From contig NZ_JAHBCL010000027.1 in assembly GCF_018390735.1 (NCBI RefSeq), positions 1 through 64,000 on the forward strand: 64,000 nucleotides of DNA. The letters run 5' to 3'. The DNA comes from Fusibacter paucivorans. GTDB taxonomy: Bacteria > Bacillota > Clostridia > Peptostreptococcales > Acidaminobacteraceae. This document shows, one piece after another, positions 1 to 64,000 of the stretch; within the stretch, counting starts at the first letter, position 1; the number at the start of each line of letters is the position of its first letter. The position numbers and the translations under genes are program-made. A model generated the notes under the pieces. It worked only from the letters and a program-made list of their open reading frames with translations, was not told the DNA's origin and did not search any database.

Positions 1-41
1 ACCCTTCAAACTCAGTGTTTACAATGTGCGACAGCTTCTAA

Positions 42-70
42 ATTATATCAAACCTCTCAACCCTTGTCAA
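42..70 (-). promoter_or_regulatory. Perfect consensus sigma-70/A promoter reading leftward out of the window
   Basis: Minus strand TTGACA (65-70), 17-nt spacer (48-64), TATAAT (42-47). Confidence 0.8.
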
Positions 71-332
71 TAACTTTTAACTAGAATTTTATGTTTGATT
101 ATCGCTCGCTCACTTCGCATTTTAACGACTCGCTCACAAGCGACTTGATTATCTTACTATACTATTCACACTTCGTCAATCTTTTTTAAGTGTTTTTTTC
201 TAATTATTGAAAGTTCCTCTATTCTTAATTTTCTGATAGTTCCTTCACGGCTTCAAACTAGCCGGTTCCTATGAAATTTTATCCATGAAACATCTGCTTA
301 TCAACAACACTCAATCTAAGTCCTTCACCTAT

Positions 333-361
333 AAAAAACCCTCTAACATACCGTTAAAGGG
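333..361 (-). terminator. Intrinsic terminator downstream of small membrane-anchored protein gene
   Basis: Minus strand CCCTtTAACggtatGTTAgAGGG followed by TTTTTT. Confidence 0.75.
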
Positions 362-386
362 CTTAATAATAAAAAACTTTTTATAT

Positions 387-749
387 CTATACAAGTTCAA
401 AGACTTCCTTTGTGGCCACTTCATAAAAGCTATACTGGCTAAAAAAGACACGTTTTGAGATTAAAATTTCATAACCATCCTTTTCATAGATCAATCCTTT
501 ACCGTATTGTTTGATAAAATGCCACCCTCTTGAGCGCATTTCAATGTGAAACACCTGATCATTTAAAGAATGAGAGATAAATGAAAGTGTTTTAAATGAA
601 ACTTTTTGAACTGGCTTTTTAAAGCACTTCAACTTAAACATTCCGAAAGCGACATCAAAAAACTTTAGTTCATATCCTACTTTTGCAATGATTGCAATTG
701 TCAATACCGTCAAAATGATCTGTTTCATTTTCTTTGTTTGCAGCTTCAT
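387..749 (-). CDS. Hypothetical protein with one N-terminal TM segment
   Basis: ORF; start moved to the internal ATG (MKLQTKK...) preceded by AGGAGG. Confidence 0.6.
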   Translation of the reverse strand: MKLQTKKMKQIILTVLTIAIIAKVGYELKFFDVAFGMFKLKCFKKPVQKVSFKTLSFISHSLNDQVFHIEMRSRGWHFIKQYGKGLIYEKDGYEILISKRVFFSQYSFYEVATKEVFELV

Positions 750-802
750 ATAAACCTCCTTTATGCCATTCATATTTTCACATTAAACATTTTAACATCG
801 CG

Positions 803-3004
803 CTACTTAAGCAATGTTGATAGTGTCATGCGATGTAAGGGTTCGAGTATCGTTCCTGATTTCGGAATATCTGTCACGACATATTGAGAAAACGGCTCGC
901 GTTCTTCCTCTGAAAGCACAGCTAAATACGTCATAACTGCACCACTCTTCATTCGCATCGTTTGCACACCTTTTGTATTCTTTGTCACCTTTTCCGGAAC
1001 GAGGTCGCTGTTAAACACAACTGCCCTTACCTCGCCTTTACCCGCTTCTCTAATGGCGACAATATCCGTCGCTTCGGGCAGGTAGGCAACACCAACGATC
1101 GCAGCTTCATCAGAATACGCCTTGACGAGTTTTTTTCTATTCGTCTTAGTCTGATAAGCCTCTAAAGGTACTTTTGCAACTTTACCATTTTCAAAACCAA
1201 AAATCATATGACCTTGGAAAGATTGAGTGACAACTGCATAAATAACGGTTTCATTTTCATCCATGTCTAGTAGGTTCGGCAAAAAAATCCCCAGTGTACT
1301 GACCTTTTGATCTTCTATTTCATGAAGTTTCATCTTATAAACATTACATTGGTCTGTAAAGAAGAGGATCTCGTCTCTATTATTCCCCTCAATTTCCTGA
1401 ATAATCTCATCATCTTCTTTTAACTTATGATCTCCGCTTGATCGTAATGATACAAGCGATACCTTTTTGAGATATTGATGCGCCGATAGAAACACTTTCA
1501 AATTATAATCTTCAATAATACGCTCCTCTTCATGGACGACAATTTCTTCTGGATGAACGAGCTGCGTTAATCTTGGCTTGCCATACAGTTTCTGTATCTG
1601 CTTTAAGTCGCGTATAATTTGTTTGTTTATTTTCTTGTCATCTTCTACAAGCATTTGAAGCGCTTCAATTTCCTTTTCAAGTGATGTAATCTCATCCAAT
1701 CGCTTTAAAAGATATTCCCTGTTTAAAAATCTTAATCGAATATCCGCCACATATTCAGCTTGTTCTTGATCAATTCCAAAATGCGTCATCAATCTCGGAA
1801 CAACTTCCTTTTCAAGTTCTGTTTCTCGAATAATCTTAATCGCCTCATCAATGTCGAGAAGTACACTTTGAAGACCTTTAAGCAAATGAAGCTTCTCACT
1901 TAGGCGATTGATATCAAAACGCGCACTTCGGCGAATACAGTTTTGTCGAAAAATAACCCATTCTTTCAAAATGCTTTTTATGCCAAGCACTTGCGGACGC
2001 CCATTGATGAGTAAGTTGAGGTTGCATGCAAACGAATCTTCCAGCGGCGTATATTTATAAAGCTTTGCAATCAATGCTTCTGGATCAGTCCCCCGCTTTA
2101 AATCCAATGCAATTTTTAAACCCTCCAAGTCGGTTTCATCGCGAACGTCAGAAACTTCCTTAACACGGCCTGCTTTTATGAGTTCAATCACTTTATCAAT
2201 AATCTGTTCAACAGTTGTCGTATATGGTATCTCTGTGATAATCAACATATTAAGCTTTTTATCGTAAGATACTTTCCCTCTTAGTTTAAAAGAGCCCACG
2301 CCAGTTTCATAAATTTTTCGCATATCTGATTGAGTATAGATCAAAGTACCTGCTGTTGGAAAATCAGGTGCAGGCATGATTTCCAAAAGATCCACATCAT
2401 TGTGCTGCAAATATGAGATGGTCGCTTCGCAAAGCTCATTCAGGTTGAAGCTCGGAAAATTGCTCGCCATTCCAACCGCGATCCCCTTATTAGGGTTTGC
2501 CAGAATATTTGGGAATGTTGTTGGCAGCAAATCGGGTTCCAGCATAGAACCATCGTAATTCTCAGAAAAATCAACATTATCTTTGTCAATGTCAGCAAAA
2601 ATAGTTTCACAGACTTTGTCCAGTTTTACTTCCGTATAACGCGCTGCAGCAAACTTCATATCCCTTGATGTCACTTTGCCAAAGTTGCCCTTCGAATCGA
2701 TATAAGGCAGCAGTAATGCCTCATTGCCCTTGGTCAAACGCACGAGTGTCGCATAAATCGCCTGATCGCCATGCGGATTGAGTTTCATCGTCTGGCCTAC
2801 AACATTGGCAGATTTCGTTCGATTGCCATTGAGCAATTTCATTTTATACATCGTGTAAAGTATCTTTCGATGCGAGGGCTTAAAGCCATCGATTTCTGGA
2901 ATAGCACGCGATACGATAACGCTCATGGCATAAGGCATGTAATTCTTTTCCAGTATTTCTGTTATGGGTTGTTCTACATATAATGTGTCTTTTGACATTG
3001 TCAC
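803..3004 (-). CDS. Type IIA DNA topoisomerase subunit A (divergent ParC/GyrA-like)
   Basis: 733 aa; active-site context AARYTE, KGNFGK; no obvious GyrA box in the C-terminal region. Confidence 0.9.
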   Translation of the reverse strand: MTMSKDTLYVEQPITEILEKNYMPYAMSVIVSRAIPEIDGFKPSHRKILYTMYKMKLLNGNRTKSANVVGQTMKLNPHGDQAIYATLVRLTKGNEALLLPYIDSKGNFGKVTSRDMKFAAARYTEVKLDKVCETIFADIDKDNVDFSENYDGSMLEPDLLPTTFPNILANPNKGIAVGMASNFPSFNLNELCEATISYLQHNDVDLLEIMPAPDFPTAGTLIYTQSDMRKIYETGVGSFKLRGKVSYDKKLNMLIITEIPYTTTVEQIIDKVIELIKAGRVKEVSDVRDETDLEGLKIALDLKRGTDPEALIAKLYKYTPLEDSFACNLNLLINGRPQVLGIKSILKEWVIFRQNCIRRSARFDINRLSEKLHLLKGLQSVLLDIDEAIKIIRETELEKEVVPRLMTHFGIDQEQAEYVADIRLRFLNREYLLKRLDEITSLEKEIEALQMLVEDDKKINKQIIRDLKQIQKLYGKPRLTQLVHPEEIVVHEEERIIEDYNLKVFLSAHQYLKKVSLVSLRSSGDHKLKEDDEIIQEIEGNNRDEILFFTDQCNVYKMKLHEIEDQKVSTLGIFLPNLLDMDENETVIYAVVTQSFQGHMIFGFENGKVAKVPLEAYQTKTNRKKLVKAYSDEAAIVGVAYLPEATDIVAIREAGKGEVRAVVFNSDLVPEKVTKNTKGVQTMRMKSGAVMTYLAVLSEEEREPFSQYVVTDIPKSGTILEPLHRMTLSTLLK

Positions 3005-3018
3005 TCATTCACCTCTAT

Positions 3019-4992
3019 TTAACTTAAATCCAACATTTCTAGGTAAGCTTCGCCATTCACTTCAATGAATTGTTTTCGACCTTCCAAATCATCTCCTAGC
3101 AACAATTCAAACATTCGCTCTGTTGATAACACATCTTCTGGCGACACTTTAATCAGTTTTCGCGTTTCTGGATTCATGGTTGTCTGCCACATCATATCCG
3201 GGTCATTCTCACCAAGGCCTTTAGACCGCTGAATGGTATACTTTTTCTTTAATTGTTGTACAATTTGATTTTTTTCACGTTCATTGTAAGCAAAATATGT
3301 CTTTTGATCCGATGTGGTAATTTCAAATAGCGGTGATTCCGCAATATAAATTTTACCCGTCTCGATCAGCGTTGGTACTAATCTGAATATCATGGTTAGC
3401 ACCAGTGTTCTTATCTGAAAGCCATCGACATCAGCATCAGTACAAATAATGATTTTGTCCCATTTTAAATTGTCTAGGTTGAATGTATCGAGTTCTTTGT
3501 TGTGTCGCGTTTTAATCTCAACACCACACCCGAAAACTTTGACGAGATCTATAATAATATCTGACTGAAATATTTTATCATAATCTGCTTTTAGACAGTT
3601 TAATATCTTTCCACGGATTGGCATCAAAGCCTGAAAGTCACTATTCCGGGCTAATTTTGTAGCACCAAGTGCCGAATCGCCTTCAAGAATATAAAGCTCT
3701 TTGACGTTTGGATCTTTTGATCGACAATCGACAAATTTTTTGACACGATTGGTGACATCAATTTTATTGCCTAGTGTTTTTTTGAGATTGAGTCTTGTCG
3801 TCTCAGCTTTCTCTCTCGAACGCTTGTTAACTAAAATCTGATCTACAATCTTAATAGCATCCTCTTTATTTTCAATAAAGAAAATTTCAAGATTCTTTCT
3901 AATCATATCTGTTAAAAATTCTTGGATAAACTTATTTGTAATGGCCTTCTTCGTCTGATTTTCATAACTCGTAACCGTTGAAAAGGAGTTCGTTACAATA
4001 ATCAAACTGTCTTGGATATCGATAAATGAGATTTTCTTCTCATTTTTAACATATTTTGATTCTTGCTTAATAAATTTATCAAGCTCATAGACTAGTGCAT
4101 TTTTTACTGCTTTGTCCGGCGAACCCCCATGTTCCAGAAAACTTGAGTTATGAAAGTACTCAAGGCAGTTAACCTCGTTGTTAAAAGTAAGTGCCACCTG
4201 TGCCTTCACTTTGTATTTCGGCATATCATCACGATCCTGACCCATCCCTGAATCTTCAAAGTAGAGGATAGATGACAGATTTTTCCCTAGGCTGATCTCT
4301 TCGACGTAATCTTTAATACCGTTTTCATAGAGATATTCATGCACGACATCTGTCGGTTCATCACGAAAGACAAACTTCACACCCGGATTGACAATAGATT
4401 GCTTTTTTAACGTACTTGTGAAAAAATCGATTGGAATGTCAATTTCTTTGAAGACATCTAAATCGGGGCGCCATTTTATGATTGAACCCGTATGCCGATA
4501 CTTTTTAGGCTCTTTGACAAAACCATTTTCTGCGATTTCGCCTTTTTCAAAATTCAAGCGATATTCAAAACCATCTCGATGAATAATCGCCTCCATGAAT
4601 TCAGAACTGTACTGCGTTGCACATAAACCGAGGCCATTAAGTCCCAAACTGTATTCATAGATATCAGCGGTGTTGTTTTCATATTTTCCACCTGCATAGA
4701 GTTCAGTAAAAATGAGTTCCCAGTTGTAGCGCTGTTCTTTTTTATTAAAGTCGACAGGAATACCTCTCGCGCGGTCAATAACGGTAATCACATTATTAAA
4801 ATGCCGAATAACCGTTATTTCATTACCGAAGCCTTGTCGCGCTTCATCAATTGCATTTGACAATATCTCAAAAAATGAATGTTGACATCCTTCAAGTCCA
4901 TCTGAGCCAAAGATGACCGAGGGCCTTTTTCGAACGCGGTCAGCTCCCTTCAAGGCTGTAATACTTTCATTTGTATAATTGCTCTTTTGCAT
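3019..4992 (-). CDS. Type IIA DNA topoisomerase subunit B (divergent ParE/GyrB-like)
   Basis: 657 aa; Toprim EGDSALGA, TDADVDGFQIRTL; GHKL-like RPSVIFGSDG / ARGIPVD. Confidence 0.9.
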   Translation of the reverse strand: MQKSNYTNESITALKGADRVRKRPSVIFGSDGLEGCQHSFFEILSNAIDEARQGFGNEITVIRHFNNVITVIDRARGIPVDFNKKEQRYNWELIFTELYAGGKYENNTADIYEYSLGLNGLGLCATQYSSEFMEAIIHRDGFEYRLNFEKGEIAENGFVKEPKKYRHTGSIIKWRPDLDVFKEIDIPIDFFTSTLKKQSIVNPGVKFVFRDEPTDVVHEYLYENGIKDYVEEISLGKNLSSILYFEDSGMGQDRDDMPKYKVKAQVALTFNNEVNCLEYFHNSSFLEHGGSPDKAVKNALVYELDKFIKQESKYVKNEKKISFIDIQDSLIIVTNSFSTVTSYENQTKKAITNKFIQEFLTDMIRKNLEIFFIENKEDAIKIVDQILVNKRSREKAETTRLNLKKTLGNKIDVTNRVKKFVDCRSKDPNVKELYILEGDSALGATKLARNSDFQALMPIRGKILNCLKADYDKIFQSDIIIDLVKVFGCGVEIKTRHNKELDTFNLDNLKWDKIIICTDADVDGFQIRTLVLTMIFRLVPTLIETGKIYIAESPLFEITTSDQKTYFAYNEREKNQIVQQLKKKYTIQRSKGLGENDPDMMWQTTMNPETRKLIKVSPEDVLSTERMFELLLGDDLEGRKQFIEVNGEAYLEMLDLS

Positions 4993-5134
4993 GTTTTCAC
5001 CTCTGTATATTTATCTGAAATCTCGCAGGATGTCTAAATGATTTAATCCCTTATGTAGTATTTTAATGTGTTTTAATAATCCCATATATGGTATAAACAC
5101 ATCTTCATACGCGTCTCTCAAGATCACCAATCTT

Positions 5135-5164
5135 ATCATATCAGACTACAACCGGGTTGTGCAA
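5135..5164 (-). promoter_or_regulatory. Candidate promoter of the topoisomerase operon with a palindrome in the spacer
   Basis: Minus TTGCAC (5159-5164), 18 nt, TATGAT (5135-5140); ACAACC-G-GGTTGT palindrome at 5148-5160. Confidence 0.4.
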
Positions 5165-5290
5165 GAGATTTAGAAAAAACAAGAACACTCGTTCTTTTTC
5201 GTCAAGTTAATCTTATCCTACAATATATTATTTACGCTTTTACTTTCGCGACGGACACTGCTCAACATAAAGTGTTCGCTCTATTAACGC

Positions 5291-5324
5291 ACCACAACAA
5301 AAAAAACCTCGCTTCCGCGAGGCT
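5291..5324 (-). terminator. Intrinsic terminator after HD-GYP gene
   Basis: Minus CCTCGCggaaGCGAGG followed by TTTTTTTT. Confidence 0.85.
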
Positions 5325-5327
5325 CTA

Positions 5328-6425
5328 TCAGTCATAATCAAACATCTGCAATATTTCTATTTCAAGGTGCTTGCGCAGGTCATAATATGTTTCGTCTACT
5401 CTGACGAGGGGTCTTGCCGGGTCATCTTTATAAGTCATCACAATTTCGCCGCAAAGATCATTGGTTAATTTAACACGATGACCAATAAAAAAAGGTGCTA
5501 TATTGGTCAAGAACGTTTTGGCAATCGAAAAGTTCAAGGTATGATAACACTTTTCAAGAATGTAACTGGCAACTTCAAAAGGATGAAAAGCTGGTTTATA
5601 AACACGATCAGCTGTCATTGCACAATAGACATCTGAGACGGCAACAATACTCGCGATCATATTGATATCTTTTCCCTTGATTCCATGAGGATAGCCACTG
5701 CCATCCATGCGCTCATGGTGCTGTAAAACACCAAGCATTACATTTTCATTAATGTTTGGGATATCTTTGATAAGCACATAGCCCAATGTCGCATGTGTTT
5801 TAATAACTTTGAACTCCTCTGGGGTCAGCGGCCCCGGCTTATTCAAAATTTCATCAGGAATATTGCATTTCCCAATATCATGAAGCAGCCCGCTCAATGA
5901 TGCATCTTTTACAATATTAGCAGGATATCCACACCATTTGGCTAATAGCCCTGCAATCATGGAAACGCGCACAGAATGATCAAATGTATAATCATCATAA
6001 GCCTGTATCTGCCACATTTTGCTAGTAATGTGCTCATCGTTCAAGATCGCTTCATAGAGTGGCTCAACGAGGTCTTCAATTTCCTGAAAAACCGGCACAC
6101 GACCCAGTCTGAAATCATAGTAGATGTTCTTAAACTTGCTGACAGTATTTTGGTACCTTTCCTGCAAGTTATACCTTGGCATATCTTTCTGGTACGTTTT
6201 TGGTTTGTCGGCAGTAACTTGCATTTTAGGCTCTTTTGAAGCAGCTGTAGTCTCTACTGCATCTTCTTCAATATGTACGAATATCATATCGGCTCTTTCA
6301 ATAAAGCGCATATGTGATGCATCCAGTTTTGTTCCTGCACCGATTAATACAGCTCCGGTTTTGCTATAAATATCTTCAGCAAGCACCATACCAACGATCA
6401 AGTCTTCTTTTTTTAACTTCGTCAT
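5328..6425 (-). CDS. HD-GYP domain protein, predicted c-di-GMP phosphodiesterase
   Basis: HDIGKCNIPDEILNKPGPLTPEE ... HHERMDGSGYP. Confidence 0.93.
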   Translation of the reverse strand: MTKLKKEDLIVGMVLAEDIYSKTGAVLIGAGTKLDASHMRFIERADMIFVHIEEDAVETTAASKEPKMQVTADKPKTYQKDMPRYNLQERYQNTVSKFKNIYYDFRLGRVPVFQEIEDLVEPLYEAILNDEHITSKMWQIQAYDDYTFDHSVRVSMIAGLLAKWCGYPANIVKDASLSGLLHDIGKCNIPDEILNKPGPLTPEEFKVIKTHATLGYVLIKDIPNINENVMLGVLQHHERMDGSGYPHGIKGKDINMIASIVAVSDVYCAMTADRVYKPAFHPFEVASYILEKCYHTLNFSIAKTFLTNIAPFFIGHRVKLTNDLCGEIVMTYKDDPARPLVRVDETYYDLRKHLEIEILQMFDYD

Positions 6426-6500
6426 TTTTCCACCTTAGTCAAGTGTCTACTCTAGTAGTATTATATACAAGAATATACAAAATGACCAGTTAATTTTACT

Positions 6501-6881
6501 TTAAACAGCATCCTCGCGAAGCGGTGTTTTACGATATTCAGAATTAAACGGTTCCAAAAAGGTTACACGATCCGCAGTAATGTCCGTTGTGTAAATCACG
6601 TCACCGGCATTATTTTCATAATTTGACGTCGTTACTTTTCCAATCACACTGACCATTGCACCTTTTTGAAGGTATTTACAGCAATTTTCTGCAGTTTTGC
6701 CAAAAGCGACAATCCTTGGGAAATCTGCTGTGCTCTTCCCTTCCAACTTCTTTTCTTCTTTTTGAGCTTGACTCATATAGCGATTGATCGCGAGATTAAA
6801 CTGTGTATATGCTTTTCCATCTTGTGTCCTTTTTAGATCCGGATCATGTACCAATCGACCAATTAAACTAACATTATTCAT
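6501..6881 (-). CDS. Single-stranded DNA-binding protein, short form
   Basis: MNNVSLIGRLVHDPDLKRTQDGKAYTQFNLAINR OB-fold signature; 126 aa. Confidence 0.85.
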   Translation of the reverse strand: MNNVSLIGRLVHDPDLKRTQDGKAYTQFNLAINRYMSQAQKEEKKLEGKSTADFPRIVAFGKTAENCCKYLQKGAMVSVIGKVTTSNYENNAGDVIYTTDITADRVTFLEPFNSEYRKTPLREDAV

Positions 6882-7044
6882 AAAGCATCCTCCTAAAATA
6901 TGGTATTTATTATCATATTACCATATTTTTACATTTTGTCAAACACAATTCTCAATTTTGTCTAATTTCCCACCTTATTTCACATACACTTGATTTCGAT
7001 CCTGTCTCTCAAAAAAATTTTACGTTGCAGTCTTCGTTATCAAA

Positions 7045-7093
7045 TAAAAAAACCGTCCTCTGCATCATCGATAGTGATCTCTGCAAAAAACGG
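7045..7093 (-). terminator. Intrinsic terminator after the multi-PAS gene
   Basis: Minus CCGTTTTTTGCA...TGCAGAGGACGG (12 paired positions with G-U) followed by a T-tract. Confidence 0.6.
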
Positions 7094-7123
7094 GCTTAAT
7101 AAACGCTATTAAGTATCACGATT

Positions 7124-10100
7124 TTAATATCTGGTTAAGGTTCGCAACGACTCCGTCGCTTCCTCTAATACTTGAAGATTTGCTTCTATGACTTGGATTT
7201 CTCCGTCACATGCCGAGGTATTCCCTTCATTGTTCAAATTTTGAAATTGATTAAATGCATTGACGGTTTCCAATAGGTGATCTGCAATTGTTTTGGCTAA
7301 CTGATCGATTTTAAGGCATCGTTCTGTCGTCAAGTTACAATCCGTTTCGTATGTTATATCTTGAATAGTGCCCTGACAGATGATATCGCCATTTACAGTC
7401 TGCTGATCTAAGTACATCAACAGATGCTTTTTCTTCTTTTCACCATCAGCGATATCAAATTCTATATGTGATATGCCGACTTTACCAACAGTCTCATCCA
7501 AAAAAACGCGTACACGTTCTGCATCGTACGCTGCAATAAATGAAAACAACAGCTTTCGAAACGGCATTGAAATCACATCAATGGCAAAGATATCTTTTAA
7601 CGTTTCTGAATATTCAGGTGATTCAAATTCATTTTTAAACTCAAAATGTGCAAGACGCGCTAACCGCTCGACTTTCAGCAGTTTTTCAGATTCGCTTCGA
7701 TAACGATCAAATAGGCGCTCACGTTCTGTAATGTCAACGAGGATGAGTATATTCCCCGTATACCGCCCTTCTTCATCAATGAGCGGAGATGAAATCAACC
7801 GCAGCGTCTGATTAAAATCATCTCTCAAAATAGTTGAAAAATGTCTATCTGAGAGAAGTTGACTCAGTATAACTCTAATTTGACCGATTTCATCATCCTC
7901 AAAATGCACTTCCATATGGCTTTTTAGGACAGATGTCGTCACACTTTGACGTTCATCCAGATGTAAGAGGTGAAGTGCCGTAGGATTAATGACTTCAATC
8001 TTGCCGAGTCTTTTTACGACAATGATCCCAGTTGGAGACTGTTCGATAATGGTATTGAGCAATTGCTTTGAATTTTCAAGCTTATGCTCTACATTGATTT
8101 TCTCAGAGACATCCATCACATTGCCAATGGCATACTGTGGTACATTGTGTCGATTGTAACTTTCGCCTACGATTTGCAAAAAACGTATATCCCCATGGCG
8201 AATAATTCGACAAACGATATCCAAACGCTCGCCTCGCCAAATCATGTCATAAAATTTTTCTTTAAAATAGAGGCGATCTGCGGGATGCATTTGTTCGAGC
8301 AATGCGTCGTAAGCAATTTCTTTTGATATCTTCTTCAGTTTTAGGACGTTGACAAAATTATCGGAAACGAGAAACACATTGCTGCCAATATCAAATTTCC
8401 AATGTGCCATATCTGTTATCTTTTCAGATTCAGCCAAGATAAACCGGCTCTCAAGCAGTTCTGATTCCATTTTTTTTATTTCATTGATGCTTTGGTTGAC
8501 CAATAGTACAAAGGCACTTTCACCTTCACTGACATAGTTCCCTGTACTCCGTGTCCATATCCATTTACCCTTATCGAAAATTCGATAGTCGAAGATATGG
8601 CGTTCACTTTTTTCAGAAGTAATAATATCAATGCTCTCACTGACCTTCGCTCGATCTTCTGCATGTATTTGCTCCAGCCACTCGTAATACGTGTATTCAC
8701 TCCCGACAACTTGGCGGTCCAAAGCAATGGATTGAATAATGGCCACTCTGCGTTCAGGCAGTGCAATTTCGACTATATCATCTTGAAGCGTATTGATAAT
8801 TTGTTCATACTTATTTTGGGATTCCATAAATCTGCGCCTAAACAGATTGCGTTCAACCATATCGCGAACCAACAGGATCATGTTATGCCCGTTGACACCT
8901 TGTATGGCGATTTCAATCACATCCACCGGAATCAGCTGCCCGTCAGCATCTTTCATATTCATTTCAAAGTGAATGGACTGATTGCTTCCCAAACGCTCGG
9001 GATGCCTCAGTTCATAATGTTCTTCAAGCAAAAGTGCAATGGGCTTGCCAAAGAGTACATCTCTCTTTTGCGACAGCATTCGCAGCATCATATCGTTAAT
9101 AAAAATGATTTGCATTTCATCATTAATGACGATAATACCGTCGCGAACATGCGGCATGATATTACGCCCTACTTCTTCGATCTTTAAATACTGCCTCGCC
9201 TGTATTGATCGCCGTAGAACAATCCCCACTGCATAACCAAAGGTATCACGTACGATCCGGTAGATATAAAACGGCATGTCACTGCCTATCTTTTGATTGA
9301 TGTAGCGATCGTCAGCATACGACTTGCGAATATCACTCATCAGCATAAAATCCGTTTCTGTAAGCATATGTGCAAATGCCGCAAAAAGATCTGCATCCAT
9401 TTCTTTTTCCATGAGATTGACACCTATAAAATATGGTTTTTCTGCAATAAGATCATAATAGACGTCCTCTAAAAGCGGCATCCCTTCAATTTCAAATACC
9501 AGTGAATGCATGGCATTTAGTCTCGTTTTTAACCTAACTTGCGCTGTCTGATCTCTCATTTCTACAATATAGGACAAATGCTTCGCATGCTGATGCTGAT
9601 GCATTTTTGCTTCTATGTAATGGGTTTGCCCACCGATGTAAACCGCACGTGTTAACGTTATTTCGGGTTCATTAGAATGTTCTAGGTCCTTCTTCATGCT
9701 ATCCAGCATCATAAAAGTCTCAAGCGATACATCCATTAGTTCATTACGGCCAAATGCAGCTTCTTCTTGTGCCATAAAGAGTTGCTTCGCCCCCGCATTA
9801 ACCAATTCTGTTTCCATATTGGAATCAAAACACATGACTGCGTATTGCACAGTATCACAGAGCTGTACATAAGCTTCAAGTTCGGCTTCCAGTGCTATTT
9901 CCTTGAGTTTGCTGTCACTAATGTCATTGATATGGATCCGAATTCTACTATTATCAATCGTCGTCAATGAAATTCTAAAATAATGCGTCTCATTTTCAAA
10001 ACCTTTGAGCTCAATAATGCGATTGCCGCGATTATACCTTGAAATCATTTCATGAAGCGTAATATAGCGGCTGTATGTATGAATAAACTGATTAAATGCT

Positions 10101-10468
10101 TCATTGGAAGCAATAACATTTAAATCACTGACATTGATAATCGCAATACCTTCTTCAACATTTTCAATGACATCTGAAAGAAGCTGAACCTGGTAATCAA
10201 CAATATGATTTGTCGGGGTTTTTCCGTTAAACAGCACGTGAAGCACTGTAATAATAATGTATAACAGAATAAAAATAAGGATTACTTCTGAAAAAAGATC
10301 AACGGGTGCATTTGTCGATAGTCGCCGAATATCCACCGATGCCATCGCAAAAAGAGCCATAAAGATAAATACATTCCTTAGGCTCTTATTTTTGACTGAT
10401 TCATAAATGATTTGCAGGATGATATAAAGAACGAGCCCGAGTTTTATGAAAAGAACGAGTTTCGTCAT
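7124..10468 (-). CDS. Membrane-anchored multi-PAS sensor protein without a recognisable output domain
   Basis: 1114 aa; two N-terminal TM segments, then repeated PAS/PAC-type segments; no GGDEF, EAL, HisKA/HATPase or HTH seen. Confidence 0.7.
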   Translation of the reverse strand: MTKLVLFIKLGLVLYIILQIIYESVKNKSLRNVFIFMALFAMASVDIRRLSTNAPVDLFSEVILIFILLYIIITVLHVLFNGKTPTNHIVDYQVQLLSDVIENVEEGIAIINVSDLNVIASNEAFNQFIHTYSRYITLHEMISRYNRGNRIIELKGFENETHYFRISLTTIDNSRIRIHINDISDSKLKEIALEAELEAYVQLCDTVQYAVMCFDSNMETELVNAGAKQLFMAQEEAAFGRNELMDVSLETFMMLDSMKKDLEHSNEPEITLTRAVYIGGQTHYIEAKMHQHQHAKHLSYIVEMRDQTAQVRLKTRLNAMHSLVFEIEGMPLLEDVYYDLIAEKPYFIGVNLMEKEMDADLFAAFAHMLTETDFMLMSDIRKSYADDRYINQKIGSDMPFYIYRIVRDTFGYAVGIVLRRSIQARQYLKIEEVGRNIMPHVRDGIIVINDEMQIIFINDMMLRMLSQKRDVLFGKPIALLLEEHYELRHPERLGSNQSIHFEMNMKDADGQLIPVDVIEIAIQGVNGHNMILLVRDMVERNLFRRRFMESQNKYEQIINTLQDDIVEIALPERRVAIIQSIALDRQVVGSEYTYYEWLEQIHAEDRAKVSESIDIITSEKSERHIFDYRIFDKGKWIWTRSTGNYVSEGESAFVLLVNQSINEIKKMESELLESRFILAESEKITDMAHWKFDIGSNVFLVSDNFVNVLKLKKISKEIAYDALLEQMHPADRLYFKEKFYDMIWRGERLDIVCRIIRHGDIRFLQIVGESYNRHNVPQYAIGNVMDVSEKINVEHKLENSKQLLNTIIEQSPTGIIVVKRLGKIEVINPTALHLLHLDERQSVTTSVLKSHMEVHFEDDEIGQIRVILSQLLSDRHFSTILRDDFNQTLRLISSPLIDEEGRYTGNILILVDITERERLFDRYRSESEKLLKVERLARLAHFEFKNEFESPEYSETLKDIFAIDVISMPFRKLLFSFIAAYDAERVRVFLDETVGKVGISHIEFDIADGEKKKKHLLMYLDQQTVNGDIICQGTIQDITYETDCNLTTERCLKIDQLAKTIADHLLETVNAFNQFQNLNNEGNTSACDGEIQVIEANLQVLEEATESLRTLTRY

Positions 10469-10486
10469 TTTACCTCCTTAGTTGGT

Positions 10487-11563
10487 TTAAAGCTCAATCG
10501 TTTTCGTAATAAACAGTGTCAAGTTATCCATCAAGTTCACAATATCGCCTTTTTTATTATTGACGATCAGTTGTACCAGCGGACGAGTTTGCGCCTCTCG
10601 GTTCTCTTTTATGACAATGCCAATCGTACCATTTGACAGTTCAACAATTGTCCCTGGCGGGTAGATATTGACCACCTTAAGCAAATGATAATAGATTTCA
10701 CGGTCCAATTGGTAAATCGCTTCAGCTCTTAAAATTTCAAGGGCTTCATCGACATTTAATTTTTCTCGATATGCACGGTTAGAGACAAGTGCATTAAAAA
10801 TATCACACATCGTCACAATACGTACATGTACCGGGATTTCATCAGCCGTCAACCGCATTGGGTAGCCATTGCCATCCAGCTTTTCGTGATGCAGCAGTAT
10901 AATTTGCCGAGATATTGGCGAAATGCTGATCGATTCTTTTAAAATATCATAACCAAAGCGCGCATGTTCTTTTACAAGCTTCATTTCCTCATCGGAAAGC
11001 GGCGTGATCTTATTCAGCACTTCATTTGGGATTTTCATTTTCCCAATATCGTGCAGCATGGCACCGACGCCAATTTTTTGTATAAACTGGTGATTGAGCC
11101 CGAGACTTTTCGCCACGAGCATTGAAAGTACGGCAACTTCGGCAGAGTGGTTATAGGTATACATATCTGTTCCCATCAATTCTGCCATGACATAAAGCGT
11201 ATCCCGATGCGAAAAGACAATCTCCATCATCTCATCAATAATGTCTTTAATTTGATCGACCTGCATGGCATCAAATCCCACGCTCTTTTTCCCGGTCGCC
11301 TGTTTAAAGACATTTTGAATAACATTGACTGATTTAAGTTTCAACTCTTGGGAGACGACGTTCTCAGGCTCTATGCCTTCAGAAATTTCATCCTCGATGT
11401 AGATACATTGAATGCTCGCTTGTTTTAATCGGTCAATGTAGTTCTGCGTCAATGCAACATTTCGAGCTAGAAGCAACTGACACTTGTCGTCATAAACCGA
11501 TTTGCCCAACACTTCTCCAACGGCGATGCGTTCAATACTTTTTAACCTCAAAACAACCTCCAC
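10487..11563 (-). CDS. HD-GYP domain protein, predicted c-di-GMP phosphodiesterase
   Basis: HDIGKMKIPNEVLNKITPLSDEE ... LHHEKLDGNGYP. Confidence 0.93.
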   Translation of the reverse strand: MEVVLRLKSIERIAVGEVLGKSVYDDKCQLLLARNVALTQNYIDRLKQASIQCIYIEDEISEGIEPENVVSQELKLKSVNVIQNVFKQATGKKSVGFDAMQVDQIKDIIDEMMEIVFSHRDTLYVMAELMGTDMYTYNHSAEVAVLSMLVAKSLGLNHQFIQKIGVGAMLHDIGKMKIPNEVLNKITPLSDEEMKLVKEHARFGYDILKESISISPISRQIILLHHEKLDGNGYPMRLTADEIPVHVRIVTMCDIFNALVSNRAYREKLNVDEALEILRAEAIYQLDREIYYHLLKVVNIYPPGTIVELSNGTIGIVIKENREAQTRPLVQLIVNNKKGDIVNLMDNLTLFITKTIEL

Positions 11564-11631
11564 TGATGCAGCGATTACCGCATATAATATTCAATACAAT
11601 CATTATAACCTCATTGTACTAAAAATAACAG

Positions 11632-11665
11632 AAAAAAAGAAGAAGGTACACGCGTACCTTCTTGA
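11632..11665 (-). terminator. Intrinsic terminator at the end of the T4P operon
   Basis: Minus AAGAAGGTAcgcgtgTACCTTCTT followed by CTTTTTTT. Confidence 0.8.
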
Positions 11666-11681
11666 AAATCACAGGATGCGT

Positions 11682-14600
11682 TTACTGTAATTTTAATCTT
11701 TTGATAATTTGAATATACTGATTGATTTCCGCTTCTTGGACATTCACACCATAGATGAGTGAGAAGACGAGGCGATAATCCTGGAAGTCAAACTTGCTGT
11801 TTTCGACAAAAATCTTGACTTTTATGACGGCATCATCATCATCGGTTGCAATTGGCAACTCTTTGATCAACAGCTCTGTATTTTTATTATTGCCATCAAT
11901 TTCCTGAAGCACGACATTTTCAACATCAAGCCCTCTTACTTCCTCAATGGATACAATATAGAAGTTTTCATTGTTTTCAAGTTCAACTAAACTCCCATTC
12001 TCCATGTAACGAAGCATCAATTGAATATTTACATTCTCAAACGAAACATCTTTTGATGGCTTAATATAGAGCTCAACATCGCCGTACCCGGCTCCTTCTA
12101 AAATATTGGTTGAACGCGTCTTGAAGCCAACAATACCGTTCCGTGCATCTTCATCTTCCGTGTTATCTGTAAAGACTAGATACCCAACAACAATTTTTTC
12201 TTCTAAAAGCTTCTCAATACCATTAAAGCGCTCGTTTTCAGCGTAGATGCCATTCTCATCAGCATCACTATACACATCTGTAATCAGTTTGACCAAATCT
12301 ATTACGTGCGGCTGATTTGTGGTATAAATTTTAAGTCCCTTAGCAAAATGCATCGTTAGCGACATACTATAGACACCTGGTTCAAAGACATTTCCCGCAC
12401 CAAGATCTACCGTTAGGGTTCGATTAACTGTATCAAAAACAATCCCTTCCGAGACAATTACATTGCCGTCTACATCACGAATTACAGCATCTACATCACC
12501 CTCTTCATTGAGCAAGCTATATGATCCGCCAGCGATTTGTGATGTAAAACCTGAATCATCAAATACTAGGGTCATGCGTGTTGTCGGTTCATCTAAGTTG
12601 TAATTAATTGTTATGGTTTTGTTAGCATCACCCATGTTGTTAAAGACTGTCTGATTATTTTCAAGATTTTTTTCAACGATTAACCCGATATCACCAACAA
12701 CTTGAACATCTGTAATAATATCTTGGTAGAGTTTTAGCGAAATATCAACAGGATTTTTTGCACCGCTTAATGCTATATTCGCTAATATATAGTTTTCAGT
12801 TAAGTTCCTTTTAATTGTTTCTACAGTACCATCATCATATGTTACGATGATTTCTGCATCTTTATAGCCATCTAAATTGTATCTGACCGTATAGACCTTT
12901 GTACCGCCATCAAGGTCAACAATGACATTTTCGCCACCAACTGTTTCGACTTCAATTTCATCTGATGCACCCTCTATTGTAAGCAGCGCACCGTCAACCG
13001 GACGGTTAAATCGATCCATTGCTGAAACAATCATTTGTCCTTGTTCAACAGTCAACTTCATTGGTCCCGCTTTTACCTTTTCAGCAGGTGTTCCATAATT
13101 GTCATATTGAAGCTCAATAGAGGCATTTATGGTGCCTTCTGAGCCATTAAAGTACGGCGTAAACTCAAGTGGTCGCGTATAGTCAGATACAGCTTTTGTG
13201 TAAACATAAGAATCACCCACAAGTGATGGGCCAGACCATCCTACAACATTGTAATCACTGGTCACAGCATCAAGTTCAGCTTTAGGAATGATAACCGATG
13301 CAATGATATCGCTAAAAGACGCATCGCCCGCCTCGGTCTTTTTCATTTCAATGCTCAACGTACTGCTGTCGCCGATCAATGGATTTTGATCACTCCACTC
13401 AGTATCTTGTGATATTGCTAATCCAACACGGCTTATGTTGCTAATATTGTGAATAGTTTCCACTGTTTTAGCACCGTTTTGATCAGATGCAACAACAATA
13501 ATATTAAATAAATCATACGCATCAAGATCACGCTTATCTGCATTAACTGATAAGTACTGATCATTGTCAACATCATAATAGGTTGCAGCAAGTACATCTC
13601 CAACACCATCCATATCCGTATCAAAATAGATACTGACAGTTGACGTCGTATCTTTTAAATCGAGATCCGACACAGTCACACCAAAGCGGATCGATTCATC
13701 AGTCTTGTAGTAGACTGCACCATCAACAATATTATCAATCACAATAGCAGGTGCATGATTGGCTGTTTTAGACGCTTTGATCATTGTATTCACAAAGAGT
13801 TCGTTTTCATCATTATACGTTTTAGGGCTTGCATGACCTGTTCCCGAATACGTAATATTACCAATTGAATAAACGTAATAATCATTTTGAGCGTCATTGC
13901 CATCATAACTACCACCCGTCAGATTATGCCATACCACCAGGTCTTCATTTTCCATATCTAACTGGAAGTACTGGAAGTGAGTCGTTGAAATATCAAGTGT
14001 ATTACCCAGAATATACGGGAACAATGTAATTTGACCCTCATTCACTTCAACTGCACTGTTTGTAGTTTTTAATCCTTGATTATACCGATCAATTGCCCGA
14101 TTAGAATAGCCTACCGTAAAGTAAGAGCGCCCATTGATTGTCGTATACGGCAGCATCGTATCATTTGAGGCTTCCTGATTGTTATTAATGTAATCCTTTG
14201 CATAGGTATTTTGGCCAAATTGATCCCTAAACCGTTCTGTGAAATCCATATTAGTCGTACCCATATGATTGAGTTTAAACCACAACTGGTCATGCGTCGT
14301 TAGCAAGCTCTGTCCTGAGTCAACAAATGACTGAATGCGATCCATCGCCGCGTCACTAAGCAGAAGTGAGGTCGAAAGTGAATCTGCAAAACCGAGTACT
14401 AACATATCGTAGAGCCCATTTAGTTCAAATGGATTTGCATTATAAGCGTCCACTGACATCTGTGTGATTTCAAGTGTATACAATCCCATAATTTTCTTCA
14501 ATGCTTGAGGCAATTCCGTCAGTTTATAGCTACCACCATTATTCGGTGTAATCTGCAGCACCTTAATATGTCTTACAGCAACGGCTGCATCTGAGGTGCC

Positions 14601-16850
14601 TTTAAAGGCTGCATAGCCGATTTCATAGGTTTTCGCACCAACTGTTTGATCCGTTACCTCAATTTTCCAAGGAACAAACCCAATATATTCTTTTGGTAAA
14701 TTGTAACGCATCAATACATTTTCGAAGTTCTCTGAATACAGCGCGGTTTCAGCTACTGACTCACCATCTACCGTACTAAAAATACCATCACCATTGAAGT
14801 CCAAATAGAGTTCTGCATTGTACTGATGATCGGCGATATAATCTTCAAGTTTAAAGTTAAATGACATATATCGATCTTCTGGCGCCGTCATATATTGACC
14901 GGTTCCATTGCTGCCAATGAATGATAACGGATTATCAAGCACCGTTAGCGTTGGTTTAATCACATAAGCCTCTCCGTTGTAGTCATTTAAAAGGTTCACG
15001 ACGCGATCATTCGTCACGCTACTATAAACTTTGACATTTGTTTGATGGTTATCTTCAAAGTTTGATTTAAGCAGTGTAGCTTTTGAACTACTAAAGATAC
15101 TGCCATCAAACAGTACCAATTGATCTGCCTCTATAAAAGCTTTCAGCTCATCCGCTTTCAACTGCGTAATATCATTTGGCGAATAGTACTCGCCGATACC
15201 GCCATATGTTGAAAAACTCTTTGTTCTGCCATCATATACATCAAGATAACCAGTATATTTTAAATCAGAATCTTGAGCCGGGTAATACTTATCTTCATGA
15301 TTATTTTCACTGCCACTGTTATCTTGCCCAATATAAATGATATCATAAGCACCATTCAACTGCGTTCTATCTGCAATAAATAGACTCATTGGCATTTGTG
15401 TCAGTTCTACATCTGTTCGAAGTTCATTCTCTAAATAGCGCTTATTCAAAACGTAGTTAGCAGAAGGCTGTACTTCCAAAATATTAAGCTTTGCCGGCAA
15501 AGCCATCGTATCAATTGTCTCTGCTCGATAAATCGAATCCCCTGTAGGCGTCACAGCAGTATCTACACTTGATGAAACAACTGATACACTGCCATTGGTT
15601 GCATTCACTTTTACCCAGCGATAGAACTCATAACCGCTAATCGTTTCGTATGATAAAGACAGCGCACTGCCTTTGCGCACATAAGACGTCGTCTGATTAA
15701 TCACAGCTTCATTTGTTATATCATAAGTTTGAAGCTGAATGGCGTAAACGCGTTCAACAACCGCTCGATAAGTTGCTCCATCCCTCGGTATTTCAGAATA
15801 CGATGCATTATCACTCAATGTTGTTGTCACACCATCCAATGTACGCTCCCATCTTAAAAAGCGATAACCATCAACTGGCGTGTATTCAAAATTATAACTA
15901 GTATTTGCCGCAACACTCTGATTCACTGTACTCAAAGCGGTACCACTGACATCGTCATAGGTTTCAACCGTATATGCCGACTGTTCCCCCGCACCGCCAT
16001 TTAGTACCCACCAAACAGCATCTGCTATTAAATACAGCGATTCATCAGATAGATAATGACTGTAGTTTGTCGTTCCGTAAGTTCCGGCAACGCGATACTG
16101 ATTGCTCAAGCTGCTATTATTTGGTTCATAGCCATAGATCAACGGGTATGTACGATAAGAATCTCCAGGAATTTCTTCTGTTGTCGTACTGACGATCGCT
16201 CCGTTTTTCAGACCTGAAACCGCTTGGTAATCTACAGACCAGCCATAGCCGTAATAAAGAAACCAATACCAGTACATGTCCTCATATTGATATAAATAAT
16301 TTAATTTAGTAAAATTTGAGTCACTGATGACATTTTCAGAAAATTCACGATGTCCATCTACTTTCATTACTTTGACGGCATCTGCATTACGCTGATAATA
16401 ATATCCATCCAAATTGACATCAACAACATTATTTGCCAAACCAAATTCTTTTGCTAAGGCATTCTCCACAACCGTTGGATAATCAAATGCTTTTAATTTT
16501 GCAAGCACATCTGGGTTTACTTGATTATGCTCAATATTGTAGAGCACAGACGCCGCAATATAAATTGCACTATAATCCTTCTTTGTGAAATCATTCATAG
16601 AGAAATTTTTAATTTCCTTGTGATAGACTTTAACATCCACATCATCGACAAAATATTTATCAATATCCGTAGCCAATTGTGCATCGGCACTATTGCCATT
16701 AACCCCGGATAAATAGAGAATATTTAGTCTTGTATTGCCATAGGCATTACCGTTGCCATTGCCATTACCTGCCGCTACAATGGGGAATGATGTCATCAAC
16801 ATTGTAATAATTAGAAACAACATCAAAATTTTCTTAGTCATGCGTTGCAC
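11682..16850 (-). CDS. Giant secreted protein (DUF5057-like modules), T4P operon-associated
   Basis: 1722 aa with signal peptide; three modules starting LNILYLSG / LNILEVQP / IKVLQITP; no LPXTG or C-terminal TM. Confidence 0.65.
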   Translation of the reverse strand: MQRMTKKILMLFLIITMLMTSFPIVAAGNGNGNGNAYGNTRLNILYLSGVNGNSADAQLATDIDKYFVDDVDVKVYHKEIKNFSMNDFTKKDYSAIYIAASVLYNIEHNQVNPDVLAKLKAFDYPTVVENALAKEFGLANNVVDVNLDGYYYQRNADAVKVMKVDGHREFSENVISDSNFTKLNYLYQYEDMYWYWFLYYGYGWSVDYQAVSGLKNGAIVSTTTEEIPGDSYRTYPLIYGYEPNNSSLSNQYRVAGTYGTTNYSHYLSDESLYLIADAVWWVLNGGAGEQSAYTVETYDDVSGTALSTVNQSVAANTSYNFEYTPVDGYRFLRWERTLDGVTTTLSDNASYSEIPRDGATYRAVVERVYAIQLQTYDITNEAVINQTTSYVRKGSALSLSYETISGYEFYRWVKVNATNGSVSVVSSSVDTAVTPTGDSIYRAETIDTMALPAKLNILEVQPSANYVLNKRYLENELRTDVELTQMPMSLFIADRTQLNGAYDIIYIGQDNSGSENNHEDKYYPAQDSDLKYTGYLDVYDGRTKSFSTYGGIGEYYSPNDITQLKADELKAFIEADQLVLFDGSIFSSSKATLLKSNFEDNHQTNVKVYSSVTNDRVVNLLNDYNGEAYVIKPTLTVLDNPLSFIGSNGTGQYMTAPEDRYMSFNFKLEDYIADHQYNAELYLDFNGDGIFSTVDGESVAETALYSENFENVLMRYNLPKEYIGFVPWKIEVTDQTVGAKTYEIGYAAFKGTSDAAVAVRHIKVLQITPNNGGSYKLTELPQALKKIMGLYTLEITQMSVDAYNANPFELNGLYDMLVLGFADSLSTSLLLSDAAMDRIQSFVDSGQSLLTTHDQLWFKLNHMGTTNMDFTERFRDQFGQNTYAKDYINNNQEASNDTMLPYTTINGRSYFTVGYSNRAIDRYNQGLKTTNSAVEVNEGQITLFPYILGNTLDISTTHFQYFQLDMENEDLVVWHNLTGGSYDGNDAQNDYYVYSIGNITYSGTGHASPKTYNDENELFVNTMIKASKTANHAPAIVIDNIVDGAVYYKTDESIRFGVTVSDLDLKDTTSTVSIYFDTDMDGVGDVLAATYYDVDNDQYLSVNADKRDLDAYDLFNIIVVASDQNGAKTVETIHNISNISRVGLAISQDTEWSDQNPLIGDSSTLSIEMKKTEAGDASFSDIIASVIIPKAELDAVTSDYNVVGWSGPSLVGDSYVYTKAVSDYTRPLEFTPYFNGSEGTINASIELQYDNYGTPAEKVKAGPMKLTVEQGQMIVSAMDRFNRPVDGALLTIEGASDEIEVETVGGENVIVDLDGGTKVYTVRYNLDGYKDAEIIVTYDDGTVETIKRNLTENYILANIALSGAKNPVDISLKLYQDIITDVQVVGDIGLIVEKNLENNQTVFNNMGDANKTITINYNLDEPTTRMTLVFDDSGFTSQIAGGSYSLLNEEGDVDAVIRDVDGNVIVSEGIVFDTVNRTLTVDLGAGNVFEPGVYSMSLTMHFAKGLKIYTTNQPHVIDLVKLITDVYSDADENGIYAENERFNGIEKLLEEKIVVGYLVFTDNTEDEDARNGIVGFKTRSTNILEGAGYGDVELYIKPSKDVSFENVNIQLMLRYMENGSLVELENNENFYIVSIEEVRGLDVENVVLQEIDGNNKNTELLIKELPIATDDDDAVIKVKIFVENSKFDFQDYRLVFSLIYGVNVQEAEINQYIQIIKRLKLQ

Positions 16851-16860
16851 CTCCTATCTG

Positions 16861-19458
16861 TCATTCATACATTTTCTCTTTCCATTTAACAATTCTAAAC
16901 CGTTCTAATCCAGTAAACATGCCTGAAGTATATCTTGATAAACTAAAGTACGTTTCCGGCCCCTTTTCAAATGGTTTAAAAAATGATTTAACTGGTGTAT
17001 ACAGGTTAATGACTTTTGCAATAACCGCTTCATCATAAACAATATCAGAAGCGGCTCCCGTATGATTAATTGCCACATTACCTGTTGCAATCATCGTACC
17101 GCGAAAATCGAACCCTCCATTTATATTAATCGTTATATCTCCGTCAGCGTATACAATACCACTAAAGTTTCGCTGTACATTCAAAGTCAAATGCGTCGAA
17201 CCCGCATCGCTGTCGCTGATGATAACGGCATTGGCATTATTGCTGTCAATGGTTATAACTGGATTTAAGCTTGTTAAATAATTTACTTTCTGATCGTCCG
17301 AATCCGGCAAATCTGGTGAATACCCCGATTTTATCGCATTGATGTCAACACAAGCTGCTATTGGTTTGTAGGCAATTGTATTTTCAACATCCGTTGACAA
17401 GTCCAAGCTATCTATATTAAAACCAAACGCCATTGTCTTCAGTAAAAACCAGTTTCTCATTAGTTGCTTGTAATTGCTAAAATCCTCTTTCATATCTGTT
17501 TTAACAGCTGTGATAGCAGAGGCATATGACGTATACCCCCCCACTGTTTTTGAGTGGCCAATTAGCAAACCCGTCGTATTAATTAACGCTGATGAAGCGT
17601 CCAGATCAGCAGCGCTATAATTGATATCGATTCCCGTATAAACATTATTCTCAATACGCTCTTGAATTGTTTCTGTATTAAACGAACCACTCTTTGGCGC
17701 ATCAAGCATTGCATCTATTTTTACGGCAGAATCATAGTTGCTGTACAGATTTGGATTCAACATAAAATTGACATCTACTTCACCGCCATCAACCGTCGAT
17801 ACATATGTGTATTTCCTTAAATCAGCAACGGTTTCTGTACCAATATTGCTATCGTATATTTCAGAAAAAATGCGGCTATCATTGCCAGTGATGGACTCCA
17901 AAGTTTGGTAATAATAAGGCGCGCCTACCGTTGCATCATCCAACTTATCAAAACCAATAAACGCCACTCCCGGCATAAAAGCTTTGGTCATTGTAATCTT
18001 GCCGCCTTCTTCAATACTGTTATTAATAAGCGTACTGCTACTATTGGGATCAGCCAGTGTTGATTCGTCTAAAAGGCCAATAATATTCTGATGAACTGTC
18101 ATCTCAGCATCGCCGCTTGTACTCTTAGAAGCTTCCATTGCCAGGTCGCCATATTGCCATGTATTTTCTGCTTCGAGTTTGACACCCTTTGATGCCCTTC
18201 CCGTTATATCCTCAAGTGCTTTAATCTCTTTTGCATAGATATTGCCACCAGAGGCATCACGGTTAAAAAACCAGAAGTAATTGCTTTTGTCTGACGGATA
18301 ACTCTCTTGCTCGTCCTTCGTTACGCTATTCGTATTATCAGCTGTACCAGCATACCCTTCCATAAAAAAGTCAGTCTCTGTACTGCCAACATCATAGGTA
18401 TTGCGTTTATAAGCCGTTACATAACTGCCATTATTGGGCTTGACCTCTAAAACCGTATCAACTCCGTAAAGATTAAGAACGCCTCTGGTATAGACGTTGC
18501 CATAAACCGCATGCTCCCCGGATTCTATCTTGATACCCTTATTATTGGTATAATTCACACCATCATCAGAAGCTTCACTGTATAAACTACCATAAATATC
18601 AAAATCACCATTGATGATAATATCACCGCCTGCTGTAATCGCATTGGTCCACACGGGATTGGTATTAAAAACCTTGTTCTGAACTTCTAAAACGGGTTCG
18701 TACTGCGGGTCGATAACGCGTACCGCATAATCAATCGCTTGAGCGCCAGCTCCCAGTGATGACACTGTCTGAACCGTTTTTGACAGTGTCAATGTCGGCT
18801 GGTAGAGATCATCAACATAAGCGCCGTTGAAGCCTAAGGTGCCGATATCAGCATCGTAGCCATATGCTGCACTTAACAGTGCCCTTGCCGTCACAAAATA
18901 CAATTCATTAAATGACGTTTCTGTAAACTGCTTTTCGAGTGAAGCCAATGAATGGCTGTCAGCATCTTCTACGAGTGGATCATATACCAATGCAACTTCA
19001 TTCAGATACTTCTGATAAAAATACATTTGAAATGTATCACCATAAGCATCGCCATTAAAGTAGGTCGCTTGATTTTTCAACCCCTCATCCCCGTGTTTTG
19101 TCAGGTTTTGAAAAAGAAGTGTCTGATTAGAAAAACTACCGTCATTTTCTTCTCTCTGATAGGCAATGCCTACCTGAAATGATGCATTCGGTACTTCTTC
19201 ATAAGTTCTGTTCGAAAAAAAATGTGTTGTAAACTGTTCGACTGCTTTCAAATTTTCATCTATTTTAAAAAGGGATGCTTCAGCATCAGAATCGAGTTTG
19301 TAATAATCTGATGACCATGTCGTTTGGTCTCCAGCAAGCTTCAGGTGCGATACAGCGCCAAGCATTAACGTCGTTCCCAAAACCATGACGATCATAATGA
19401 TCACAACTGCCAATACCAGCGTTGATCCCTGTTCACTTTTAAAGTTGAACCTTTTCAC
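16861..19458 (-). CDS. PilX-like type IV pilus assembly/minor pilin protein with large ectodomain
   Basis: 865 aa; N-terminal QGSTLVLAVVIIMIVMVLGTTLMLGAVSHLKLA hydrophobic helix; last but one gene of the pil operon. Confidence 0.6.
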   Translation of the reverse strand: MKRFNFKSEQGSTLVLAVVIIMIVMVLGTTLMLGAVSHLKLAGDQTTWSSDYYKLDSDAEASLFKIDENLKAVEQFTTHFFSNRTYEEVPNASFQVGIAYQREENDGSFSNQTLLFQNLTKHGDEGLKNQATYFNGDAYGDTFQMYFYQKYLNEVALVYDPLVEDADSHSLASLEKQFTETSFNELYFVTARALLSAAYGYDADIGTLGFNGAYVDDLYQPTLTLSKTVQTVSSLGAGAQAIDYAVRVIDPQYEPVLEVQNKVFNTNPVWTNAITAGGDIIINGDFDIYGSLYSEASDDGVNYTNNKGIKIESGEHAVYGNVYTRGVLNLYGVDTVLEVKPNNGSYVTAYKRNTYDVGSTETDFFMEGYAGTADNTNSVTKDEQESYPSDKSNYFWFFNRDASGGNIYAKEIKALEDITGRASKGVKLEAENTWQYGDLAMEASKSTSGDAEMTVHQNIIGLLDESTLADPNSSSTLINNSIEEGGKITMTKAFMPGVAFIGFDKLDDATVGAPYYYQTLESITGNDSRIFSEIYDSNIGTETVADLRKYTYVSTVDGGEVDVNFMLNPNLYSNYDSAVKIDAMLDAPKSGSFNTETIQERIENNVYTGIDINYSAADLDASSALINTTGLLIGHSKTVGGYTSYASAITAVKTDMKEDFSNYKQLMRNWFLLKTMAFGFNIDSLDLSTDVENTIAYKPIAACVDINAIKSGYSPDLPDSDDQKVNYLTSLNPVITIDSNNANAVIISDSDAGSTHLTLNVQRNFSGIVYADGDITININGGFDFRGTMIATGNVAINHTGAASDIVYDEAVIAKVINLYTPVKSFFKPFEKGPETYFSLSRYTSGMFTGLERFRIVKWKEKMYE

Positions 19459-20282
19459 TCTACGCCTCCGTATTTACTGCCGGTATACACGCCGATGGTT
19501 TCGCCGCTTTTGCGATCACTCATGGTTACTGTGATGGTATAGACGCCGCTTGCCGATGAATCGTATACACCATAATCTGTCAAATTCACATTCCCTTCAG
19601 TATCTATTGCACTTTCGTTGTCTGCATTTCTATAAACAGCCACACGCAATATGTCATCTCTAATTTCATCATATGCCAACGAAGATTCAGCCGTTGATAA
19701 ATCGTTTTGAATATTAACACTGCCAAGACCACTGCCCGTTAAATTTAGCGTCAGTGTCAACGTCGATACATCTTCTACTGGAATTGCCATCGTCTGATTC
19801 GGTAGACCGGATGCCAAAAGCGTATAGGTTGTTCCTGCATCATCAACTATTAATTGAATCGTGCCGGATGTATCAAACGTGACATCAAAATCACCGGAAA
19901 CAGCTCCTACACCTGTTGTTACCTGACTTGGATAAGCAATGGCAATATCCATTTGATATCGCGCTTCACCTGCTGTTGCAACATATGACCAATTACTGTC
20001 AAAGTAAGCGCGCAAGTTTTCTGCATTTGTTACAATCTCTCTCGTTACCCAAGTTCCGTTGTTAATGGTATTAAAGTAATCATCCAGCGTACCAATGTAT
20101 TTAAACTGTTCAACCATTTGGTTGCCAATGGTTAGTGCTTGATTTTTTTCTGATGCAATCGTCTCACCTGTTGCAGAGATTACAAAAAATTTCATTAAGA
20201 TCCCGGATAAAAGGCCCAAAATAGCAATGGTTATAATCAGTTCAACCAGTGAAAACCCGTATTCGCTGCCGAATCGTCTCAT
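19455..20282 (-). CDS. Type IV prepilin-like minor pilin
   Basis: N-terminal GFSLVELIITIAILGLLSG class III signal. Confidence 0.85.
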   Translation of the reverse strand: MRRFGSEYGFSLVELIITIAILGLLSGILMKFFVISATGETIASEKNQALTIGNQMVEQFKYIGTLDDYFNTINNGTWVTREIVTNAENLRAYFDSNWSYVATAGEARYQMDIAIAYPSQVTTGVGAVSGDFDVTFDTSGTIQLIVDDAGTTYTLLASGLPNQTMAIPVEDVSTLTLTLNLTGSGLGSVNIQNDLSTAESSLAYDEIRDDILRVAVYRNADNESAIDTEGNVNLTDYGVYDSSASGVYTITVTMSDRKSGETIGVYTGSKYGGVE

Positions 20283-21595
20283 GGTATTACCTGTACCTTC
20301 CCAGTTAAAGAATCAATCACAAATCGAGGTTTTTCAACATCTTCATTCGCAATTGTAATATTCAACGGCAAATTGGTATTATTGACAATCGTCGCACGAA
20401 TCCCCACCTGATCAGAAACTTCTTTTCTTGCCGATGAATAAACATTTAATACGATACGATCGCTGTTCGAAGGGGTAAACGTTCCCGAAAATCGATTGCC
20501 GCTTAATTCGTAAACATAATTTAACGTATCGCCATCTCCGCTTACACGAAGTGTTAATGGTACAACACCATTACTGTAATCGTATAAAATGCTGTTATCT
20601 GCACCGCGTTTCATCATGTCTATTTTTTCGCCATTTACCATGTAGTTATTGATAATCAGCGCAAAATCACCATTGTCATTGGCAGCCGCTTCTAAGTCAG
20701 CCTCTGTAAGGGTACCGCCGCTTTCTGAAAAGATATTGCCGCTTTGACCAGCTTCTTCAGGGACTGTAATACCAATTTCCCCCTCGGTTGTACGATCGTG
20801 ATAGCCGACAAAGCGAAGGCTAAAATTGGCTACAATTTGATCTGTACTCGCTACATAACTGCTGTTGGTAATAAAAATCGCCTCTTGATCTTGTTCAATT
20901 AAGCTTAAAAACTGCATCAAATGCTGATAATCTGCGGTCACGCTAATGCTGATATCCTGCGAAAGCACCGCAGCATCCATTGCTGCAAGCTGCGTTTTCA
21001 AACTGTCATCGCTGGCGCTGTTGACGAGGTCTTCAAGTGTCAAAGGCTGCATTCCCGTTTCTTCAACGGTATCAGATGTTATGCCAAGTTCTTCTTCATA
21101 TCGCTTTTTAATATCCTCTTCAACCTGCGCGGTGTATTCACTTGCTTTCTCATTTACAGCCTGTTGAATTTTCTCTTCTTCTGTTAACGCCTCTTTATTG
21201 GCTTGTGAAGCTGAAGCCTCAATAAGGCCAACATCGGATACATTACCAAAGCTATAGGTCGTAATATTTACTGATGCTGTTTTAGAGAAACCCAATAGCT
21301 TCATGAGAATGACATCCTGATTTAGTTCAGACGGAAAGCGTCGCTTCAAAATAACATCATTTTTTTCAAGCTCTGCAATGCGATCATTATAGGCGCTTCG
21401 ATGACTGATTTCATTGTTTATGACATTCTGTTGTTCAATTTTCTGGTTAAATTGAGCCGTTGCCGCATTTAATCCCAATTGTGCATCTTCAAGGAAGAAA
21501 TTAAGTGTTATATAAACGATGCCCACGACTGCCAACACCGATAAAAGCGCTCTCTCTTTGAATGTCAAATTACGACGTGCTTTCTTTCTTGCCAT
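20279..21595 (-). CDS. PilO-like T4P alignment-complex protein with extended C-terminus
   Basis: N-terminal TM plus coiled coil, position after pilM-pilN; 438 aa. Confidence 0.6.
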   Translation of the reverse strand: MARKKARRNLTFKERALLSVLAVVGIVYITLNFFLEDAQLGLNAATAQFNQKIEQQNVINNEISHRSAYNDRIAELEKNDVILKRRFPSELNQDVILMKLLGFSKTASVNITTYSFGNVSDVGLIEASASQANKEALTEEEKIQQAVNEKASEYTAQVEEDIKKRYEEELGITSDTVEETGMQPLTLEDLVNSASDDSLKTQLAAMDAAVLSQDISISVTADYQHLMQFLSLIEQDQEAIFITNSSYVASTDQIVANFSLRFVGYHDRTTEGEIGITVPEEAGQSGNIFSESGGTLTEADLEAAANDNGDFALIINNYMVNGEKIDMMKRGADNSILYDYSNGVVPLTLRVSGDGDTLNYVYELSGNRFSGTFTPSNSDRIVLNVYSSARKEVSDQVGIRATIVNNTNLPLNITIANEDVEKPRFVIDSLTGKVQVIP

Positions 21596-21614
21596 GTATA
21601 CCCCTTATGCCTCT

Positions 21615-22190
21615 CTATTTTAACGCAACTTGAAGCGTAAATGAAATATTTGCATTCTCTTCCAACATTTCATCAAGATTTTCCACAGCTACAGTATTCG
21701 TCTGTGCACTGGTAATGCTATTGACAAAGACACTTTCCACCAGTGATTCATCTTTTAACCTTCTAATTAAATAACCAACACTTTCCACACTATTGGCCGA
21801 TCCGGAAATATTGATATTACCGTTACTGTCATAAGTACAGCTCATGGCATTAACGCCACTCGGAAATGTATTTCCCAATAACAAGAGAATTTCTGTGTCT
21901 AAGTGACCCTTACCGGTTGCATTTAACAATTCATAAGCCGATTGTCTAATTTCCATTTCATTAATCGTTTGCTTAAGATCCATAATTTCATTATATGTTT
22001 CAACATCCAGTGTAATGTCATTTACTTCACGCATCATAAGCTGTGCTGCAATTTTATAATACCCAATTGTACTTATGGCAAAGAGCAATGTTAATGCAAC
22101 GATACCAAATAGCAATTTATGTTTTGTTTTTTCTTTCCTTCGGAGACTCTTTTCGGAATGAAGGCCTTCAAAGAGATTAATGTCTTTCAT
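21615..22190 (-). CDS. pilN: PilN-like T4P alignment-complex protein
   Basis: MKDINLFEG...KHKLLFGIVALTLLFAISTIGYYKI; follows pilM. Confidence 0.75.
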   Translation of the reverse strand: MKDINLFEGLHSEKSLRRKEKTKHKLLFGIVALTLLFAISTIGYYKIAAQLMMREVNDITLDVETYNEIMDLKQTINEMEIRQSAYELLNATGKGHLDTEILLLLGNTFPSGVNAMSCTYDSNGNINISGSANSVESVGYLIRRLKDESLVESVFVNSITSAQTNTVAVENLDEMLEENANISFTLQVALK

Positions 22191-22203
22191 GAAACCTCCC
22201 TGC

Positions 22204-23250
22204 CTATTTTGCAGCTTTCGAACGTCGCTTAAGCTTTGGCAATTTAATGTCTTTTAATAATGGATTATTGCTTCTTTTAGATGTTTCATGCATTAAACAA
22301 CCTAAGACATTTAAATATTGACCGTCCTCTTCTATTCGAGATACAGGGATCGCATGCTCTGCCTTTAAGTGTTCGAAAAAGTAATCAAGTTTTGCACCAT
22401 TACCATAGAGGATAATCGCTTCGATACGTCCCTCTAATTTATTATAGTTGAAAAAATCAAGTGTTTGCCTGATTTCATCTTCTATGCGCAGGCAACTGAG
22501 GCGTACATATTTTCGCATATCCTCTTCAGTAATGCCAAAAGCCTCATATTTTCCAAGGCGACATTCCAGCGCCTGTGATTTTTCAAGTCCTAGTTCTCTT
22601 TCCAGCATTTCATCAATCATATTGCAGCCACCCGGCACAAAACGATTAAAGAGGATACGCCCGCGACGCGTTAATGTCACGCAGGTAGCGTTTTCACCAA
22701 AATCTATGAGTATCGCATTTTCAGCACGGTAGACATCGACGAGTTTCGCCTGATAATACTTTGCTACAGCATTGGGATGAATATCCATATAGCTAGGATC
22801 AACATCTAGCAGCTCTGCTAATAAAACATAGGAATCAATTAAATCCTTGGGCATTAACACCAAAATCCCTGATATAGTCTCTTCATTCTGCTCATAAATG
22901 CGGTATGACATGGTGTGCGAATCCAAAATCGTACTCAATGTCTCTGTTATTTGAAGCTCTAGCGCACCGCGTATCTCCTCATCACCTTCGAAAAAAGGAA
23001 TTTGAAACTGCCTAATAATACAGGTGGATGTGTTGACAGATACAGCCAATGACTGCACGCGCCATTTTCTCGCATGGAGCGCTGCCGTTAATGCATCCGC
23101 AATAGGTTCCGGATTTGTCAGCCGTCCATCAAAATATGTGCCCAGCGGCGTTTCTATCTCAAAGACTTCCTTGAGTTTATCACCCTGTTGATATGCAATC
23201 TTCATATAAGCTTTGCCAATATCCAGCGCTAAAATCTTTTCACTGCTCAT
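22204..23250 (-). CDS. pilM: PilM-like actin-fold T4P assembly protein
   Basis: SSEKILALDIGKAYMKIAYQQG..., AILIDFGENATCVTL...GGCNMIDEML. Confidence 0.88.
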   Translation of the reverse strand: MSSEKILALDIGKAYMKIAYQQGDKLKEVFEIETPLGTYFDGRLTNPEPIADALTAALHARKWRVQSLAVSVNTSTCIIRQFQIPFFEGDEEIRGALELQITETLSTILDSHTMSYRIYEQNEETISGILVLMPKDLIDSYVLLAELLDVDPSYMDIHPNAVAKYYQAKLVDVYRAENAILIDFGENATCVTLTRRGRILFNRFVPGGCNMIDEMLERELGLEKSQALECRLGKYEAFGITEEDMRKYVRLSCLRIEDEIRQTLDFFNYNKLEGRIEAIILYGNGAKLDYFFEHLKAEHAIPVSRIEEDGQYLNVLGCLMHETSKRSNNPLLKDIKLPKLKRRSKAAK

Positions 23251-23258
23251 CTGTACTC

Positions 23259-23840
23259 CTAAATATCCGACCTCAATAATATGGTCGTTACGATCGTCTC
23301 TGTCAATGATGCTGACACACGGTATCGAACACTGACATCAAAGTATTTTAATACATCTACACCGTCAATATTCTGTGTCGTTTGTTTATCAAATACAATG
23401 TCTTCAATATATTTGGATTCGACAATTGGATACCAAGTTGTCGAAGAATTTTCATAGTCATTGGACGAAGTGCCAAAAGCCACTTCCAGCACATCACACC
23501 ATTCGTCATCAATTTGTTGATTGGTTATACGCATCCACTGGTAAGAATACGGATTGTTTTCAATAATAAAGGCCGTATCTGGGTCATAAATTTGAAGATA
23601 CGCCGTACTGTCAACGGTTACAAATTGAATGCGTCCGGCTGCATCATGCCGATGTACTTCTGCTACCACATATTGTACCGTTAGATTGGCGTCTTGTGTT
23701 GCTTCAATTTCTTGTGAAATACGGCTGTTCTGATTCGCTGAAAAAAACATCAGTCGCGACATCAAACCACCGACAATTCCTAAAATCGCAATAACGATCA
23801 CCAGTTCTACCAATGTAAAACCATTGCTTCGCTTTTCCAC
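23259..23840 (-). CDS. Type IV prepilin-like minor pilin
   Basis: MEKRSNGFTLVELVIVIAILGIVGG. Confidence 0.88.
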   Translation of the reverse strand: MEKRSNGFTLVELVIVIAILGIVGGLMSRLMFFSANQNSRISQEIEATQDANLTVQYVVAEVHRHDAAGRIQFVTVDSTAYLQIYDPDTAFIIENNPYSYQWMRITNQQIDDEWCDVLEVAFGTSSNDYENSSTTWYPIVESKYIEDIVFDKQTTQNIDGVDVLKYFDVSVRYRVSASLTETIVTTILLRSDI

Positions 23841-24217
23841 TAATGTGTCTCCTCAATTTCTACCTTACCGAATAAGCCGCTATTGATATAGCGATACGTA
23901 TAGCCGCCTCGAAAAGCAATATCGAATGTATCATGCAGCGTCGTCATCCAAACTGTCAAGTCAGCATTATCCTCCGCAATTGTCGTTTCAGTTGCATCTG
24001 TTGTCTGGCTAATCTGCTTACCATAAAGAACGTAATACTGTTTCAGCCCCATAGTGATTTCATTCTCATAGCCTTCAAGTGAAATATTACTTTCCATTTG
24101 CTTAGCTCCTAAAAATATGGGAGCACCAATTAATAGTAGTGTGCTTATAATGGCAATTACAACAATTAGTTCAATCATAGTAAAACCACATTTTGTTAAT
24201 ATTTGTAATTTATTCAT
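23840..24217 (-). CDS. Type IV prepilin-like minor pilin
   Basis: MNKLQILTKCGFTMIELIVVIAIIS; start moved to internal ATG. Confidence 0.8.
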   Translation of the reverse strand: MNKLQILTKCGFTMIELIVVIAIISTLLLIGAPIFLGAKQMESNISLEGYENEITMGLKQYYVLYGKQISQTTDATETTIAEDNADLTVWMTTLHDTFDIAFRGGYTYRYINSGLFGKVEIEETH

Positions 24218-24256
24218 ACAACTCCACAACCTCATACAGTAGCCCTATTAGAAATA

Positions 24257-24280
24257 GAGAAAAGAGGCGCGTAGCGCCTC
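24257..24280 (-). terminator. Intrinsic terminator-like hairpin inside the pil operon, after the major pilin
   Basis: Minus GAGGCGCtacGCGCCTC followed by TTTTCTC. Confidence 0.6.
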
Positions 24281-24288
24281 ATGACCAA

Positions 24289-24744
24289 TTAATATGTTAC
24301 TTCGCCAGTATCTACATTAATTGTAGCCGTTCCGTTTGCAGAAACAATTCTCAGATAATTATATGCAGATGTTGCCGTTCCAGTTGAAGCAGGAATTGCA
24401 GTATCTGTAGTAAACGTAGAAACAGTATCATAACTTGCACTTGTTAAGCCAGAAATTGCTAATGCATTCCCATCTGTATCTTTATAAGTTAATGTTCCTC
24501 CAGAATAATAAATAACATCAACGAGTGGAGGCTTAACTCCATTTTTAGCTGTATAAATTGATATCATGTTATTTAATGCGGTTGCATCACTTTTTAACCT
24601 AGCAGTTTTTGCTTCATTTGTGTAATTTCCCAATCTCGGCATCATCATTCCTGCGAGAATACCAATAATTGCGATAACGACGATCAACTCGACGAGTGTA
24701 AAGCCTTTGTTATTTTTGCGTTTTTTCATGATTTTGTTAAACAT
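24289..24744 (-). CDS. pilA: Type IV pilin, probable major pilin
   Basis: MKKRKNNKGFTLVELIVVIAIIGILAGMM; directly downstream of pilC. Confidence 0.88.
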   Translation of the reverse strand: MFNKIMKKRKNNKGFTLVELIVVIAIIGILAGMMMPRLGNYTNEAKTARLKSDATALNNMISIYTAKNGVKPPLVDVIYYSGGTLTYKDTDGNALAISGLTSASYDTVSTFTTDTAIPASTGTATSAYNYLRIVSANGTATINVDTGEVTY

Positions 24745-24795
24745 TTTAATGCCCTCCTAAAAAAGTTCCCTTTTCTTCTTATTTTTTATCGTGGA

Positions 24796-26007
24796 CTACA
24801 ACATCTCCATTGTAGTTTCCATAATTTTCATCAACGGCAACATGACCGATACGAGAATCGATCCGACGACGCCCGCCATTAAAATCAGCATGAGCGGCTC
24901 AATCATCGTCGTCGCCCGCCCTATGGCTTCTTCAACTTCATCATCAAAGAAGCCTGCCGTTCTTGCTAAAATATCATCCAATTCACCGGTGCGCTCACCA
25001 ACAGCAATCATTTGCGTCAGCAGCGGTGGAAAAACACCCACGGTTTGAATTGACTTGGATAATCCATACCCTTTCCGAATATCCTCTCTACAGGTGGTAA
25101 ATCTATTTTCTACTTCGACATTACCAAGCAGTGTACTCATGATTTCAATTGCATCAATCATGGAAATCCCACTTCTCAATAAAATCGACATACTGCGCGC
25201 AAAGCGCGCGGTGATGATTTTCGCAGTAACGCCTTTGATAATCGGCACCCTTAACATCAGGCGATCCAGCACTTCTCTGCCGGCCGCCGACTTTCGCCAG
25301 TTGAGAAAAGCAGTGACACCCGCTGCAACAACGGCAATGATCCACAAAAATTTCGCCTTGATAAAATCACTCATGTTGATCATAAATTGCGTAATACCCG
25401 GCAATGTTGCACCAAAGCCACTAAGCGTGTCTGCGAAAATAGGAATAACGACGGTTAAGAGTACAATGACAACGGCAATCATCAGAAAGAAAAGTACAAT
25501 CGGATACGTCATCGCTCCCTTTACTTTATTCTTGATTTTGTTGTCGCGCTCATAATAATCCGCCATCCGGTTCAGAATTTCATCGAGGTTACCACTGACT
25601 TCACCGACTTTGATCATGTTCCTGAGAAACTCTGGAAAAATCTGGTGGTGTAAATCAAGTGCTTCTGATAAAACCTTTCCCTTTCGAATGTCGTCATAGA
25701 CGACTCTCAGTACTTCTTTAAGCTTTGGGTTTCCCGTTTGCAGCGTTAAGATTTCAATGGTTTCCAAAATCGTTATGCCTGAATTGAACAAAACGGCAAA
25801 TTGGCGGCAAAAGACGGTGATATCTTTGATTTTTACTTTTTGAAATCGTTTGAGTAATTCAAAATTTTCTCCGGCTTCTTCAAAACTGACGATGAAGTAC
25901 CCCTGCCCTCGAATGTAGGCTTTGAGTTCAGCATCATTGGCAGCCGTGGTTTCACCTTCAATGACTTTGCCTTGTAAATTCTTCGCTTTATACTTGTAAA
26001 CGCCCAA
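24796..26007 (-). CDS. pilC: T4P inner-membrane platform protein PilC (GspF family)
   Basis: MGVYKYKAKNLQGKVIEGE...; two GspF-like repeats with TM helices. Confidence 0.92.
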   Translation of the reverse strand: MGVYKYKAKNLQGKVIEGETTAANDAELKAYIRGQGYFIVSFEEAGENFELLKRFQKVKIKDITVFCRQFAVLFNSGITILETIEILTLQTGNPKLKEVLRVVYDDIRKGKVLSEALDLHHQIFPEFLRNMIKVGEVSGNLDEILNRMADYYERDNKIKNKVKGAMTYPIVLFFLMIAVVIVLLTVVIPIFADTLSGFGATLPGITQFMINMSDFIKAKFLWIIAVVAAGVTAFLNWRKSAAGREVLDRLMLRVPIIKGVTAKIITARFARSMSILLRSGISMIDAIEIMSTLLGNVEVENRFTTCREDIRKGYGLSKSIQTVGVFPPLLTQMIAVGERTGELDDILARTAGFFDDEVEEAIGRATTMIEPLMLILMAGVVGSILVSVMLPLMKIMETTMEML

Positions 26008-26017
26008 GCTTCACCTC

Positions 26018-27091
26018 TTAGAAAGGATTGTTCAGCAGTGTCTGTAATCCTTTTTTGTCAATTGACCTTAAAATTGCTTCCTCTCTTGAAATCATACGAT
26101 TTCGATAAAGTCTCAGCAGGTCTGCGTTCATGGTTTGCATCCCATCCATGGTGTTGGTTTGCAATACGCTGTTGATCTGATAGGGTTTCCCCTCTCTGAT
26201 GAGATTGCTCACCGCTGAATTGGTTTTTAGCACCTCACAGGCTACGCATACCCCAGAGTCATCCAATTTAGGAATGAGCTGCTGTGTGATAACGCCCTGC
26301 ATAACGGTTGCCAATTGATTTTGAATCTGATTTTGCTGTTCCGGCGGGAAAATGTCCAGTATCCGGTCAACGGTTTTCGCTGCACCGAGCGTATGCATCG
26401 TCGAAAAGACGAGATGCCCAGTTTCAGCTGCTGTAATGGCAATGCGCGTCGTCTCTAAATCCCTCATCTCGCCAACGAGTATAACATCTGGGTCTTCCCT
26501 GAGCGCCGCCCTGAGTGCTGTGGCAAAGCTGTGGGAGTCCAGTCCGATTTCACGCTGATTGACGATGGACTTTTTATGACGATGGAGGTATTCGATTGGA
26601 TCTTCAACTGTTATGATATGTTTACTCTGGTTTGCATTGATAATGTCCAACAGACTCGCCAGTGTCGTGGATTTGCCACTGCCGGTTACGCCTGTCACCA
26701 ATATCAATCCACCCGGTAAATCAGCAAACTCTCTCACCGTGTTTGGAAGTCCCAAACTTTCAAAACTCGGTATGTCAAACGGCTGAATACGAATAGCCAT
26801 CGCATAGGTGCCACGCTGTTTAAACGCGTTAACACGATACCTTCCAAGCCCCTGCCTGGAAAATGAACAGTCTGCTTCACCCTTTGTTTCAAGTTCTGCA
26901 AATTTTCGTTCATCTAGTGCTTGTTTGATAAGTTCCTTCGTATCTTCCTGCATTAACCGCCCAAAGTTTTCAAGGAAGATTAAGTGCTTATGCTTTCGTA
27001 CGCACGGAAATGTGCCTACTGTGATATGAATATCGGATACTTTTAGTTGATCTGCTTTTTCCAGCAAGTCATCTAATGTGAAATTCAACAT
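26018..27091 (-). CDS. pilT: T4P retraction ATPase PilT
   Basis: Walker A GVTGSGKSTTLASLLD; REIGLDSHSFATALRAALREDPDVILVGEMRD; AAETGHLVFSTMHT. Confidence 0.94.
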   Translation of the reverse strand: MLNFTLDDLLEKADQLKVSDIHITVGTFPCVRKHKHLIFLENFGRLMQEDTKELIKQALDERKFAELETKGEADCSFSRQGLGRYRVNAFKQRGTYAMAIRIQPFDIPSFESLGLPNTVREFADLPGGLILVTGVTGSGKSTTLASLLDIINANQSKHIITVEDPIEYLHRHKKSIVNQREIGLDSHSFATALRAALREDPDVILVGEMRDLETTRIAITAAETGHLVFSTMHTLGAAKTVDRILDIFPPEQQNQIQNQLATVMQGVITQQLIPKLDDSGVCVACEVLKTNSAVSNLIREGKPYQINSVLQTNTMDGMQTMNADLLRLYRNRMISREEAILRSIDKKGLQTLLNNPF

Positions 27092-27108
27092 TTCGGCGCC
27101 TCCAATTG

Positions 27109-28776
27109 CTATACAAATACTGTTTTTGTCATTTCATCGAAGGAGCTATCTCCTCTTAAAACAACGTCTTTTGCATTGGCAAACAATGTTGCCATCCCTG
27201 ATTCAACTGCAATGTTCTTTATTTCCTCCGAAGACTGGCCTGTAATAATTGCTTTTTTTAGTGTCTCTGTTATTTCGAGCACTTCATGAATAGCAATACG
27301 CCCTTGATAACCGGTATCATTGCACCTCGTACAGCCTCTCGCACTGAATAGCTTTGTACCCGGTTCAACCCCCAAGACTTCCATTTCAAATGGTTTGGCA
27401 TCATATGGCCGCTTGCAATGCGGACAGAGTGTTCGCATCAGTCGCTGTGCAATGACGCCGACAAGTCCTTCTGCTACCAAAAAAGCGGGGATGCCCATGT
27501 CAACAAGACGTGTTATGGATGTTGCCGCATCATTTGTATGAATCGTCGATAACACCATATGGCCAGTAATTGCGGATCTTACAGCAATTTCTGCAGTTTC
27601 TTCATCTCTAATTTCACCAATCATAATTACGTCAGGATCTTGTCTTAAGATGCTGCGCAGCCCTCTTGCAAAAGTGAGCCCCGCCTTTGTGTTTACCTGA
27701 ACCTGATTAATGCCATCAAACATGTACTCTACTGGATCTTCAACGGTTACGACATTTTGCGAAACGTCGTTTTGTTCCTTGAGCAAGGTGTATAACGTCG
27801 TCGTTTTACCGCTGCCCGTCGGTCCTGAAATAAGTACGATGCCATATGGCGATCGCTGAAACTTATCAATCAAACCGTCTTCATGCTTTGTAAATCCAAG
27901 CTTGGAACGGTCTAAAAGCTGATTGCCTCGATTGAGAATTCTCAATACGAGTTTTTCACCAAATACTGTTGGAAGTGTTGACACGCGAATGTCATAAGCC
28001 CTTCCGTCAATTTCTGTCTCAATTCTGCCATCCTGCGGCACCCTCTGTTCAGCGATATTGATTTCCGCCAAAATTTTAAAGCGCGTTAAAACACCACTGT
28101 AAGAGGTTTTCGGTATATTCATTATCTTGGTCAGCACGCCATCGACACGTACGCGTACATATACTTCGCTTTCAAACGGTTCGATGTGTATATCGCTGGC
28201 ACTTAAGTCAATTGCTTGGTTAATAATTGATTTTACAAGGCGTACTGTTGGCGCGTTCGTGATTTCATCGCCCTCATCCAGCTGATCGTCAAAACTTTGA
28301 ATGCTGAATTCTTTTTTTAGCTCTTCGATGGCCTTTTGTGAACTTTCATCCACATAGTATTTATCAATTGCCCAATTGATACTGTCTTCATCTGATATAA
28401 ACGGCTTGATGCTCTTTTTTGTAATAAAGTGAACATCATCAATGGCATGTAAGTCGAACGGATTTGAAATGGCCATACAGACAACACCATCTTCCATGCC
28501 GAACGGCATAACATTGTATTTTTTTGCGACATTTTGCGGTATCAGTTTTGCGACGCTGCGGTCAACATTCGTATCCATGAGGTCAATCAACGGCAGTTTA
28601 AACTGGATAGACAGCGTTTTAGCAATCTGCTCTTTCGTAACATAATTAAGCTTTACCAACGCTTCGCCAAGTTTTAAAAAATGTTCTTTCTGATATTGTA
28701 TGGCATCCTGAAGCTGATCACTTGTGATATCACCTGAATCGATGAGAATGTCGCCCAATCTTTTTCTATCTGTCAA
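27109..28776 (-). CDS. pilB: T4P assembly ATPase PilB with N-terminal MshEN-type domain
   Basis: GPTGSGKTTTLYTLL, CxxC zinc motif; N-terminal RLGDILIDSGDITSDQLQDAIQYQ-KEHFL-KLGEALVKLNYVTKEQIAKTLSIQ. Confidence 0.94.
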   Translation of the reverse strand: MTDRKRLGDILIDSGDITSDQLQDAIQYQKEHFLKLGEALVKLNYVTKEQIAKTLSIQFKLPLIDLMDTNVDRSVAKLIPQNVAKKYNVMPFGMEDGVVCMAISNPFDLHAIDDVHFITKKSIKPFISDEDSINWAIDKYYVDESSQKAIEELKKEFSIQSFDDQLDEGDEITNAPTVRLVKSIINQAIDLSASDIHIEPFESEVYVRVRVDGVLTKIMNIPKTSYSGVLTRFKILAEINIAEQRVPQDGRIETEIDGRAYDIRVSTLPTVFGEKLVLRILNRGNQLLDRSKLGFTKHEDGLIDKFQRSPYGIVLISGPTGSGKTTTLYTLLKEQNDVSQNVVTVEDPVEYMFDGINQVQVNTKAGLTFARGLRSILRQDPDVIMIGEIRDEETAEIAVRSAITGHMVLSTIHTNDAATSITRLVDMGIPAFLVAEGLVGVIAQRLMRTLCPHCKRPYDAKPFEMEVLGVEPGTKLFSARGCTRCNDTGYQGRIAIHEVLEITETLKKAIITGQSSEEIKNIAVESGMATLFANAKDVVLRGDSSFDEMTKTVFV

Positions 28777-28840
28777 AATATACTCCTATATCATGTCCTA
28801 ATGACAATTATACCGTAAGTCTTTCTTAATAATCTCATTT

Positions 28841-28875
28841 TAAAAATAAAAAATGCTGCAGTCGAAACTGCAGCA
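28841..28875 (-). terminator. Intrinsic terminator, expression platform of the c-di-GMP riboswitch
   Basis: Minus TGCTGCAGT-TTCG-ACTGCAGCA (9 bp stem, UUCG loop) followed by TTTTTTATTTTTA, 65 nt before pilB. Confidence 0.9.
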
Positions 28876-28998
28876 GAACCATCGTAGTCAATAATACCTA
28901 TTTCATCAAACGCCTACAACATTTGTGAAACAGCATTACCACCTTAGACTTCTAGCTTTGCGTCCTACCCTTTCGAATAGTTTGCCCAACACTTTGCT
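28876..28998 (-). ncRNA. Class I c-di-GMP (GEMM-I) riboswitch
   Basis: Minus GTTGGGCAAACTATTCGAAAGGGTAGGACGCAAAGCTAGAAGTCTAAGG...CTACGATGG; CUAUUC-GAAA-GGGUAG stem with GAAA tetraloop; conserved GGCAAAC and GGACGCAAAGC. Confidence 0.9.
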
Positions 28999-29017
28999 AT
29001 TCATGTAACTTTCCTAT

Positions 29018-29046
29018 ATTATACCCCACTTTTAAGGGGTTGTAAA
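29018..29046 (-). promoter_or_regulatory. Near-consensus sigma-A promoter for the riboswitch-T4P operon
   Basis: Minus TTTACA (29041-29046), 17-nt spacer, TATAAT (29018-29023). Confidence 0.8.
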
Positions 29047-29121
29047 CTACTTACTAGGTATATTTTACCTAAACTTTACGCACGATATAGGACTGTGGTC
29101 CTATATTTATTTATATTGCTT

Positions 29122-30000
29122 TTACAAAGAGCCAAACAGCCATACATAAATGAGACTTTTCCCGAAAAGCAAACTGATCACTGTCCCCATGGCAATAAAT
29201 GGTCCAAAGGGAATCTGCATCCTGCGCTGCTTTTTAAAAAAGACCAGCAAGATCACACCAAAGACACCGCCAATGATAAAGGCAAGCCATAATGCCAGAA
29301 GTGTCAGCTGCCAGCCCAAAAAGAGACCAATTGGCGCGAAAATCTTGACATCACCAAATCCTAAGCCCCCGCTCTCGCCGTATATCAAGTCCGTTACAAG
29401 CGCAATGGCCAGTAAGATCAATGATCCAGACAGCATCCCGATAAACCCATTATACGGTTTTGCGCTATAGTAAATACTATTGCCGTAAAACACATGGTAA
29501 GCGGAGGTAACGAGACCTGTTATCAGTCCAAACAACACGATACCATCCGGAATAATCATGGTATGCAAATCAATCAATGCCATAACCAGCATCAGCGAAA
29601 TCAACACAAATGCAAATAGCGTCTCAAAATGAAAGCCAAATTGATGATAGGCGATCACGTAAAGGATGCCATTGGCAAGTTCTACCAAAGGATACTGGAT
29701 TGCAATGCGCTCACCACAGGTACGACAGCGCCCTCTTAACACGAGATAACTGAAAACCGGAATGAGCTCATAGGGCTTAAGCTGTGTTTTACAGCTTCCA
29801 CAGGCTGACGGCGGAAAGACAATGCTCTCGCCATTTGGTATTCGATAGATGCAAACATTTAAAAAAGAGCCAATGACCAGCCCTAGGATTAATACGAGTA
29901 AATACGTTGGAAACGCCTCCCATCTTAAGCCGACAAACGATCTGTAATGATTACAATGTAAGCGTTTTATACCATTATAATGAATAACGCTCATTATCAC
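29122..30000 (-). CDS. pilD: Prepilin peptidase PilD (A24 family); exact start uncertain
   Basis: GSFLNVCIYRIPNGESIVFPPSACGSCKTQL...GRCRTCG; D-containing TM helices, GFGDVK. Confidence 0.92.
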   Translation of the reverse strand: MIMSVIHYNGIKRLHCNHYRSFVGLRWEAFPTYLLVLILGLVIGSFLNVCIYRIPNGESIVFPPSACGSCKTQLKPYELIPVFSYLVLRGRCRTCGERIAIQYPLVELANGILYVIAYHQFGFHFETLFAFVLISLMLVMALIDLHTMIIPDGIVLFGLITGLVTSAYHVFYGNSIYYSAKPYNGFIGMLSGSLILLAIALVTDLIYGESGGLGFGDVKIFAPIGLFLGWQLTLLALWLAFIIGGVFGVILLVFFKKQRRMQIPFGPFIAMGTVISLLFGKSLIYVWLFGSL

Positions 30001-30147
30001 AAGTCTTAATTATTGAAATGTCACAAAAAAGTAGTATTTTGTCACCTTTTGCACCTTATGTTATTACACAGTAATATTATCGGTACTTTTCTCAAAGACT
30101 TAACCATAAATTTTTGAAAAAATACTGCCTATAAATACTGTATTATC

Positions 30148-31371
30148 TTATTGTTCCCCCAGCAGTTTGTCAAGCTTCGCGTCTAAATCGTAAAGTTTGA
30201 GCAAATGCGGGATCTGATCATAATGCGATTTGATATCCCAGTTCTCATGTATATGATCGGATAATGCCGTGATAAATGCATTTGCCGCTTCATAACCCTC
30301 TGCTTCAAATTCAGGGAATTTCATCGTCGTCTGTATCGAAACATCAAAACCAAATGTAACCACCGGCACCGTCACCGTCAGCGGGTTATCTTTACTCAGT
30401 CCACTTTTAAGATAACGCGGCTTCAACATCATCGTCGAAACGGCAAAGCGGTTCCCAAACTTGACGAGTGTCCATTCGCCGTTGCCCTTCACCTTGATCG
30501 ATGTACCAAAGGGAACAGACCAGAGATTGCCGCGCTTGCGAATAATCTTGCGGGCACTTTCCTCCAGAAATTGATTCATCCACATGCGGTCATGCGGCAA
30601 CGGCATCGCCTTGTATTTGTCATAACGACTGTCTTGAGACTGAATAATCGCGTAGGCGACGATTTCTCCTAAAAAACAGTGAAAGCAATGTTGGTCTTTC
30701 ATAAGCACCGCTTTTGAAGCATCGTCTAAAAGCTGTAAATATTCAAGAACGCGCTGCGAGGCTTCCGGCTGAATATTGAATGCATAGGGCGTCATTTGCA
30801 GTGGTATTGCATCGAGTGTTTCCGTTAGGGTTATGGCAATTTCATGCTTGGTTTCCACGACAGGTGCATCGCGATACTGAAAAAGCCATTCCAGCTGACG
30901 GTCACTGACAAGTGCCTTGCCGTGATTATTGCGGATATAATACTCTCTAGCTCTGATCGCAGTTCCCTCATGCTTTGCAATAACCGCATGCGGTATGCTC
31001 TTGCGCTTTGGCACACCAATAATGGCAATATCATTGCCTTCAATGCGCATATGTTGAATGGTGACCAGCAATTGAGGACTAACAATATCTTTACAGAGAT
31101 TTTCAATATGTTCTTTAAATTTATCAAACCCAGACTTGCTGTTCCCAGAGAATTTTTCAAAAATGCCAGCGCCTTCAAATTCACCCGAATCCTTGACGCC
31201 AACGATTAAATTGCCGCCTTCCCGATTTGCAAAGGAGACGAGAATCGTCGCCATTTCCTTATGGTTGAAACCGCCTTCGCTGCCGACAAATTTTTCTACC
31301 ATCTTCAGTTCATTTCTCAGGTTTTCACGCTCATAGGCACGAATAATATTCAGAACATCTTTTGACTTCAT
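30148..31371 (-). CDS. AlbA_2/Schlafen-type putative DNA-binding domain protein
   Basis: FVGSEGGFNHKEMATILVSFANREGGNLIVGVKDSGEFEG motif. Confidence 0.7.
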   Translation of the reverse strand: MKSKDVLNIIRAYERENLRNELKMVEKFVGSEGGFNHKEMATILVSFANREGGNLIVGVKDSGEFEGAGIFEKFSGNSKSGFDKFKEHIENLCKDIVSPQLLVTIQHMRIEGNDIAIIGVPKRKSIPHAVIAKHEGTAIRAREYYIRNNHGKALVSDRQLEWLFQYRDAPVVETKHEIAITLTETLDAIPLQMTPYAFNIQPEASQRVLEYLQLLDDASKAVLMKDQHCFHCFLGEIVAYAIIQSQDSRYDKYKAMPLPHDRMWMNQFLEESARKIIRKRGNLWSVPFGTSIKVKGNGEWTLVKFGNRFAVSTMMLKPRYLKSGLSKDNPLTVTVPVVTFGFDVSIQTTMKFPEFEAEGYEAANAFITALSDHIHENWDIKSHYDQIPHLLKLYDLDAKLDKLLGEQ

Positions 31372-31844
31372 AATAGTTCATCCAGCTCATCGGGGAAGAC
31401 AAACGGCTCCGATTTTGGATCTGCGACAAACGTACCATCTTTCATCCTTTGAACCATCAGTGGTTTGTACTTAAAATCGGTTCTCAAAATGTGATTTTTT
31501 ATCCAATTTTCAAGAAAGGCGGCAATTTCATGAAGTGTTTCAATTGATTTGAGTTCATCTGCTTCCGGATGCATTTGTTCCAGCTTATTGACGAAAGCTT
31601 GATGCTCACGCTTATGCTGAGTCGCCTCACTATAGCCATTTGCTTCCATAATACGTTCTTCCGTTTCGAAATGGTATATGGTATACAAATTCAGTTTAAC
31701 GAGCATCCGAACAATTTCATCGTGCAGTTCTTGTTCATCACAGCGCTTCTCAAGAATACTCGCCGTTGAAATCAGTTCAAATAGTCGTTTGTGCTGATCG
31801 TCAATTTCTGAAATACCAACACTAAAATCTTCTGTCCATTCCAT
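31368..31844 (-). CDS. Bacteriohemerythrin
   Basis: MEWTEDFSVGISEIDDQHKRLFELI...YHFETEERIM...HKREH...WIKNHI. Confidence 0.9.
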   Translation of the reverse strand: MEWTEDFSVGISEIDDQHKRLFELISTASILEKRCDEQELHDEIVRMLVKLNLYTIYHFETEERIMEANGYSEATQHKREHQAFVNKLEQMHPEADELKSIETLHEIAAFLENWIKNHILRTDFKYKPLMVQRMKDGTFVADPKSEPFVFPDELDELL

Positions 31845-31846
31845 AC

Positions 31847-32881
31847 CTATTCACTCCTCTCTTTTTGCTTTATCTCTCTAATTTGTGTATCGATCAACTT
31901 AATCAACTCACGGATTGTCGTCTCCGCTGTCACATTGCCTTTGATCATGATTGTATCGTGCGCCATCATCTTATCATACTGTTCACATGGAACATGCGCT
32001 TCCATGCACACCGCAAGCGCGGCCAGCCAATGAGAGCATTCTATAAAAAACCGGTCATCATCTGTATGATTCAGTATAAGATTCTGCATATAGTGAACCA
32101 TCTTTAACAGATCGTCAATAAGTGATTGGTAGTGTCCTTTTAAACTTTCATGCCCTCTCAGCTTTAGATCCTGTAACATATGATCCAAAACAGAAAGATC
32201 TTCTGAAATACTTGTAAATGCTTTAAATGTGCTGATGATTTCATTTGCCGCAGCATCGCGACACACCATTGCGATCTGTTCGAGATTGAACACGAGCCGT
32301 TTCGTCACCATTCGCCGATAAAAAAGATGCGAAAAAACAGTATTGACAATAACCGCTACCAATATACCTGAAAAGAGCGCCGATAATCTCAGTGCCAGCG
32401 TTAGCGGCATGCTCGGCATACCCAGTGCATCATACTGAATGTACTGCGTCATGTAGATCGCTGTAAAAATTGCCACTGCCGGTACGGTCCGCCACTGAAT
32501 GCGAAGTGCCATATAAAGCGTTAGACTTACGGCGAGCGGCACTGTCAGCATATTAACACCACCTGCCCATACGACGGCAAAACCGATCACACCGCCGAGT
32601 AAAGTACTTTTCAGCTGGTCGATTCCCGATCGGACACCCGCCATACTCACCGGCTCCAGTGTCAGCATCATCCCAAAGAGCACCGAAATCATATCGCGAC
32701 CAATAAACGACTGTCGGCTAAAGATCACATATGCCAACAGAACGCCGATAAAAGCTTTCAAGATGTAGAGCGGCGAATCAAACAACATCGCTTCTCTGCT
32801 CAGTTTAAACGGATTATGTTTCAACCATCCCATATCTTCAAACTCCATTTTTATTTTATATGATGACGCTATAGAAATCAT
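31847..32881 (-). CDS. FUSC/aromatic acid exporter-like membrane protein
   Basis: Multiple TM helices then helical cytoplasmic domain. Confidence 0.6.
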   Translation of the reverse strand: MISIASSYKIKMEFEDMGWLKHNPFKLSREAMLFDSPLYILKAFIGVLLAYVIFSRQSFIGRDMISVLFGMMLTLEPVSMAGVRSGIDQLKSTLLGGVIGFAVVWAGGVNMLTVPLAVSLTLYMALRIQWRTVPAVAIFTAIYMTQYIQYDALGMPSMPLTLALRLSALFSGILVAVIVNTVFSHLFYRRMVTKRLVFNLEQIAMVCRDAAANEIISTFKAFTSISEDLSVLDHMLQDLKLRGHESLKGHYQSLIDDLLKMVHYMQNLILNHTDDDRFFIECSHWLAALAVCMEAHVPCEQYDKMMAHDTIMIKGNVTAETTIRELIKLIDTQIREIKQKERSE

Positions 32882-32955
32882 TGAGGAAAATTTCCCTATT
32901 CATCAATTACTTTTTATCCGTTTGCTTATTTGATAAAAGACGCCCCGATTATGCA

Positions 32956-34218
32956 TCATAGCTTAGGACTGTTTTTCGATCGCTTCGCTAATTTTTTCTG
33001 GATTCCGAGCACCCATCCGACCACACGCATCGCGGGTTTCATCAATACGGATTCCATATCCGCTGTTACTTCTTTTAAACGGTTGGGGATATCAATCTGC
33101 TGCGGACAGTGTGTTAGGCACTTGCCGCATTCTCTGCAAAGCGATGCATAACTGGGCTTTCCATTCATACCGGCCATTTGCAGCCAGTAAAAGCCGCGCA
33201 TGTTCTTTTGATTGAGCAGGTATTTTGAATTGTAAAGGTCAAAACACCGTGGAATGTCGACACCAAACGGACATGGCATGCAGTACTGACATCCCGTACA
33301 GGGAACGCGCTGCTTTGAAAGGTAAATCTGCCGTACGTCACTGACCGTTTTCTTCTCCGCATCGCTTAGGCAGTTCGGTGTCGAATCCAGTGTGATTGAT
33401 AAGTTTTCCTCTAAATGCGCCATTTCAGTCATTCCCGAGAGCACCATGGTGACTTCCGGTTGATCCCAAAGCCATTTGAGCGCCCAAGATGCCGGCGTAC
33501 GCCCCGGTGCAGCCTGTTCATATGCCGCTAAAACCTCTGCCGGCATTTTTTTAATCAAACTGCCGCCGCGAAGCGGTTCCATGACAAACACTGCCATTTG
33601 CTTAGATGCCGCATATTGCAAACCCTCTTTGCCCGCCTGATTAAATTCATCTAATATATTGTATTGGATTTGGCAAAAGTCCCAATCGTAAGCATCGACA
33701 ATACGTTTGAACGTAAGCCGGTCACCGTGAAATGAAAAGCCTACATTTCTAATTTTGCCTTCACGTCTGATGCGATCTAAAAACGCCAATGTATCATATT
33801 TCAGAAATTTTTCCCAGCTCTCGTCATTAAGGGCATGCAGCAAATAGTAATCAATGACGTCCACGCCAAGCTTCCGCCGCTGGTCTTCAAAAATTTTATC
33901 CAAATCCTCTTTCGCATTGACAGACCACGGCGGCATCTTTGTCGCAATGAATACCTTGTCGCGATACCCCATTGCCAAAAACTTTCCAATAAATCCCTCG
34001 CTGGTTCCCGCATGATAGAAATAGGCAGTATCAATATAATTAACGCCTGATTCAACTGCTTTTTTCAAAAGTTCAATTGCCTTGGGCTCGTCGATAAAGC
34101 CCGCTCTCGTTGGAAAGCGCATGCCGCCATAGCCTAGAATTGAAATGCTGTCTCCATTTTTTTGATTAATACGATATTGCATCGTCTCCTCCACTGAATC
34201 TATTGTATCACCACTCAA
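32956..34218 (-). CDS. Aldo/keto reductase with C-terminal 4Fe-4S domain
   Basis: ILGYGGMRFPTRAG..YIDTAYFYHAGTSE; CTGCQYCMPCPFGVDIP; CRECGKCLTHCPQQIDIP. Confidence 0.92.
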   Translation of the reverse strand: MSGDTIDSVEETMQYRINQKNGDSISILGYGGMRFPTRAGFIDEPKAIELLKKAVESGVNYIDTAYFYHAGTSEGFIGKFLAMGYRDKVFIATKMPPWSVNAKEDLDKIFEDQRRKLGVDVIDYYLLHALNDESWEKFLKYDTLAFLDRIRREGKIRNVGFSFHGDRLTFKRIVDAYDWDFCQIQYNILDEFNQAGKEGLQYAASKQMAVFVMEPLRGGSLIKKMPAEVLAAYEQAAPGRTPASWALKWLWDQPEVTMVLSGMTEMAHLEENLSITLDSTPNCLSDAEKKTVSDVRQIYLSKQRVPCTGCQYCMPCPFGVDIPRCFDLYNSKYLLNQKNMRGFYWLQMAGMNGKPSYASLCRECGKCLTHCPQQIDIPNRLKEVTADMESVLMKPAMRVVGWVLGIQKKLAKRSKNSPKL

Positions 34219-34232
34219 ATTGCAATGTCATG

Positions 34233-34922
34233 TTAAGCCTTCATAAATTTTTGAATGTATTGGCAGATAACAATTGCCACCATGTAGTCAATACCTGCCA
34301 AGAGGTTATTCATCAGATAGATATTGCCAAACGTCGGCAGGGTCGCACCCTGTCCGTCCATTGTAATCCAAAGGAGCAACAGCAGAAAGACAACCAATTG
34401 AATTTGATTGCGCAGCCGTTTGCTGTCAATGTTTTTCACCCATAGCAACAGCGGCAAAAGGATAAAGGCTGCAACAATAAAAAACAGCAGCGTCATGCCT
34501 TGGATCGCCACATCAAAAGGTGACTGTTTGAGCAGAATGCCGCCTATGAGCTTTAATAGGATGACATAGCCCACGGTGAGCTGAAGGCCATTGAGTCCAT
34601 TTTGCAGACTGAAAATTTTTCTCACCAGTTCGCGGTAAGCGCCGGAAACGCCGCCTGCCATCTCTGAGGCATTCGCATCTTGCGCCGTCAGTGCTTCAAT
34701 CACTTCGTTTGATTGAATGCTTTTGGCTTTTGACAGTATGATTCTCACAATCAATGTCATTTGAAGAATCAGTACAATTACCGTGTCAATGTTCCCTTCG
34801 TTTCGAAAGGTCAAATCAAAGAAGAACGCTGTCACAATCAGCATCAGCAGGTTGTATTGCATCATTTTTACCCCGTTTTGCCCCTTTTCATTTATCATAA
34901 ATGCCCCCATTCTCAGAACCAT
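34233..34922 (-). CDS. Uncharacterised membrane protein
   Basis: Multiple hydrophobic segments; no family recognised. Confidence 0.5.
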   Translation of the reverse strand: MVLRMGAFMINEKGQNGVKMMQYNLLMLIVTAFFFDLTFRNEGNIDTVIVLILQMTLIVRIILSKAKSIQSNEVIEALTAQDANASEMAGGVSGAYRELVRKIFSLQNGLNGLQLTVGYVILLKLIGGILLKQSPFDVAIQGMTLLFFIVAAFILLPLLLWVKNIDSKRLRNQIQLVVFLLLLLWITMDGQGATLPTFGNIYLMNNLLAGIDYMVAIVICQYIQKFMKA

Positions 34923-35161
34923 ACAGCCCTAAAAATTTATCTTTCTATAACCAGTATACTGGATTCGTTTCCATCTTGAAAACCTATTTTTGTAAATACG
35001 CGGTTAAAATGGCTGGTTTCGGATATATTTAAAATGTATGCGTTAAGGTATTGATAAGGATCATTTTATCAATATGCACAGGGTTCTGCCGCTGTGTCTG
35101 CCATCATAATGCATTTATTCAAAATATACTGCAAAATCTAACATCAAGGGGGAGGTATTAT

Positions 35162-36112
35162 TTGAAATATTTCATGAAACAAGCATTGATGCGCAAAGTT
35201 ATTTTCGCACTCATACCTCTGCAAGCACTCGGCATTCTTTTTTTTGGGTGGCGAACCTTCTTTTTGCTCATCATCAACACCGTTATCGCTGCAATCATCG
35301 AATGGGGATTTGTTCGGAAAACCTCTGGCAAGATCTCCGAGGCAGTCGTTGTCACTGCAATGCTTTACACGCTGACACTTCCGCCGAGTCTGCCTTACTG
35401 GATTTCAGGCATCGGCATCGCATTTGGCGTCCTGTTCGGAAAAATGGTATTCGGCGGATTTGGGAAAAATCCATTTAACCCAGCGTTGGTGGGACGCGCC
35501 TTTATTTACGTCAACTTTCCGTCTTTTATGACGGGCGAGTGGCACTTACCGCAAGGACTCAACGGCGCACTAGCCTACAGTGTCGATACTGTCTCACAGG
35601 CGACGCCAATGTCAGTCTTCCGACAAACCGGTGAAATGACCGCACTGCCGCAAATGCTGATCGGTAATATCTCCGGCTCAATCGGCGAAACCAGTGCCGC
35701 AGCCATTATCATTATCGCCATTGTTTTACTGGTGAAAAAAGTCATTGCCAAAGACACATTCTGGAGTGTCATCATCAGCTTTGTCGTCTTTGACACAGCT
35801 TTTTATCTCTTGGGATCGACCTCCGTTCCCAATCCGTTATACGGCCTATTATCCGGCGGCATACTCTTTGGCGCCACATTTATGGCCACTGATCCCATCT
35901 CCTCGCCGAAGACGGTCTGGGGCAAACGGCTCTATGGCATCATCATCGGCGGTGTTACGGTAATCATCAGAGGATACGCCCTGTTTTCAGGCGGGGTCAT
36001 GTTTGCCATCCTCATCGGCAACACCTTCGCCCCAATCCTCGACGAACTGGTAAATGCGATCAAAAAATCAAAGGTACCTGTTAAAGCCGGAAAGGAGGCC
36101 TCTCATGGCTAA
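35162..36112 (+). CDS. nqrB: Na+-NQR subunit B / RnfD-like membrane protein
   Basis: RBS GGGGGAGG then TTG start; GFGKNPFNPALVGRAFIYVNFPSFM; SQATP. Confidence 0.88.
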   Translation: MKYFMKQALMRKVIFALIPLQALGILFFGWRTFFLLIINTVIAAIIEWGFVRKTSGKISEAVVVTAMLYTLTLPPSLPYWISGIGIAFGVLFGKMVFGGFGKNPFNPALVGRAFIYVNFPSFMTGEWHLPQGLNGALAYSVDTVSQATPMSVFRQTGEMTALPQMLIGNISGSIGETSAAAIIIIAIVLLVKKVIAKDTFWSVIISFVVFDTAFYLLGSTSVPNPLYGLLSGGILFGATFMATDPISSPKTVWGKRLYGIIIGGVTVIIRGYALFSGGVMFAILIGNTFAPILDELVNAIKKSKVPVKAGKEASHG

Positions 36113-36710
36113 ACCGAAACGCATCCTTTATCCCGTCTTTTTTATGGTGCTCATCACAGCGGTTTATACACTGATTCTCGCTTCACTTAATGCCGCCTCG
36201 GCAGAACGCGTCGCAGAGCAGGAATCGCTCAGACTCGAACGCGCCATCCTCTATGCCAATGCCATTGATGCAACAGACGATGCCGCACTGCATCAATTCT
36301 TTGTTGATAATTTTGAACAGGTCACAACGGATGACCTCAGCTATTATCGTTATGCTACCGATGGTCAAGTGACTGCCTACACGTTTCCCTTCACAGGCAA
36401 GGGTTTATGGGGAAGCGTCAACGGCTACATTGCCATTTCATCGGATTTTAAAACCATCTTAGGCGTTGATTTTATTTCGCATTCAGAGACGCCGGGGTTA
36501 GGCGGCCGTATTGATGAAGCTTGGTTTAAAGAACAGTTTAGAGGTATTCCACTAGAAACCTCACCCTATATTCGTTATCGTTCAGAGGCAAACGGCAATG
36601 TTGATGCCATTACCGGTGCGACGTTGACATCCAATGCTGTCAAAGGCATGCTGAACACTTTTTTGGAAACACTGATGTCAACTGAAAGGACGGTGATTGT
36701 CAATGAGTGA
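36105..36710 (+). CDS. nqrC: Na+-NQR subunit C / RnfG-like FMN-binding protein
   Basis: AAAGGAGG RBS; SHSETPGLGG, DAITGATLTS flavinylation motif. Confidence 0.9.
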   Translation: MAKPKRILYPVFFMVLITAVYTLILASLNAASAERVAEQESLRLERAILYANAIDATDDAALHQFFVDNFEQVTTDDLSYYRYATDGQVTAYTFPFTGKGLWGSVNGYIAISSDFKTILGVDFISHSETPGLGGRIDEAWFKEQFRGIPLETSPYIRYRSEANGNVDAITGATLTSNAVKGMLNTFLETLMSTERTVIVNE

Positions 36711-37320
36711 ATTCATAAAAGTATTTAAAGAAGGCATTTATAAGGACAATCCTGTTTTTCGCCAAATTCTCGGCATCTGCTCAACGCTTGCCGTCACTAA
36801 TCTCATGATGAATTCCTTTGTCATGGGCGTAGGCCTTATGTTTGTCACCGCTTTTTCAAGTTTAACGGTCTCTGTCCTTAGACTTTATACGCCAAAACAT
36901 ATTCGTATGATGGTTCAGACCTTAATCATATCCGCTTACGTCATTGCACTGGATATCTTTCTGAAAGCTTACTGGCCTTCGATGTCCAAGGCACTCGGCC
37001 CTTATGTCGGTCTTATTATCACCAACTGCATTATCATGGGGCGGGCTGAAGCTTTTGCTCAAAAGAACAAGCCTCTCATCTCATTCTTTGACGGTCTGAT
37101 TATGGGACTCGGTTATACCATCGTTCTCCTCGCCATTGCATTTGTTCGCGAATTGCTGGGGTTTGGCTCTATTTTCGGCATTCAGGTGCTCGGCGAACAA
37201 TGGGTTAACTGGACACTGATGATTATGCCGCCGGGGGCCTTCTTTATGCTCGGCATCGTCATTTGGGTGACACACCGCTTCTTTGATGACAATACGGATA
37301 AAGGGGGTGCTAAATCATGA
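36697..37320 (+). CDS. nqrD: Na+-NQR subunit D / RnfE-like
   Basis: DNPVFRQILGICSTLAVTN...; VGLIITNCIIMGRAEAFA. Confidence 0.9.
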   Translation: MSMSEFIKVFKEGIYKDNPVFRQILGICSTLAVTNLMMNSFVMGVGLMFVTAFSSLTVSVLRLYTPKHIRMMVQTLIISAYVIALDIFLKAYWPSMSKALGPYVGLIITNCIIMGRAEAFAQKNKPLISFFDGLIMGLGYTIVLLAIAFVRELLGFGSIFGIQVLGEQWVNWTLMIMPPGAFFMLGIVIWVTHRFFDDNTDKGGAKS

Positions 37321-37907
37321 TCGATATCCATCCAATGATTATTTTCTTTGCGGCGATCTTTACCAACAACATGATCCTTTCAAACTTTCTGGGAATGTGT
37401 TCCTTTATTGCCGTCTCAGGGGAAATCAAAACCTCTCTGAGTCTCGGACAGGCCGTCACATTTGTACTCGCCTGCACATCGGTCATCAACTATTTCGTCT
37501 ATTACAGCATTCTAGTGCCGTTAAAGCTCGAATATCTGCGCTTTATCGTTTTTATCATCGTCATTGCCGCTTTTGTACAGCTTGTGGAGATGATTATTGA
37601 GCGCTATTTTGAAACGCTTTATTATTCACTTGGGATCTTTTTGCCGCTGATCACTGTGAATTGCGCTATCTTAGGGGTTTCGCTCTTTATGATTATTCGA
37701 GAGTATAACCTGTTTCAATCCTTTGCCTTTGGCGTCGGTTCCGGTCTTGGCTGGACACTTGCCATCGTTTCAATGGCAGGCATTCGAAAGCGCATTAAAA
37801 ATGCCCCCATTCCAAAGGGATTGGAAGGCCCGGGCATTACCCTCATCATCACCGGCATTATGGCCCTTGCATTTTTAGGTTTTTCCGGCATAGTTCAAAT
37901 ACAATAG
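37317..37907 (+). CDS. nqrE: Na+-NQR subunit E / RnfA-like
   Basis: FAAIFTNNMILSNFLGMCSFIAVS; FLPLITVNCAILGVSLF. Confidence 0.9.
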   Translation: MIDIHPMIIFFAAIFTNNMILSNFLGMCSFIAVSGEIKTSLSLGQAVTFVLACTSVINYFVYYSILVPLKLEYLRFIVFIIVIAAFVQLVEMIIERYFETLYYSLGIFLPLITVNCAILGVSLFMIIREYNLFQSFAFGVGSGLGWTLAIVSMAGIRKRIKNAPIPKGLEGPGITLIITGIMALAFLGFSGIVQIQ

Positions 37908-37910
37908 GAG

Positions 37911-39017
37911 GTGCACATGACAACCATTGGCATTACAGTCGCCGCCATGTGCGGCATTTCGGGACTGCTCGCCCTCCTCTTATCAATTGCCAATAAAACC
38001 ATTGCCAATTACGGAGAAAAAGAGATTACCATCAATTCAGAGAAAAAATTAACGGTTGACGGCGGCGATACACTGTTATCGGCGCTTGTCGAACAAAAAA
38101 TTTTCATCCCTTCCGCGTGCGGCGGCAAAGGGAGCTGCGGCTACTGCAAGGTTAAAGTCATCGAGGGCGGCGGTCAAATTCTGCCGACAGAATTCGGCTA
38201 TGTGACGCCTGACGAAAGAAAGGAAGGCATTCGTCTGGCGTGTCAGTTAAAAGTCCGCGAAAATATGGCCATTGAAATCCCCGAGGAACTCTTTAGCGTT
38301 CAGCAAATGCTCTATCGTGTCGAGGCGCTTATCGACGTCACTCCGACGATTAAACATTTGAAACTGCACTTGCCTGAGGGAACGCATTTAAACTTTAAAG
38401 CCGGTCAGTACGTTCAGATACTGGCACCCAAATACAAGGGCAATGAAGAGGAGGTTTACCGCGCCTATTCCATCGCGTCTTCACCGCTGGACGATGCTCA
38501 TTTAGAGCTCTATATCGGCTTTGTGAAAGGCGGCATCGCCACGACATTCGTCCACGAACATTTAAAAGCCGGTGAAGACCTCATCGTGGTCGGCCCCTAC
38601 GGTCACTTTTTCTACCAGCATACAGATCGGCCAATGGTGCTCGTCGCCATCGGTACTGGCATGGCGCCAATTGTCTCCATTCTCAAATACATGCGCGATG
38701 AAAAAATCAATCGCAAAGCAACTTTTTACTTTGGCGCGCGTACACGGGATGACCTCTTCGAACTCGATACACTGGAAGCCTTAAAAGCAGACTTGCCGCA
38801 ACTGGAAGTCATTACATGCCTGTCCAGACCGACAGAACAGTGTCACTGGGACGGCGAAGTCGGCCGCGTTACAGATCTGCTCAAAAAATACCTCGTCGAT
38901 GCTGAGCAGTCAGAAGCCTATCTCTGCGGCAGCCCTGTAATGATCGATTCAGTTATGCCGATTCTAATGGAAAAGGGGATGCCCGAAGCGCAAATATACT
39001 ATGATAAATTTGAATAA
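37911..39017 (+). CDS. nqrF: Na+-NQR subunit F (2Fe-2S, FAD, NADH domains)
   Basis: CGGKGSCGYCKV...; RAYSIASSP; VAIGTGMAPIVSILKYM. Confidence 0.92.
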   Translation: MHMTTIGITVAAMCGISGLLALLLSIANKTIANYGEKEITINSEKKLTVDGGDTLLSALVEQKIFIPSACGGKGSCGYCKVKVIEGGGQILPTEFGYVTPDERKEGIRLACQLKVRENMAIEIPEELFSVQQMLYRVEALIDVTPTIKHLKLHLPEGTHLNFKAGQYVQILAPKYKGNEEEVYRAYSIASSPLDDAHLELYIGFVKGGIATTFVHEHLKAGEDLIVVGPYGHFFYQHTDRPMVLVAIGTGMAPIVSILKYMRDEKINRKATFYFGARTRDDLFELDTLEALKADLPQLEVITCLSRPTEQCHWDGEVGRVTDLLKKYLVDAEQSEAYLCGSPVMIDSVMPILMEKGMPEAQIYYDKFE

Positions 39018-39036
39018 TATCTTAACCGTGTAACGT

Positions 39037-39083
39037 AAAAGCCTATCCATTCACTGCCTCATGCAGTTTTAGGATAGGCTTTT
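39037..39083. terminator. Bidirectional terminator between nqrF and the histidine phosphatase gene
   Basis: AAAAGCCTATCC...GGATAGGCTTTT. Confidence 0.85.
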
Positions 39084-39660
39084 ACAATTCCAGCGGCCAC
39101 ACAGGTGACTTGAAATGTTCATCAAAATCAATCACTTTAATTTCACCATAGAGATAGTGTTCCTGATAAAACAGGCTTTGAAGCACCATCCCGTGTGCCA
39201 TGACAATCGCCGACTGATAGGTTTGCGCATAGGCCAGCAGTGCTGTTCTGACCCGCTCTTTAACAGATGCTAAGGGTTCCCATCTCGTATATTCAGCATA
39301 CTGGGACACTTCTTCCGGCAATACCCCTTTATGTTGCTTAAAGTCCTCAAAGAGCAATTTTAGTTCTTTATAAGAGCCGTACTGAAATGTCGTATCGGGA
39401 ATCCATTCGTGCAAGTCGTGAACGACAACGGTGGTCAGCCCTGTCTCTTTTGCCACAATGGCCGACGATTGCAGTGCCCGCGTGTATGGTGACGATAAGA
39501 TCACCTCAGCATCTGTTTCGCTAAGCCGCTTCCCCGCTTCAATCATTTCAGCAATGCCAATGTCATTCAACGCCGCCAAATCTCGCCCCTGTCCAATTAA
39601 CCCCCTTCGCGTACACGGTGTATAACTCGGCTCACCGTGCCTGACCAAGTACAGTTTCAT
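39082..39660 (-). CDS. Histidine phosphatase (phosphoglycerate mutase-like)
   Basis: MKLYLVRHGEPSYT; start moved to this ATG. Confidence 0.85.
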   Translation of the reverse strand: MKLYLVRHGEPSYTPCTRRGLIGQGRDLAALNDIGIAEMIEAGKRLSETDAEVILSSPYTRALQSSAIVAKETGLTTVVVHDLHEWIPDTTFQYGSYKELKLLFEDFKQHKGVLPEEVSQYAEYTRWEPLASVKERVRTALLAYAQTYQSAIVMAHGMVLQSLFYQEHYLYGEIKVIDFDEHFKSPVWPLEL

Positions 39661-39760
39661 GATGCCCCCCTTTTGACACGCCTCTCCAAAATCATATCTG
39701 CTTCGTTGTTTCTTTTTTCGCTGTTTCGTTAATGCATACCCATTATCCGATTTAAAACAC

Positions 39761-39792
39761 AAAAAACCGACTTCATCGAGATGAAGTCGGTT
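39761..39792 (-). terminator. Terminator of the glycine cleavage/glyA operon
   Basis: AACCGACTTCATCtcGATGAAGTCGGTT followed by T-tract on minus strand. Confidence 0.85.
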
Positions 39793-39808
39793 ATCAGTCC
39801 GTTAAACC

Positions 39809-41041
39809 TTATTGATACAGCGGGAAACGATCACACAGCGCTTTAACGCGTTTTTTAGCATCAGTGAGATCACCGTCTTTGTTATCAATGACAAAGCTGA
39901 TGATATCGGCAATTTCAATCATTTCTGCTTTGCCAAATCCCCTTGTCGTCGATGCCGGTGTTCCAATACGGATACCGCTTGTCACAAAAGGACTTGCCGT
40001 TTCATTTGGCACTGTATTCTTATTGGTTGTAATGCCGACGGAATCCAGCAATTTTTCAGCATCTTTCCCCGTAATGTTTTTACTGCGGAGATCGATGAGC
40101 ATAAGATGATTATCTGTGCCGCCGGAGACGATTTTAAAGCCGCGGTCAATCAGTGCTTCCGACAGCGCTGCCGCATTGTCAATGACTTGTTTTTGGTAAA
40201 CTTTAAAATCATCTGACATCGCTTCTTTAAAACAAACTGCCTTCGCCGCAATAATGTGCATCAGCGGGCCGCCTTGGATACCTGGGAAAATCGCCTTGTC
40301 AACTGCTTTTGCATAGGCTTCTTTACAGAGAATGGCACCGCCTCTTGGCCCTCGGAGCGTTTTATGCGTCGTCGTTGTCACAAAATCTGCAAAAGGCACT
40401 GGATTTGGATGATAACCTGCTGCTACCAGTCCGGCGATATGTGCCATATCCACCATCATGTATGCGTCAATTTCATCGCAGATCGCTCGGATCTTTTCAA
40501 AGTCAATCATTCTGGAATAAGCACTGGCACCTGCGACGATCATCTTTGGTTTTTCTTCAATGGCTTTTGCACGAAGTGCATCGTAATCGATCCATCCGTC
40601 TTCATTAACGCCATAAGACACAAAATCATAAAGGATACCTGAAAAGTTAACGGGAGAACCATGGGTTAAATGGCCGCCGTCTGCCAAGTTCATGCCTAGA
40701 ATCTTATCGCCGGGTTTAAGCACGGACATATAAACGCCCATATTCGCCTGTGAGCCTGAGTGCGGCTGAACGTTGGCGTGCTCGGCTCCAAAGAGTTTTT
40801 TCATGCGGTCTCTTGCCAAGTCTTCGCTGATATCAACGTACTCACAGCCGCCATAATAGCGCTTGCCGGGATAACCTTCTGCGTATTTGTTTGTTAAATG
40901 TGTCCCCATTGCCGCCATTACGGTCGGACTTGTAAAGTTTTCCGATGCGATCAGCTCGATATTGTTCGTTTGTCTCTCAAGCTCAAGTCGCATGCTTTCA
41001 TAAAGCTCTGGATCATTTTCCTTAATCAATGTAAGATTCAT
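39809..41041 (-). CDS. glyA: Serine hydroxymethyltransferase
   Basis: [12 protein letters not shown]..., [14 protein letters not shown]. Confidence 0.97.
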
Positions 41042-41065
41042 GCATCAAACTCCTTTCAACGATCT

Positions 41066-42469
41066 CTATTTTTTCAAAGGCGCCAAGTGAATGGCTTCCC
41101 CCTTTAATCCCAAAACAGCCTCGTGGAATGCTTCGGACAAAGTCGGGTGTGCGTGGATCATTCCTTTTATGGCGTTTACGTCAAGTGCCTGATGCAGTGC
41201 CAGTGTTGCCTCGTGGATGAGATCGGAAGCATGCGGTCCCATGATGTGTACGCCCAACAGGACGCCATCTTTATCGGAGAGCACTTTGAGAATGCCTTCA
41301 CCTTCACCCATTGTGAGTGCTTTGCCATTTGCACCAAACATAAATTTACTTTTGAGATAAGCTATGCCACTTTCCTTGAGTGCCTCTTCAGTCAGTCCGA
41401 CTGAGGCAATCTCCGGATTGACAAATACACAGCTTGGAATAGGCGTTGCCGAATGTTCATGCGATACCCCCATAAAGTGGTCAACCGCTTCAATCGCTTG
41501 ATGCGACGCAGCATGTGCCAACATGGTTTTACCGTTGCAATCGCCAATGGCATATATTCCCGCTTGGTTTGTCTCGAAATGTTCAGTTACTTCAATACCT
41601 TTTAAGCTATATTTTATCTCAGCTTCGTCAAGATTTAAAGCCCTAATCCGCGGAATTCTTCCAACAGAGACTAAAATTTGATCGGATTCAATGTCAAAAT
41701 CGCCTTTTTTGCCTTCACAAGTACAGACGAGCGCTTGATTTTCCAATTTTCTGATCTGTTTTGCCTTTGTTTGCTTATGAATGGCAATGCCTTGCTTTTT
41801 CGCCTGAACAGCATAGCGTTTTACAATTTCTGCGTCAAGCTGCCCTAAAATCTGATCGGCAAATTCAACAACGGTAACCTCACTGCCAAAGGCATTAAAA
41901 ATGCCGGCAAACTCCATACCGATCACACCGCCGCCAATAATGGTCAGTTTCTTCGGAACAAAATCAAACTTCAAAATCTGCTCACTGGTAACGACGCCCT
42001 CGAGGTCAATGCCTTCAATCGGCGGCATCATCGGTTCAGAACCTGTTGCAATGACAATGCCGTCAGCTGATAAAACCGTCGTCTCTCCTTCAGGTGTACT
42101 CACAGCTACCTGCCTGTTTGACATAAGATGTGCTTTGCCGCTGATAACGTCAATGCGGTTGGCTTTTAACAATGCCGCAACGCCATCGACCAATGTACCC
42201 ACCACTTGCTGTTTATGGCCTTGTACACCCGCCATATCCAGTCGAAATCCATCGACATGAATGCCGAATTGTGCCGTTTCGGTCATGGCATGATAAAGCG
42301 AAGCGCTCTTATAGAGCGCTTTTGTAGGAATGCACCCGTCGTTCAGACAGGTGCCCCCGATTTTATTTGATTCGATAACCGTTACCGACGCGCCTAACTG
42401 GGCACCTCTAATGGCTGCAACATACCCGCCGGGACCGCCGCCGATCACGATCATTTTTTTTGCCGTCAT
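41066..42469 (-). CDS. lpdA: Dihydrolipoyl dehydrogenase
   Basis: GGGPGGYVAAIRGAQLG...GGTCLNDGCIPTKAL; start moved to internal ATG. Confidence 0.95.
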   Translation of the reverse strand: MTAKKMIVIGGGPGGYVAAIRGAQLGASVTVIESNKIGGTCLNDGCIPTKALYKSASLYHAMTETAQFGIHVDGFRLDMAGVQGHKQQVVGTLVDGVAALLKANRIDVISGKAHLMSNRQVAVSTPEGETTVLSADGIVIATGSEPMMPPIEGIDLEGVVTSEQILKFDFVPKKLTIIGGGVIGMEFAGIFNAFGSEVTVVEFADQILGQLDAEIVKRYAVQAKKQGIAIHKQTKAKQIRKLENQALVCTCEGKKGDFDIESDQILVSVGRIPRIRALNLDEAEIKYSLKGIEVTEHFETNQAGIYAIGDCNGKTMLAHAASHQAIEAVDHFMGVSHEHSATPIPSCVFVNPEIASVGLTEEALKESGIAYLKSKFMFGANGKALTMGEGEGILKVLSDKDGVLLGVHIMGPHASDLIHEATLALHQALDVNAIKGMIHAHPTLSEAFHEAVLGLKGEAIHLAPLKK

Positions 42470-42486
42470 GATAAATGGCCTCCTGT

Positions 42487-43965
42487 TTACGCTTCTTCGG
42501 ATGTTGCAGGCGTCGGTTCCCACTTGAGAATAGGCGTTCTCGCCGCCCTAATCTCATCGACGCGTCGAATTGGCGTCGTCGTTGGCGCCTGTTTCAGCGC
42601 TTCGGGATTTGTATCTGCCTCTTCACTGATTTTAATCATAATGTCAATAAAATCATCCAGTGTTTCGAGGCTTTCGGATTCTGTCGGTTCAATCATAATC
42701 GCATTCGGCACGATGAGTGGGAAATAGATCGTTGGCGGATGATAGCCGTAATCCAGCAGTCGTTTTGCGACGTCCAGCGTTGAACATTGCGTCAGTTCAC
42801 CTTTTAACCCCGCCAGTACGAATTCATGCTTACACTTTGTATTGGCAAAGACTTGATAATGGTCTTTCAGTTTTTCCTGAATATAGCTGGCGTTTAAAAC
42901 CGCCATTTCACTGGCGCGCTTAAGGCCTTCGGCACCCATTGAAAGAATAAACGTATAGGCTCTGACGAGTATGCCAAAGTTGCCATAAAAACTCTTTACC
43001 TTGCCAATGCTGAGCGGTCTGTCGTATGACAGATCATAGCTACTCTCACTTTTTATGACAACCGGCGTCGGCAGAAACGGTTCGAGAAATGCTTTAACGC
43101 CCACCGGGCCTGATCCCGGGCCGCCGCCGCCATGCGGGGTGGAAAAAGTCTTATGCAGGTTGTAATGCACAACGTCAAATCCCATGTCGCCCGGTCTCGT
43201 CTGACCTAAAATGGCATTGAGGTTGGCGCCGTCATAATAGAGCAACCCGCCTGCTTCGTGCACCAGTCGCGCGATTTCGACGATATTGCGGTCAAAGAGC
43301 CCAAGTGTATTGGGATTCGTCAGCATCAGCCCGGCAATGTCATCACCGAGTGCCGCCTTGAGGCTTTCCAGATCGATTTCGCCCATGCGCGTCGACTTAA
43401 TTTCGACAATATCAAAACCGGCAACATTGGCACTGGCAGGGTTGGTGCCGTGAGCTGAATCGGGAACAATAATTTTGGTTCGCTTTTGGTCGCCTCTGCT
43501 CTCATGATAAGCTTTCATTATCATAAGGCCTGTCAGCTCGCCATGTGCCCCGGCAGCCGGTTGGAGTGTAAAAGCATCCATCCCGCCAATTTCTGACAAC
43601 ATGGCCGAGAGGTCATACATCAGTTCAAGCGCACCCTGCGTCTGCTGTGTCTTTTGCTGAGGATGCAACGCGGCAAAGCCTGAAAATCCAGCCATATCTT
43701 CATTGAGTTTCGGGTTGTATTTCATTGTACAGGAACCGAGCGGATAAAAGCCCGTATCGACGCCAAAGTTTTTCTGACTCAGCAGCGTGTAGTGACGCAC
43801 GAGCTGGGGTTCAGAGACTTCCGGCAGTTCAAGTGAGGTTTCTCTCAATAAGCCTGCAGGGATAATGGATTCAATCGGTTTATCACAGACATCCGCCTTT
43901 GCAACGCGATATGCTGATCTGCCCGGTTTGGATATTTCAAAAATCAATTGATCGTAATTTACCAT
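42487..43965 (-). CDS. gcvPB: Glycine dehydrogenase (decarboxylating) subunit 2
   Basis: [19 protein letters not shown]...; [22 protein letters not shown]. Confidence 0.96.
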
Positions 43966-45302
43966 GGATATGCCTCCAATACTTCGACCAATCGGTCAAT
44001 TTCTTCGACAGTTCGTTTTTCTGTGATGCAGAAAAGGATGCGCTGTGCGTTATCATCACTGATATTCAGGCCTCCCAATATGCCGTTTTCGAAAAGGTGC
44101 GCATTGATGGAATCAACATCGGCACCACCATTGACTTCCAGTGCGAATTCTCTGAAAAACGGCTGTGCATAAGCCGGCTTGAAGTGCCCGGTTGCCAACA
44201 GTTTTTCATAACCGTAATAGGCGCGTCTCGCCGTTTCCGCCGCCATTTGATAGAGGCCTTCACGACCTGTGACACTCATAAAAATCGTCGCCGTCAGTGC
44301 ATTGAGCGCTTGGTTGGAGCAGATATTAGAGGTCGCTTTTTCTCGGCGAATGTGTTGTTCACGCGCCTGAAGTGTCAGTGTAAAGGCGCGTTTGCCGTCG
44401 AGGTCTACCGTTTGCCCGACGATGCGTCCGGGCAGTTTTCGCATTTGCTTTTTCGTCGACGCCATAAACCCAAGATACGGGCCACCGTAATTAAGGCCAT
44501 TGCCAAGCGGCTGTCCTTCGCCTACGGCTAGATCTGCGCCATATTCACCCGGCGTCTTTAAAAGTGCCGCGCCGATTGGATCGACATTCATGATGAACAG
44601 CGCTTTTGCTTCGTGTACAGCCTCTGCAACACCCGAATAATCTTCTACGATGCCGTAAAAATTCGGTTGCTGAACAACGACGCCCACAACATCGGCATTT
44701 AATTTCGCTGTAAGCGCATCACGATCCATCACGCCGTCTTTTGCTCCAATTTGAACAACTTTGATGCCCTTGAAGCGCATATAGGTTTCAACGACTGCAA
44801 TCGTCTCCGGATGTACCGTCGAAGCGATGAGTACCGTATCGCCCTTTTGGTTTGCAGCTGCAAGCATTGCCGCTTCGGCGGTCGCCGATGCACCGTCGTA
44901 CATGGAGGCATTGGCGACATCCATCCCCGTGAGGTTGGCAATCATCGTCTGGTATTCAAAGATCGCCTGAAGTGTTCCCTGGCTGATTTCAGGCTGATAA
45001 GGTGTATAAGCTGTATTAAACTCCGAACGTCCGATCAAATGCTTGATAACGGATGGTACAGCATGGTCATAGGCACCAGCGCCTAAAAAGCAAACCAGTG
45101 AATCCGTTGAGACATTTTGGTCGGCAAGTGCTTTTATCTGTTTGGTTACTTCCGTTTCCGAAAGCGGTGCACATAAATCAAGCCGTCTGTTGAGCTTTAC
45201 CGCCTCCGGAACATCTGAAAAGAGCGCTTCAACGCTGTCGAGCCCAAGGGCCTCAAGCATGCGTGCCACATCTTCGTCTGTATTGGGGATATAGGGAAAC
45301 AT
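43959..45302 (-). CDS. gcvPA: Glycine dehydrogenase (decarboxylating) subunit 1
   Basis: [16 protein letters not shown]...[21 protein letters not shown]. Confidence 0.96.
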
Positions 45303-45685
45303 TATGCCTCCTCTTCGCAAAATGCCGTATAGCCGGCAGCATCTAAAAGCGCCTCAAGTTCTGAAACATCATCGAATTTAATTTTAATGATCCAGCTTTC
45401 ATATGGCGCACTGTTTACACTGCCCGGTTCATCTTCTAGGGATTCATTCACTTCGAGAACTGTACCGCCGACAGGCATCAAAAGATCAGATGCCGCTTTA
45501 ACCGATTCAATGGTACCAAAGCTGTCTCCTGCATCAAAGTGATCATCTTCTTCCGGCACTTCGACATAGACGATGTCTCCTAATGAATGCTGTGCATGAT
45601 CTGATATGCCAATGATACCTGTATCGCCTTCAATTTTAAGCCATTCATGATCTTTTGAATAATATAATCCTTCTACCGTTTTCAT
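45302..45685 (-). CDS. gcvH: Glycine cleavage system H protein
   Basis: YYSKDHEWLKIEGD...ESVKAASDLLMPVGG lipoyl-lysine site. Confidence 0.96.
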   Translation of the reverse strand: MKTVEGLYYSKDHEWLKIEGDTGIIGISDHAQHSLGDIVYVEVPEEDDHFDAGDSFGTIESVKAASDLLMPVGGTVLEVNESLEDEPGSVNSAPYESWIIKIKFDDVSELEALLDAAGYTAFCEEEA

Positions 45686-45899
45686 TTGCCTTGTCCTCCT
45701 CATTCTCTCATACATTTTTATAAGTTATCATTCGGTTATTCAATGCGTTTCAGCCGTTTGTCAATAAGCCGTCGATTGCATTGCCGTTTAGCAAAAATAC
45801 AGCAGTCTACCCATCGCGCTATTTCCATAAACGATTAAAAACGCTAGCAAGTTATGCATTATGTCATTTCGTAAGATAATTCTGTAAGCCTTTTTAACC

Positions 45900-47000
45900 T
45901 TACTTTTTATATTGTTTTTGATAAAAGCGTTTACTGATCACCGTTGCAGGGAACAGTTTCTTTCGAACTTTTACCTCAAAGGCAGTTCCCATACTCGTAT
46001 AATCAATCCCTACTAACGCGAGGCCAATATTTTTCTTAAGTGTCGGCGAGAAATAACCTGTGGTAACTGTACCAATGAGTGTTTCGCCAGCATAGACTTC
46101 ATAGCCTTGTCTCGGGATGCCTTTTTCCATTTCAAAGCCAACGATTTTTCGCTTTAGCCCCGTTGCTTTCTGGGCTTTCAGTGCTTCTTGACCGATAAAA
46201 CCCGTTTTGTCAAGTTTCACGAAAAAGCCAAGTCCCGCTTCAAGCGGTGTGATGGAATCAGAGATTTCATGACCGTAGAGCGGCAGACTCGCTTCAAATC
46301 TCAGTGTATCTCTTGCGCCAAGTCCACAGGGCTTCAAGCCTTCCGCTTTGCCGGCATTCAGCACTGTATCCCAAAGTTTTAAAATGGTATCATGCGGCGC
46401 ATACACTTCAAAACCATCTTCGCCCGTGTATCCCGTTCTGGATACCAGACACTGCGCGCCATCTATGACGACACCGTCGACAAAGTGAAAAAAGCCAATA
46501 CTGCTGAGATCAAAGTCTGTAAGTTTCTGCAAAATGCTTTCTGCCTTTGGACCCTGTACGGCAATCTCCGAGTAGGCATCAGACAAGTGTGTTACCGTCA
46601 CGTTAAAAGCAGACGCATGCTGTTCAATCCATGCAACATCTTTATCAATGTTGCCTGCGTTGATCACCAGAAAATAATCCGTTTCTGAATACTTGTAGAC
46701 CAACAGATCATCAACAACCGTTCCATTTTCATAGAGCATCATACCGTACTGAACCTGTCCCTCCATCAGCACCCCGATGTCATTGGTAAAAAGGTGCTGA
46801 ACAAATGCTGTCGCATCTTTGCCTTCAATGCGTACTTCCCCCATATGGGAGACGTCAAACATGCCGGCATTATAGCGCACCGCTTCGTGTTCTTCGATAA
46901 TCCCCTCGTATTGAACAGGCATTTCCCATCCGGAGAAAGCAATCATTTTGCCCCCTGACGCCAGATGTTTTTCATAAAGCGCCGTCCTCTTTTCACTCAT
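45900..47000 (-). CDS. gcvT: Glycine cleavage system T protein (aminomethyltransferase)
   Basis: MIAFSGWEMPVQYEG...FDVSHMGEVRIEGKDA. Confidence 0.96.
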   Translation of the reverse strand: MSEKRTALYEKHLASGGKMIAFSGWEMPVQYEGIIEEHEAVRYNAGMFDVSHMGEVRIEGKDATAFVQHLFTNDIGVLMEGQVQYGMMLYENGTVVDDLLVYKYSETDYFLVINAGNIDKDVAWIEQHASAFNVTVTHLSDAYSEIAVQGPKAESILQKLTDFDLSSIGFFHFVDGVVIDGAQCLVSRTGYTGEDGFEVYAPHDTILKLWDTVLNAGKAEGLKPCGLGARDTLRFEASLPLYGHEISDSITPLEAGLGFFVKLDKTGFIGQEALKAQKATGLKRKIVGFEMEKGIPRQGYEVYAGETLIGTVTTGYFSPTLKKNIGLALVGIDYTSMGTAFEVKVRKKLFPATVISKRFYQKQYKK

Positions 47001-47084
47001 TTACTGCCTCCTTAAATCTTTGTCAGCTATTAAAGCTATACCCATTTTTTATCGTAAGATTTGAATCATTAAAGCTGTGTTGCA

Positions 47085-47137
47085 ATAAAAAAGAGGTATA
47101 TGCGGGCATAGCAATGCTAATGCCTTCATATACCTCT
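47085..47137 (-). terminator. Intrinsic terminator, expression platform of the glycine riboswitch
   Basis: Minus AGAGGTATATG...CATATACCTCT followed by TTTTTTATT. Confidence 0.85.
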
Positions 47138-47141
47138 GTTC

Positions 47142-47325
47142 TTTTACCTGAGAGTTTCTAAAGCGGTATTCCGCTAAATTCCTCCTTCGGTGCCTATTAA
47201 AAGGGCTCTCCAGAGTTCCATCCGATGATGCTACTGGTGCCTGAGAGTTTCTGGCGCGTTTTGGCGAACGACCCATTGCTCCTTCGGCTATCAAAATATG
47301 ATATCTCGCATCATCCTCAACTGGT
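47142..47325 (-). ncRNA. Tandem glycine riboswitch (two aptamers)
   Basis: Minus: GCCGAAGGAGCAA...CAGAAACTCTCAGGCACC...GGAACTCTGGAGAGCCC...CACCGAAGGAGGAATTTAGCGG...CAGAAACTCTCAGG. Confidence 0.93.
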
Positions 47326-47411
47326 TTATTCTTTGTAACTCTATTTTAGGCGATTGTTCCGCGAATAGCAACCATAAATTTTAAAAGATCCGAATAAAAA
47401 TTCATGTTTTA

Positions 47412-49106
47412 CTAATATTGATCGTCAGGCTGTGCTTCGAGCCATGCCGTCAATGCCGGTAAAATCTTCTTGACGGTATCATCTTCAAATGGATTTTTTA
47501 ATCCCGCTTCCTTGACGAGCTCAAGGAAGGAAGCACTGCCGCCACGCTTGCATAGTGCCAAATAGCGCGTCCATGCCGCTTGATGATCCGCTTGGTTGGC
47601 AATGTGAAACTGAAATGCACACATTTGTGCCAATGTATAATCAATGTAATAAAACGGATTATTAAAAATATGTCCCTGTCTAAACCAGAAGCCGCCGCTT
47701 TCGAGAAAGGCATCGCCGTCGTAATCGCGATGCGGCAAATATGCTTTTTCAAGGTCTCGCCACAACAGGCGCCTTGCCTCAGGCGTCATTTCAGGTTTTG
47801 CATACACTTCGTGCTGGAATGCGTCCACCATGGTACCGTACGGAATAAACAGGATTGCTTCTGTCAAATGATTAAACAGGTATTTATCCGCCTGATCGCC
47901 GAAAAAGCGTTTCATCCAAGGCCATGTTAAAAATTCCATGCTCATGGAGTGTATTTCACAGGCGTCAAGTGTCGGCCATAGGTATTCCGGCAATTCGTAA
48001 TGACGGCTTTGATAGGTTTGGAAGGCGTGACCGGCTTCATGGGTCAGGACGTCCACGTCCCCTGAGGTTCCGTTAAAGTTTGAAAAGATATACGGCGCGT
48101 TATAATCATACAAGAATGTGCAATAGCCGCCGCCGGACTTCCCGGCACGCGCTTCAACGTCCATGAGTTCCTGATCGTACATAAGATCAATAAACGCACC
48201 GGTTTCTGGCGACAACTCATGATACATAATTCGCCCATTTTCGAGAATTTCTGCCGTTGACCCGATCGGTTTAGCGTTGCCGCTTAAAAAAGCAATGCCC
48301 TCATCGGCAAAAGTCAGTCTTGTGAGACCAAGCCTTTTCATTTGGCGTTCTCGAAGCATTGTCGTCACAGGCACCAGTTCTTTTAATATTTGTTCGCGAT
48401 AGCCTTTGACTTCGGCAGGGCCGTAATCAGTGCGCATAAGTCTCAAATAACCCAGCGGCGTATAGTTTTCAAAACCCATTTTTCGGGCCATGGCATCCCG
48501 TGTTTTGACGAGTTTATCATAAAGGGCATCAAAAGCTTCCAGATGATCGTTAAAAAAGGCACTGGTCGCCAAATGAGCAGCTTTTCGTATTTGTGGATCC
48601 GGGTCCTCGTAAAACGGTCCCATTTGGGACAAGTTTCTTATTTCACCTTCAAAAGGAATTTTTGCCGAACTCCTCAATTTAGTATATTGGCTGGTCAATT
48701 GATTTTCCTGTTTCAAATCTTCAATAATCTTTTCATCAAATGCCTTTAAATTAACTTCGATCAACTTAAAAAAGTGATCGCCGTATTTCGCCTTCGCTTT
48801 ATCAAGGTGCGCAGACGCATAAATTGCTTTATAATAGGCATTGGTCAACGCTTCAAATTCCGGCCCCATATTGTCCATTAATTCTTGCTCTCCTGTATAA
48901 AAGGGATCTTCTGTATTAAGCGAGTAGCGTATGCTCACCAATGTCATCATGGTATCAAAATGTCTTCGAATATCATTGACTTTTTCAATCGCTTCAATGA
49001 CGGCATCACCACTGTGTGCCGTTCGAATGGCTTCTGTCAAGGCGCCCATTTCTCGTGTCAATTGCTGGATATCTGGTCTTTCATATTTAAATTCGCTAAA
49101 TTTCAT
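47412..49106 (-). CDS. M3 family oligoendopeptidase (PepF-like)
   Basis: DVDVLTHEAGHAFQTYQSRH zinc motif. Confidence 0.92.
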   Translation of the reverse strand: MKFSEFKYERPDIQQLTREMGALTEAIRTAHSGDAVIEAIEKVNDIRRHFDTMMTLVSIRYSLNTEDPFYTGEQELMDNMGPEFEALTNAYYKAIYASAHLDKAKAKYGDHFFKLIEVNLKAFDEKIIEDLKQENQLTSQYTKLRSSAKIPFEGEIRNLSQMGPFYEDPDPQIRKAAHLATSAFFNDHLEAFDALYDKLVKTRDAMARKMGFENYTPLGYLRLMRTDYGPAEVKGYREQILKELVPVTTMLRERQMKRLGLTRLTFADEGIAFLSGNAKPIGSTAEILENGRIMYHELSPETGAFIDLMYDQELMDVEARAGKSGGGYCTFLYDYNAPYIFSNFNGTSGDVDVLTHEAGHAFQTYQSRHYELPEYLWPTLDACEIHSMSMEFLTWPWMKRFFGDQADKYLFNHLTEAILFIPYGTMVDAFQHEVYAKPEMTPEARRLLWRDLEKAYLPHRDYDGDAFLESGGFWFRQGHIFNNPFYYIDYTLAQMCAFQFHIANQADHQAAWTRYLALCKRGGSASFLELVKEAGLKNPFEDDTVKKILPALTAWLEAQPDDQY

Positions 49107-49243
49107 GCGGCCTCCTTTTGTTTATGCCTTTTCTTTTCTGTCATTGCTTTCTGTCATTGCTTTCTGTTATCGCTTTCTCCTTACTACATTACCCTATTCA
49201 AGCGGAAAATAAAATTAAATCCTTTTAACAACTGAGGGAATGG

Positions 49244-49284
49244 CATAAAAAAACACCAATCCACGCATTGTCGCAGTTGGTGTT
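49244..49284 (-). terminator. Terminator-like hairpin between the membrane protein gene and the pepF-like gene
   Basis: AAACACCAA...TTGGTGTT followed by TTTTTTT on minus strand. Confidence 0.7.
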
Positions 49285-49440
49285 TCCGAGCGCTGCTCTC
49301 TTTCGATAAAAAGCAGCCGGTTTATCGCTTTATAGCATGCCTATCGTAATGGGCATCTATATAATTATTTTCTTGAATGTTATCGCATCAAACCATATCG
49401 GTACCAATTGAGGAACCGATATCAATTCATAATCATATGA

Positions 49441-50022
49441 TCAGGCGACAAGCTGGCAATCATTCAGCCATCGATCAAAGCGTTTTAATGCATAATAAGT
49501 TTCAAAGCTCATTCGCGGAACAAATATATACGCTTCCGGTGTGTCGAACTTAACGAGACTCATGGCTTCAAGTGCCCTAAATGTTGCATCATCCAGTTCG
49601 TTGAGTCCGGTTTTAATAAAAGTCAGAATGTAGCCGCCCTCTGTCTTTTCGATGTTTTCAATCTGTTTTATATCCACTGTGACGGGTGCTGTCAAATGAT
49701 CTTCTGTCACATTTGACAAGTTTTGAAAACTGACAGCCGTGCCATCGATATCAATTTGATAGGTTGCCAGATCACGGCGTTTTATAAGTCTGAGAATGTG
49801 AAATACGGTATACAGTACAATAATTGGCGCATAGATCGCGAGCGGCAGTGCGGCCACTTTATCAACTGTCTGGTGGCGCACGAGCATATAATAAACAATG
49901 GCTGCCATGGCAAAGCACAGTGCAAAGACACTCGGTCTGTTTGCATATTTTGAAATGAGTACTTTCATCTGTGCCCTTCTCAGGTCAACCTGCCTTGAGA
50001 GCACGTTGATTTCCATTTTCAT
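49441..50022 (-). CDS. Uncharacterised protein with two TM segments (PH-like)
   Basis: ORF with TM pair and beta-rich C-terminal half. Confidence 0.5.
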   Translation of the reverse strand: MKMEINVLSRQVDLRRAQMKVLISKYANRPSVFALCFAMAAIVYYMLVRHQTVDKVAALPLAIYAPIIVLYTVFHILRLIKRRDLATYQIDIDGTAVSFQNLSNVTEDHLTAPVTVDIKQIENIEKTEGGYILTFIKTGLNELDDATFRALEAMSLVKFDTPEAYIFVPRMSFETYYALKRFDRWLNDCQLVA

Positions 50023-50093
50023 AAGATCACCTCTTTGCCATTATTTTAAAACTGGAATGTTCAGTTCATATCAAGCAATGGTAAAGAGTGCGT

Positions 50094-50187
50094 AAAAAAT
50101 CCCCTCACGGCATCATTGCTGAATGACCCGAAAAGTCGTTTCTTAACAACTGACCTTTTGGTAACCATTCATCTTGCCGGTGAGGGG
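50094..50187 (-). terminator. Long imperfect hairpin with U-tract downstream of the efflux operon
   Basis: Minus CCCCTCACcGGC...GCCGTGAGGGG then ATTTTTT; inner complementary segments. Confidence 0.6.
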
Positions 50188-50250
50188 GTCTATATTATCT
50201 TTAATAGCTTTATTGTCGTTATTAGATTTATTGTCGTTATTTGCTTTTAT

Positions 50251-51798
50251 CTAATTTGTCAGTGTCACTTGAACCACCATACCGGGTTTGAGTGCGCTGT
50301 CATCATTTGAAACGGTAATGTCTACCGGGAATGTCCCCGTCGCTGCGTCACTTGCAGGTGCCACGGTTATTATTTTACCTGTTCTCACAATGCCAAGTGC
50401 CGGCACCGTCACCGTTACGTCTTCGCCTGCGGTAACGCCGCCGATTTGGCTTTCTGTCACTTCAATGGTCAATTTTACTTCTTTTGCATCAATAATTGAC
50501 ATCGCCTTTGTCTGTGATGAAACCATATCGCCGATATCAATTGAATCCATTGCAATTTCTCCGTCCATTGGCGCCTTTACGGTGCAGTCTTCCAAGTTTT
50601 TAAGGGCAATATCCCAAGAGGCCTTCGCCGCATCAACTTGTGCTTTGGTCGTTTCAAGCGACGTTACAATGCCTTGAGATGCTGTATCGAGCTGTGCCTT
50701 TGCTGAATCCATCTGCGCTTTGGCACTGTCGAGTGATGTCTTTGATGCACTGCCGGAATCGTATAGCGCCTTAATGCGGTCATAATTGTCTGCTGCATTT
50801 TGATAAGCAATTCTCGCAGGTGTTACACTTGATTTGCTGTTATAACTCGTTAAACTGCTTTGATAAGTTGTCTCAGCGATTTTATAGCTTGCCGCTGCTT
50901 GGTTGGCGACGAGTTCACGATCAGTCTTGCTGAGTTCAAAGAGAAGATCACCCGCTTTAACACTGTCGCCAACACTTTTGTAGATATTTTCAACTTTGCC
51001 TGCGACATTTGGAATGACATCAATGCTGTCAGAAGCTTCAAGTGTCGCCGTATAAATTCTCGGTGTTGTTTCAACTGCTGCAAGCGCCGCTGCTGCTGCC
51101 GCCGTCTCTTCTGAAACGGATTCGCCAATGTGAATTTTAACCGTTGCATTCATCCCAAATGTCATTGGCAGCTGTTCAGGATTTTTAATAAATACTTTTA
51201 CGGGAATAAGCTGTGTTACTTTTGTAAAGGTGCCGCTGGTACTAAAGCTCGTTGCACCTGAAAAGTATGTTTGCGTGATTAAATCAATATTACTGACAAC
51301 GCCTTTAAATGTCGTACCCGGATAGGCATCCAGTGTAACGTCTACGGTTTGACCGACTTTTACTTTTGCAATATCCGTTTCTTCAACATTGACGCCGATA
51401 TACAAATGATCGGTATCAGCGACAACGGCGAGTTGTGTTGCCGGTGAAGCCATTTGGCCTGCTATGCCTGAGTTGACAACGACTGTACCGTCAATTGGCG
51501 ATGTAATATACGGCAGTGTTGCCTGTCTGCCAAGTACTTGGTTCTTTGCAACTTTTTCGCCGGCATTCACCGACCATTCAATGAGTTCACCGTCGGACAG
51601 CGGCGTAACCGAATACATTTTCGCCGTCACTTTTGCGTTTTCCGTTGTAAAGTAATTGCTGTGCTGATTAAAATAGTATAGGCCGTAACCTGCTGCCGCA
51701 ATAACGATCAGCAAGAGCACGCCAATGACTTTCTTGCCTCGTCCGCCCTTCTTTGGTTTCTCAGATGCACTGTTTGACTGCATTTGTTTTTCGCTCAT
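50251..51798 (-). CDS. HlyD/RND-type membrane-fusion protein, apparently two fused adaptor modules
   Basis: N-terminal TM; lipoyl-like segments near residues 45-130 and again after about 240 with coiled coil. Confidence 0.8.
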   Translation of the reverse strand: MSEKQMQSNSASEKPKKGGRGKKVIGVLLLIVIAAAGYGLYYFNQHSNYFTTENAKVTAKMYSVTPLSDGELIEWSVNAGEKVAKNQVLGRQATLPYITSPIDGTVVVNSGIAGQMASPATQLAVVADTDHLYIGVNVEETDIAKVKVGQTVDVTLDAYPGTTFKGVVSNIDLITQTYFSGATSFSTSGTFTKVTQLIPVKVFIKNPEQLPMTFGMNATVKIHIGESVSEETAAAAAALAAVETTPRIYTATLEASDSIDVIPNVAGKVENIYKSVGDSVKAGDLLFELSKTDRELVANQAAASYKIAETTYQSSLTSYNSKSSVTPARIAYQNAADNYDRIKALYDSGSASKTSLDSAKAQMDSAKAQLDTASQGIVTSLETTKAQVDAAKASWDIALKNLEDCTVKAPMDGEIAMDSIDIGDMVSSQTKAMSIIDAKEVKLTIEVTESQIGGVTAGEDVTVTVPALGIVRTGKIITVAPASDAATGTFPVDITVSNDDSALKPGMVVQVTLTN

Positions 51799-51821
51799 AG
51801 GTGATGTTCCTCCTGTTCATT

Positions 51822-53681
51822 CTATTCTTCAAACTGGCTCATATAGAGCTCTGCATAAAATCCATTTTGTGCAAGCAATGTGTCGTGGTTGCCCTGTTCC
51901 ACGATATCGCCGTCTTTCATGACGAGGATTAAATCCGAATCCTTAATGGTTGACAGCCTGTGGGCGATGACAAAACTCGTTCGATTTTGCATCAAATGTT
52001 CCATAGCGCGCTGAATGAGTATCTCCGTTCGCGTGTCGACTGAACTTGTCGCTTCATCCAAAATGAGTATTTTAGGATTGGCCAGAATCACACGCGCGAT
52101 GGTAAACAGCTGTTTTTGCCCTTGCGAGATATTGCTGGATTCTTCATTGAGCACCATGTGATACCCATCCGGCAATGCTCGAATAAACTCATCACAATGT
52201 GCAGCCTTCGCCGCTTCAATGACTTCTTCATCAGTTGCCTCCGGTGTACCGTATCGAATGTTCTCCATGATGGTATCGTTGTAGAGCCATGTATCTTGAA
52301 GCACCATGCCGAACAGCTCTCTGAGATCGTGACGGGTAAATTCATAAATACTGTGCCCGTCGACGCTGATATCCCCTTTGCCGATGTCGTAAAACCGCAT
52401 CAGCAGTTTGACAATCGTCGTCTTGCCTGCACCTGTCGGACCAACAATGGCAATGCGCTGACCCGCTTTCACTTCTGCTGAAAAATCTTTGATAATCAGC
52501 TGTTCAGGATTGTAGCCAAAGCTCACATGATCGAAAGTAACATCACCGTGAATGGCCTCCGCTGTAATTGGCGATGACGATTCGGGTATTTCTTCCGGTT
52601 CTGCTAAAAATTCAAACACGCGTTCAGCAGCTGCAACGGTTGACTGCAATGTATTGGAGATTGACGCCAACTGTGATACAGGCTGTGTAAATGAACGCAT
52701 GTATTGAATAAAGGCTTGAATATCACCAATGTCAACGACCTTTTTCACGGCTAAATAGCCGCCGAGAATGCTGACGAGTACATAGCCCAAATTGCCGACA
52801 AAGTTCATAACGGGCATCATAATACTTGAAACAAACTGCGATTTCCAAGCAGAATGATAAAGTTCATCATTAATACTGTCAAAGTGTTCAACAGCATCTG
52901 CTTCACCGTTAAAAGCCTGGACGATGGTGTGGCCGCCATAAATCTCTTCAATATGCCCATTCAGTTCACCTAAATGCTTTTGTTGTGCCTTAAAGTAACC
53001 TTGTGATCGCTTAATCACTACACCGATAATCACCATAGTCAGTGGTACCACCAGCAGAGCGACAATGGTCATCAGCCAGCTGATGGAAAGCATCATCGTC
53101 AAGACGCCGATAATCATCGTCGTCGAAGTAATGAGCTGCGTCATCGTCTGATTGAGCGTCTGATTGACGAGGTCGACATCATTGGTTATTCTGGAGAGTA
53201 CCTCGCCGTGTGTTCTGGTATCATAGTAATTAAGTGGAATTCTATTCATTTTTTCTGAGATGTCCTTGCGGAGTTTGTAAGTCACCCGCATGGAGACACC
53301 CGTCATTAAATAACTCTGTGTATAAGAACAGATCGCCGAAACGATGTAGAGAACGACCAGCAGCGTAATCATCTTGCCAATGTATTGAAAGTCCGTTAGA
53401 AGTCCCGTTTGCAGGTAAAATGCAATGAGGCCTTCTGCAAGTTTGGTCGTAACCTTACCCAGTAGTTTCGGGCCGACGATGGAAAACGTCGTGGAAAACA
53501 ATGCGAAAAAAATGACCAGGCCGACCTTGACGCGATAGGGCTTCATATAACCTAAGAGCATCCTCAGCGTCTTATTGAAGTCCTTGACCTTTGCATCAGA
53601 GCCCGCCATGTTTTTGCCCATGCCGCCACCCATCGGTCCACGTTGTTGTCTCGATTCACTCAAGTGCCAATTCCTCCTCAC
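51822..53681 (-). CDS. ABC multidrug exporter, TMD-NBD half-transporter
   Basis: GPTGAGKTTIVKLLMRFYD; NISQGQKQLFTIARVIL. Confidence 0.95.
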   Translation of the reverse strand: MRRNWHLSESRQQRGPMGGGMGKNMAGSDAKVKDFNKTLRMLLGYMKPYRVKVGLVIFFALFSTTFSIVGPKLLGKVTTKLAEGLIAFYLQTGLLTDFQYIGKMITLLVVLYIVSAICSYTQSYLMTGVSMRVTYKLRKDISEKMNRIPLNYYDTRTHGEVLSRITNDVDLVNQTLNQTMTQLITSTTMIIGVLTMMLSISWLMTIVALLVVPLTMVIIGVVIKRSQGYFKAQQKHLGELNGHIEEIYGGHTIVQAFNGEADAVEHFDSINDELYHSAWKSQFVSSIMMPVMNFVGNLGYVLVSILGGYLAVKKVVDIGDIQAFIQYMRSFTQPVSQLASISNTLQSTVAAAERVFEFLAEPEEIPESSSPITAEAIHGDVTFDHVSFGYNPEQLIIKDFSAEVKAGQRIAIVGPTGAGKTTIVKLLMRFYDIGKGDISVDGHSIYEFTRHDLRELFGMVLQDTWLYNDTIMENIRYGTPEATDEEVIEAAKAAHCDEFIRALPDGYHMVLNEESSNISQGQKQLFTIARVILANPKILILDEATSSVDTRTEILIQRAMEHLMQNRTSFVIAHRLSTIKDSDLILVMKDGDIVEQGNHDTLLAQNGFYAELYMSQFEE

Positions 53682-55404
53682 TTAACTGCGACCGCGCAAT
53701 TTCGCGATAGACCTCACAGGTTCTTAACAGGGATTCGTGTGTCCCCTTGCCAACGATACGACCGTTGTCCAGTACCAGAATCTGTTCTGCATACATAATG
53801 GTACTGACGCGCTGAGCAACCAGAATAATGGTACTGTCGCCAGTTTCTTTTTTTAGTGCAGTCCTCAATTTTTGATCCGTTTTGACGTCTAGTGCTGAAA
53901 AACTGTCGTCAAAGATATAAATCGGCGCATTTTTCACCAGTGCCCGCGCAATGGAAAGCCTTTGCTTTTGGCCGCCTGAGACGTTCGTGCCCCCCTGTGC
54001 AATGGTGGATGCGTATTTTTCTTCTTTTGTTTCAATAAATTCCGTCGCCTGCGCAATGCGAGATGCCTGTTCGACGGTTTCAATATCAGCGGTTTGATCG
54101 CCGTATTTTAGATTTGATTCTATCGTCCCGGAAAAGAGGATACTTTTCTGCGGCACATAACCGATTTTATCGCGAAGCATATGTCGTTTAAGGTTTTTAA
54201 TGTTTTTGCCGCCGACGTAAATGCCGCCGTCCGTCACATCATAAAAACGCATGATTAAGTTGACAAGCGTCGATTTACCGCTGCCCGTAGAGCCGATAAT
54301 GGCCGTTGTCTGCCCCGCTTTCGCTGTAAAGTTCAATTGATGCAAAACATCGCCCTGACCGCCGGGATAGTGGAAGCTGACATCTTTAAACACAACTTCC
54401 GGTGTAAAATCCGCTTCAAAATGATCCGGGTTTGGATCATCGACAATACTCGGCATCGTTTCAATAACTTCGGCTACCCTGTCTGCTGATACCGCAGCAC
54501 GCGGTACGAGGATAAACATCATGGACATCATGAGAAAAGCCATGATGATCTGCATGGCATACTGCATATAAGCCATCATGTCACCGATGTTCATTTGAAA
54601 AGATGACACGTGTTTCGATCCCACCCATACAATGGCCACTGAGACTAGGTTCATAACGAGCATCATCACCGGCATGAGCAGCACCATAATGCGATTGACA
54701 AAAAGGTTTGTCTGCGTTAAGTCTTCATTTGCCTTGTCAAAACGATTAAGCTCAAACTGCTGCGTGTTGAATGCCCTAATGACGAGCATCCCGTCAATGT
54801 TTTCCCGTGTAACCAAATTCAATCGGTCGACGAGTTTTTGAATGAGTTTAAACTTCGGCAGCACGATTGAAAACAGAATTGCAATTACCCCCAACAGGGT
54901 AATCACGGCGATGCCAATGATCCACGACATTGAAGCGCTGCTGTTAATCGCTTTGATGATCCCGCCGAAGCCCAAAATCGGCGCATAGAAAATCAGGCGA
55001 ATCATCATGGCGAGCACGGTCTGAATTTGCGTAATGTCATTGGTTGTTCTCGTAATGAGCGATGCCGTCGAAAACTGATCGAATTCGGCATTGGTAAAAG
55101 CGGCAACCCTTTTAAAAACATCTTTCCGCAAGTCACGAGCCACACCTGCCGCCGTCATTGACGCCATAAACCCCACCGTAATGGACGCTAAGGTGCCAAT
55201 GAGCGTTATCAAAATCATCGTCGCACCGGTTTTAAGGATAAAGCCGATGCCCCCTGACATAACGCCGGTATTGACGATGTCCGCCATATAGTCCGGCAAC
55301 GCCAGATCACAGTTTGCCTGTATCAGCAAAAGCATTACAGCAGCTAAAATCATGAGAGCATATGGCTTTAAATACTTCACAAGTTTTAACATGTATGACT
55401 CCAT
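53656..55404 (-). CDS. ABC multidrug exporter, TMD-NBD half-transporter
   Basis: GSTGSGKSTLVNLIMRFYDV; NVSGGQKQRLSIARALV. Confidence 0.95.
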   Translation of the reverse strand: MESYMLKLVKYLKPYALMILAAVMLLLIQANCDLALPDYMADIVNTGVMSGGIGFILKTGATMILITLIGTLASITVGFMASMTAAGVARDLRKDVFKRVAAFTNAEFDQFSTASLITRTTNDITQIQTVLAMMIRLIFYAPILGFGGIIKAINSSASMSWIIGIAVITLLGVIAILFSIVLPKFKLIQKLVDRLNLVTRENIDGMLVIRAFNTQQFELNRFDKANEDLTQTNLFVNRIMVLLMPVMMLVMNLVSVAIVWVGSKHVSSFQMNIGDMMAYMQYAMQIIMAFLMMSMMFILVPRAAVSADRVAEVIETMPSIVDDPNPDHFEADFTPEVVFKDVSFHYPGGQGDVLHQLNFTAKAGQTTAIIGSTGSGKSTLVNLIMRFYDVTDGGIYVGGKNIKNLKRHMLRDKIGYVPQKSILFSGTIESNLKYGDQTADIETVEQASRIAQATEFIETKEEKYASTIAQGGTNVSGGQKQRLSIARALVKNAPIYIFDDSFSALDVKTDQKLRTALKKETGDSTIILVAQRVSTIMYAEQILVLDNGRIVGKGTHESLLRTCEVYREIARSQLSEEELALE

Positions 55405-55639
55405 TCTATTTCTTTATTATTCATTGCTTTATTTTTAATTACGTTATTCTTTATTGCTTTATTCTTTATTGCTTTATCACACAATCTTTTCTCCCGGTCA
55501 CTGCGTCCCACCGGCAGCAAAATTTAACCATTGCAAACAATGCAATGGTATCTGAGAAAATTGAATCATTACCCTCTCTGCTTACTGATGAGTAAAAGCT
55601 TAATACTTGGATCATCAATGGGATCATTATCTCAAAACT

Positions 55640-56098
55640 TTAACCACAGCCATTTTTATGATCATGCCGCATTTCGTTTACCACACTATACAGCTTGTCG
55701 AGCAGTTCAATAAACTTCTCTGTATCTTCTTCACCCATGCGCTCAAAGATCTTTGTCATGCTTGCAATGAGCCTTGCATTTTCGCGGTCGAGCACCGCTT
55801 GTCCCTCCAGTGTCATTTTTGCATAGACGCGCCTTCGGTCATTCTTCGTCGAATAGCGTTCGACATATCCCTTTTCTTCCAGCGCACTTATTTTTTGGGA
55901 CACCGCTGAATTGCTGATTTCCATCAATGCCGCAAGTTTTGATATCATAATGCCGTCGCCGTCATCACTGTTCATCGCGATGCGCTTCATCATCATCAAA
56001 TCGCCTCTGGCTATTTCACTGGCGTTGGGATTAACCATGTGCATGCGTTGAAAGGTCTGCATAATTCGGTAAATTCTATCAACATTCTTTTTTTCCAA
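55640..56098 (-). CDS. MarR family transcriptional regulator
   Basis: Winged-helix ISKLAALMEISNSAVSQKISALEEKGYVERYSTKNDRRRVYAKMT. Confidence 0.9.
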   Translation of the reverse strand: MEKKNVDRIYRIMQTFQRMHMVNPNASEIARGDLMMMKRIAMNSDDGDGIMISKLAALMEISNSAVSQKISALEEKGYVERYSTKNDRRRVYAKMTLEGQAVLDRENARLIASMTKIFERMGEEDTEKFIELLDKLYSVVNEMRHDHKNGCG

Positions 56099-56318
56099 TC
56101 GTCCGCTCCTTTCCTTGAAACATTAAGCACCGCTTTATTGCCTTTATAAAGTTTCCATACATTGCGAACCACATGTCTTATCTCGTTTAGCATGTTTATA
56201 TTTTAATACATTAATTATTTAGCATCTTAAACAAATGATACTTATTTAGTATACGCATCTGGCCAATTTGTGTCAATCAAAAAAGAATGAACGTTTTGTG
56301 ACTTTGCGGCAATATTAA

Positions 56319-56352
56319 AGCACGCCGATGACTTTGACGACATCGGCGTGCT
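56319..56352. terminator. Strong hairpin downstream of the polyferredoxin gene
   Basis: AGCACGCCGATG...CATCGGCGTGCT. Confidence 0.55.
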
Positions 56353-56523
56353 CTTCTGTTTCATTTGAAGTTGTCTAAACCATTTTATGGCAAGTGCATT
56401 GTCGAAATACATCCATTCAAAACAAGTTTGCAGCCTATTTGAAAGCATGAGCGTAGGCATGATTTCAATAACATGCGCTTAAAGGATCTCAGATAAAAGC
56501 AAAAACTGAATGCTTTTGCGCCT

Positions 56524-57276
56524 TTATTCAAAGCGATAGGACAAAACCTGCTTTGGGCACACATCAATGCATTCACCGCAGAGAATGCAGTCGTCGTGTT
56601 TAATTTGACCACTCTGAATGTGCTGCATAACGTCAATGCTCATTTGACACGTTTTAGAACATTTACCGCAATGAATACAGTCCGCTTCACGCGCGCCAAT
56701 CATTAACTGCGGTGCATGTATTATTTGCCCTGCTTTTGCACCAGCTACCAAAAAGGGAGACATCCAGCATATGCTGTGACATGCCCCTCTGCTGCCAAGA
56801 ACCATATCGAGCACAAACAAGATGCCGACGACAAGATAATAAATGAAAAATTTTTCCGGTGAATCAACGGCAATATAGCGTTCCGTCATAAAGAAGGGCG
56901 AAACCTGCTGCACGCCGCCGGCTCTGAAAAATCCGATGAGCATGATGCTGAACCAAATGGCAAAAACACTGTACCGTACCCATTTAAGCCGTTTGGCGTT
57001 CACTTTTGAATCATTGACCTGCCGACATAATTCACCGATTGCGCCGCCCGGACAGAGCCATCCGCACCATGCGCGCCTCATGAAAACGCCTGTGATCAAC
57101 AACCCTGCAAAGGTGATAACACTGCCTGTTATAACGCCTTGAAAGGCACCTGACAGCGACAGCACCGGTGAAAAATAATTGAGCGTCAATGGGAAACAAA
57201 ATAAAGACAGCCATAAAAGGGTCTTTCGAATTTTACTTGATCTGCTATTTCGCTGCATCAGCTTCATCTCCTTCAC
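56524..57276 (-). CDS. NapH-type membrane 4Fe-4S (polyferredoxin) protein
   Basis: RAWCGWLCPGGA; CIHCGKCSKTCQMSID; CILCGECIDVCPKQ. Confidence 0.85.
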   Translation of the reverse strand: MKEMKLMQRNSRSSKIRKTLLWLSLFCFPLTLNYFSPVLSLSGAFQGVITGSVITFAGLLITGVFMRRAWCGWLCPGGAIGELCRQVNDSKVNAKRLKWVRYSVFAIWFSIMLIGFFRAGGVQQVSPFFMTERYIAVDSPEKFFIYYLVVGILFVLDMVLGSRGACHSICWMSPFLVAGAKAGQIIHAPQLMIGAREADCIHCGKCSKTCQMSIDVMQHIQSGQIKHDDCILCGECIDVCPKQVLSYRFE

Positions 57277-57802
57277 TAAATAGTTTTTGTGCTGCCTCTA
57301 CCCATGCCAAATAAGCGCGATTCACCTTCTGGCCAAAGTCGATTACACTTAACACCATCGGGTGATTTTCATCTTGATCCAACAGTTTTGTTACTTCATC
57401 TGAAAAGGCATTAAGCTGATCTAAATCACTTTGATGTGCTGCTTGAAATGCCGCTAAATGCGACTGCATCGCCTCTCGGTCAGCAAGATTGCCAAAATAC
57501 ATTTTCAAAAGCAATTCAAGCCTTACCATTTCTGTTTCAACCGGCATCGACAGCCACGTTTTTAATTTGGCTGTTCCCTGAGGTGTAATGGCATATGTTT
57601 TCTGCGCGCGATTGTTCTGCGGTGCGATATCGAGGATGTTGATATCACCTGATTCGACCATCGTTTTGAGCGTTGGAAATATTTGACCATAACTTTCACG
57701 CCAAAAAAATTTAAACCGAATGTCAATGACCTGCTTGATCTGATAACCGGTCATCGGTGCTTCACTTAATAATCCCAAAATAACATAAGTCGTTTTTTTC
57801 AT
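57245..57802 (-). CDS. PadR family transcriptional regulator
   Basis: MKKTTYVILGLLSEAPMTGYQIKQVIDIRFKFFWRESYGQIFPTLKTMVESG. Confidence 0.92.
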   Translation of the reverse strand: MKKTTYVILGLLSEAPMTGYQIKQVIDIRFKFFWRESYGQIFPTLKTMVESGDINILDIAPQNNRAQKTYAITPQGTAKLKTWLSMPVETEMVRLELLLKMYFGNLADREAMQSHLAAFQAAHQSDLDQLNAFSDEVTKLLDQDENHPMVLSVIDFGQKVNRAYLAWVEAAQKLFSEGDEADAAK

Positions 57803-57878
57803 TTGTTTTCACCTGAAATACAATGCTGTGTAGGCCATCCAATTGTCACACAGCTGTTATCAATTGACCAATTACGCT

Positions 57879-57899
57879 AATATATCTAATAGATATATT
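57879..57899. promoter_or_regulatory. 21-bp perfect palindrome, probable PadR operator
   Basis: AATATATCTA-A-TAGATATATT, 77 bp upstream of padR. Confidence 0.6.
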
Positions 57900-57987
57900 T
57901 ATCGTTTGATTATAGCTTACAACGTTTCCACAAAAAAAGCAATCGCCAGCGCCTTATTCTAACCAGACTTTAACACTGTCTCAACAT

Positions 57988-58021
57988 CAAAAAAGCCATA
58001 CCCCATTAGCAGGGTATGACT
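57988..58021 (-). terminator. Terminator after GNAT gene
   Basis: Minus AGTCATACCCTgctaatGGGGTATGGCT followed by TTTTTT. Confidence 0.8.
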
Positions 58022-58080
58022 TTAATATCAATAATAACAAATAGGAATGGTGTTTTCCTCTTATCATCTGTAAAAGAAGC

Positions 58081-58920
58081 CTAGAGCGACGATGGCATGG
58101 GTTTTATCATGGTCCACATGCCGATTGTTTCAAATCCCAATCGATGGTAAATGCTGCCCGCTTTCGGATTATCATAAAATAGGCACAGCGTCTTGCCTTC
58201 TTCCATGACATCACGGCATAAGGCGCTCATGCAGGCACTGACATAGCCCTTGTTGCGATAAGCAGGCAATGTTGCAACGCCAACAATCATCGCAGAAATT
58301 GAATTCTCTGCAGATGTTTGCGCAACTGCGGTCATTACGCCGTCTTCATTTTCAATATAGTAGATGCGGCCTGTACGTGTTTCAATTTTATGTGCAGTCG
58401 CTTCAACCGTCGTCCTCGTGCCGGCAAATTCTTCAATCTGGTCAATCAGTTCAACAACGCGCGCAGCGTCTTTTGGCTGTGCAACCTGTATGTTGGCACT
58501 TACATCGTGCCGATCATTTAGTTTTTCGATCGCGGCTATTTCACAGAAATAGGTTTCTTTGGTCACATTATTCGGCAAAAAACCTTCAAATGGTGCCACT
58601 CTTCGCTTTTCGCCTGAAATCACTTTTGGATCAGGAAACTGTGCGATTATCGCTTTAAATGCCGAAACATCAAATACTTCTTTCTTAAAATAGGGAATAA
58701 AGCTTTCACGGTATCTTAACAGCACACCTTCAAGCTCATGCTGATCGTCAAACTGTCCCCATACTTCTTGAAAATCGGTATCAAAACCAAAGGCCTCAAT
58801 ATCACCAATTAGAAATAAGTTGATGGATGGCTCTTCGCTTAAAAAAGCCATGGTCATTTCAGTGTCTGCTGCTGTAAGTTTTCGGATCATTTGCATCATG
58901 CCTCCCTGTTTAAATTTCAA
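58081..58920 (-). CDS. GNAT family N-acetyltransferase
   Basis: ISAMIVGVATLPAYRNKGYVSACMSALCRDVMEEGKTLCLFYDNPKAGSIYHRLGF. Confidence 0.88.
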   Translation of the reverse strand: MKFKQGGMMQMIRKLTAADTEMTMAFLSEEPSINLFLIGDIEAFGFDTDFQEVWGQFDDQHELEGVLLRYRESFIPYFKKEVFDVSAFKAIIAQFPDPKVISGEKRRVAPFEGFLPNNVTKETYFCEIAAIEKLNDRHDVSANIQVAQPKDAARVVELIDQIEEFAGTRTTVEATAHKIETRTGRIYYIENEDGVMTAVAQTSAENSISAMIVGVATLPAYRNKGYVSACMSALCRDVMEEGKTLCLFYDNPKAGSIYHRLGFETIGMWTMIKPMPSSL

Positions 58921-59077
58921 CTATTATAGCACAGAGGGCGTAAATGGCAAGATGCATTACAAAATCTTAAAATTTCATGTTATACTTAAGGGCAACCGCA
59001 AACATTAAAAGGTGATTACACCGACTGAAAATGCGCAAATACACATCGCGAAATCGTTTATAGAAAGGCGTTCATTT

Positions 59078-59542
59078 ATGATTAATCTATTATTCGTCTG
59101 TCATGGCAATATTTGCAGAAGCCCAATGGCAGAATTCGTTATGAAACACCTCATTCACACCCATCACCTAGAAGCACACTATCACGTTGAGTCCGCCGGC
59201 ACGAGCAGCGAAGAACTTGGAAATCCCGTATATCCGCCCGTTAAGAAGCTTCTCAGCCAGAAGGGAATTGACTGTTCCGGCAAAACAGCCCGTCAGCTCA
59301 GCGCTGCCGATTATGCGGCTTTTGATGTTATCATCGGTCTGGATTCTGCCAATATGCGCAATATGATGCGTTGTTTTGGCGGCGATCCCGAAGATAAGTG
59401 CACCTTGTTACTGGATTATACCGACCATCCGGGAGATGTTGCAGACCCTTGGTATACACGTGATTTTAATGCAACGTGGACAGATGTCTACGCTGGCTGC
59501 GAAGGCCTTTTAGCACATTTGGAAGCAACTGAAAGCTGGTAG
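59078..59542 (+). CDS. Low molecular weight protein tyrosine phosphatase
   Basis: MINLLFVCHGNICRSPMAEFVMK; DYTDHPGDVADPWYT. Confidence 0.95.
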   Translation: MINLLFVCHGNICRSPMAEFVMKHLIHTHHLEAHYHVESAGTSSEELGNPVYPPVKKLLSQKGIDCSGKTARQLSAADYAAFDVIIGLDSANMRNMMRCFGGDPEDKCTLLLDYTDHPGDVADPWYTRDFNATWTDVYAGCEGLLAHLEATESW

Positions 59543-60027
59543 GCATCCAATTCACTTTGATTGTGGAGGACAATGGTCTTTGCCGCATAGCGTTTTAAAA
59601 GTGCCGCGTAGTGCTTGCGTTTTGCCGCACTTCTCCCGTCGAAGAGGATCCATTTGATAAATTCAATATCCAGTTTTTCGATACAGCCATTTGCCATACT
59701 CGGCCGCACCTGATTGCGATGCGCTCGATAGCGTTTCCATACACGCCATAGGCACTGCCATCTTGAAAAGTTCATATAGATAATGGTATCGGCCATTTGC
59801 AGTCGTTCTGCCTGTGCAAAGCCACTGTAATTGCCATCGATCACCCAGTCATCCTGTGTCATAAACCTATCAACCATGGCAAGCGCTTCATCGCGATCAC
59901 GTTCATGCCAGTTTTGTTTAAACTGAACGGTGTCTAAGTGCAGCACAGGAATATGATATAAATCGCCCAAAAATGCGGACAGTGTTGACTTCCCGCTACC
60001 GCTATAACCTAATACTGCTATTTTCAT
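59488..60027 (-). CDS. P-loop kinase-like protein (FlaR/DNA topology modulation family)
   Basis: MKIAVLGYSGSGKSTLSAFLGDLYHIPVLHLDTVQFKQNW; start moved to this ATG. Confidence 0.85.
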   Translation of the reverse strand: MKIAVLGYSGSGKSTLSAFLGDLYHIPVLHLDTVQFKQNWHERDRDEALAMVDRFMTQDDWVIDGNYSGFAQAERLQMADTIIYMNFSRWQCLWRVWKRYRAHRNQVRPSMANGCIEKLDIEFIKWILFDGRSAAKRKHYAALLKRYAAKTIVLHNQSELDAYQLSVASKCAKRPSQPA

Positions 60028-60105
60028 CTCGGAGTTCCCGCCTCTCATCCACTTATCAAATATATTTTTCACATCTCAATGACATGTCAGTATCGTCGTT
60101 ACACT

Positions 60106-60636
60106 TTATTTAGGTATTTTTTTTAGATAACGCCGAACGCGTTCGTCCTCCACCGTTATGATATCTTTCAGTTCACAGCCATTGGCAAGCATCGTCCGAT
60201 AAGAAGCTGCATTGTCCGCATCACAGGTTATAAGCACTTCCTTAATGCCCCGATTAAACGCACAGTCTAGTCCCATTTTCAGCATGTCTGTTGCAATTCC
60301 CTGTCTTCTGGCATCCGGCCGGACGCCATAGCCAATATGCCCGCCGACCCTTTCCAGCGATTCGTTAAGCACATGCCTAAGGTGCAATGCACCTACAATT
60401 TGTCCTCGTTCATCCAGCATAAAATAGAGTGTTGCCGGAACAAATCCCCGTTCATAGGCTGTATCAGTTTTAGCAATTGACCAGTCTTCCAATAACGCTT
60501 CATAAGTCATGCCTCGCGGACTTGCTGCATAGGGTACAAAATGATCGCCTGATTTTTCCCACGCGTTAATATAATCTTCATATGCTGCTTTTAACGCAGC
60601 TGTCGGTTCCACAAGCTGCATTTTCTGAGTACACAT
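60106..60636 (-). CDS. GNAT family N-acetyltransferase
   Basis: HIGYGVRPDARRQGIATDMLKMGLDCAFNRGIKEVLITCDADNAAS. Confidence 0.9.
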   Translation of the reverse strand: MCTQKMQLVEPTAALKAAYEDYINAWEKSGDHFVPYAASPRGMTYEALLEDWSIAKTDTAYERGFVPATLYFMLDERGQIVGALHLRHVLNESLERVGGHIGYGVRPDARRQGIATDMLKMGLDCAFNRGIKEVLITCDADNAASYRTMLANGCELKDIITVEDERVRRYLKKIPK

Positions 60637-60844
60637 TTGGATGCCTCCTGTTTGTTAAAATTTTTTTGGAGGAAACATTTTTTTGCAAATTCACCCTATT
60701 TATATGTGAAGTCATTGTCGCATTTGCTTAGTTATAGCTCATTTTATCACTTTCACGCGGTAAGGTTTTATTTTTTAGATAAACTGTCATAAAAATGTCA
60801 TTGTAAGCAATCTCATCATTAACTGACGATGTAATTTTGATTGC

Positions 60845-60872
60845 ATAATAAAAAGACATCTTCAGATGTCTT
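60845..60872 (-). terminator. Terminator after LuxR-type gene
   Basis: Minus AAGACATCTgaAGATGTCTT followed by TTTATT. Confidence 0.75.
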
Positions 60873-60894
60873 AGCATTCAAGCCATTATTAATC

Positions 60895-62310
60895 CTAAAC
60901 GTATTTCTCATATAACTCAATACGATTGGCCACTTCCAGTTTTTTATAAATGTTGCGATTATGCGATTTTGTGGTATGCGGTGAAATATAAAGCGACTTG
61001 CTGATTTCAGCATCTGTCATGCCTGATACGAGCAATTCAAATACTTCAAATTCTCTTCTGGTGAGTACCGCTTTGACTTCATCAATTTTAGCTTCAGCTT
61101 TTTCAGGATCTTTCGATGCAATGACAAAGACAAACTCGTTGTTCTCTAAAAATTCCGATAGACGTCTGTTTAACGGATAGACAATAACCAGACACAAAAA
61201 AACGATTCCGATCCCTACAAGGGACAGCGTCATCTTGTCAACACCCATTGACATCAGGTGCATGCCGAGCAGACTTCCCGACCATACGCCAAATACATTA
61301 ATGGCCAATCCCGTTCCAAAAAGACCTGCAGGATTTTCAACGCTGTCAAAATTGGTAATCATCGTATGCCACCAAAACAGATCAAAAATGCCGCACGCCG
61401 CCAACATAACCGTGCAGATTACCACAAATGCCACAGCTGTTTGTCCCGTTAGGGCAAATAGAATAAAGGTCACGCCCCACATTGCCAGTCCAATATAGAG
61501 ATATTGAAACTTATTGGTTTTAACAAGCTTCGACAATACATAAATCGCCCCAATGTAAGGCACATTCGTATAAAGGCTCGTCAGCAGCGGGAAGGATTCA
61601 TAGTAGGGATAAATCACCGAAAACATGATGCCCGAGTTAATTGTAATGATAAAAATAAATAGAAAAAATATCCAGTATTGACGCATCGGTACAAATGGAT
61701 GTCGCCTTTCCGGTTCAACCAGTGTTAAGCGTTTTTTTACGGCACTTTTCTCCATATCGCGTATATCAATGCGCGAAAATTGAAACCACCCATAGCCCAA
61801 AAGAAGCGTAATCACTGCAAAAGCAGGCATCGCTCCAATATTGTTTGCCAAAATATGCGCCAATATCAGTTCGAGGTTGCCAAAGATTAATAGCATTGCG
61901 GCAATCGGTCGTCTTTCATCATGCGGAATGCCTTTAAAAATTAAATAAGCAAAAGCCGTAATAACGACGCCGGCTAAAAAAGCATCAAACGGAATAATCA
62001 AAAACCATTCCCTGCTGTGTGTAAACGGCAGCAGCATACTGCTCAGCAATACGGCGCCTAGCCCCAGCTGACCCACTTGTTTAGCGCGTTTAACATCTTT
62101 AACGAAGAACTGGCTTAAAAATAAGCCGGCAAAATGGCTAAATACGGTAACCGTATTAACGAGATCGCCGTTAATGCCCTTCATATCTGCCAGCGCAAAG
62201 AGCACCGGTCCTTCATAGGGAAGTGACATTACCCAGCCAAAGAGAATAGAAAAACTAATAATTATTCGCCATTTATTATCATCTTGTGTCATAAAAACTC
62301 CAGTTGTCAT
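60895..62310 (-). CDS. Membrane-embedded LuxR-type regulator (about 12 TM plus C-terminal HTH)
   Basis: Multi-TM N-terminus; VLTRREFEVFELLVSGMTDAEISKSLYISPHTTKSHNRNIYKKLEVANR. Confidence 0.9.
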   Translation of the reverse strand: MTTGVFMTQDDNKWRIIISFSILFGWVMSLPYEGPVLFALADMKGINGDLVNTVTVFSHFAGLFLSQFFVKDVKRAKQVGQLGLGAVLLSSMLLPFTHSREWFLIIPFDAFLAGVVITAFAYLIFKGIPHDERRPIAAMLLIFGNLELILAHILANNIGAMPAFAVITLLLGYGWFQFSRIDIRDMEKSAVKKRLTLVEPERRHPFVPMRQYWIFFLFIFIITINSGIMFSVIYPYYESFPLLTSLYTNVPYIGAIYVLSKLVKTNKFQYLYIGLAMWGVTFILFALTGQTAVAFVVICTVMLAACGIFDLFWWHTMITNFDSVENPAGLFGTGLAINVFGVWSGSLLGMHLMSMGVDKMTLSLVGIGIVFLCLVIVYPLNRRLSEFLENNEFVFVIASKDPEKAEAKIDEVKAVLTRREFEVFELLVSGMTDAEISKSLYISPHTTKSHNRNIYKKLEVANRIELYEKYV

Positions 62311-62391
62311 AAAGTTTATTGCTCTATTATATCACAGCAAACGTGCATTTTCGCATTGTATTTTTATGTCAACATATAAATTCCCTTGCAA

Positions 62392-62838
62392 TTACAGTAG
62401 CTTCTTCATACAGACACTATAGGGCAAATGTTCGTAGGGACCATAATTTGGAATAATATCGTACCCTAAGTGCTGATAGAGTTCAATGGCTTCATTTTGT
62501 TTTGTTCCGGTTTCTAAAATGGCTTCCTGATACCCTTCAGCTCTCGCTGCTGCTTCAAGTGCCGTCAAGATCATTTTTGCAATGCCCTTGCGCCGCATAT
62601 TTGGCGAAACAAACACTCTTTTTATTTCGACGGAGATGGCATCATACACTTTATAACCGCCACAACCTACGGCTGTCTCATTATCATAGACGACCATGAC
62701 GGTATTGATTTTTTGAACGCCGTTATGCGCCTGATACTGCTTCTGCGATTCACCATAACGCGATACCAAATCCTCATCCAATGTACGAATAAGGGCTAAA
62801 AAGTCAGGGTCATTTTGATTCGTTTTTACAACGCGCAT
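62392..62838 (-). CDS. GNAT family N-acetyltransferase
   Basis: IKRVFVSPNMRRKGIAKMILTALEAAARAEGYQEAILETG. Confidence 0.9.
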   Translation of the reverse strand: MRVVKTNQNDPDFLALIRTLDEDLVSRYGESQKQYQAHNGVQKINTVMVVYDNETAVGCGGYKVYDAISVEIKRVFVSPNMRRKGIAKMILTALEAAARAEGYQEAILETGTKQNEAIELYQHLGYDIIPNYGPYEHLPYSVCMKKLL

Positions 62839-62868
62839 TCACACAACCTCCTTAAATTATCAAGTCGT

Positions 62869-63948
62869 TTAAACCGTTGCATTTTCCAGCAAAGTCAATG
62901 TTTTGGCATTGCAGTTTATCTCTGCTTGAATCCCATATGGCAAAATACCCGTTGGAAAGGCATGTCCAATATTGACATTATAAAGTATTGGCAGATCCGG
63001 ACGCCCAGCTTCACGGCCAACCACCTTTGTTAGCACCTCTTGATAATCTTTATAGTATATTTCCCCCTGAGGTTTCCCAACAATAATGCCATTGATAACA
63101 TCAAAAATCCCCTGTGTCGCCAAATTTCGAAGCACATATTTAACAAAGTCCGGCGACGGTTTGTCTTCGCTGGTTTCGATAAACAAAAGAGCGCCTTCCC
63201 AAGCAGATAAATCCGGCCATATACTGGTCCCTATACACATGGTAAAGACATCTATACAGCCGCCGAGCAAATGCCCCTTCACACGGCCTTCTCCTTGCAG
63301 TAGCTCATAGCCGTGAGCTTCCGGTTTCATCTTTCGCGGAACATTTTGATTCGCCTCACACCAAGGGATATATTCGTCTGACCATTCTGGACTCGATATG
63401 ATCTTGAAATCTTTTGTTGCTTCAAAGAGCATTTTCTCAACGGCATTTGCTGTATACGGCAGCATTTGAACATACTCGCCAAATTCGCACATAATAGATG
63501 GGCCATAGAAAGATATAAGTCCCGCCTGATACAACATGAAGTGTGTAATGGTCGTATCTGAATAGCCCATGAATACCTTTGGATGTGCTTTGAAAACACC
63601 TTTGTCAACATAAGGCAATATTCGAATACTATCATCGCCGCCAATGGCGCTGAAAATGCCATCAATATCAGGATTGCAAAAAGCATCCATTAAGTCCTTC
63701 GCCCTTAATTCAGGATGGGCTTCAATAAAATCAGAACCACTTAATGCATGCGGCATCGTAACGACATTGAGCTGAAAATCTTCTGTCAGACGTTTCTTTG
63801 CTATTTCGTATTTATGCAGCAGTTCCGGATCGCCAAGGCCGCCCCACGAAAGACTTACGATGGCAATGGTGTCACCGGGCTTTAATCGTTTTGGTTTTAT
63901 CATCTTATGTTCGGACAGCTCAAGTGCCGTTATTATAGTTTGACCCAT
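62869..63948 (-). CDS. S66 family LD-carboxypeptidase / MccF-like peptidase
   Basis: LKPGDTIAIVSLSWGG...GIFSAIGGDDSIRILPYVD...FMGYSDTT. Confidence 0.9.
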   Translation of the reverse strand: MGQTIITALELSEHKMIKPKRLKPGDTIAIVSLSWGGLGDPELLHKYEIAKKRLTEDFQLNVVTMPHALSGSDFIEAHPELRAKDLMDAFCNPDIDGIFSAIGGDDSIRILPYVDKGVFKAHPKVFMGYSDTTITHFMLYQAGLISFYGPSIMCEFGEYVQMLPYTANAVEKMLFEATKDFKIISSPEWSDEYIPWCEANQNVPRKMKPEAHGYELLQGEGRVKGHLLGGCIDVFTMCIGTSIWPDLSAWEGALLFIETSEDKPSPDFVKYVLRNLATQGIFDVINGIIVGKPQGEIYYKDYQEVLTKVVGREAGRPDLPILYNVNIGHAFPTGILPYGIQAEINCNAKTLTLLENATV

Positions 63949-64000
63949 TCCATATCCTCCCTGTATCTTTTGCTTTTTAACAAACGTCGTTATACGATTT

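Follow-up and report, generated by a model that had tools for sequence, protein, structure and literature searches.

A class I c-di-GMP riboswitch predicted to switch on a type IV pilus operon in Fusibacter paucivorans

A type IV pilus (T4P) operon of Fusibacter paucivorans is preceded by a leader that, judged from its sequence, belongs to the c-di-GMP-I riboswitches and turns transcription ON, a reading to which we assign a probability of roughly 0.88. The leader lies within a stretch of 64,000 nt that was analysed as a whole and is called the window below. An earlier note on this DNA had left the choice between ON and OFF open; a conserved overlap of aptamer and terminator (14/14 leaders) and a doubly co-varying base now point to ON, and we consider the direction of the switch predictable with good confidence. 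ON switches of class I and the control of pili by c-di-GMP are each already known; what this leader adds is a direction that can now be assigned and the swapping of one aptamer class for another at a single operon. We found no earlier report of a class I switch at T4P genes in Clostridia in the literature covered, a coverage outside which subscription journals mostly lie.

Architecture of the leader

The following elements, all on the minus strand, make up the leader.

29018..29046, minus strand: sigma-70-type promoter TTTACA-17-TATAAT, 11 of 12 matches
28869..28996, minus strand: c-di-GMP-I (GEMM-I) aptamer, P2 with GAAA tetraloop and lengthened P3 (RF01051, 49.1 bits)
28854..28875, minus strand: intrinsic terminator, 9 bp, UUCG loop (hairpin search, fold and alignment of leaders)
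28848..28853, minus strand: U-tract of the terminator (sequence reading)

The promoter claimed in the earlier note, with TTTACA (from 29046) and TATAAT (to 29018) separated by 17 nt, is present and ranked first among 65 promoter-like sites in the 20 kb scanned, and the leader comparison placed promoter-like letters equivalently in the relatives. Its spacer holds an inverted repeat, ACCCC..GGGGT, which is imperfect in the sister species. The class I GEMM aptamer was likewise borne out by the Rfam search of the window, in which RF01051 matched 28996-28869 (minus strand) over the full model (1-87 of 87) with 49.1 bits (E 1.4e-6), against a curated gathering score of 35 bits; the same aptamer reached 56.8 bits (E 3e-10) in the whole-genome search. 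By our assignment, the ligand-pocket bases G20, A47 and C92 (Vc2 numbering) correspond to 28985, 28958 and 28870. The terminator hairpin reads TGCTGCAGT-TTCG-ACTGCAGCA at 28875-28854 and is followed by TTTTTT, so that the proposed UUCG terminator and U-tract stand, but the hairpin does not come directly after the aptamer as had been stated: it shares the final 7 nt of the aptamer match. Domain matches (MshEN and T2SSE) agree with the identification of the downstream gene, starting at 28776, as pilB.

The P3 of this aptamer (28996-28869) contains a stable hairpin insertion of about 50 nt that is seen only in this genus (the window and locus L115). The class II model R1 had no match in the window and RF01786 none in the genome, where RF01051 sites number three: the window leader and two arranged in tandem on a different contig. 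This tandem class I pair (contig C7, 29658-29877, plus strand, L001/L002) stands ahead of a gene for a 263-aa secreted, transglutaminase-like protein. The window also carries a glycine riboswitch (RF00504, 61 bits, 47223-47126, minus strand) ahead of a 366-aa open reading frame on the same strand (47000-45900).

Aptamer and terminator share bases

The 5' arm of the terminator (28875-28867) includes the 3' strand of P3 and the C92 equivalent. In the Rfam alignment, 28874-28872 pair with 28955-28957 to form the three base pairs at the bottom of P3, while position 28870, which we take to be the ligand-pairing C (C92 in Vc2 numbering), pairs with 28859 in the terminator. Since the two structures share bases and are mutually exclusive, c-di-GMP should turn the operon ON. 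The minimum free energy was -47.8 kcal/mol with the terminator and -37.0 kcal/mol with its 3' arm held unpaired, from which it follows that RNA without ligand should finish in the terminator state and that the ligand must bind before this hairpin forms. The distance from C92 to its G partner in the terminator is 11 nt in the window and 11-19 nt in the class I relatives; with only 11 nt available, the choice between aptamer and terminator is probably under kinetic control.

The proposed mechanism runs as follows. At low c-di-GMP, the bases at the 3' end of the aptamer (C92 and the 3' strand of P3) would pair with downstream sequence to form the UUCG terminator, and transcription would stop upstream of pilB. 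If c-di-GMP were bound first, the shared bases would be held in the aptamer, the terminator would be blocked and RNA polymerase would read into the 17-kb T4P operon. We infer both ligand binding and readthrough for this leader.

Conservation and co-variation in the host family

We compared 30 pilB loci of the host family, obtained by PilB searches. A class I aptamer was found at 14 of them, with its position and orientation relative to pilB kept, a class II aptamer at 4 and neither at 12; at most family loci without a c-di-GMP aptamer, none was found up to 8 kb upstream. Thirteen relatives thus carry the aptamer at the equivalent place, and 12 remain when a near-identical copy from the same genus is set aside, which is more than chance would give. 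A second species of the genus (L115) has a leader that has hardly changed and retains the whole P3 insertion. The gene directly 3' of the leader in L121 encodes a prepilin peptidase. In L128, L132 and L134, and in similar form in L137, all from one related genus, a palindrome confined to that genus, TTTGTCAATGACAAA, lies between the terminator and pilB and is a possible operator.

The 5' arm of the terminator ran into the 3' end of the aptamer in all 14 class I leaders of the family. Among 32 control class I aptamers of the same and related genomes, which were the top-scoring and not random ones, a formal overlap occurred in 4, and only 1 of these folded below -8 kcal/mol. A search across the taxonomic class with the leader model recovered similar overlapping terminators in other Clostridia, with T4P genes within about 1.5 kb at none of the 29 best loci.

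Co-variation was analysed in an alignment of the 13 distinct class I leaders. The aptamer helices (P2 with its GNRA tetraloop and P3) were paired in 95.3% of cells, compared with 20-55% in slid controls, and 7 pairs had changed on both sides; the terminator was 100% paired in 13/13 leaders, with 2 pairs changed on both sides. Column 127 takes part in both structures. With column 46 it forms P3 pairs that are C-G in 9 leaders and U-A in 4, and with column 154 terminator pairs that are G-C in 7, A-U in 4 and G-U in 2; G stands at column 127 when C is its partner in P3 and C or U its partner in the terminator, and A when it has U as partner in both. The four U-A leaders belong to one genus, so this change may be a single event. 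The adjacent terminator pair, 126-155, is kept in 13/13 leaders as A-U, G-C or U-A, while the P3 partner of column 126 is unpaired in 6. The patterns at columns 126 and 127 indicate that both structures are kept.

Predicted ligand

The leader RNA very probably senses c-di-GMP. The pocket bases G20, A47 and C92 are present in all 13 distinct leaders. Variants that recognise cGAMP (GEMM-Ib) carry A20, and none of the 13 leaders does; G20 throughout argues for c-di-GMP over cGAMP. That the aptamer senses 3',3'-cGAMP instead is suggested by the switch at Geobacter pilM, functionally the nearest analogue at a pilus operon, which responds to cGAMP and has the same terminator design. We rejected this reading as extremely unlikely on the basis of G20, with the caveat that position 20 is a selectivity factor and not a strict filter (PMC9262584).

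The genome has 49 GGDEF matches. Two HD-domain proteins with an HHExxDGxGYP-type HD-GYP signature are encoded near the operon (10487-11563 and 5328-6425, minus strand) and are, by this signature, probable c-di-GMP phosphodiesterases. Together these genes indicate that c-di-GMP signalling is well developed. The nearer of the two HD-GYP-type genes begins less than 80 nt past the operon terminator, and leaky readthrough into it could provide feedback.

The pilus operon

The genes downstream of the leader, all on the minus strand, are listed in order of transcription.

27109..28776, minus strand: pilB, extension ATPase with N-terminal MshEN, TTG start (T2SSE 3.5e-131, MshEN 1.5e-22)
26018..27091, minus strand: pilT-like ATPase (T2SSE)
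24796..26007, minus strand: pilC (T2SSF)
24289..24744, minus strand: probable major pilin (N_methyl)
24264..24280, minus strand: terminator-like hairpin with U-rich tail, 3' of the pilin gene (hairpin search)
23840..24235, minus strand: pilin-like protein (N_methyl)
23259..23840, minus strand: pilin-like protein (N_methyl)
22204..23250, minus strand: pilM (domain match)
21615..22190, minus strand: pilN (domain match)
20279..21595, minus strand: protein at the PilO position, assigned by position only, no Pfam match
19455..20282, minus strand: pilin-like protein (N_methyl)
16861..19458, minus strand: 865-aa protein with a single N-terminal hydrophobic segment, no Pfam match (sequence)
11682..16850, minus strand: 1722-aa DUF5057 protein, last gene of the operon (domain match)
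11640..11663, minus strand: terminator at the operon end (hairpin search)

The gaps between genes are mostly 0-20 nt, with about 50 nt on each side of the pilin gene. This spacing (28776 to 11682) fits the T4P operon of roughly 17 kb that had been proposed. The hairpin after the pilin gene (24280-24264) may lower distal expression by partial attenuation. It is reasonable to infer that the switch reaches over the whole 17-kb operon. A prepilin peptidase gene (29122-30000) lies upstream of the leader, outside the reach of the switch. The 1722-aa DUF5057 protein and the 865-aa protein are possibly tip or adhesin proteins.

The PilB N-terminus, RLGDILIDSGDITSDQLQDAIQYQ-KEHFL-KLGEALVKLNYVTKEQIAKTLSIQ, resembles a published c-di-GMP motif of 24 residues (PMC5013675) repeated twice with a 5-residue spacer, the second copy without the central G. 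Given this domain, c-di-GMP may act directly on the motor as well, and so may act twice, on transcription and, as the motif suggests, on PilB.

Known systems and alternative readings

The Geobacter metallireducens pilM riboswitch (GEMM-Ib, cGAMP), in which an exclusive design has been measured as ON, with the ligand-pairing C75 taken up by the terminator (PMC9262584), resembles the present leader in its GEMM-I fold, its pilus operon, the direction (predicted here), a terminator that excludes the aptamer and the sequestered ligand-pairing C. It differs in its ligand, as G20 predicts c-di-GMP here, in its Gram-negative host and in the distance from that C to its partner (27 nt for C75-G102, 11 nt here). 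In Clostridioides difficile, the class II riboswitch Cdi-2-4 upstream of pilA1 is ON, with c-di-GMP raising T4P genes (PMC6366702, PMC6200980). As predicted for our leader, it keeps transcription from terminating early and so raises T4P expression, but it has an unrelated fold, precedes pilA1 and acts on the pilB operon there through partial readthrough. Bc2 of Bacillus thuringiensis, as cited in PMC6366702, is a class I ON switch of the cap gene; it shares with our leader the class I c-di-GMP aptamer and, as predicted here, ON control by transcription readthrough, with a collagen adhesin controlled there and pili here.

C. difficile Cd1, at the flgB operon, likewise combines a class I aptamer (ligand-pairing C87; PMC9262584) with a transcription terminator and a long operon for a surface structure, there flagella, and it is OFF. 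On its model, the bound aptamer of our leader would coexist with the terminator and an antiterminator would form without ligand, and every functional class I switch characterised in C. difficile is indeed OFF, though on a different platform (PMC6200980, PMC6366702). Aptamer and terminator coexist in Cd1, however, whereas those of the window leader have bases in common, the ligand-pairing C among them; c-di-GMP, moreover, raises pili in C. difficile. We rejected the OFF reading, which we hold to be very unlikely, because of the shared bases. It is somewhat easier to imagine, if still improbable, that the leader is degenerate, the long P3 and the 11-nt interval having left a constitutive terminator while a second promoter below it serves pilB. 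The window aptamer scores lowest in the set, at 49.1 bits where the relatives reach 57-69; the fold favours the terminator state by about 11 kcal/mol; a TATAAT-like sequence occurs near 28800; and of 16 c-di-GMP riboswitches predicted in C. difficile, only 11 proved functional (PMC6366702). Yet the core bases and both structures are all kept, the L115 leader is nearly identical with the whole P3 insertion retained, and the promoter scan found no good -35 element below the terminator.

Two unrelated aptamer classes at the same operon

For comparison, we sampled 80 pilB loci from other families of the same order. A class II aptamer preceded the operon in 37 of these and a class I aptamer in 2. 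The 37 comprise 18 above the Rfam cut-off and 19 detected by a model derived from these together with related leaders. About half of the pilB class II aptamers outside the host family (L157-L236) score below the RF01786 gathering cut-off, and surveys at that score therefore undercount. The two class I loci are L184 and L196; in L196 the aptamer heads pilD-pilM-pilN, with pilB further downstream. By eye, an overlapping terminator was seen in L196 and none in L184. A terminator-like hairpin overlapped the 3' end of the aptamer in 37 of 42 class II leaders, several of these hairpins being weak.

PilB trees unite most of the host family's class I leaders in a clade adjoining class II leaders, whereas L184 and L196 sit among class II leaders. 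The window PilB is a long branch, and a single clade with the other class I members of the family was not rejected (AU p = 0.47). The trees need four changes between class I and class II, probably three if the long-branched window PilB joins its family. On balance we lean towards the view that the T4P operon has swapped its c-di-GMP aptamer for an unrelated fold more than once (in the host family and, as single cases, in two other families), the ON logic usually being rebuilt by a terminator embedded in the 3' end of the aptamer.

Discussion

The choice between ON and OFF can now be tested directly from a named set of bases, and the aptamer-terminator distances, which range naturally from 11 to 19 nt among the class I leaders, suit tests of kinetic control. 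Our results suggest that the C. difficile rule of 'class I OFF, class II ON' does not extend to related Clostridia. Questions of what riboswitch evolution conserves can be put to a natural set of about 50 pilB leaders, where aptamers of two unrelated folds seem to serve one function. If the exchange is real, selection would preserve when and in which direction the operon is switched, rather than the sensor itself.
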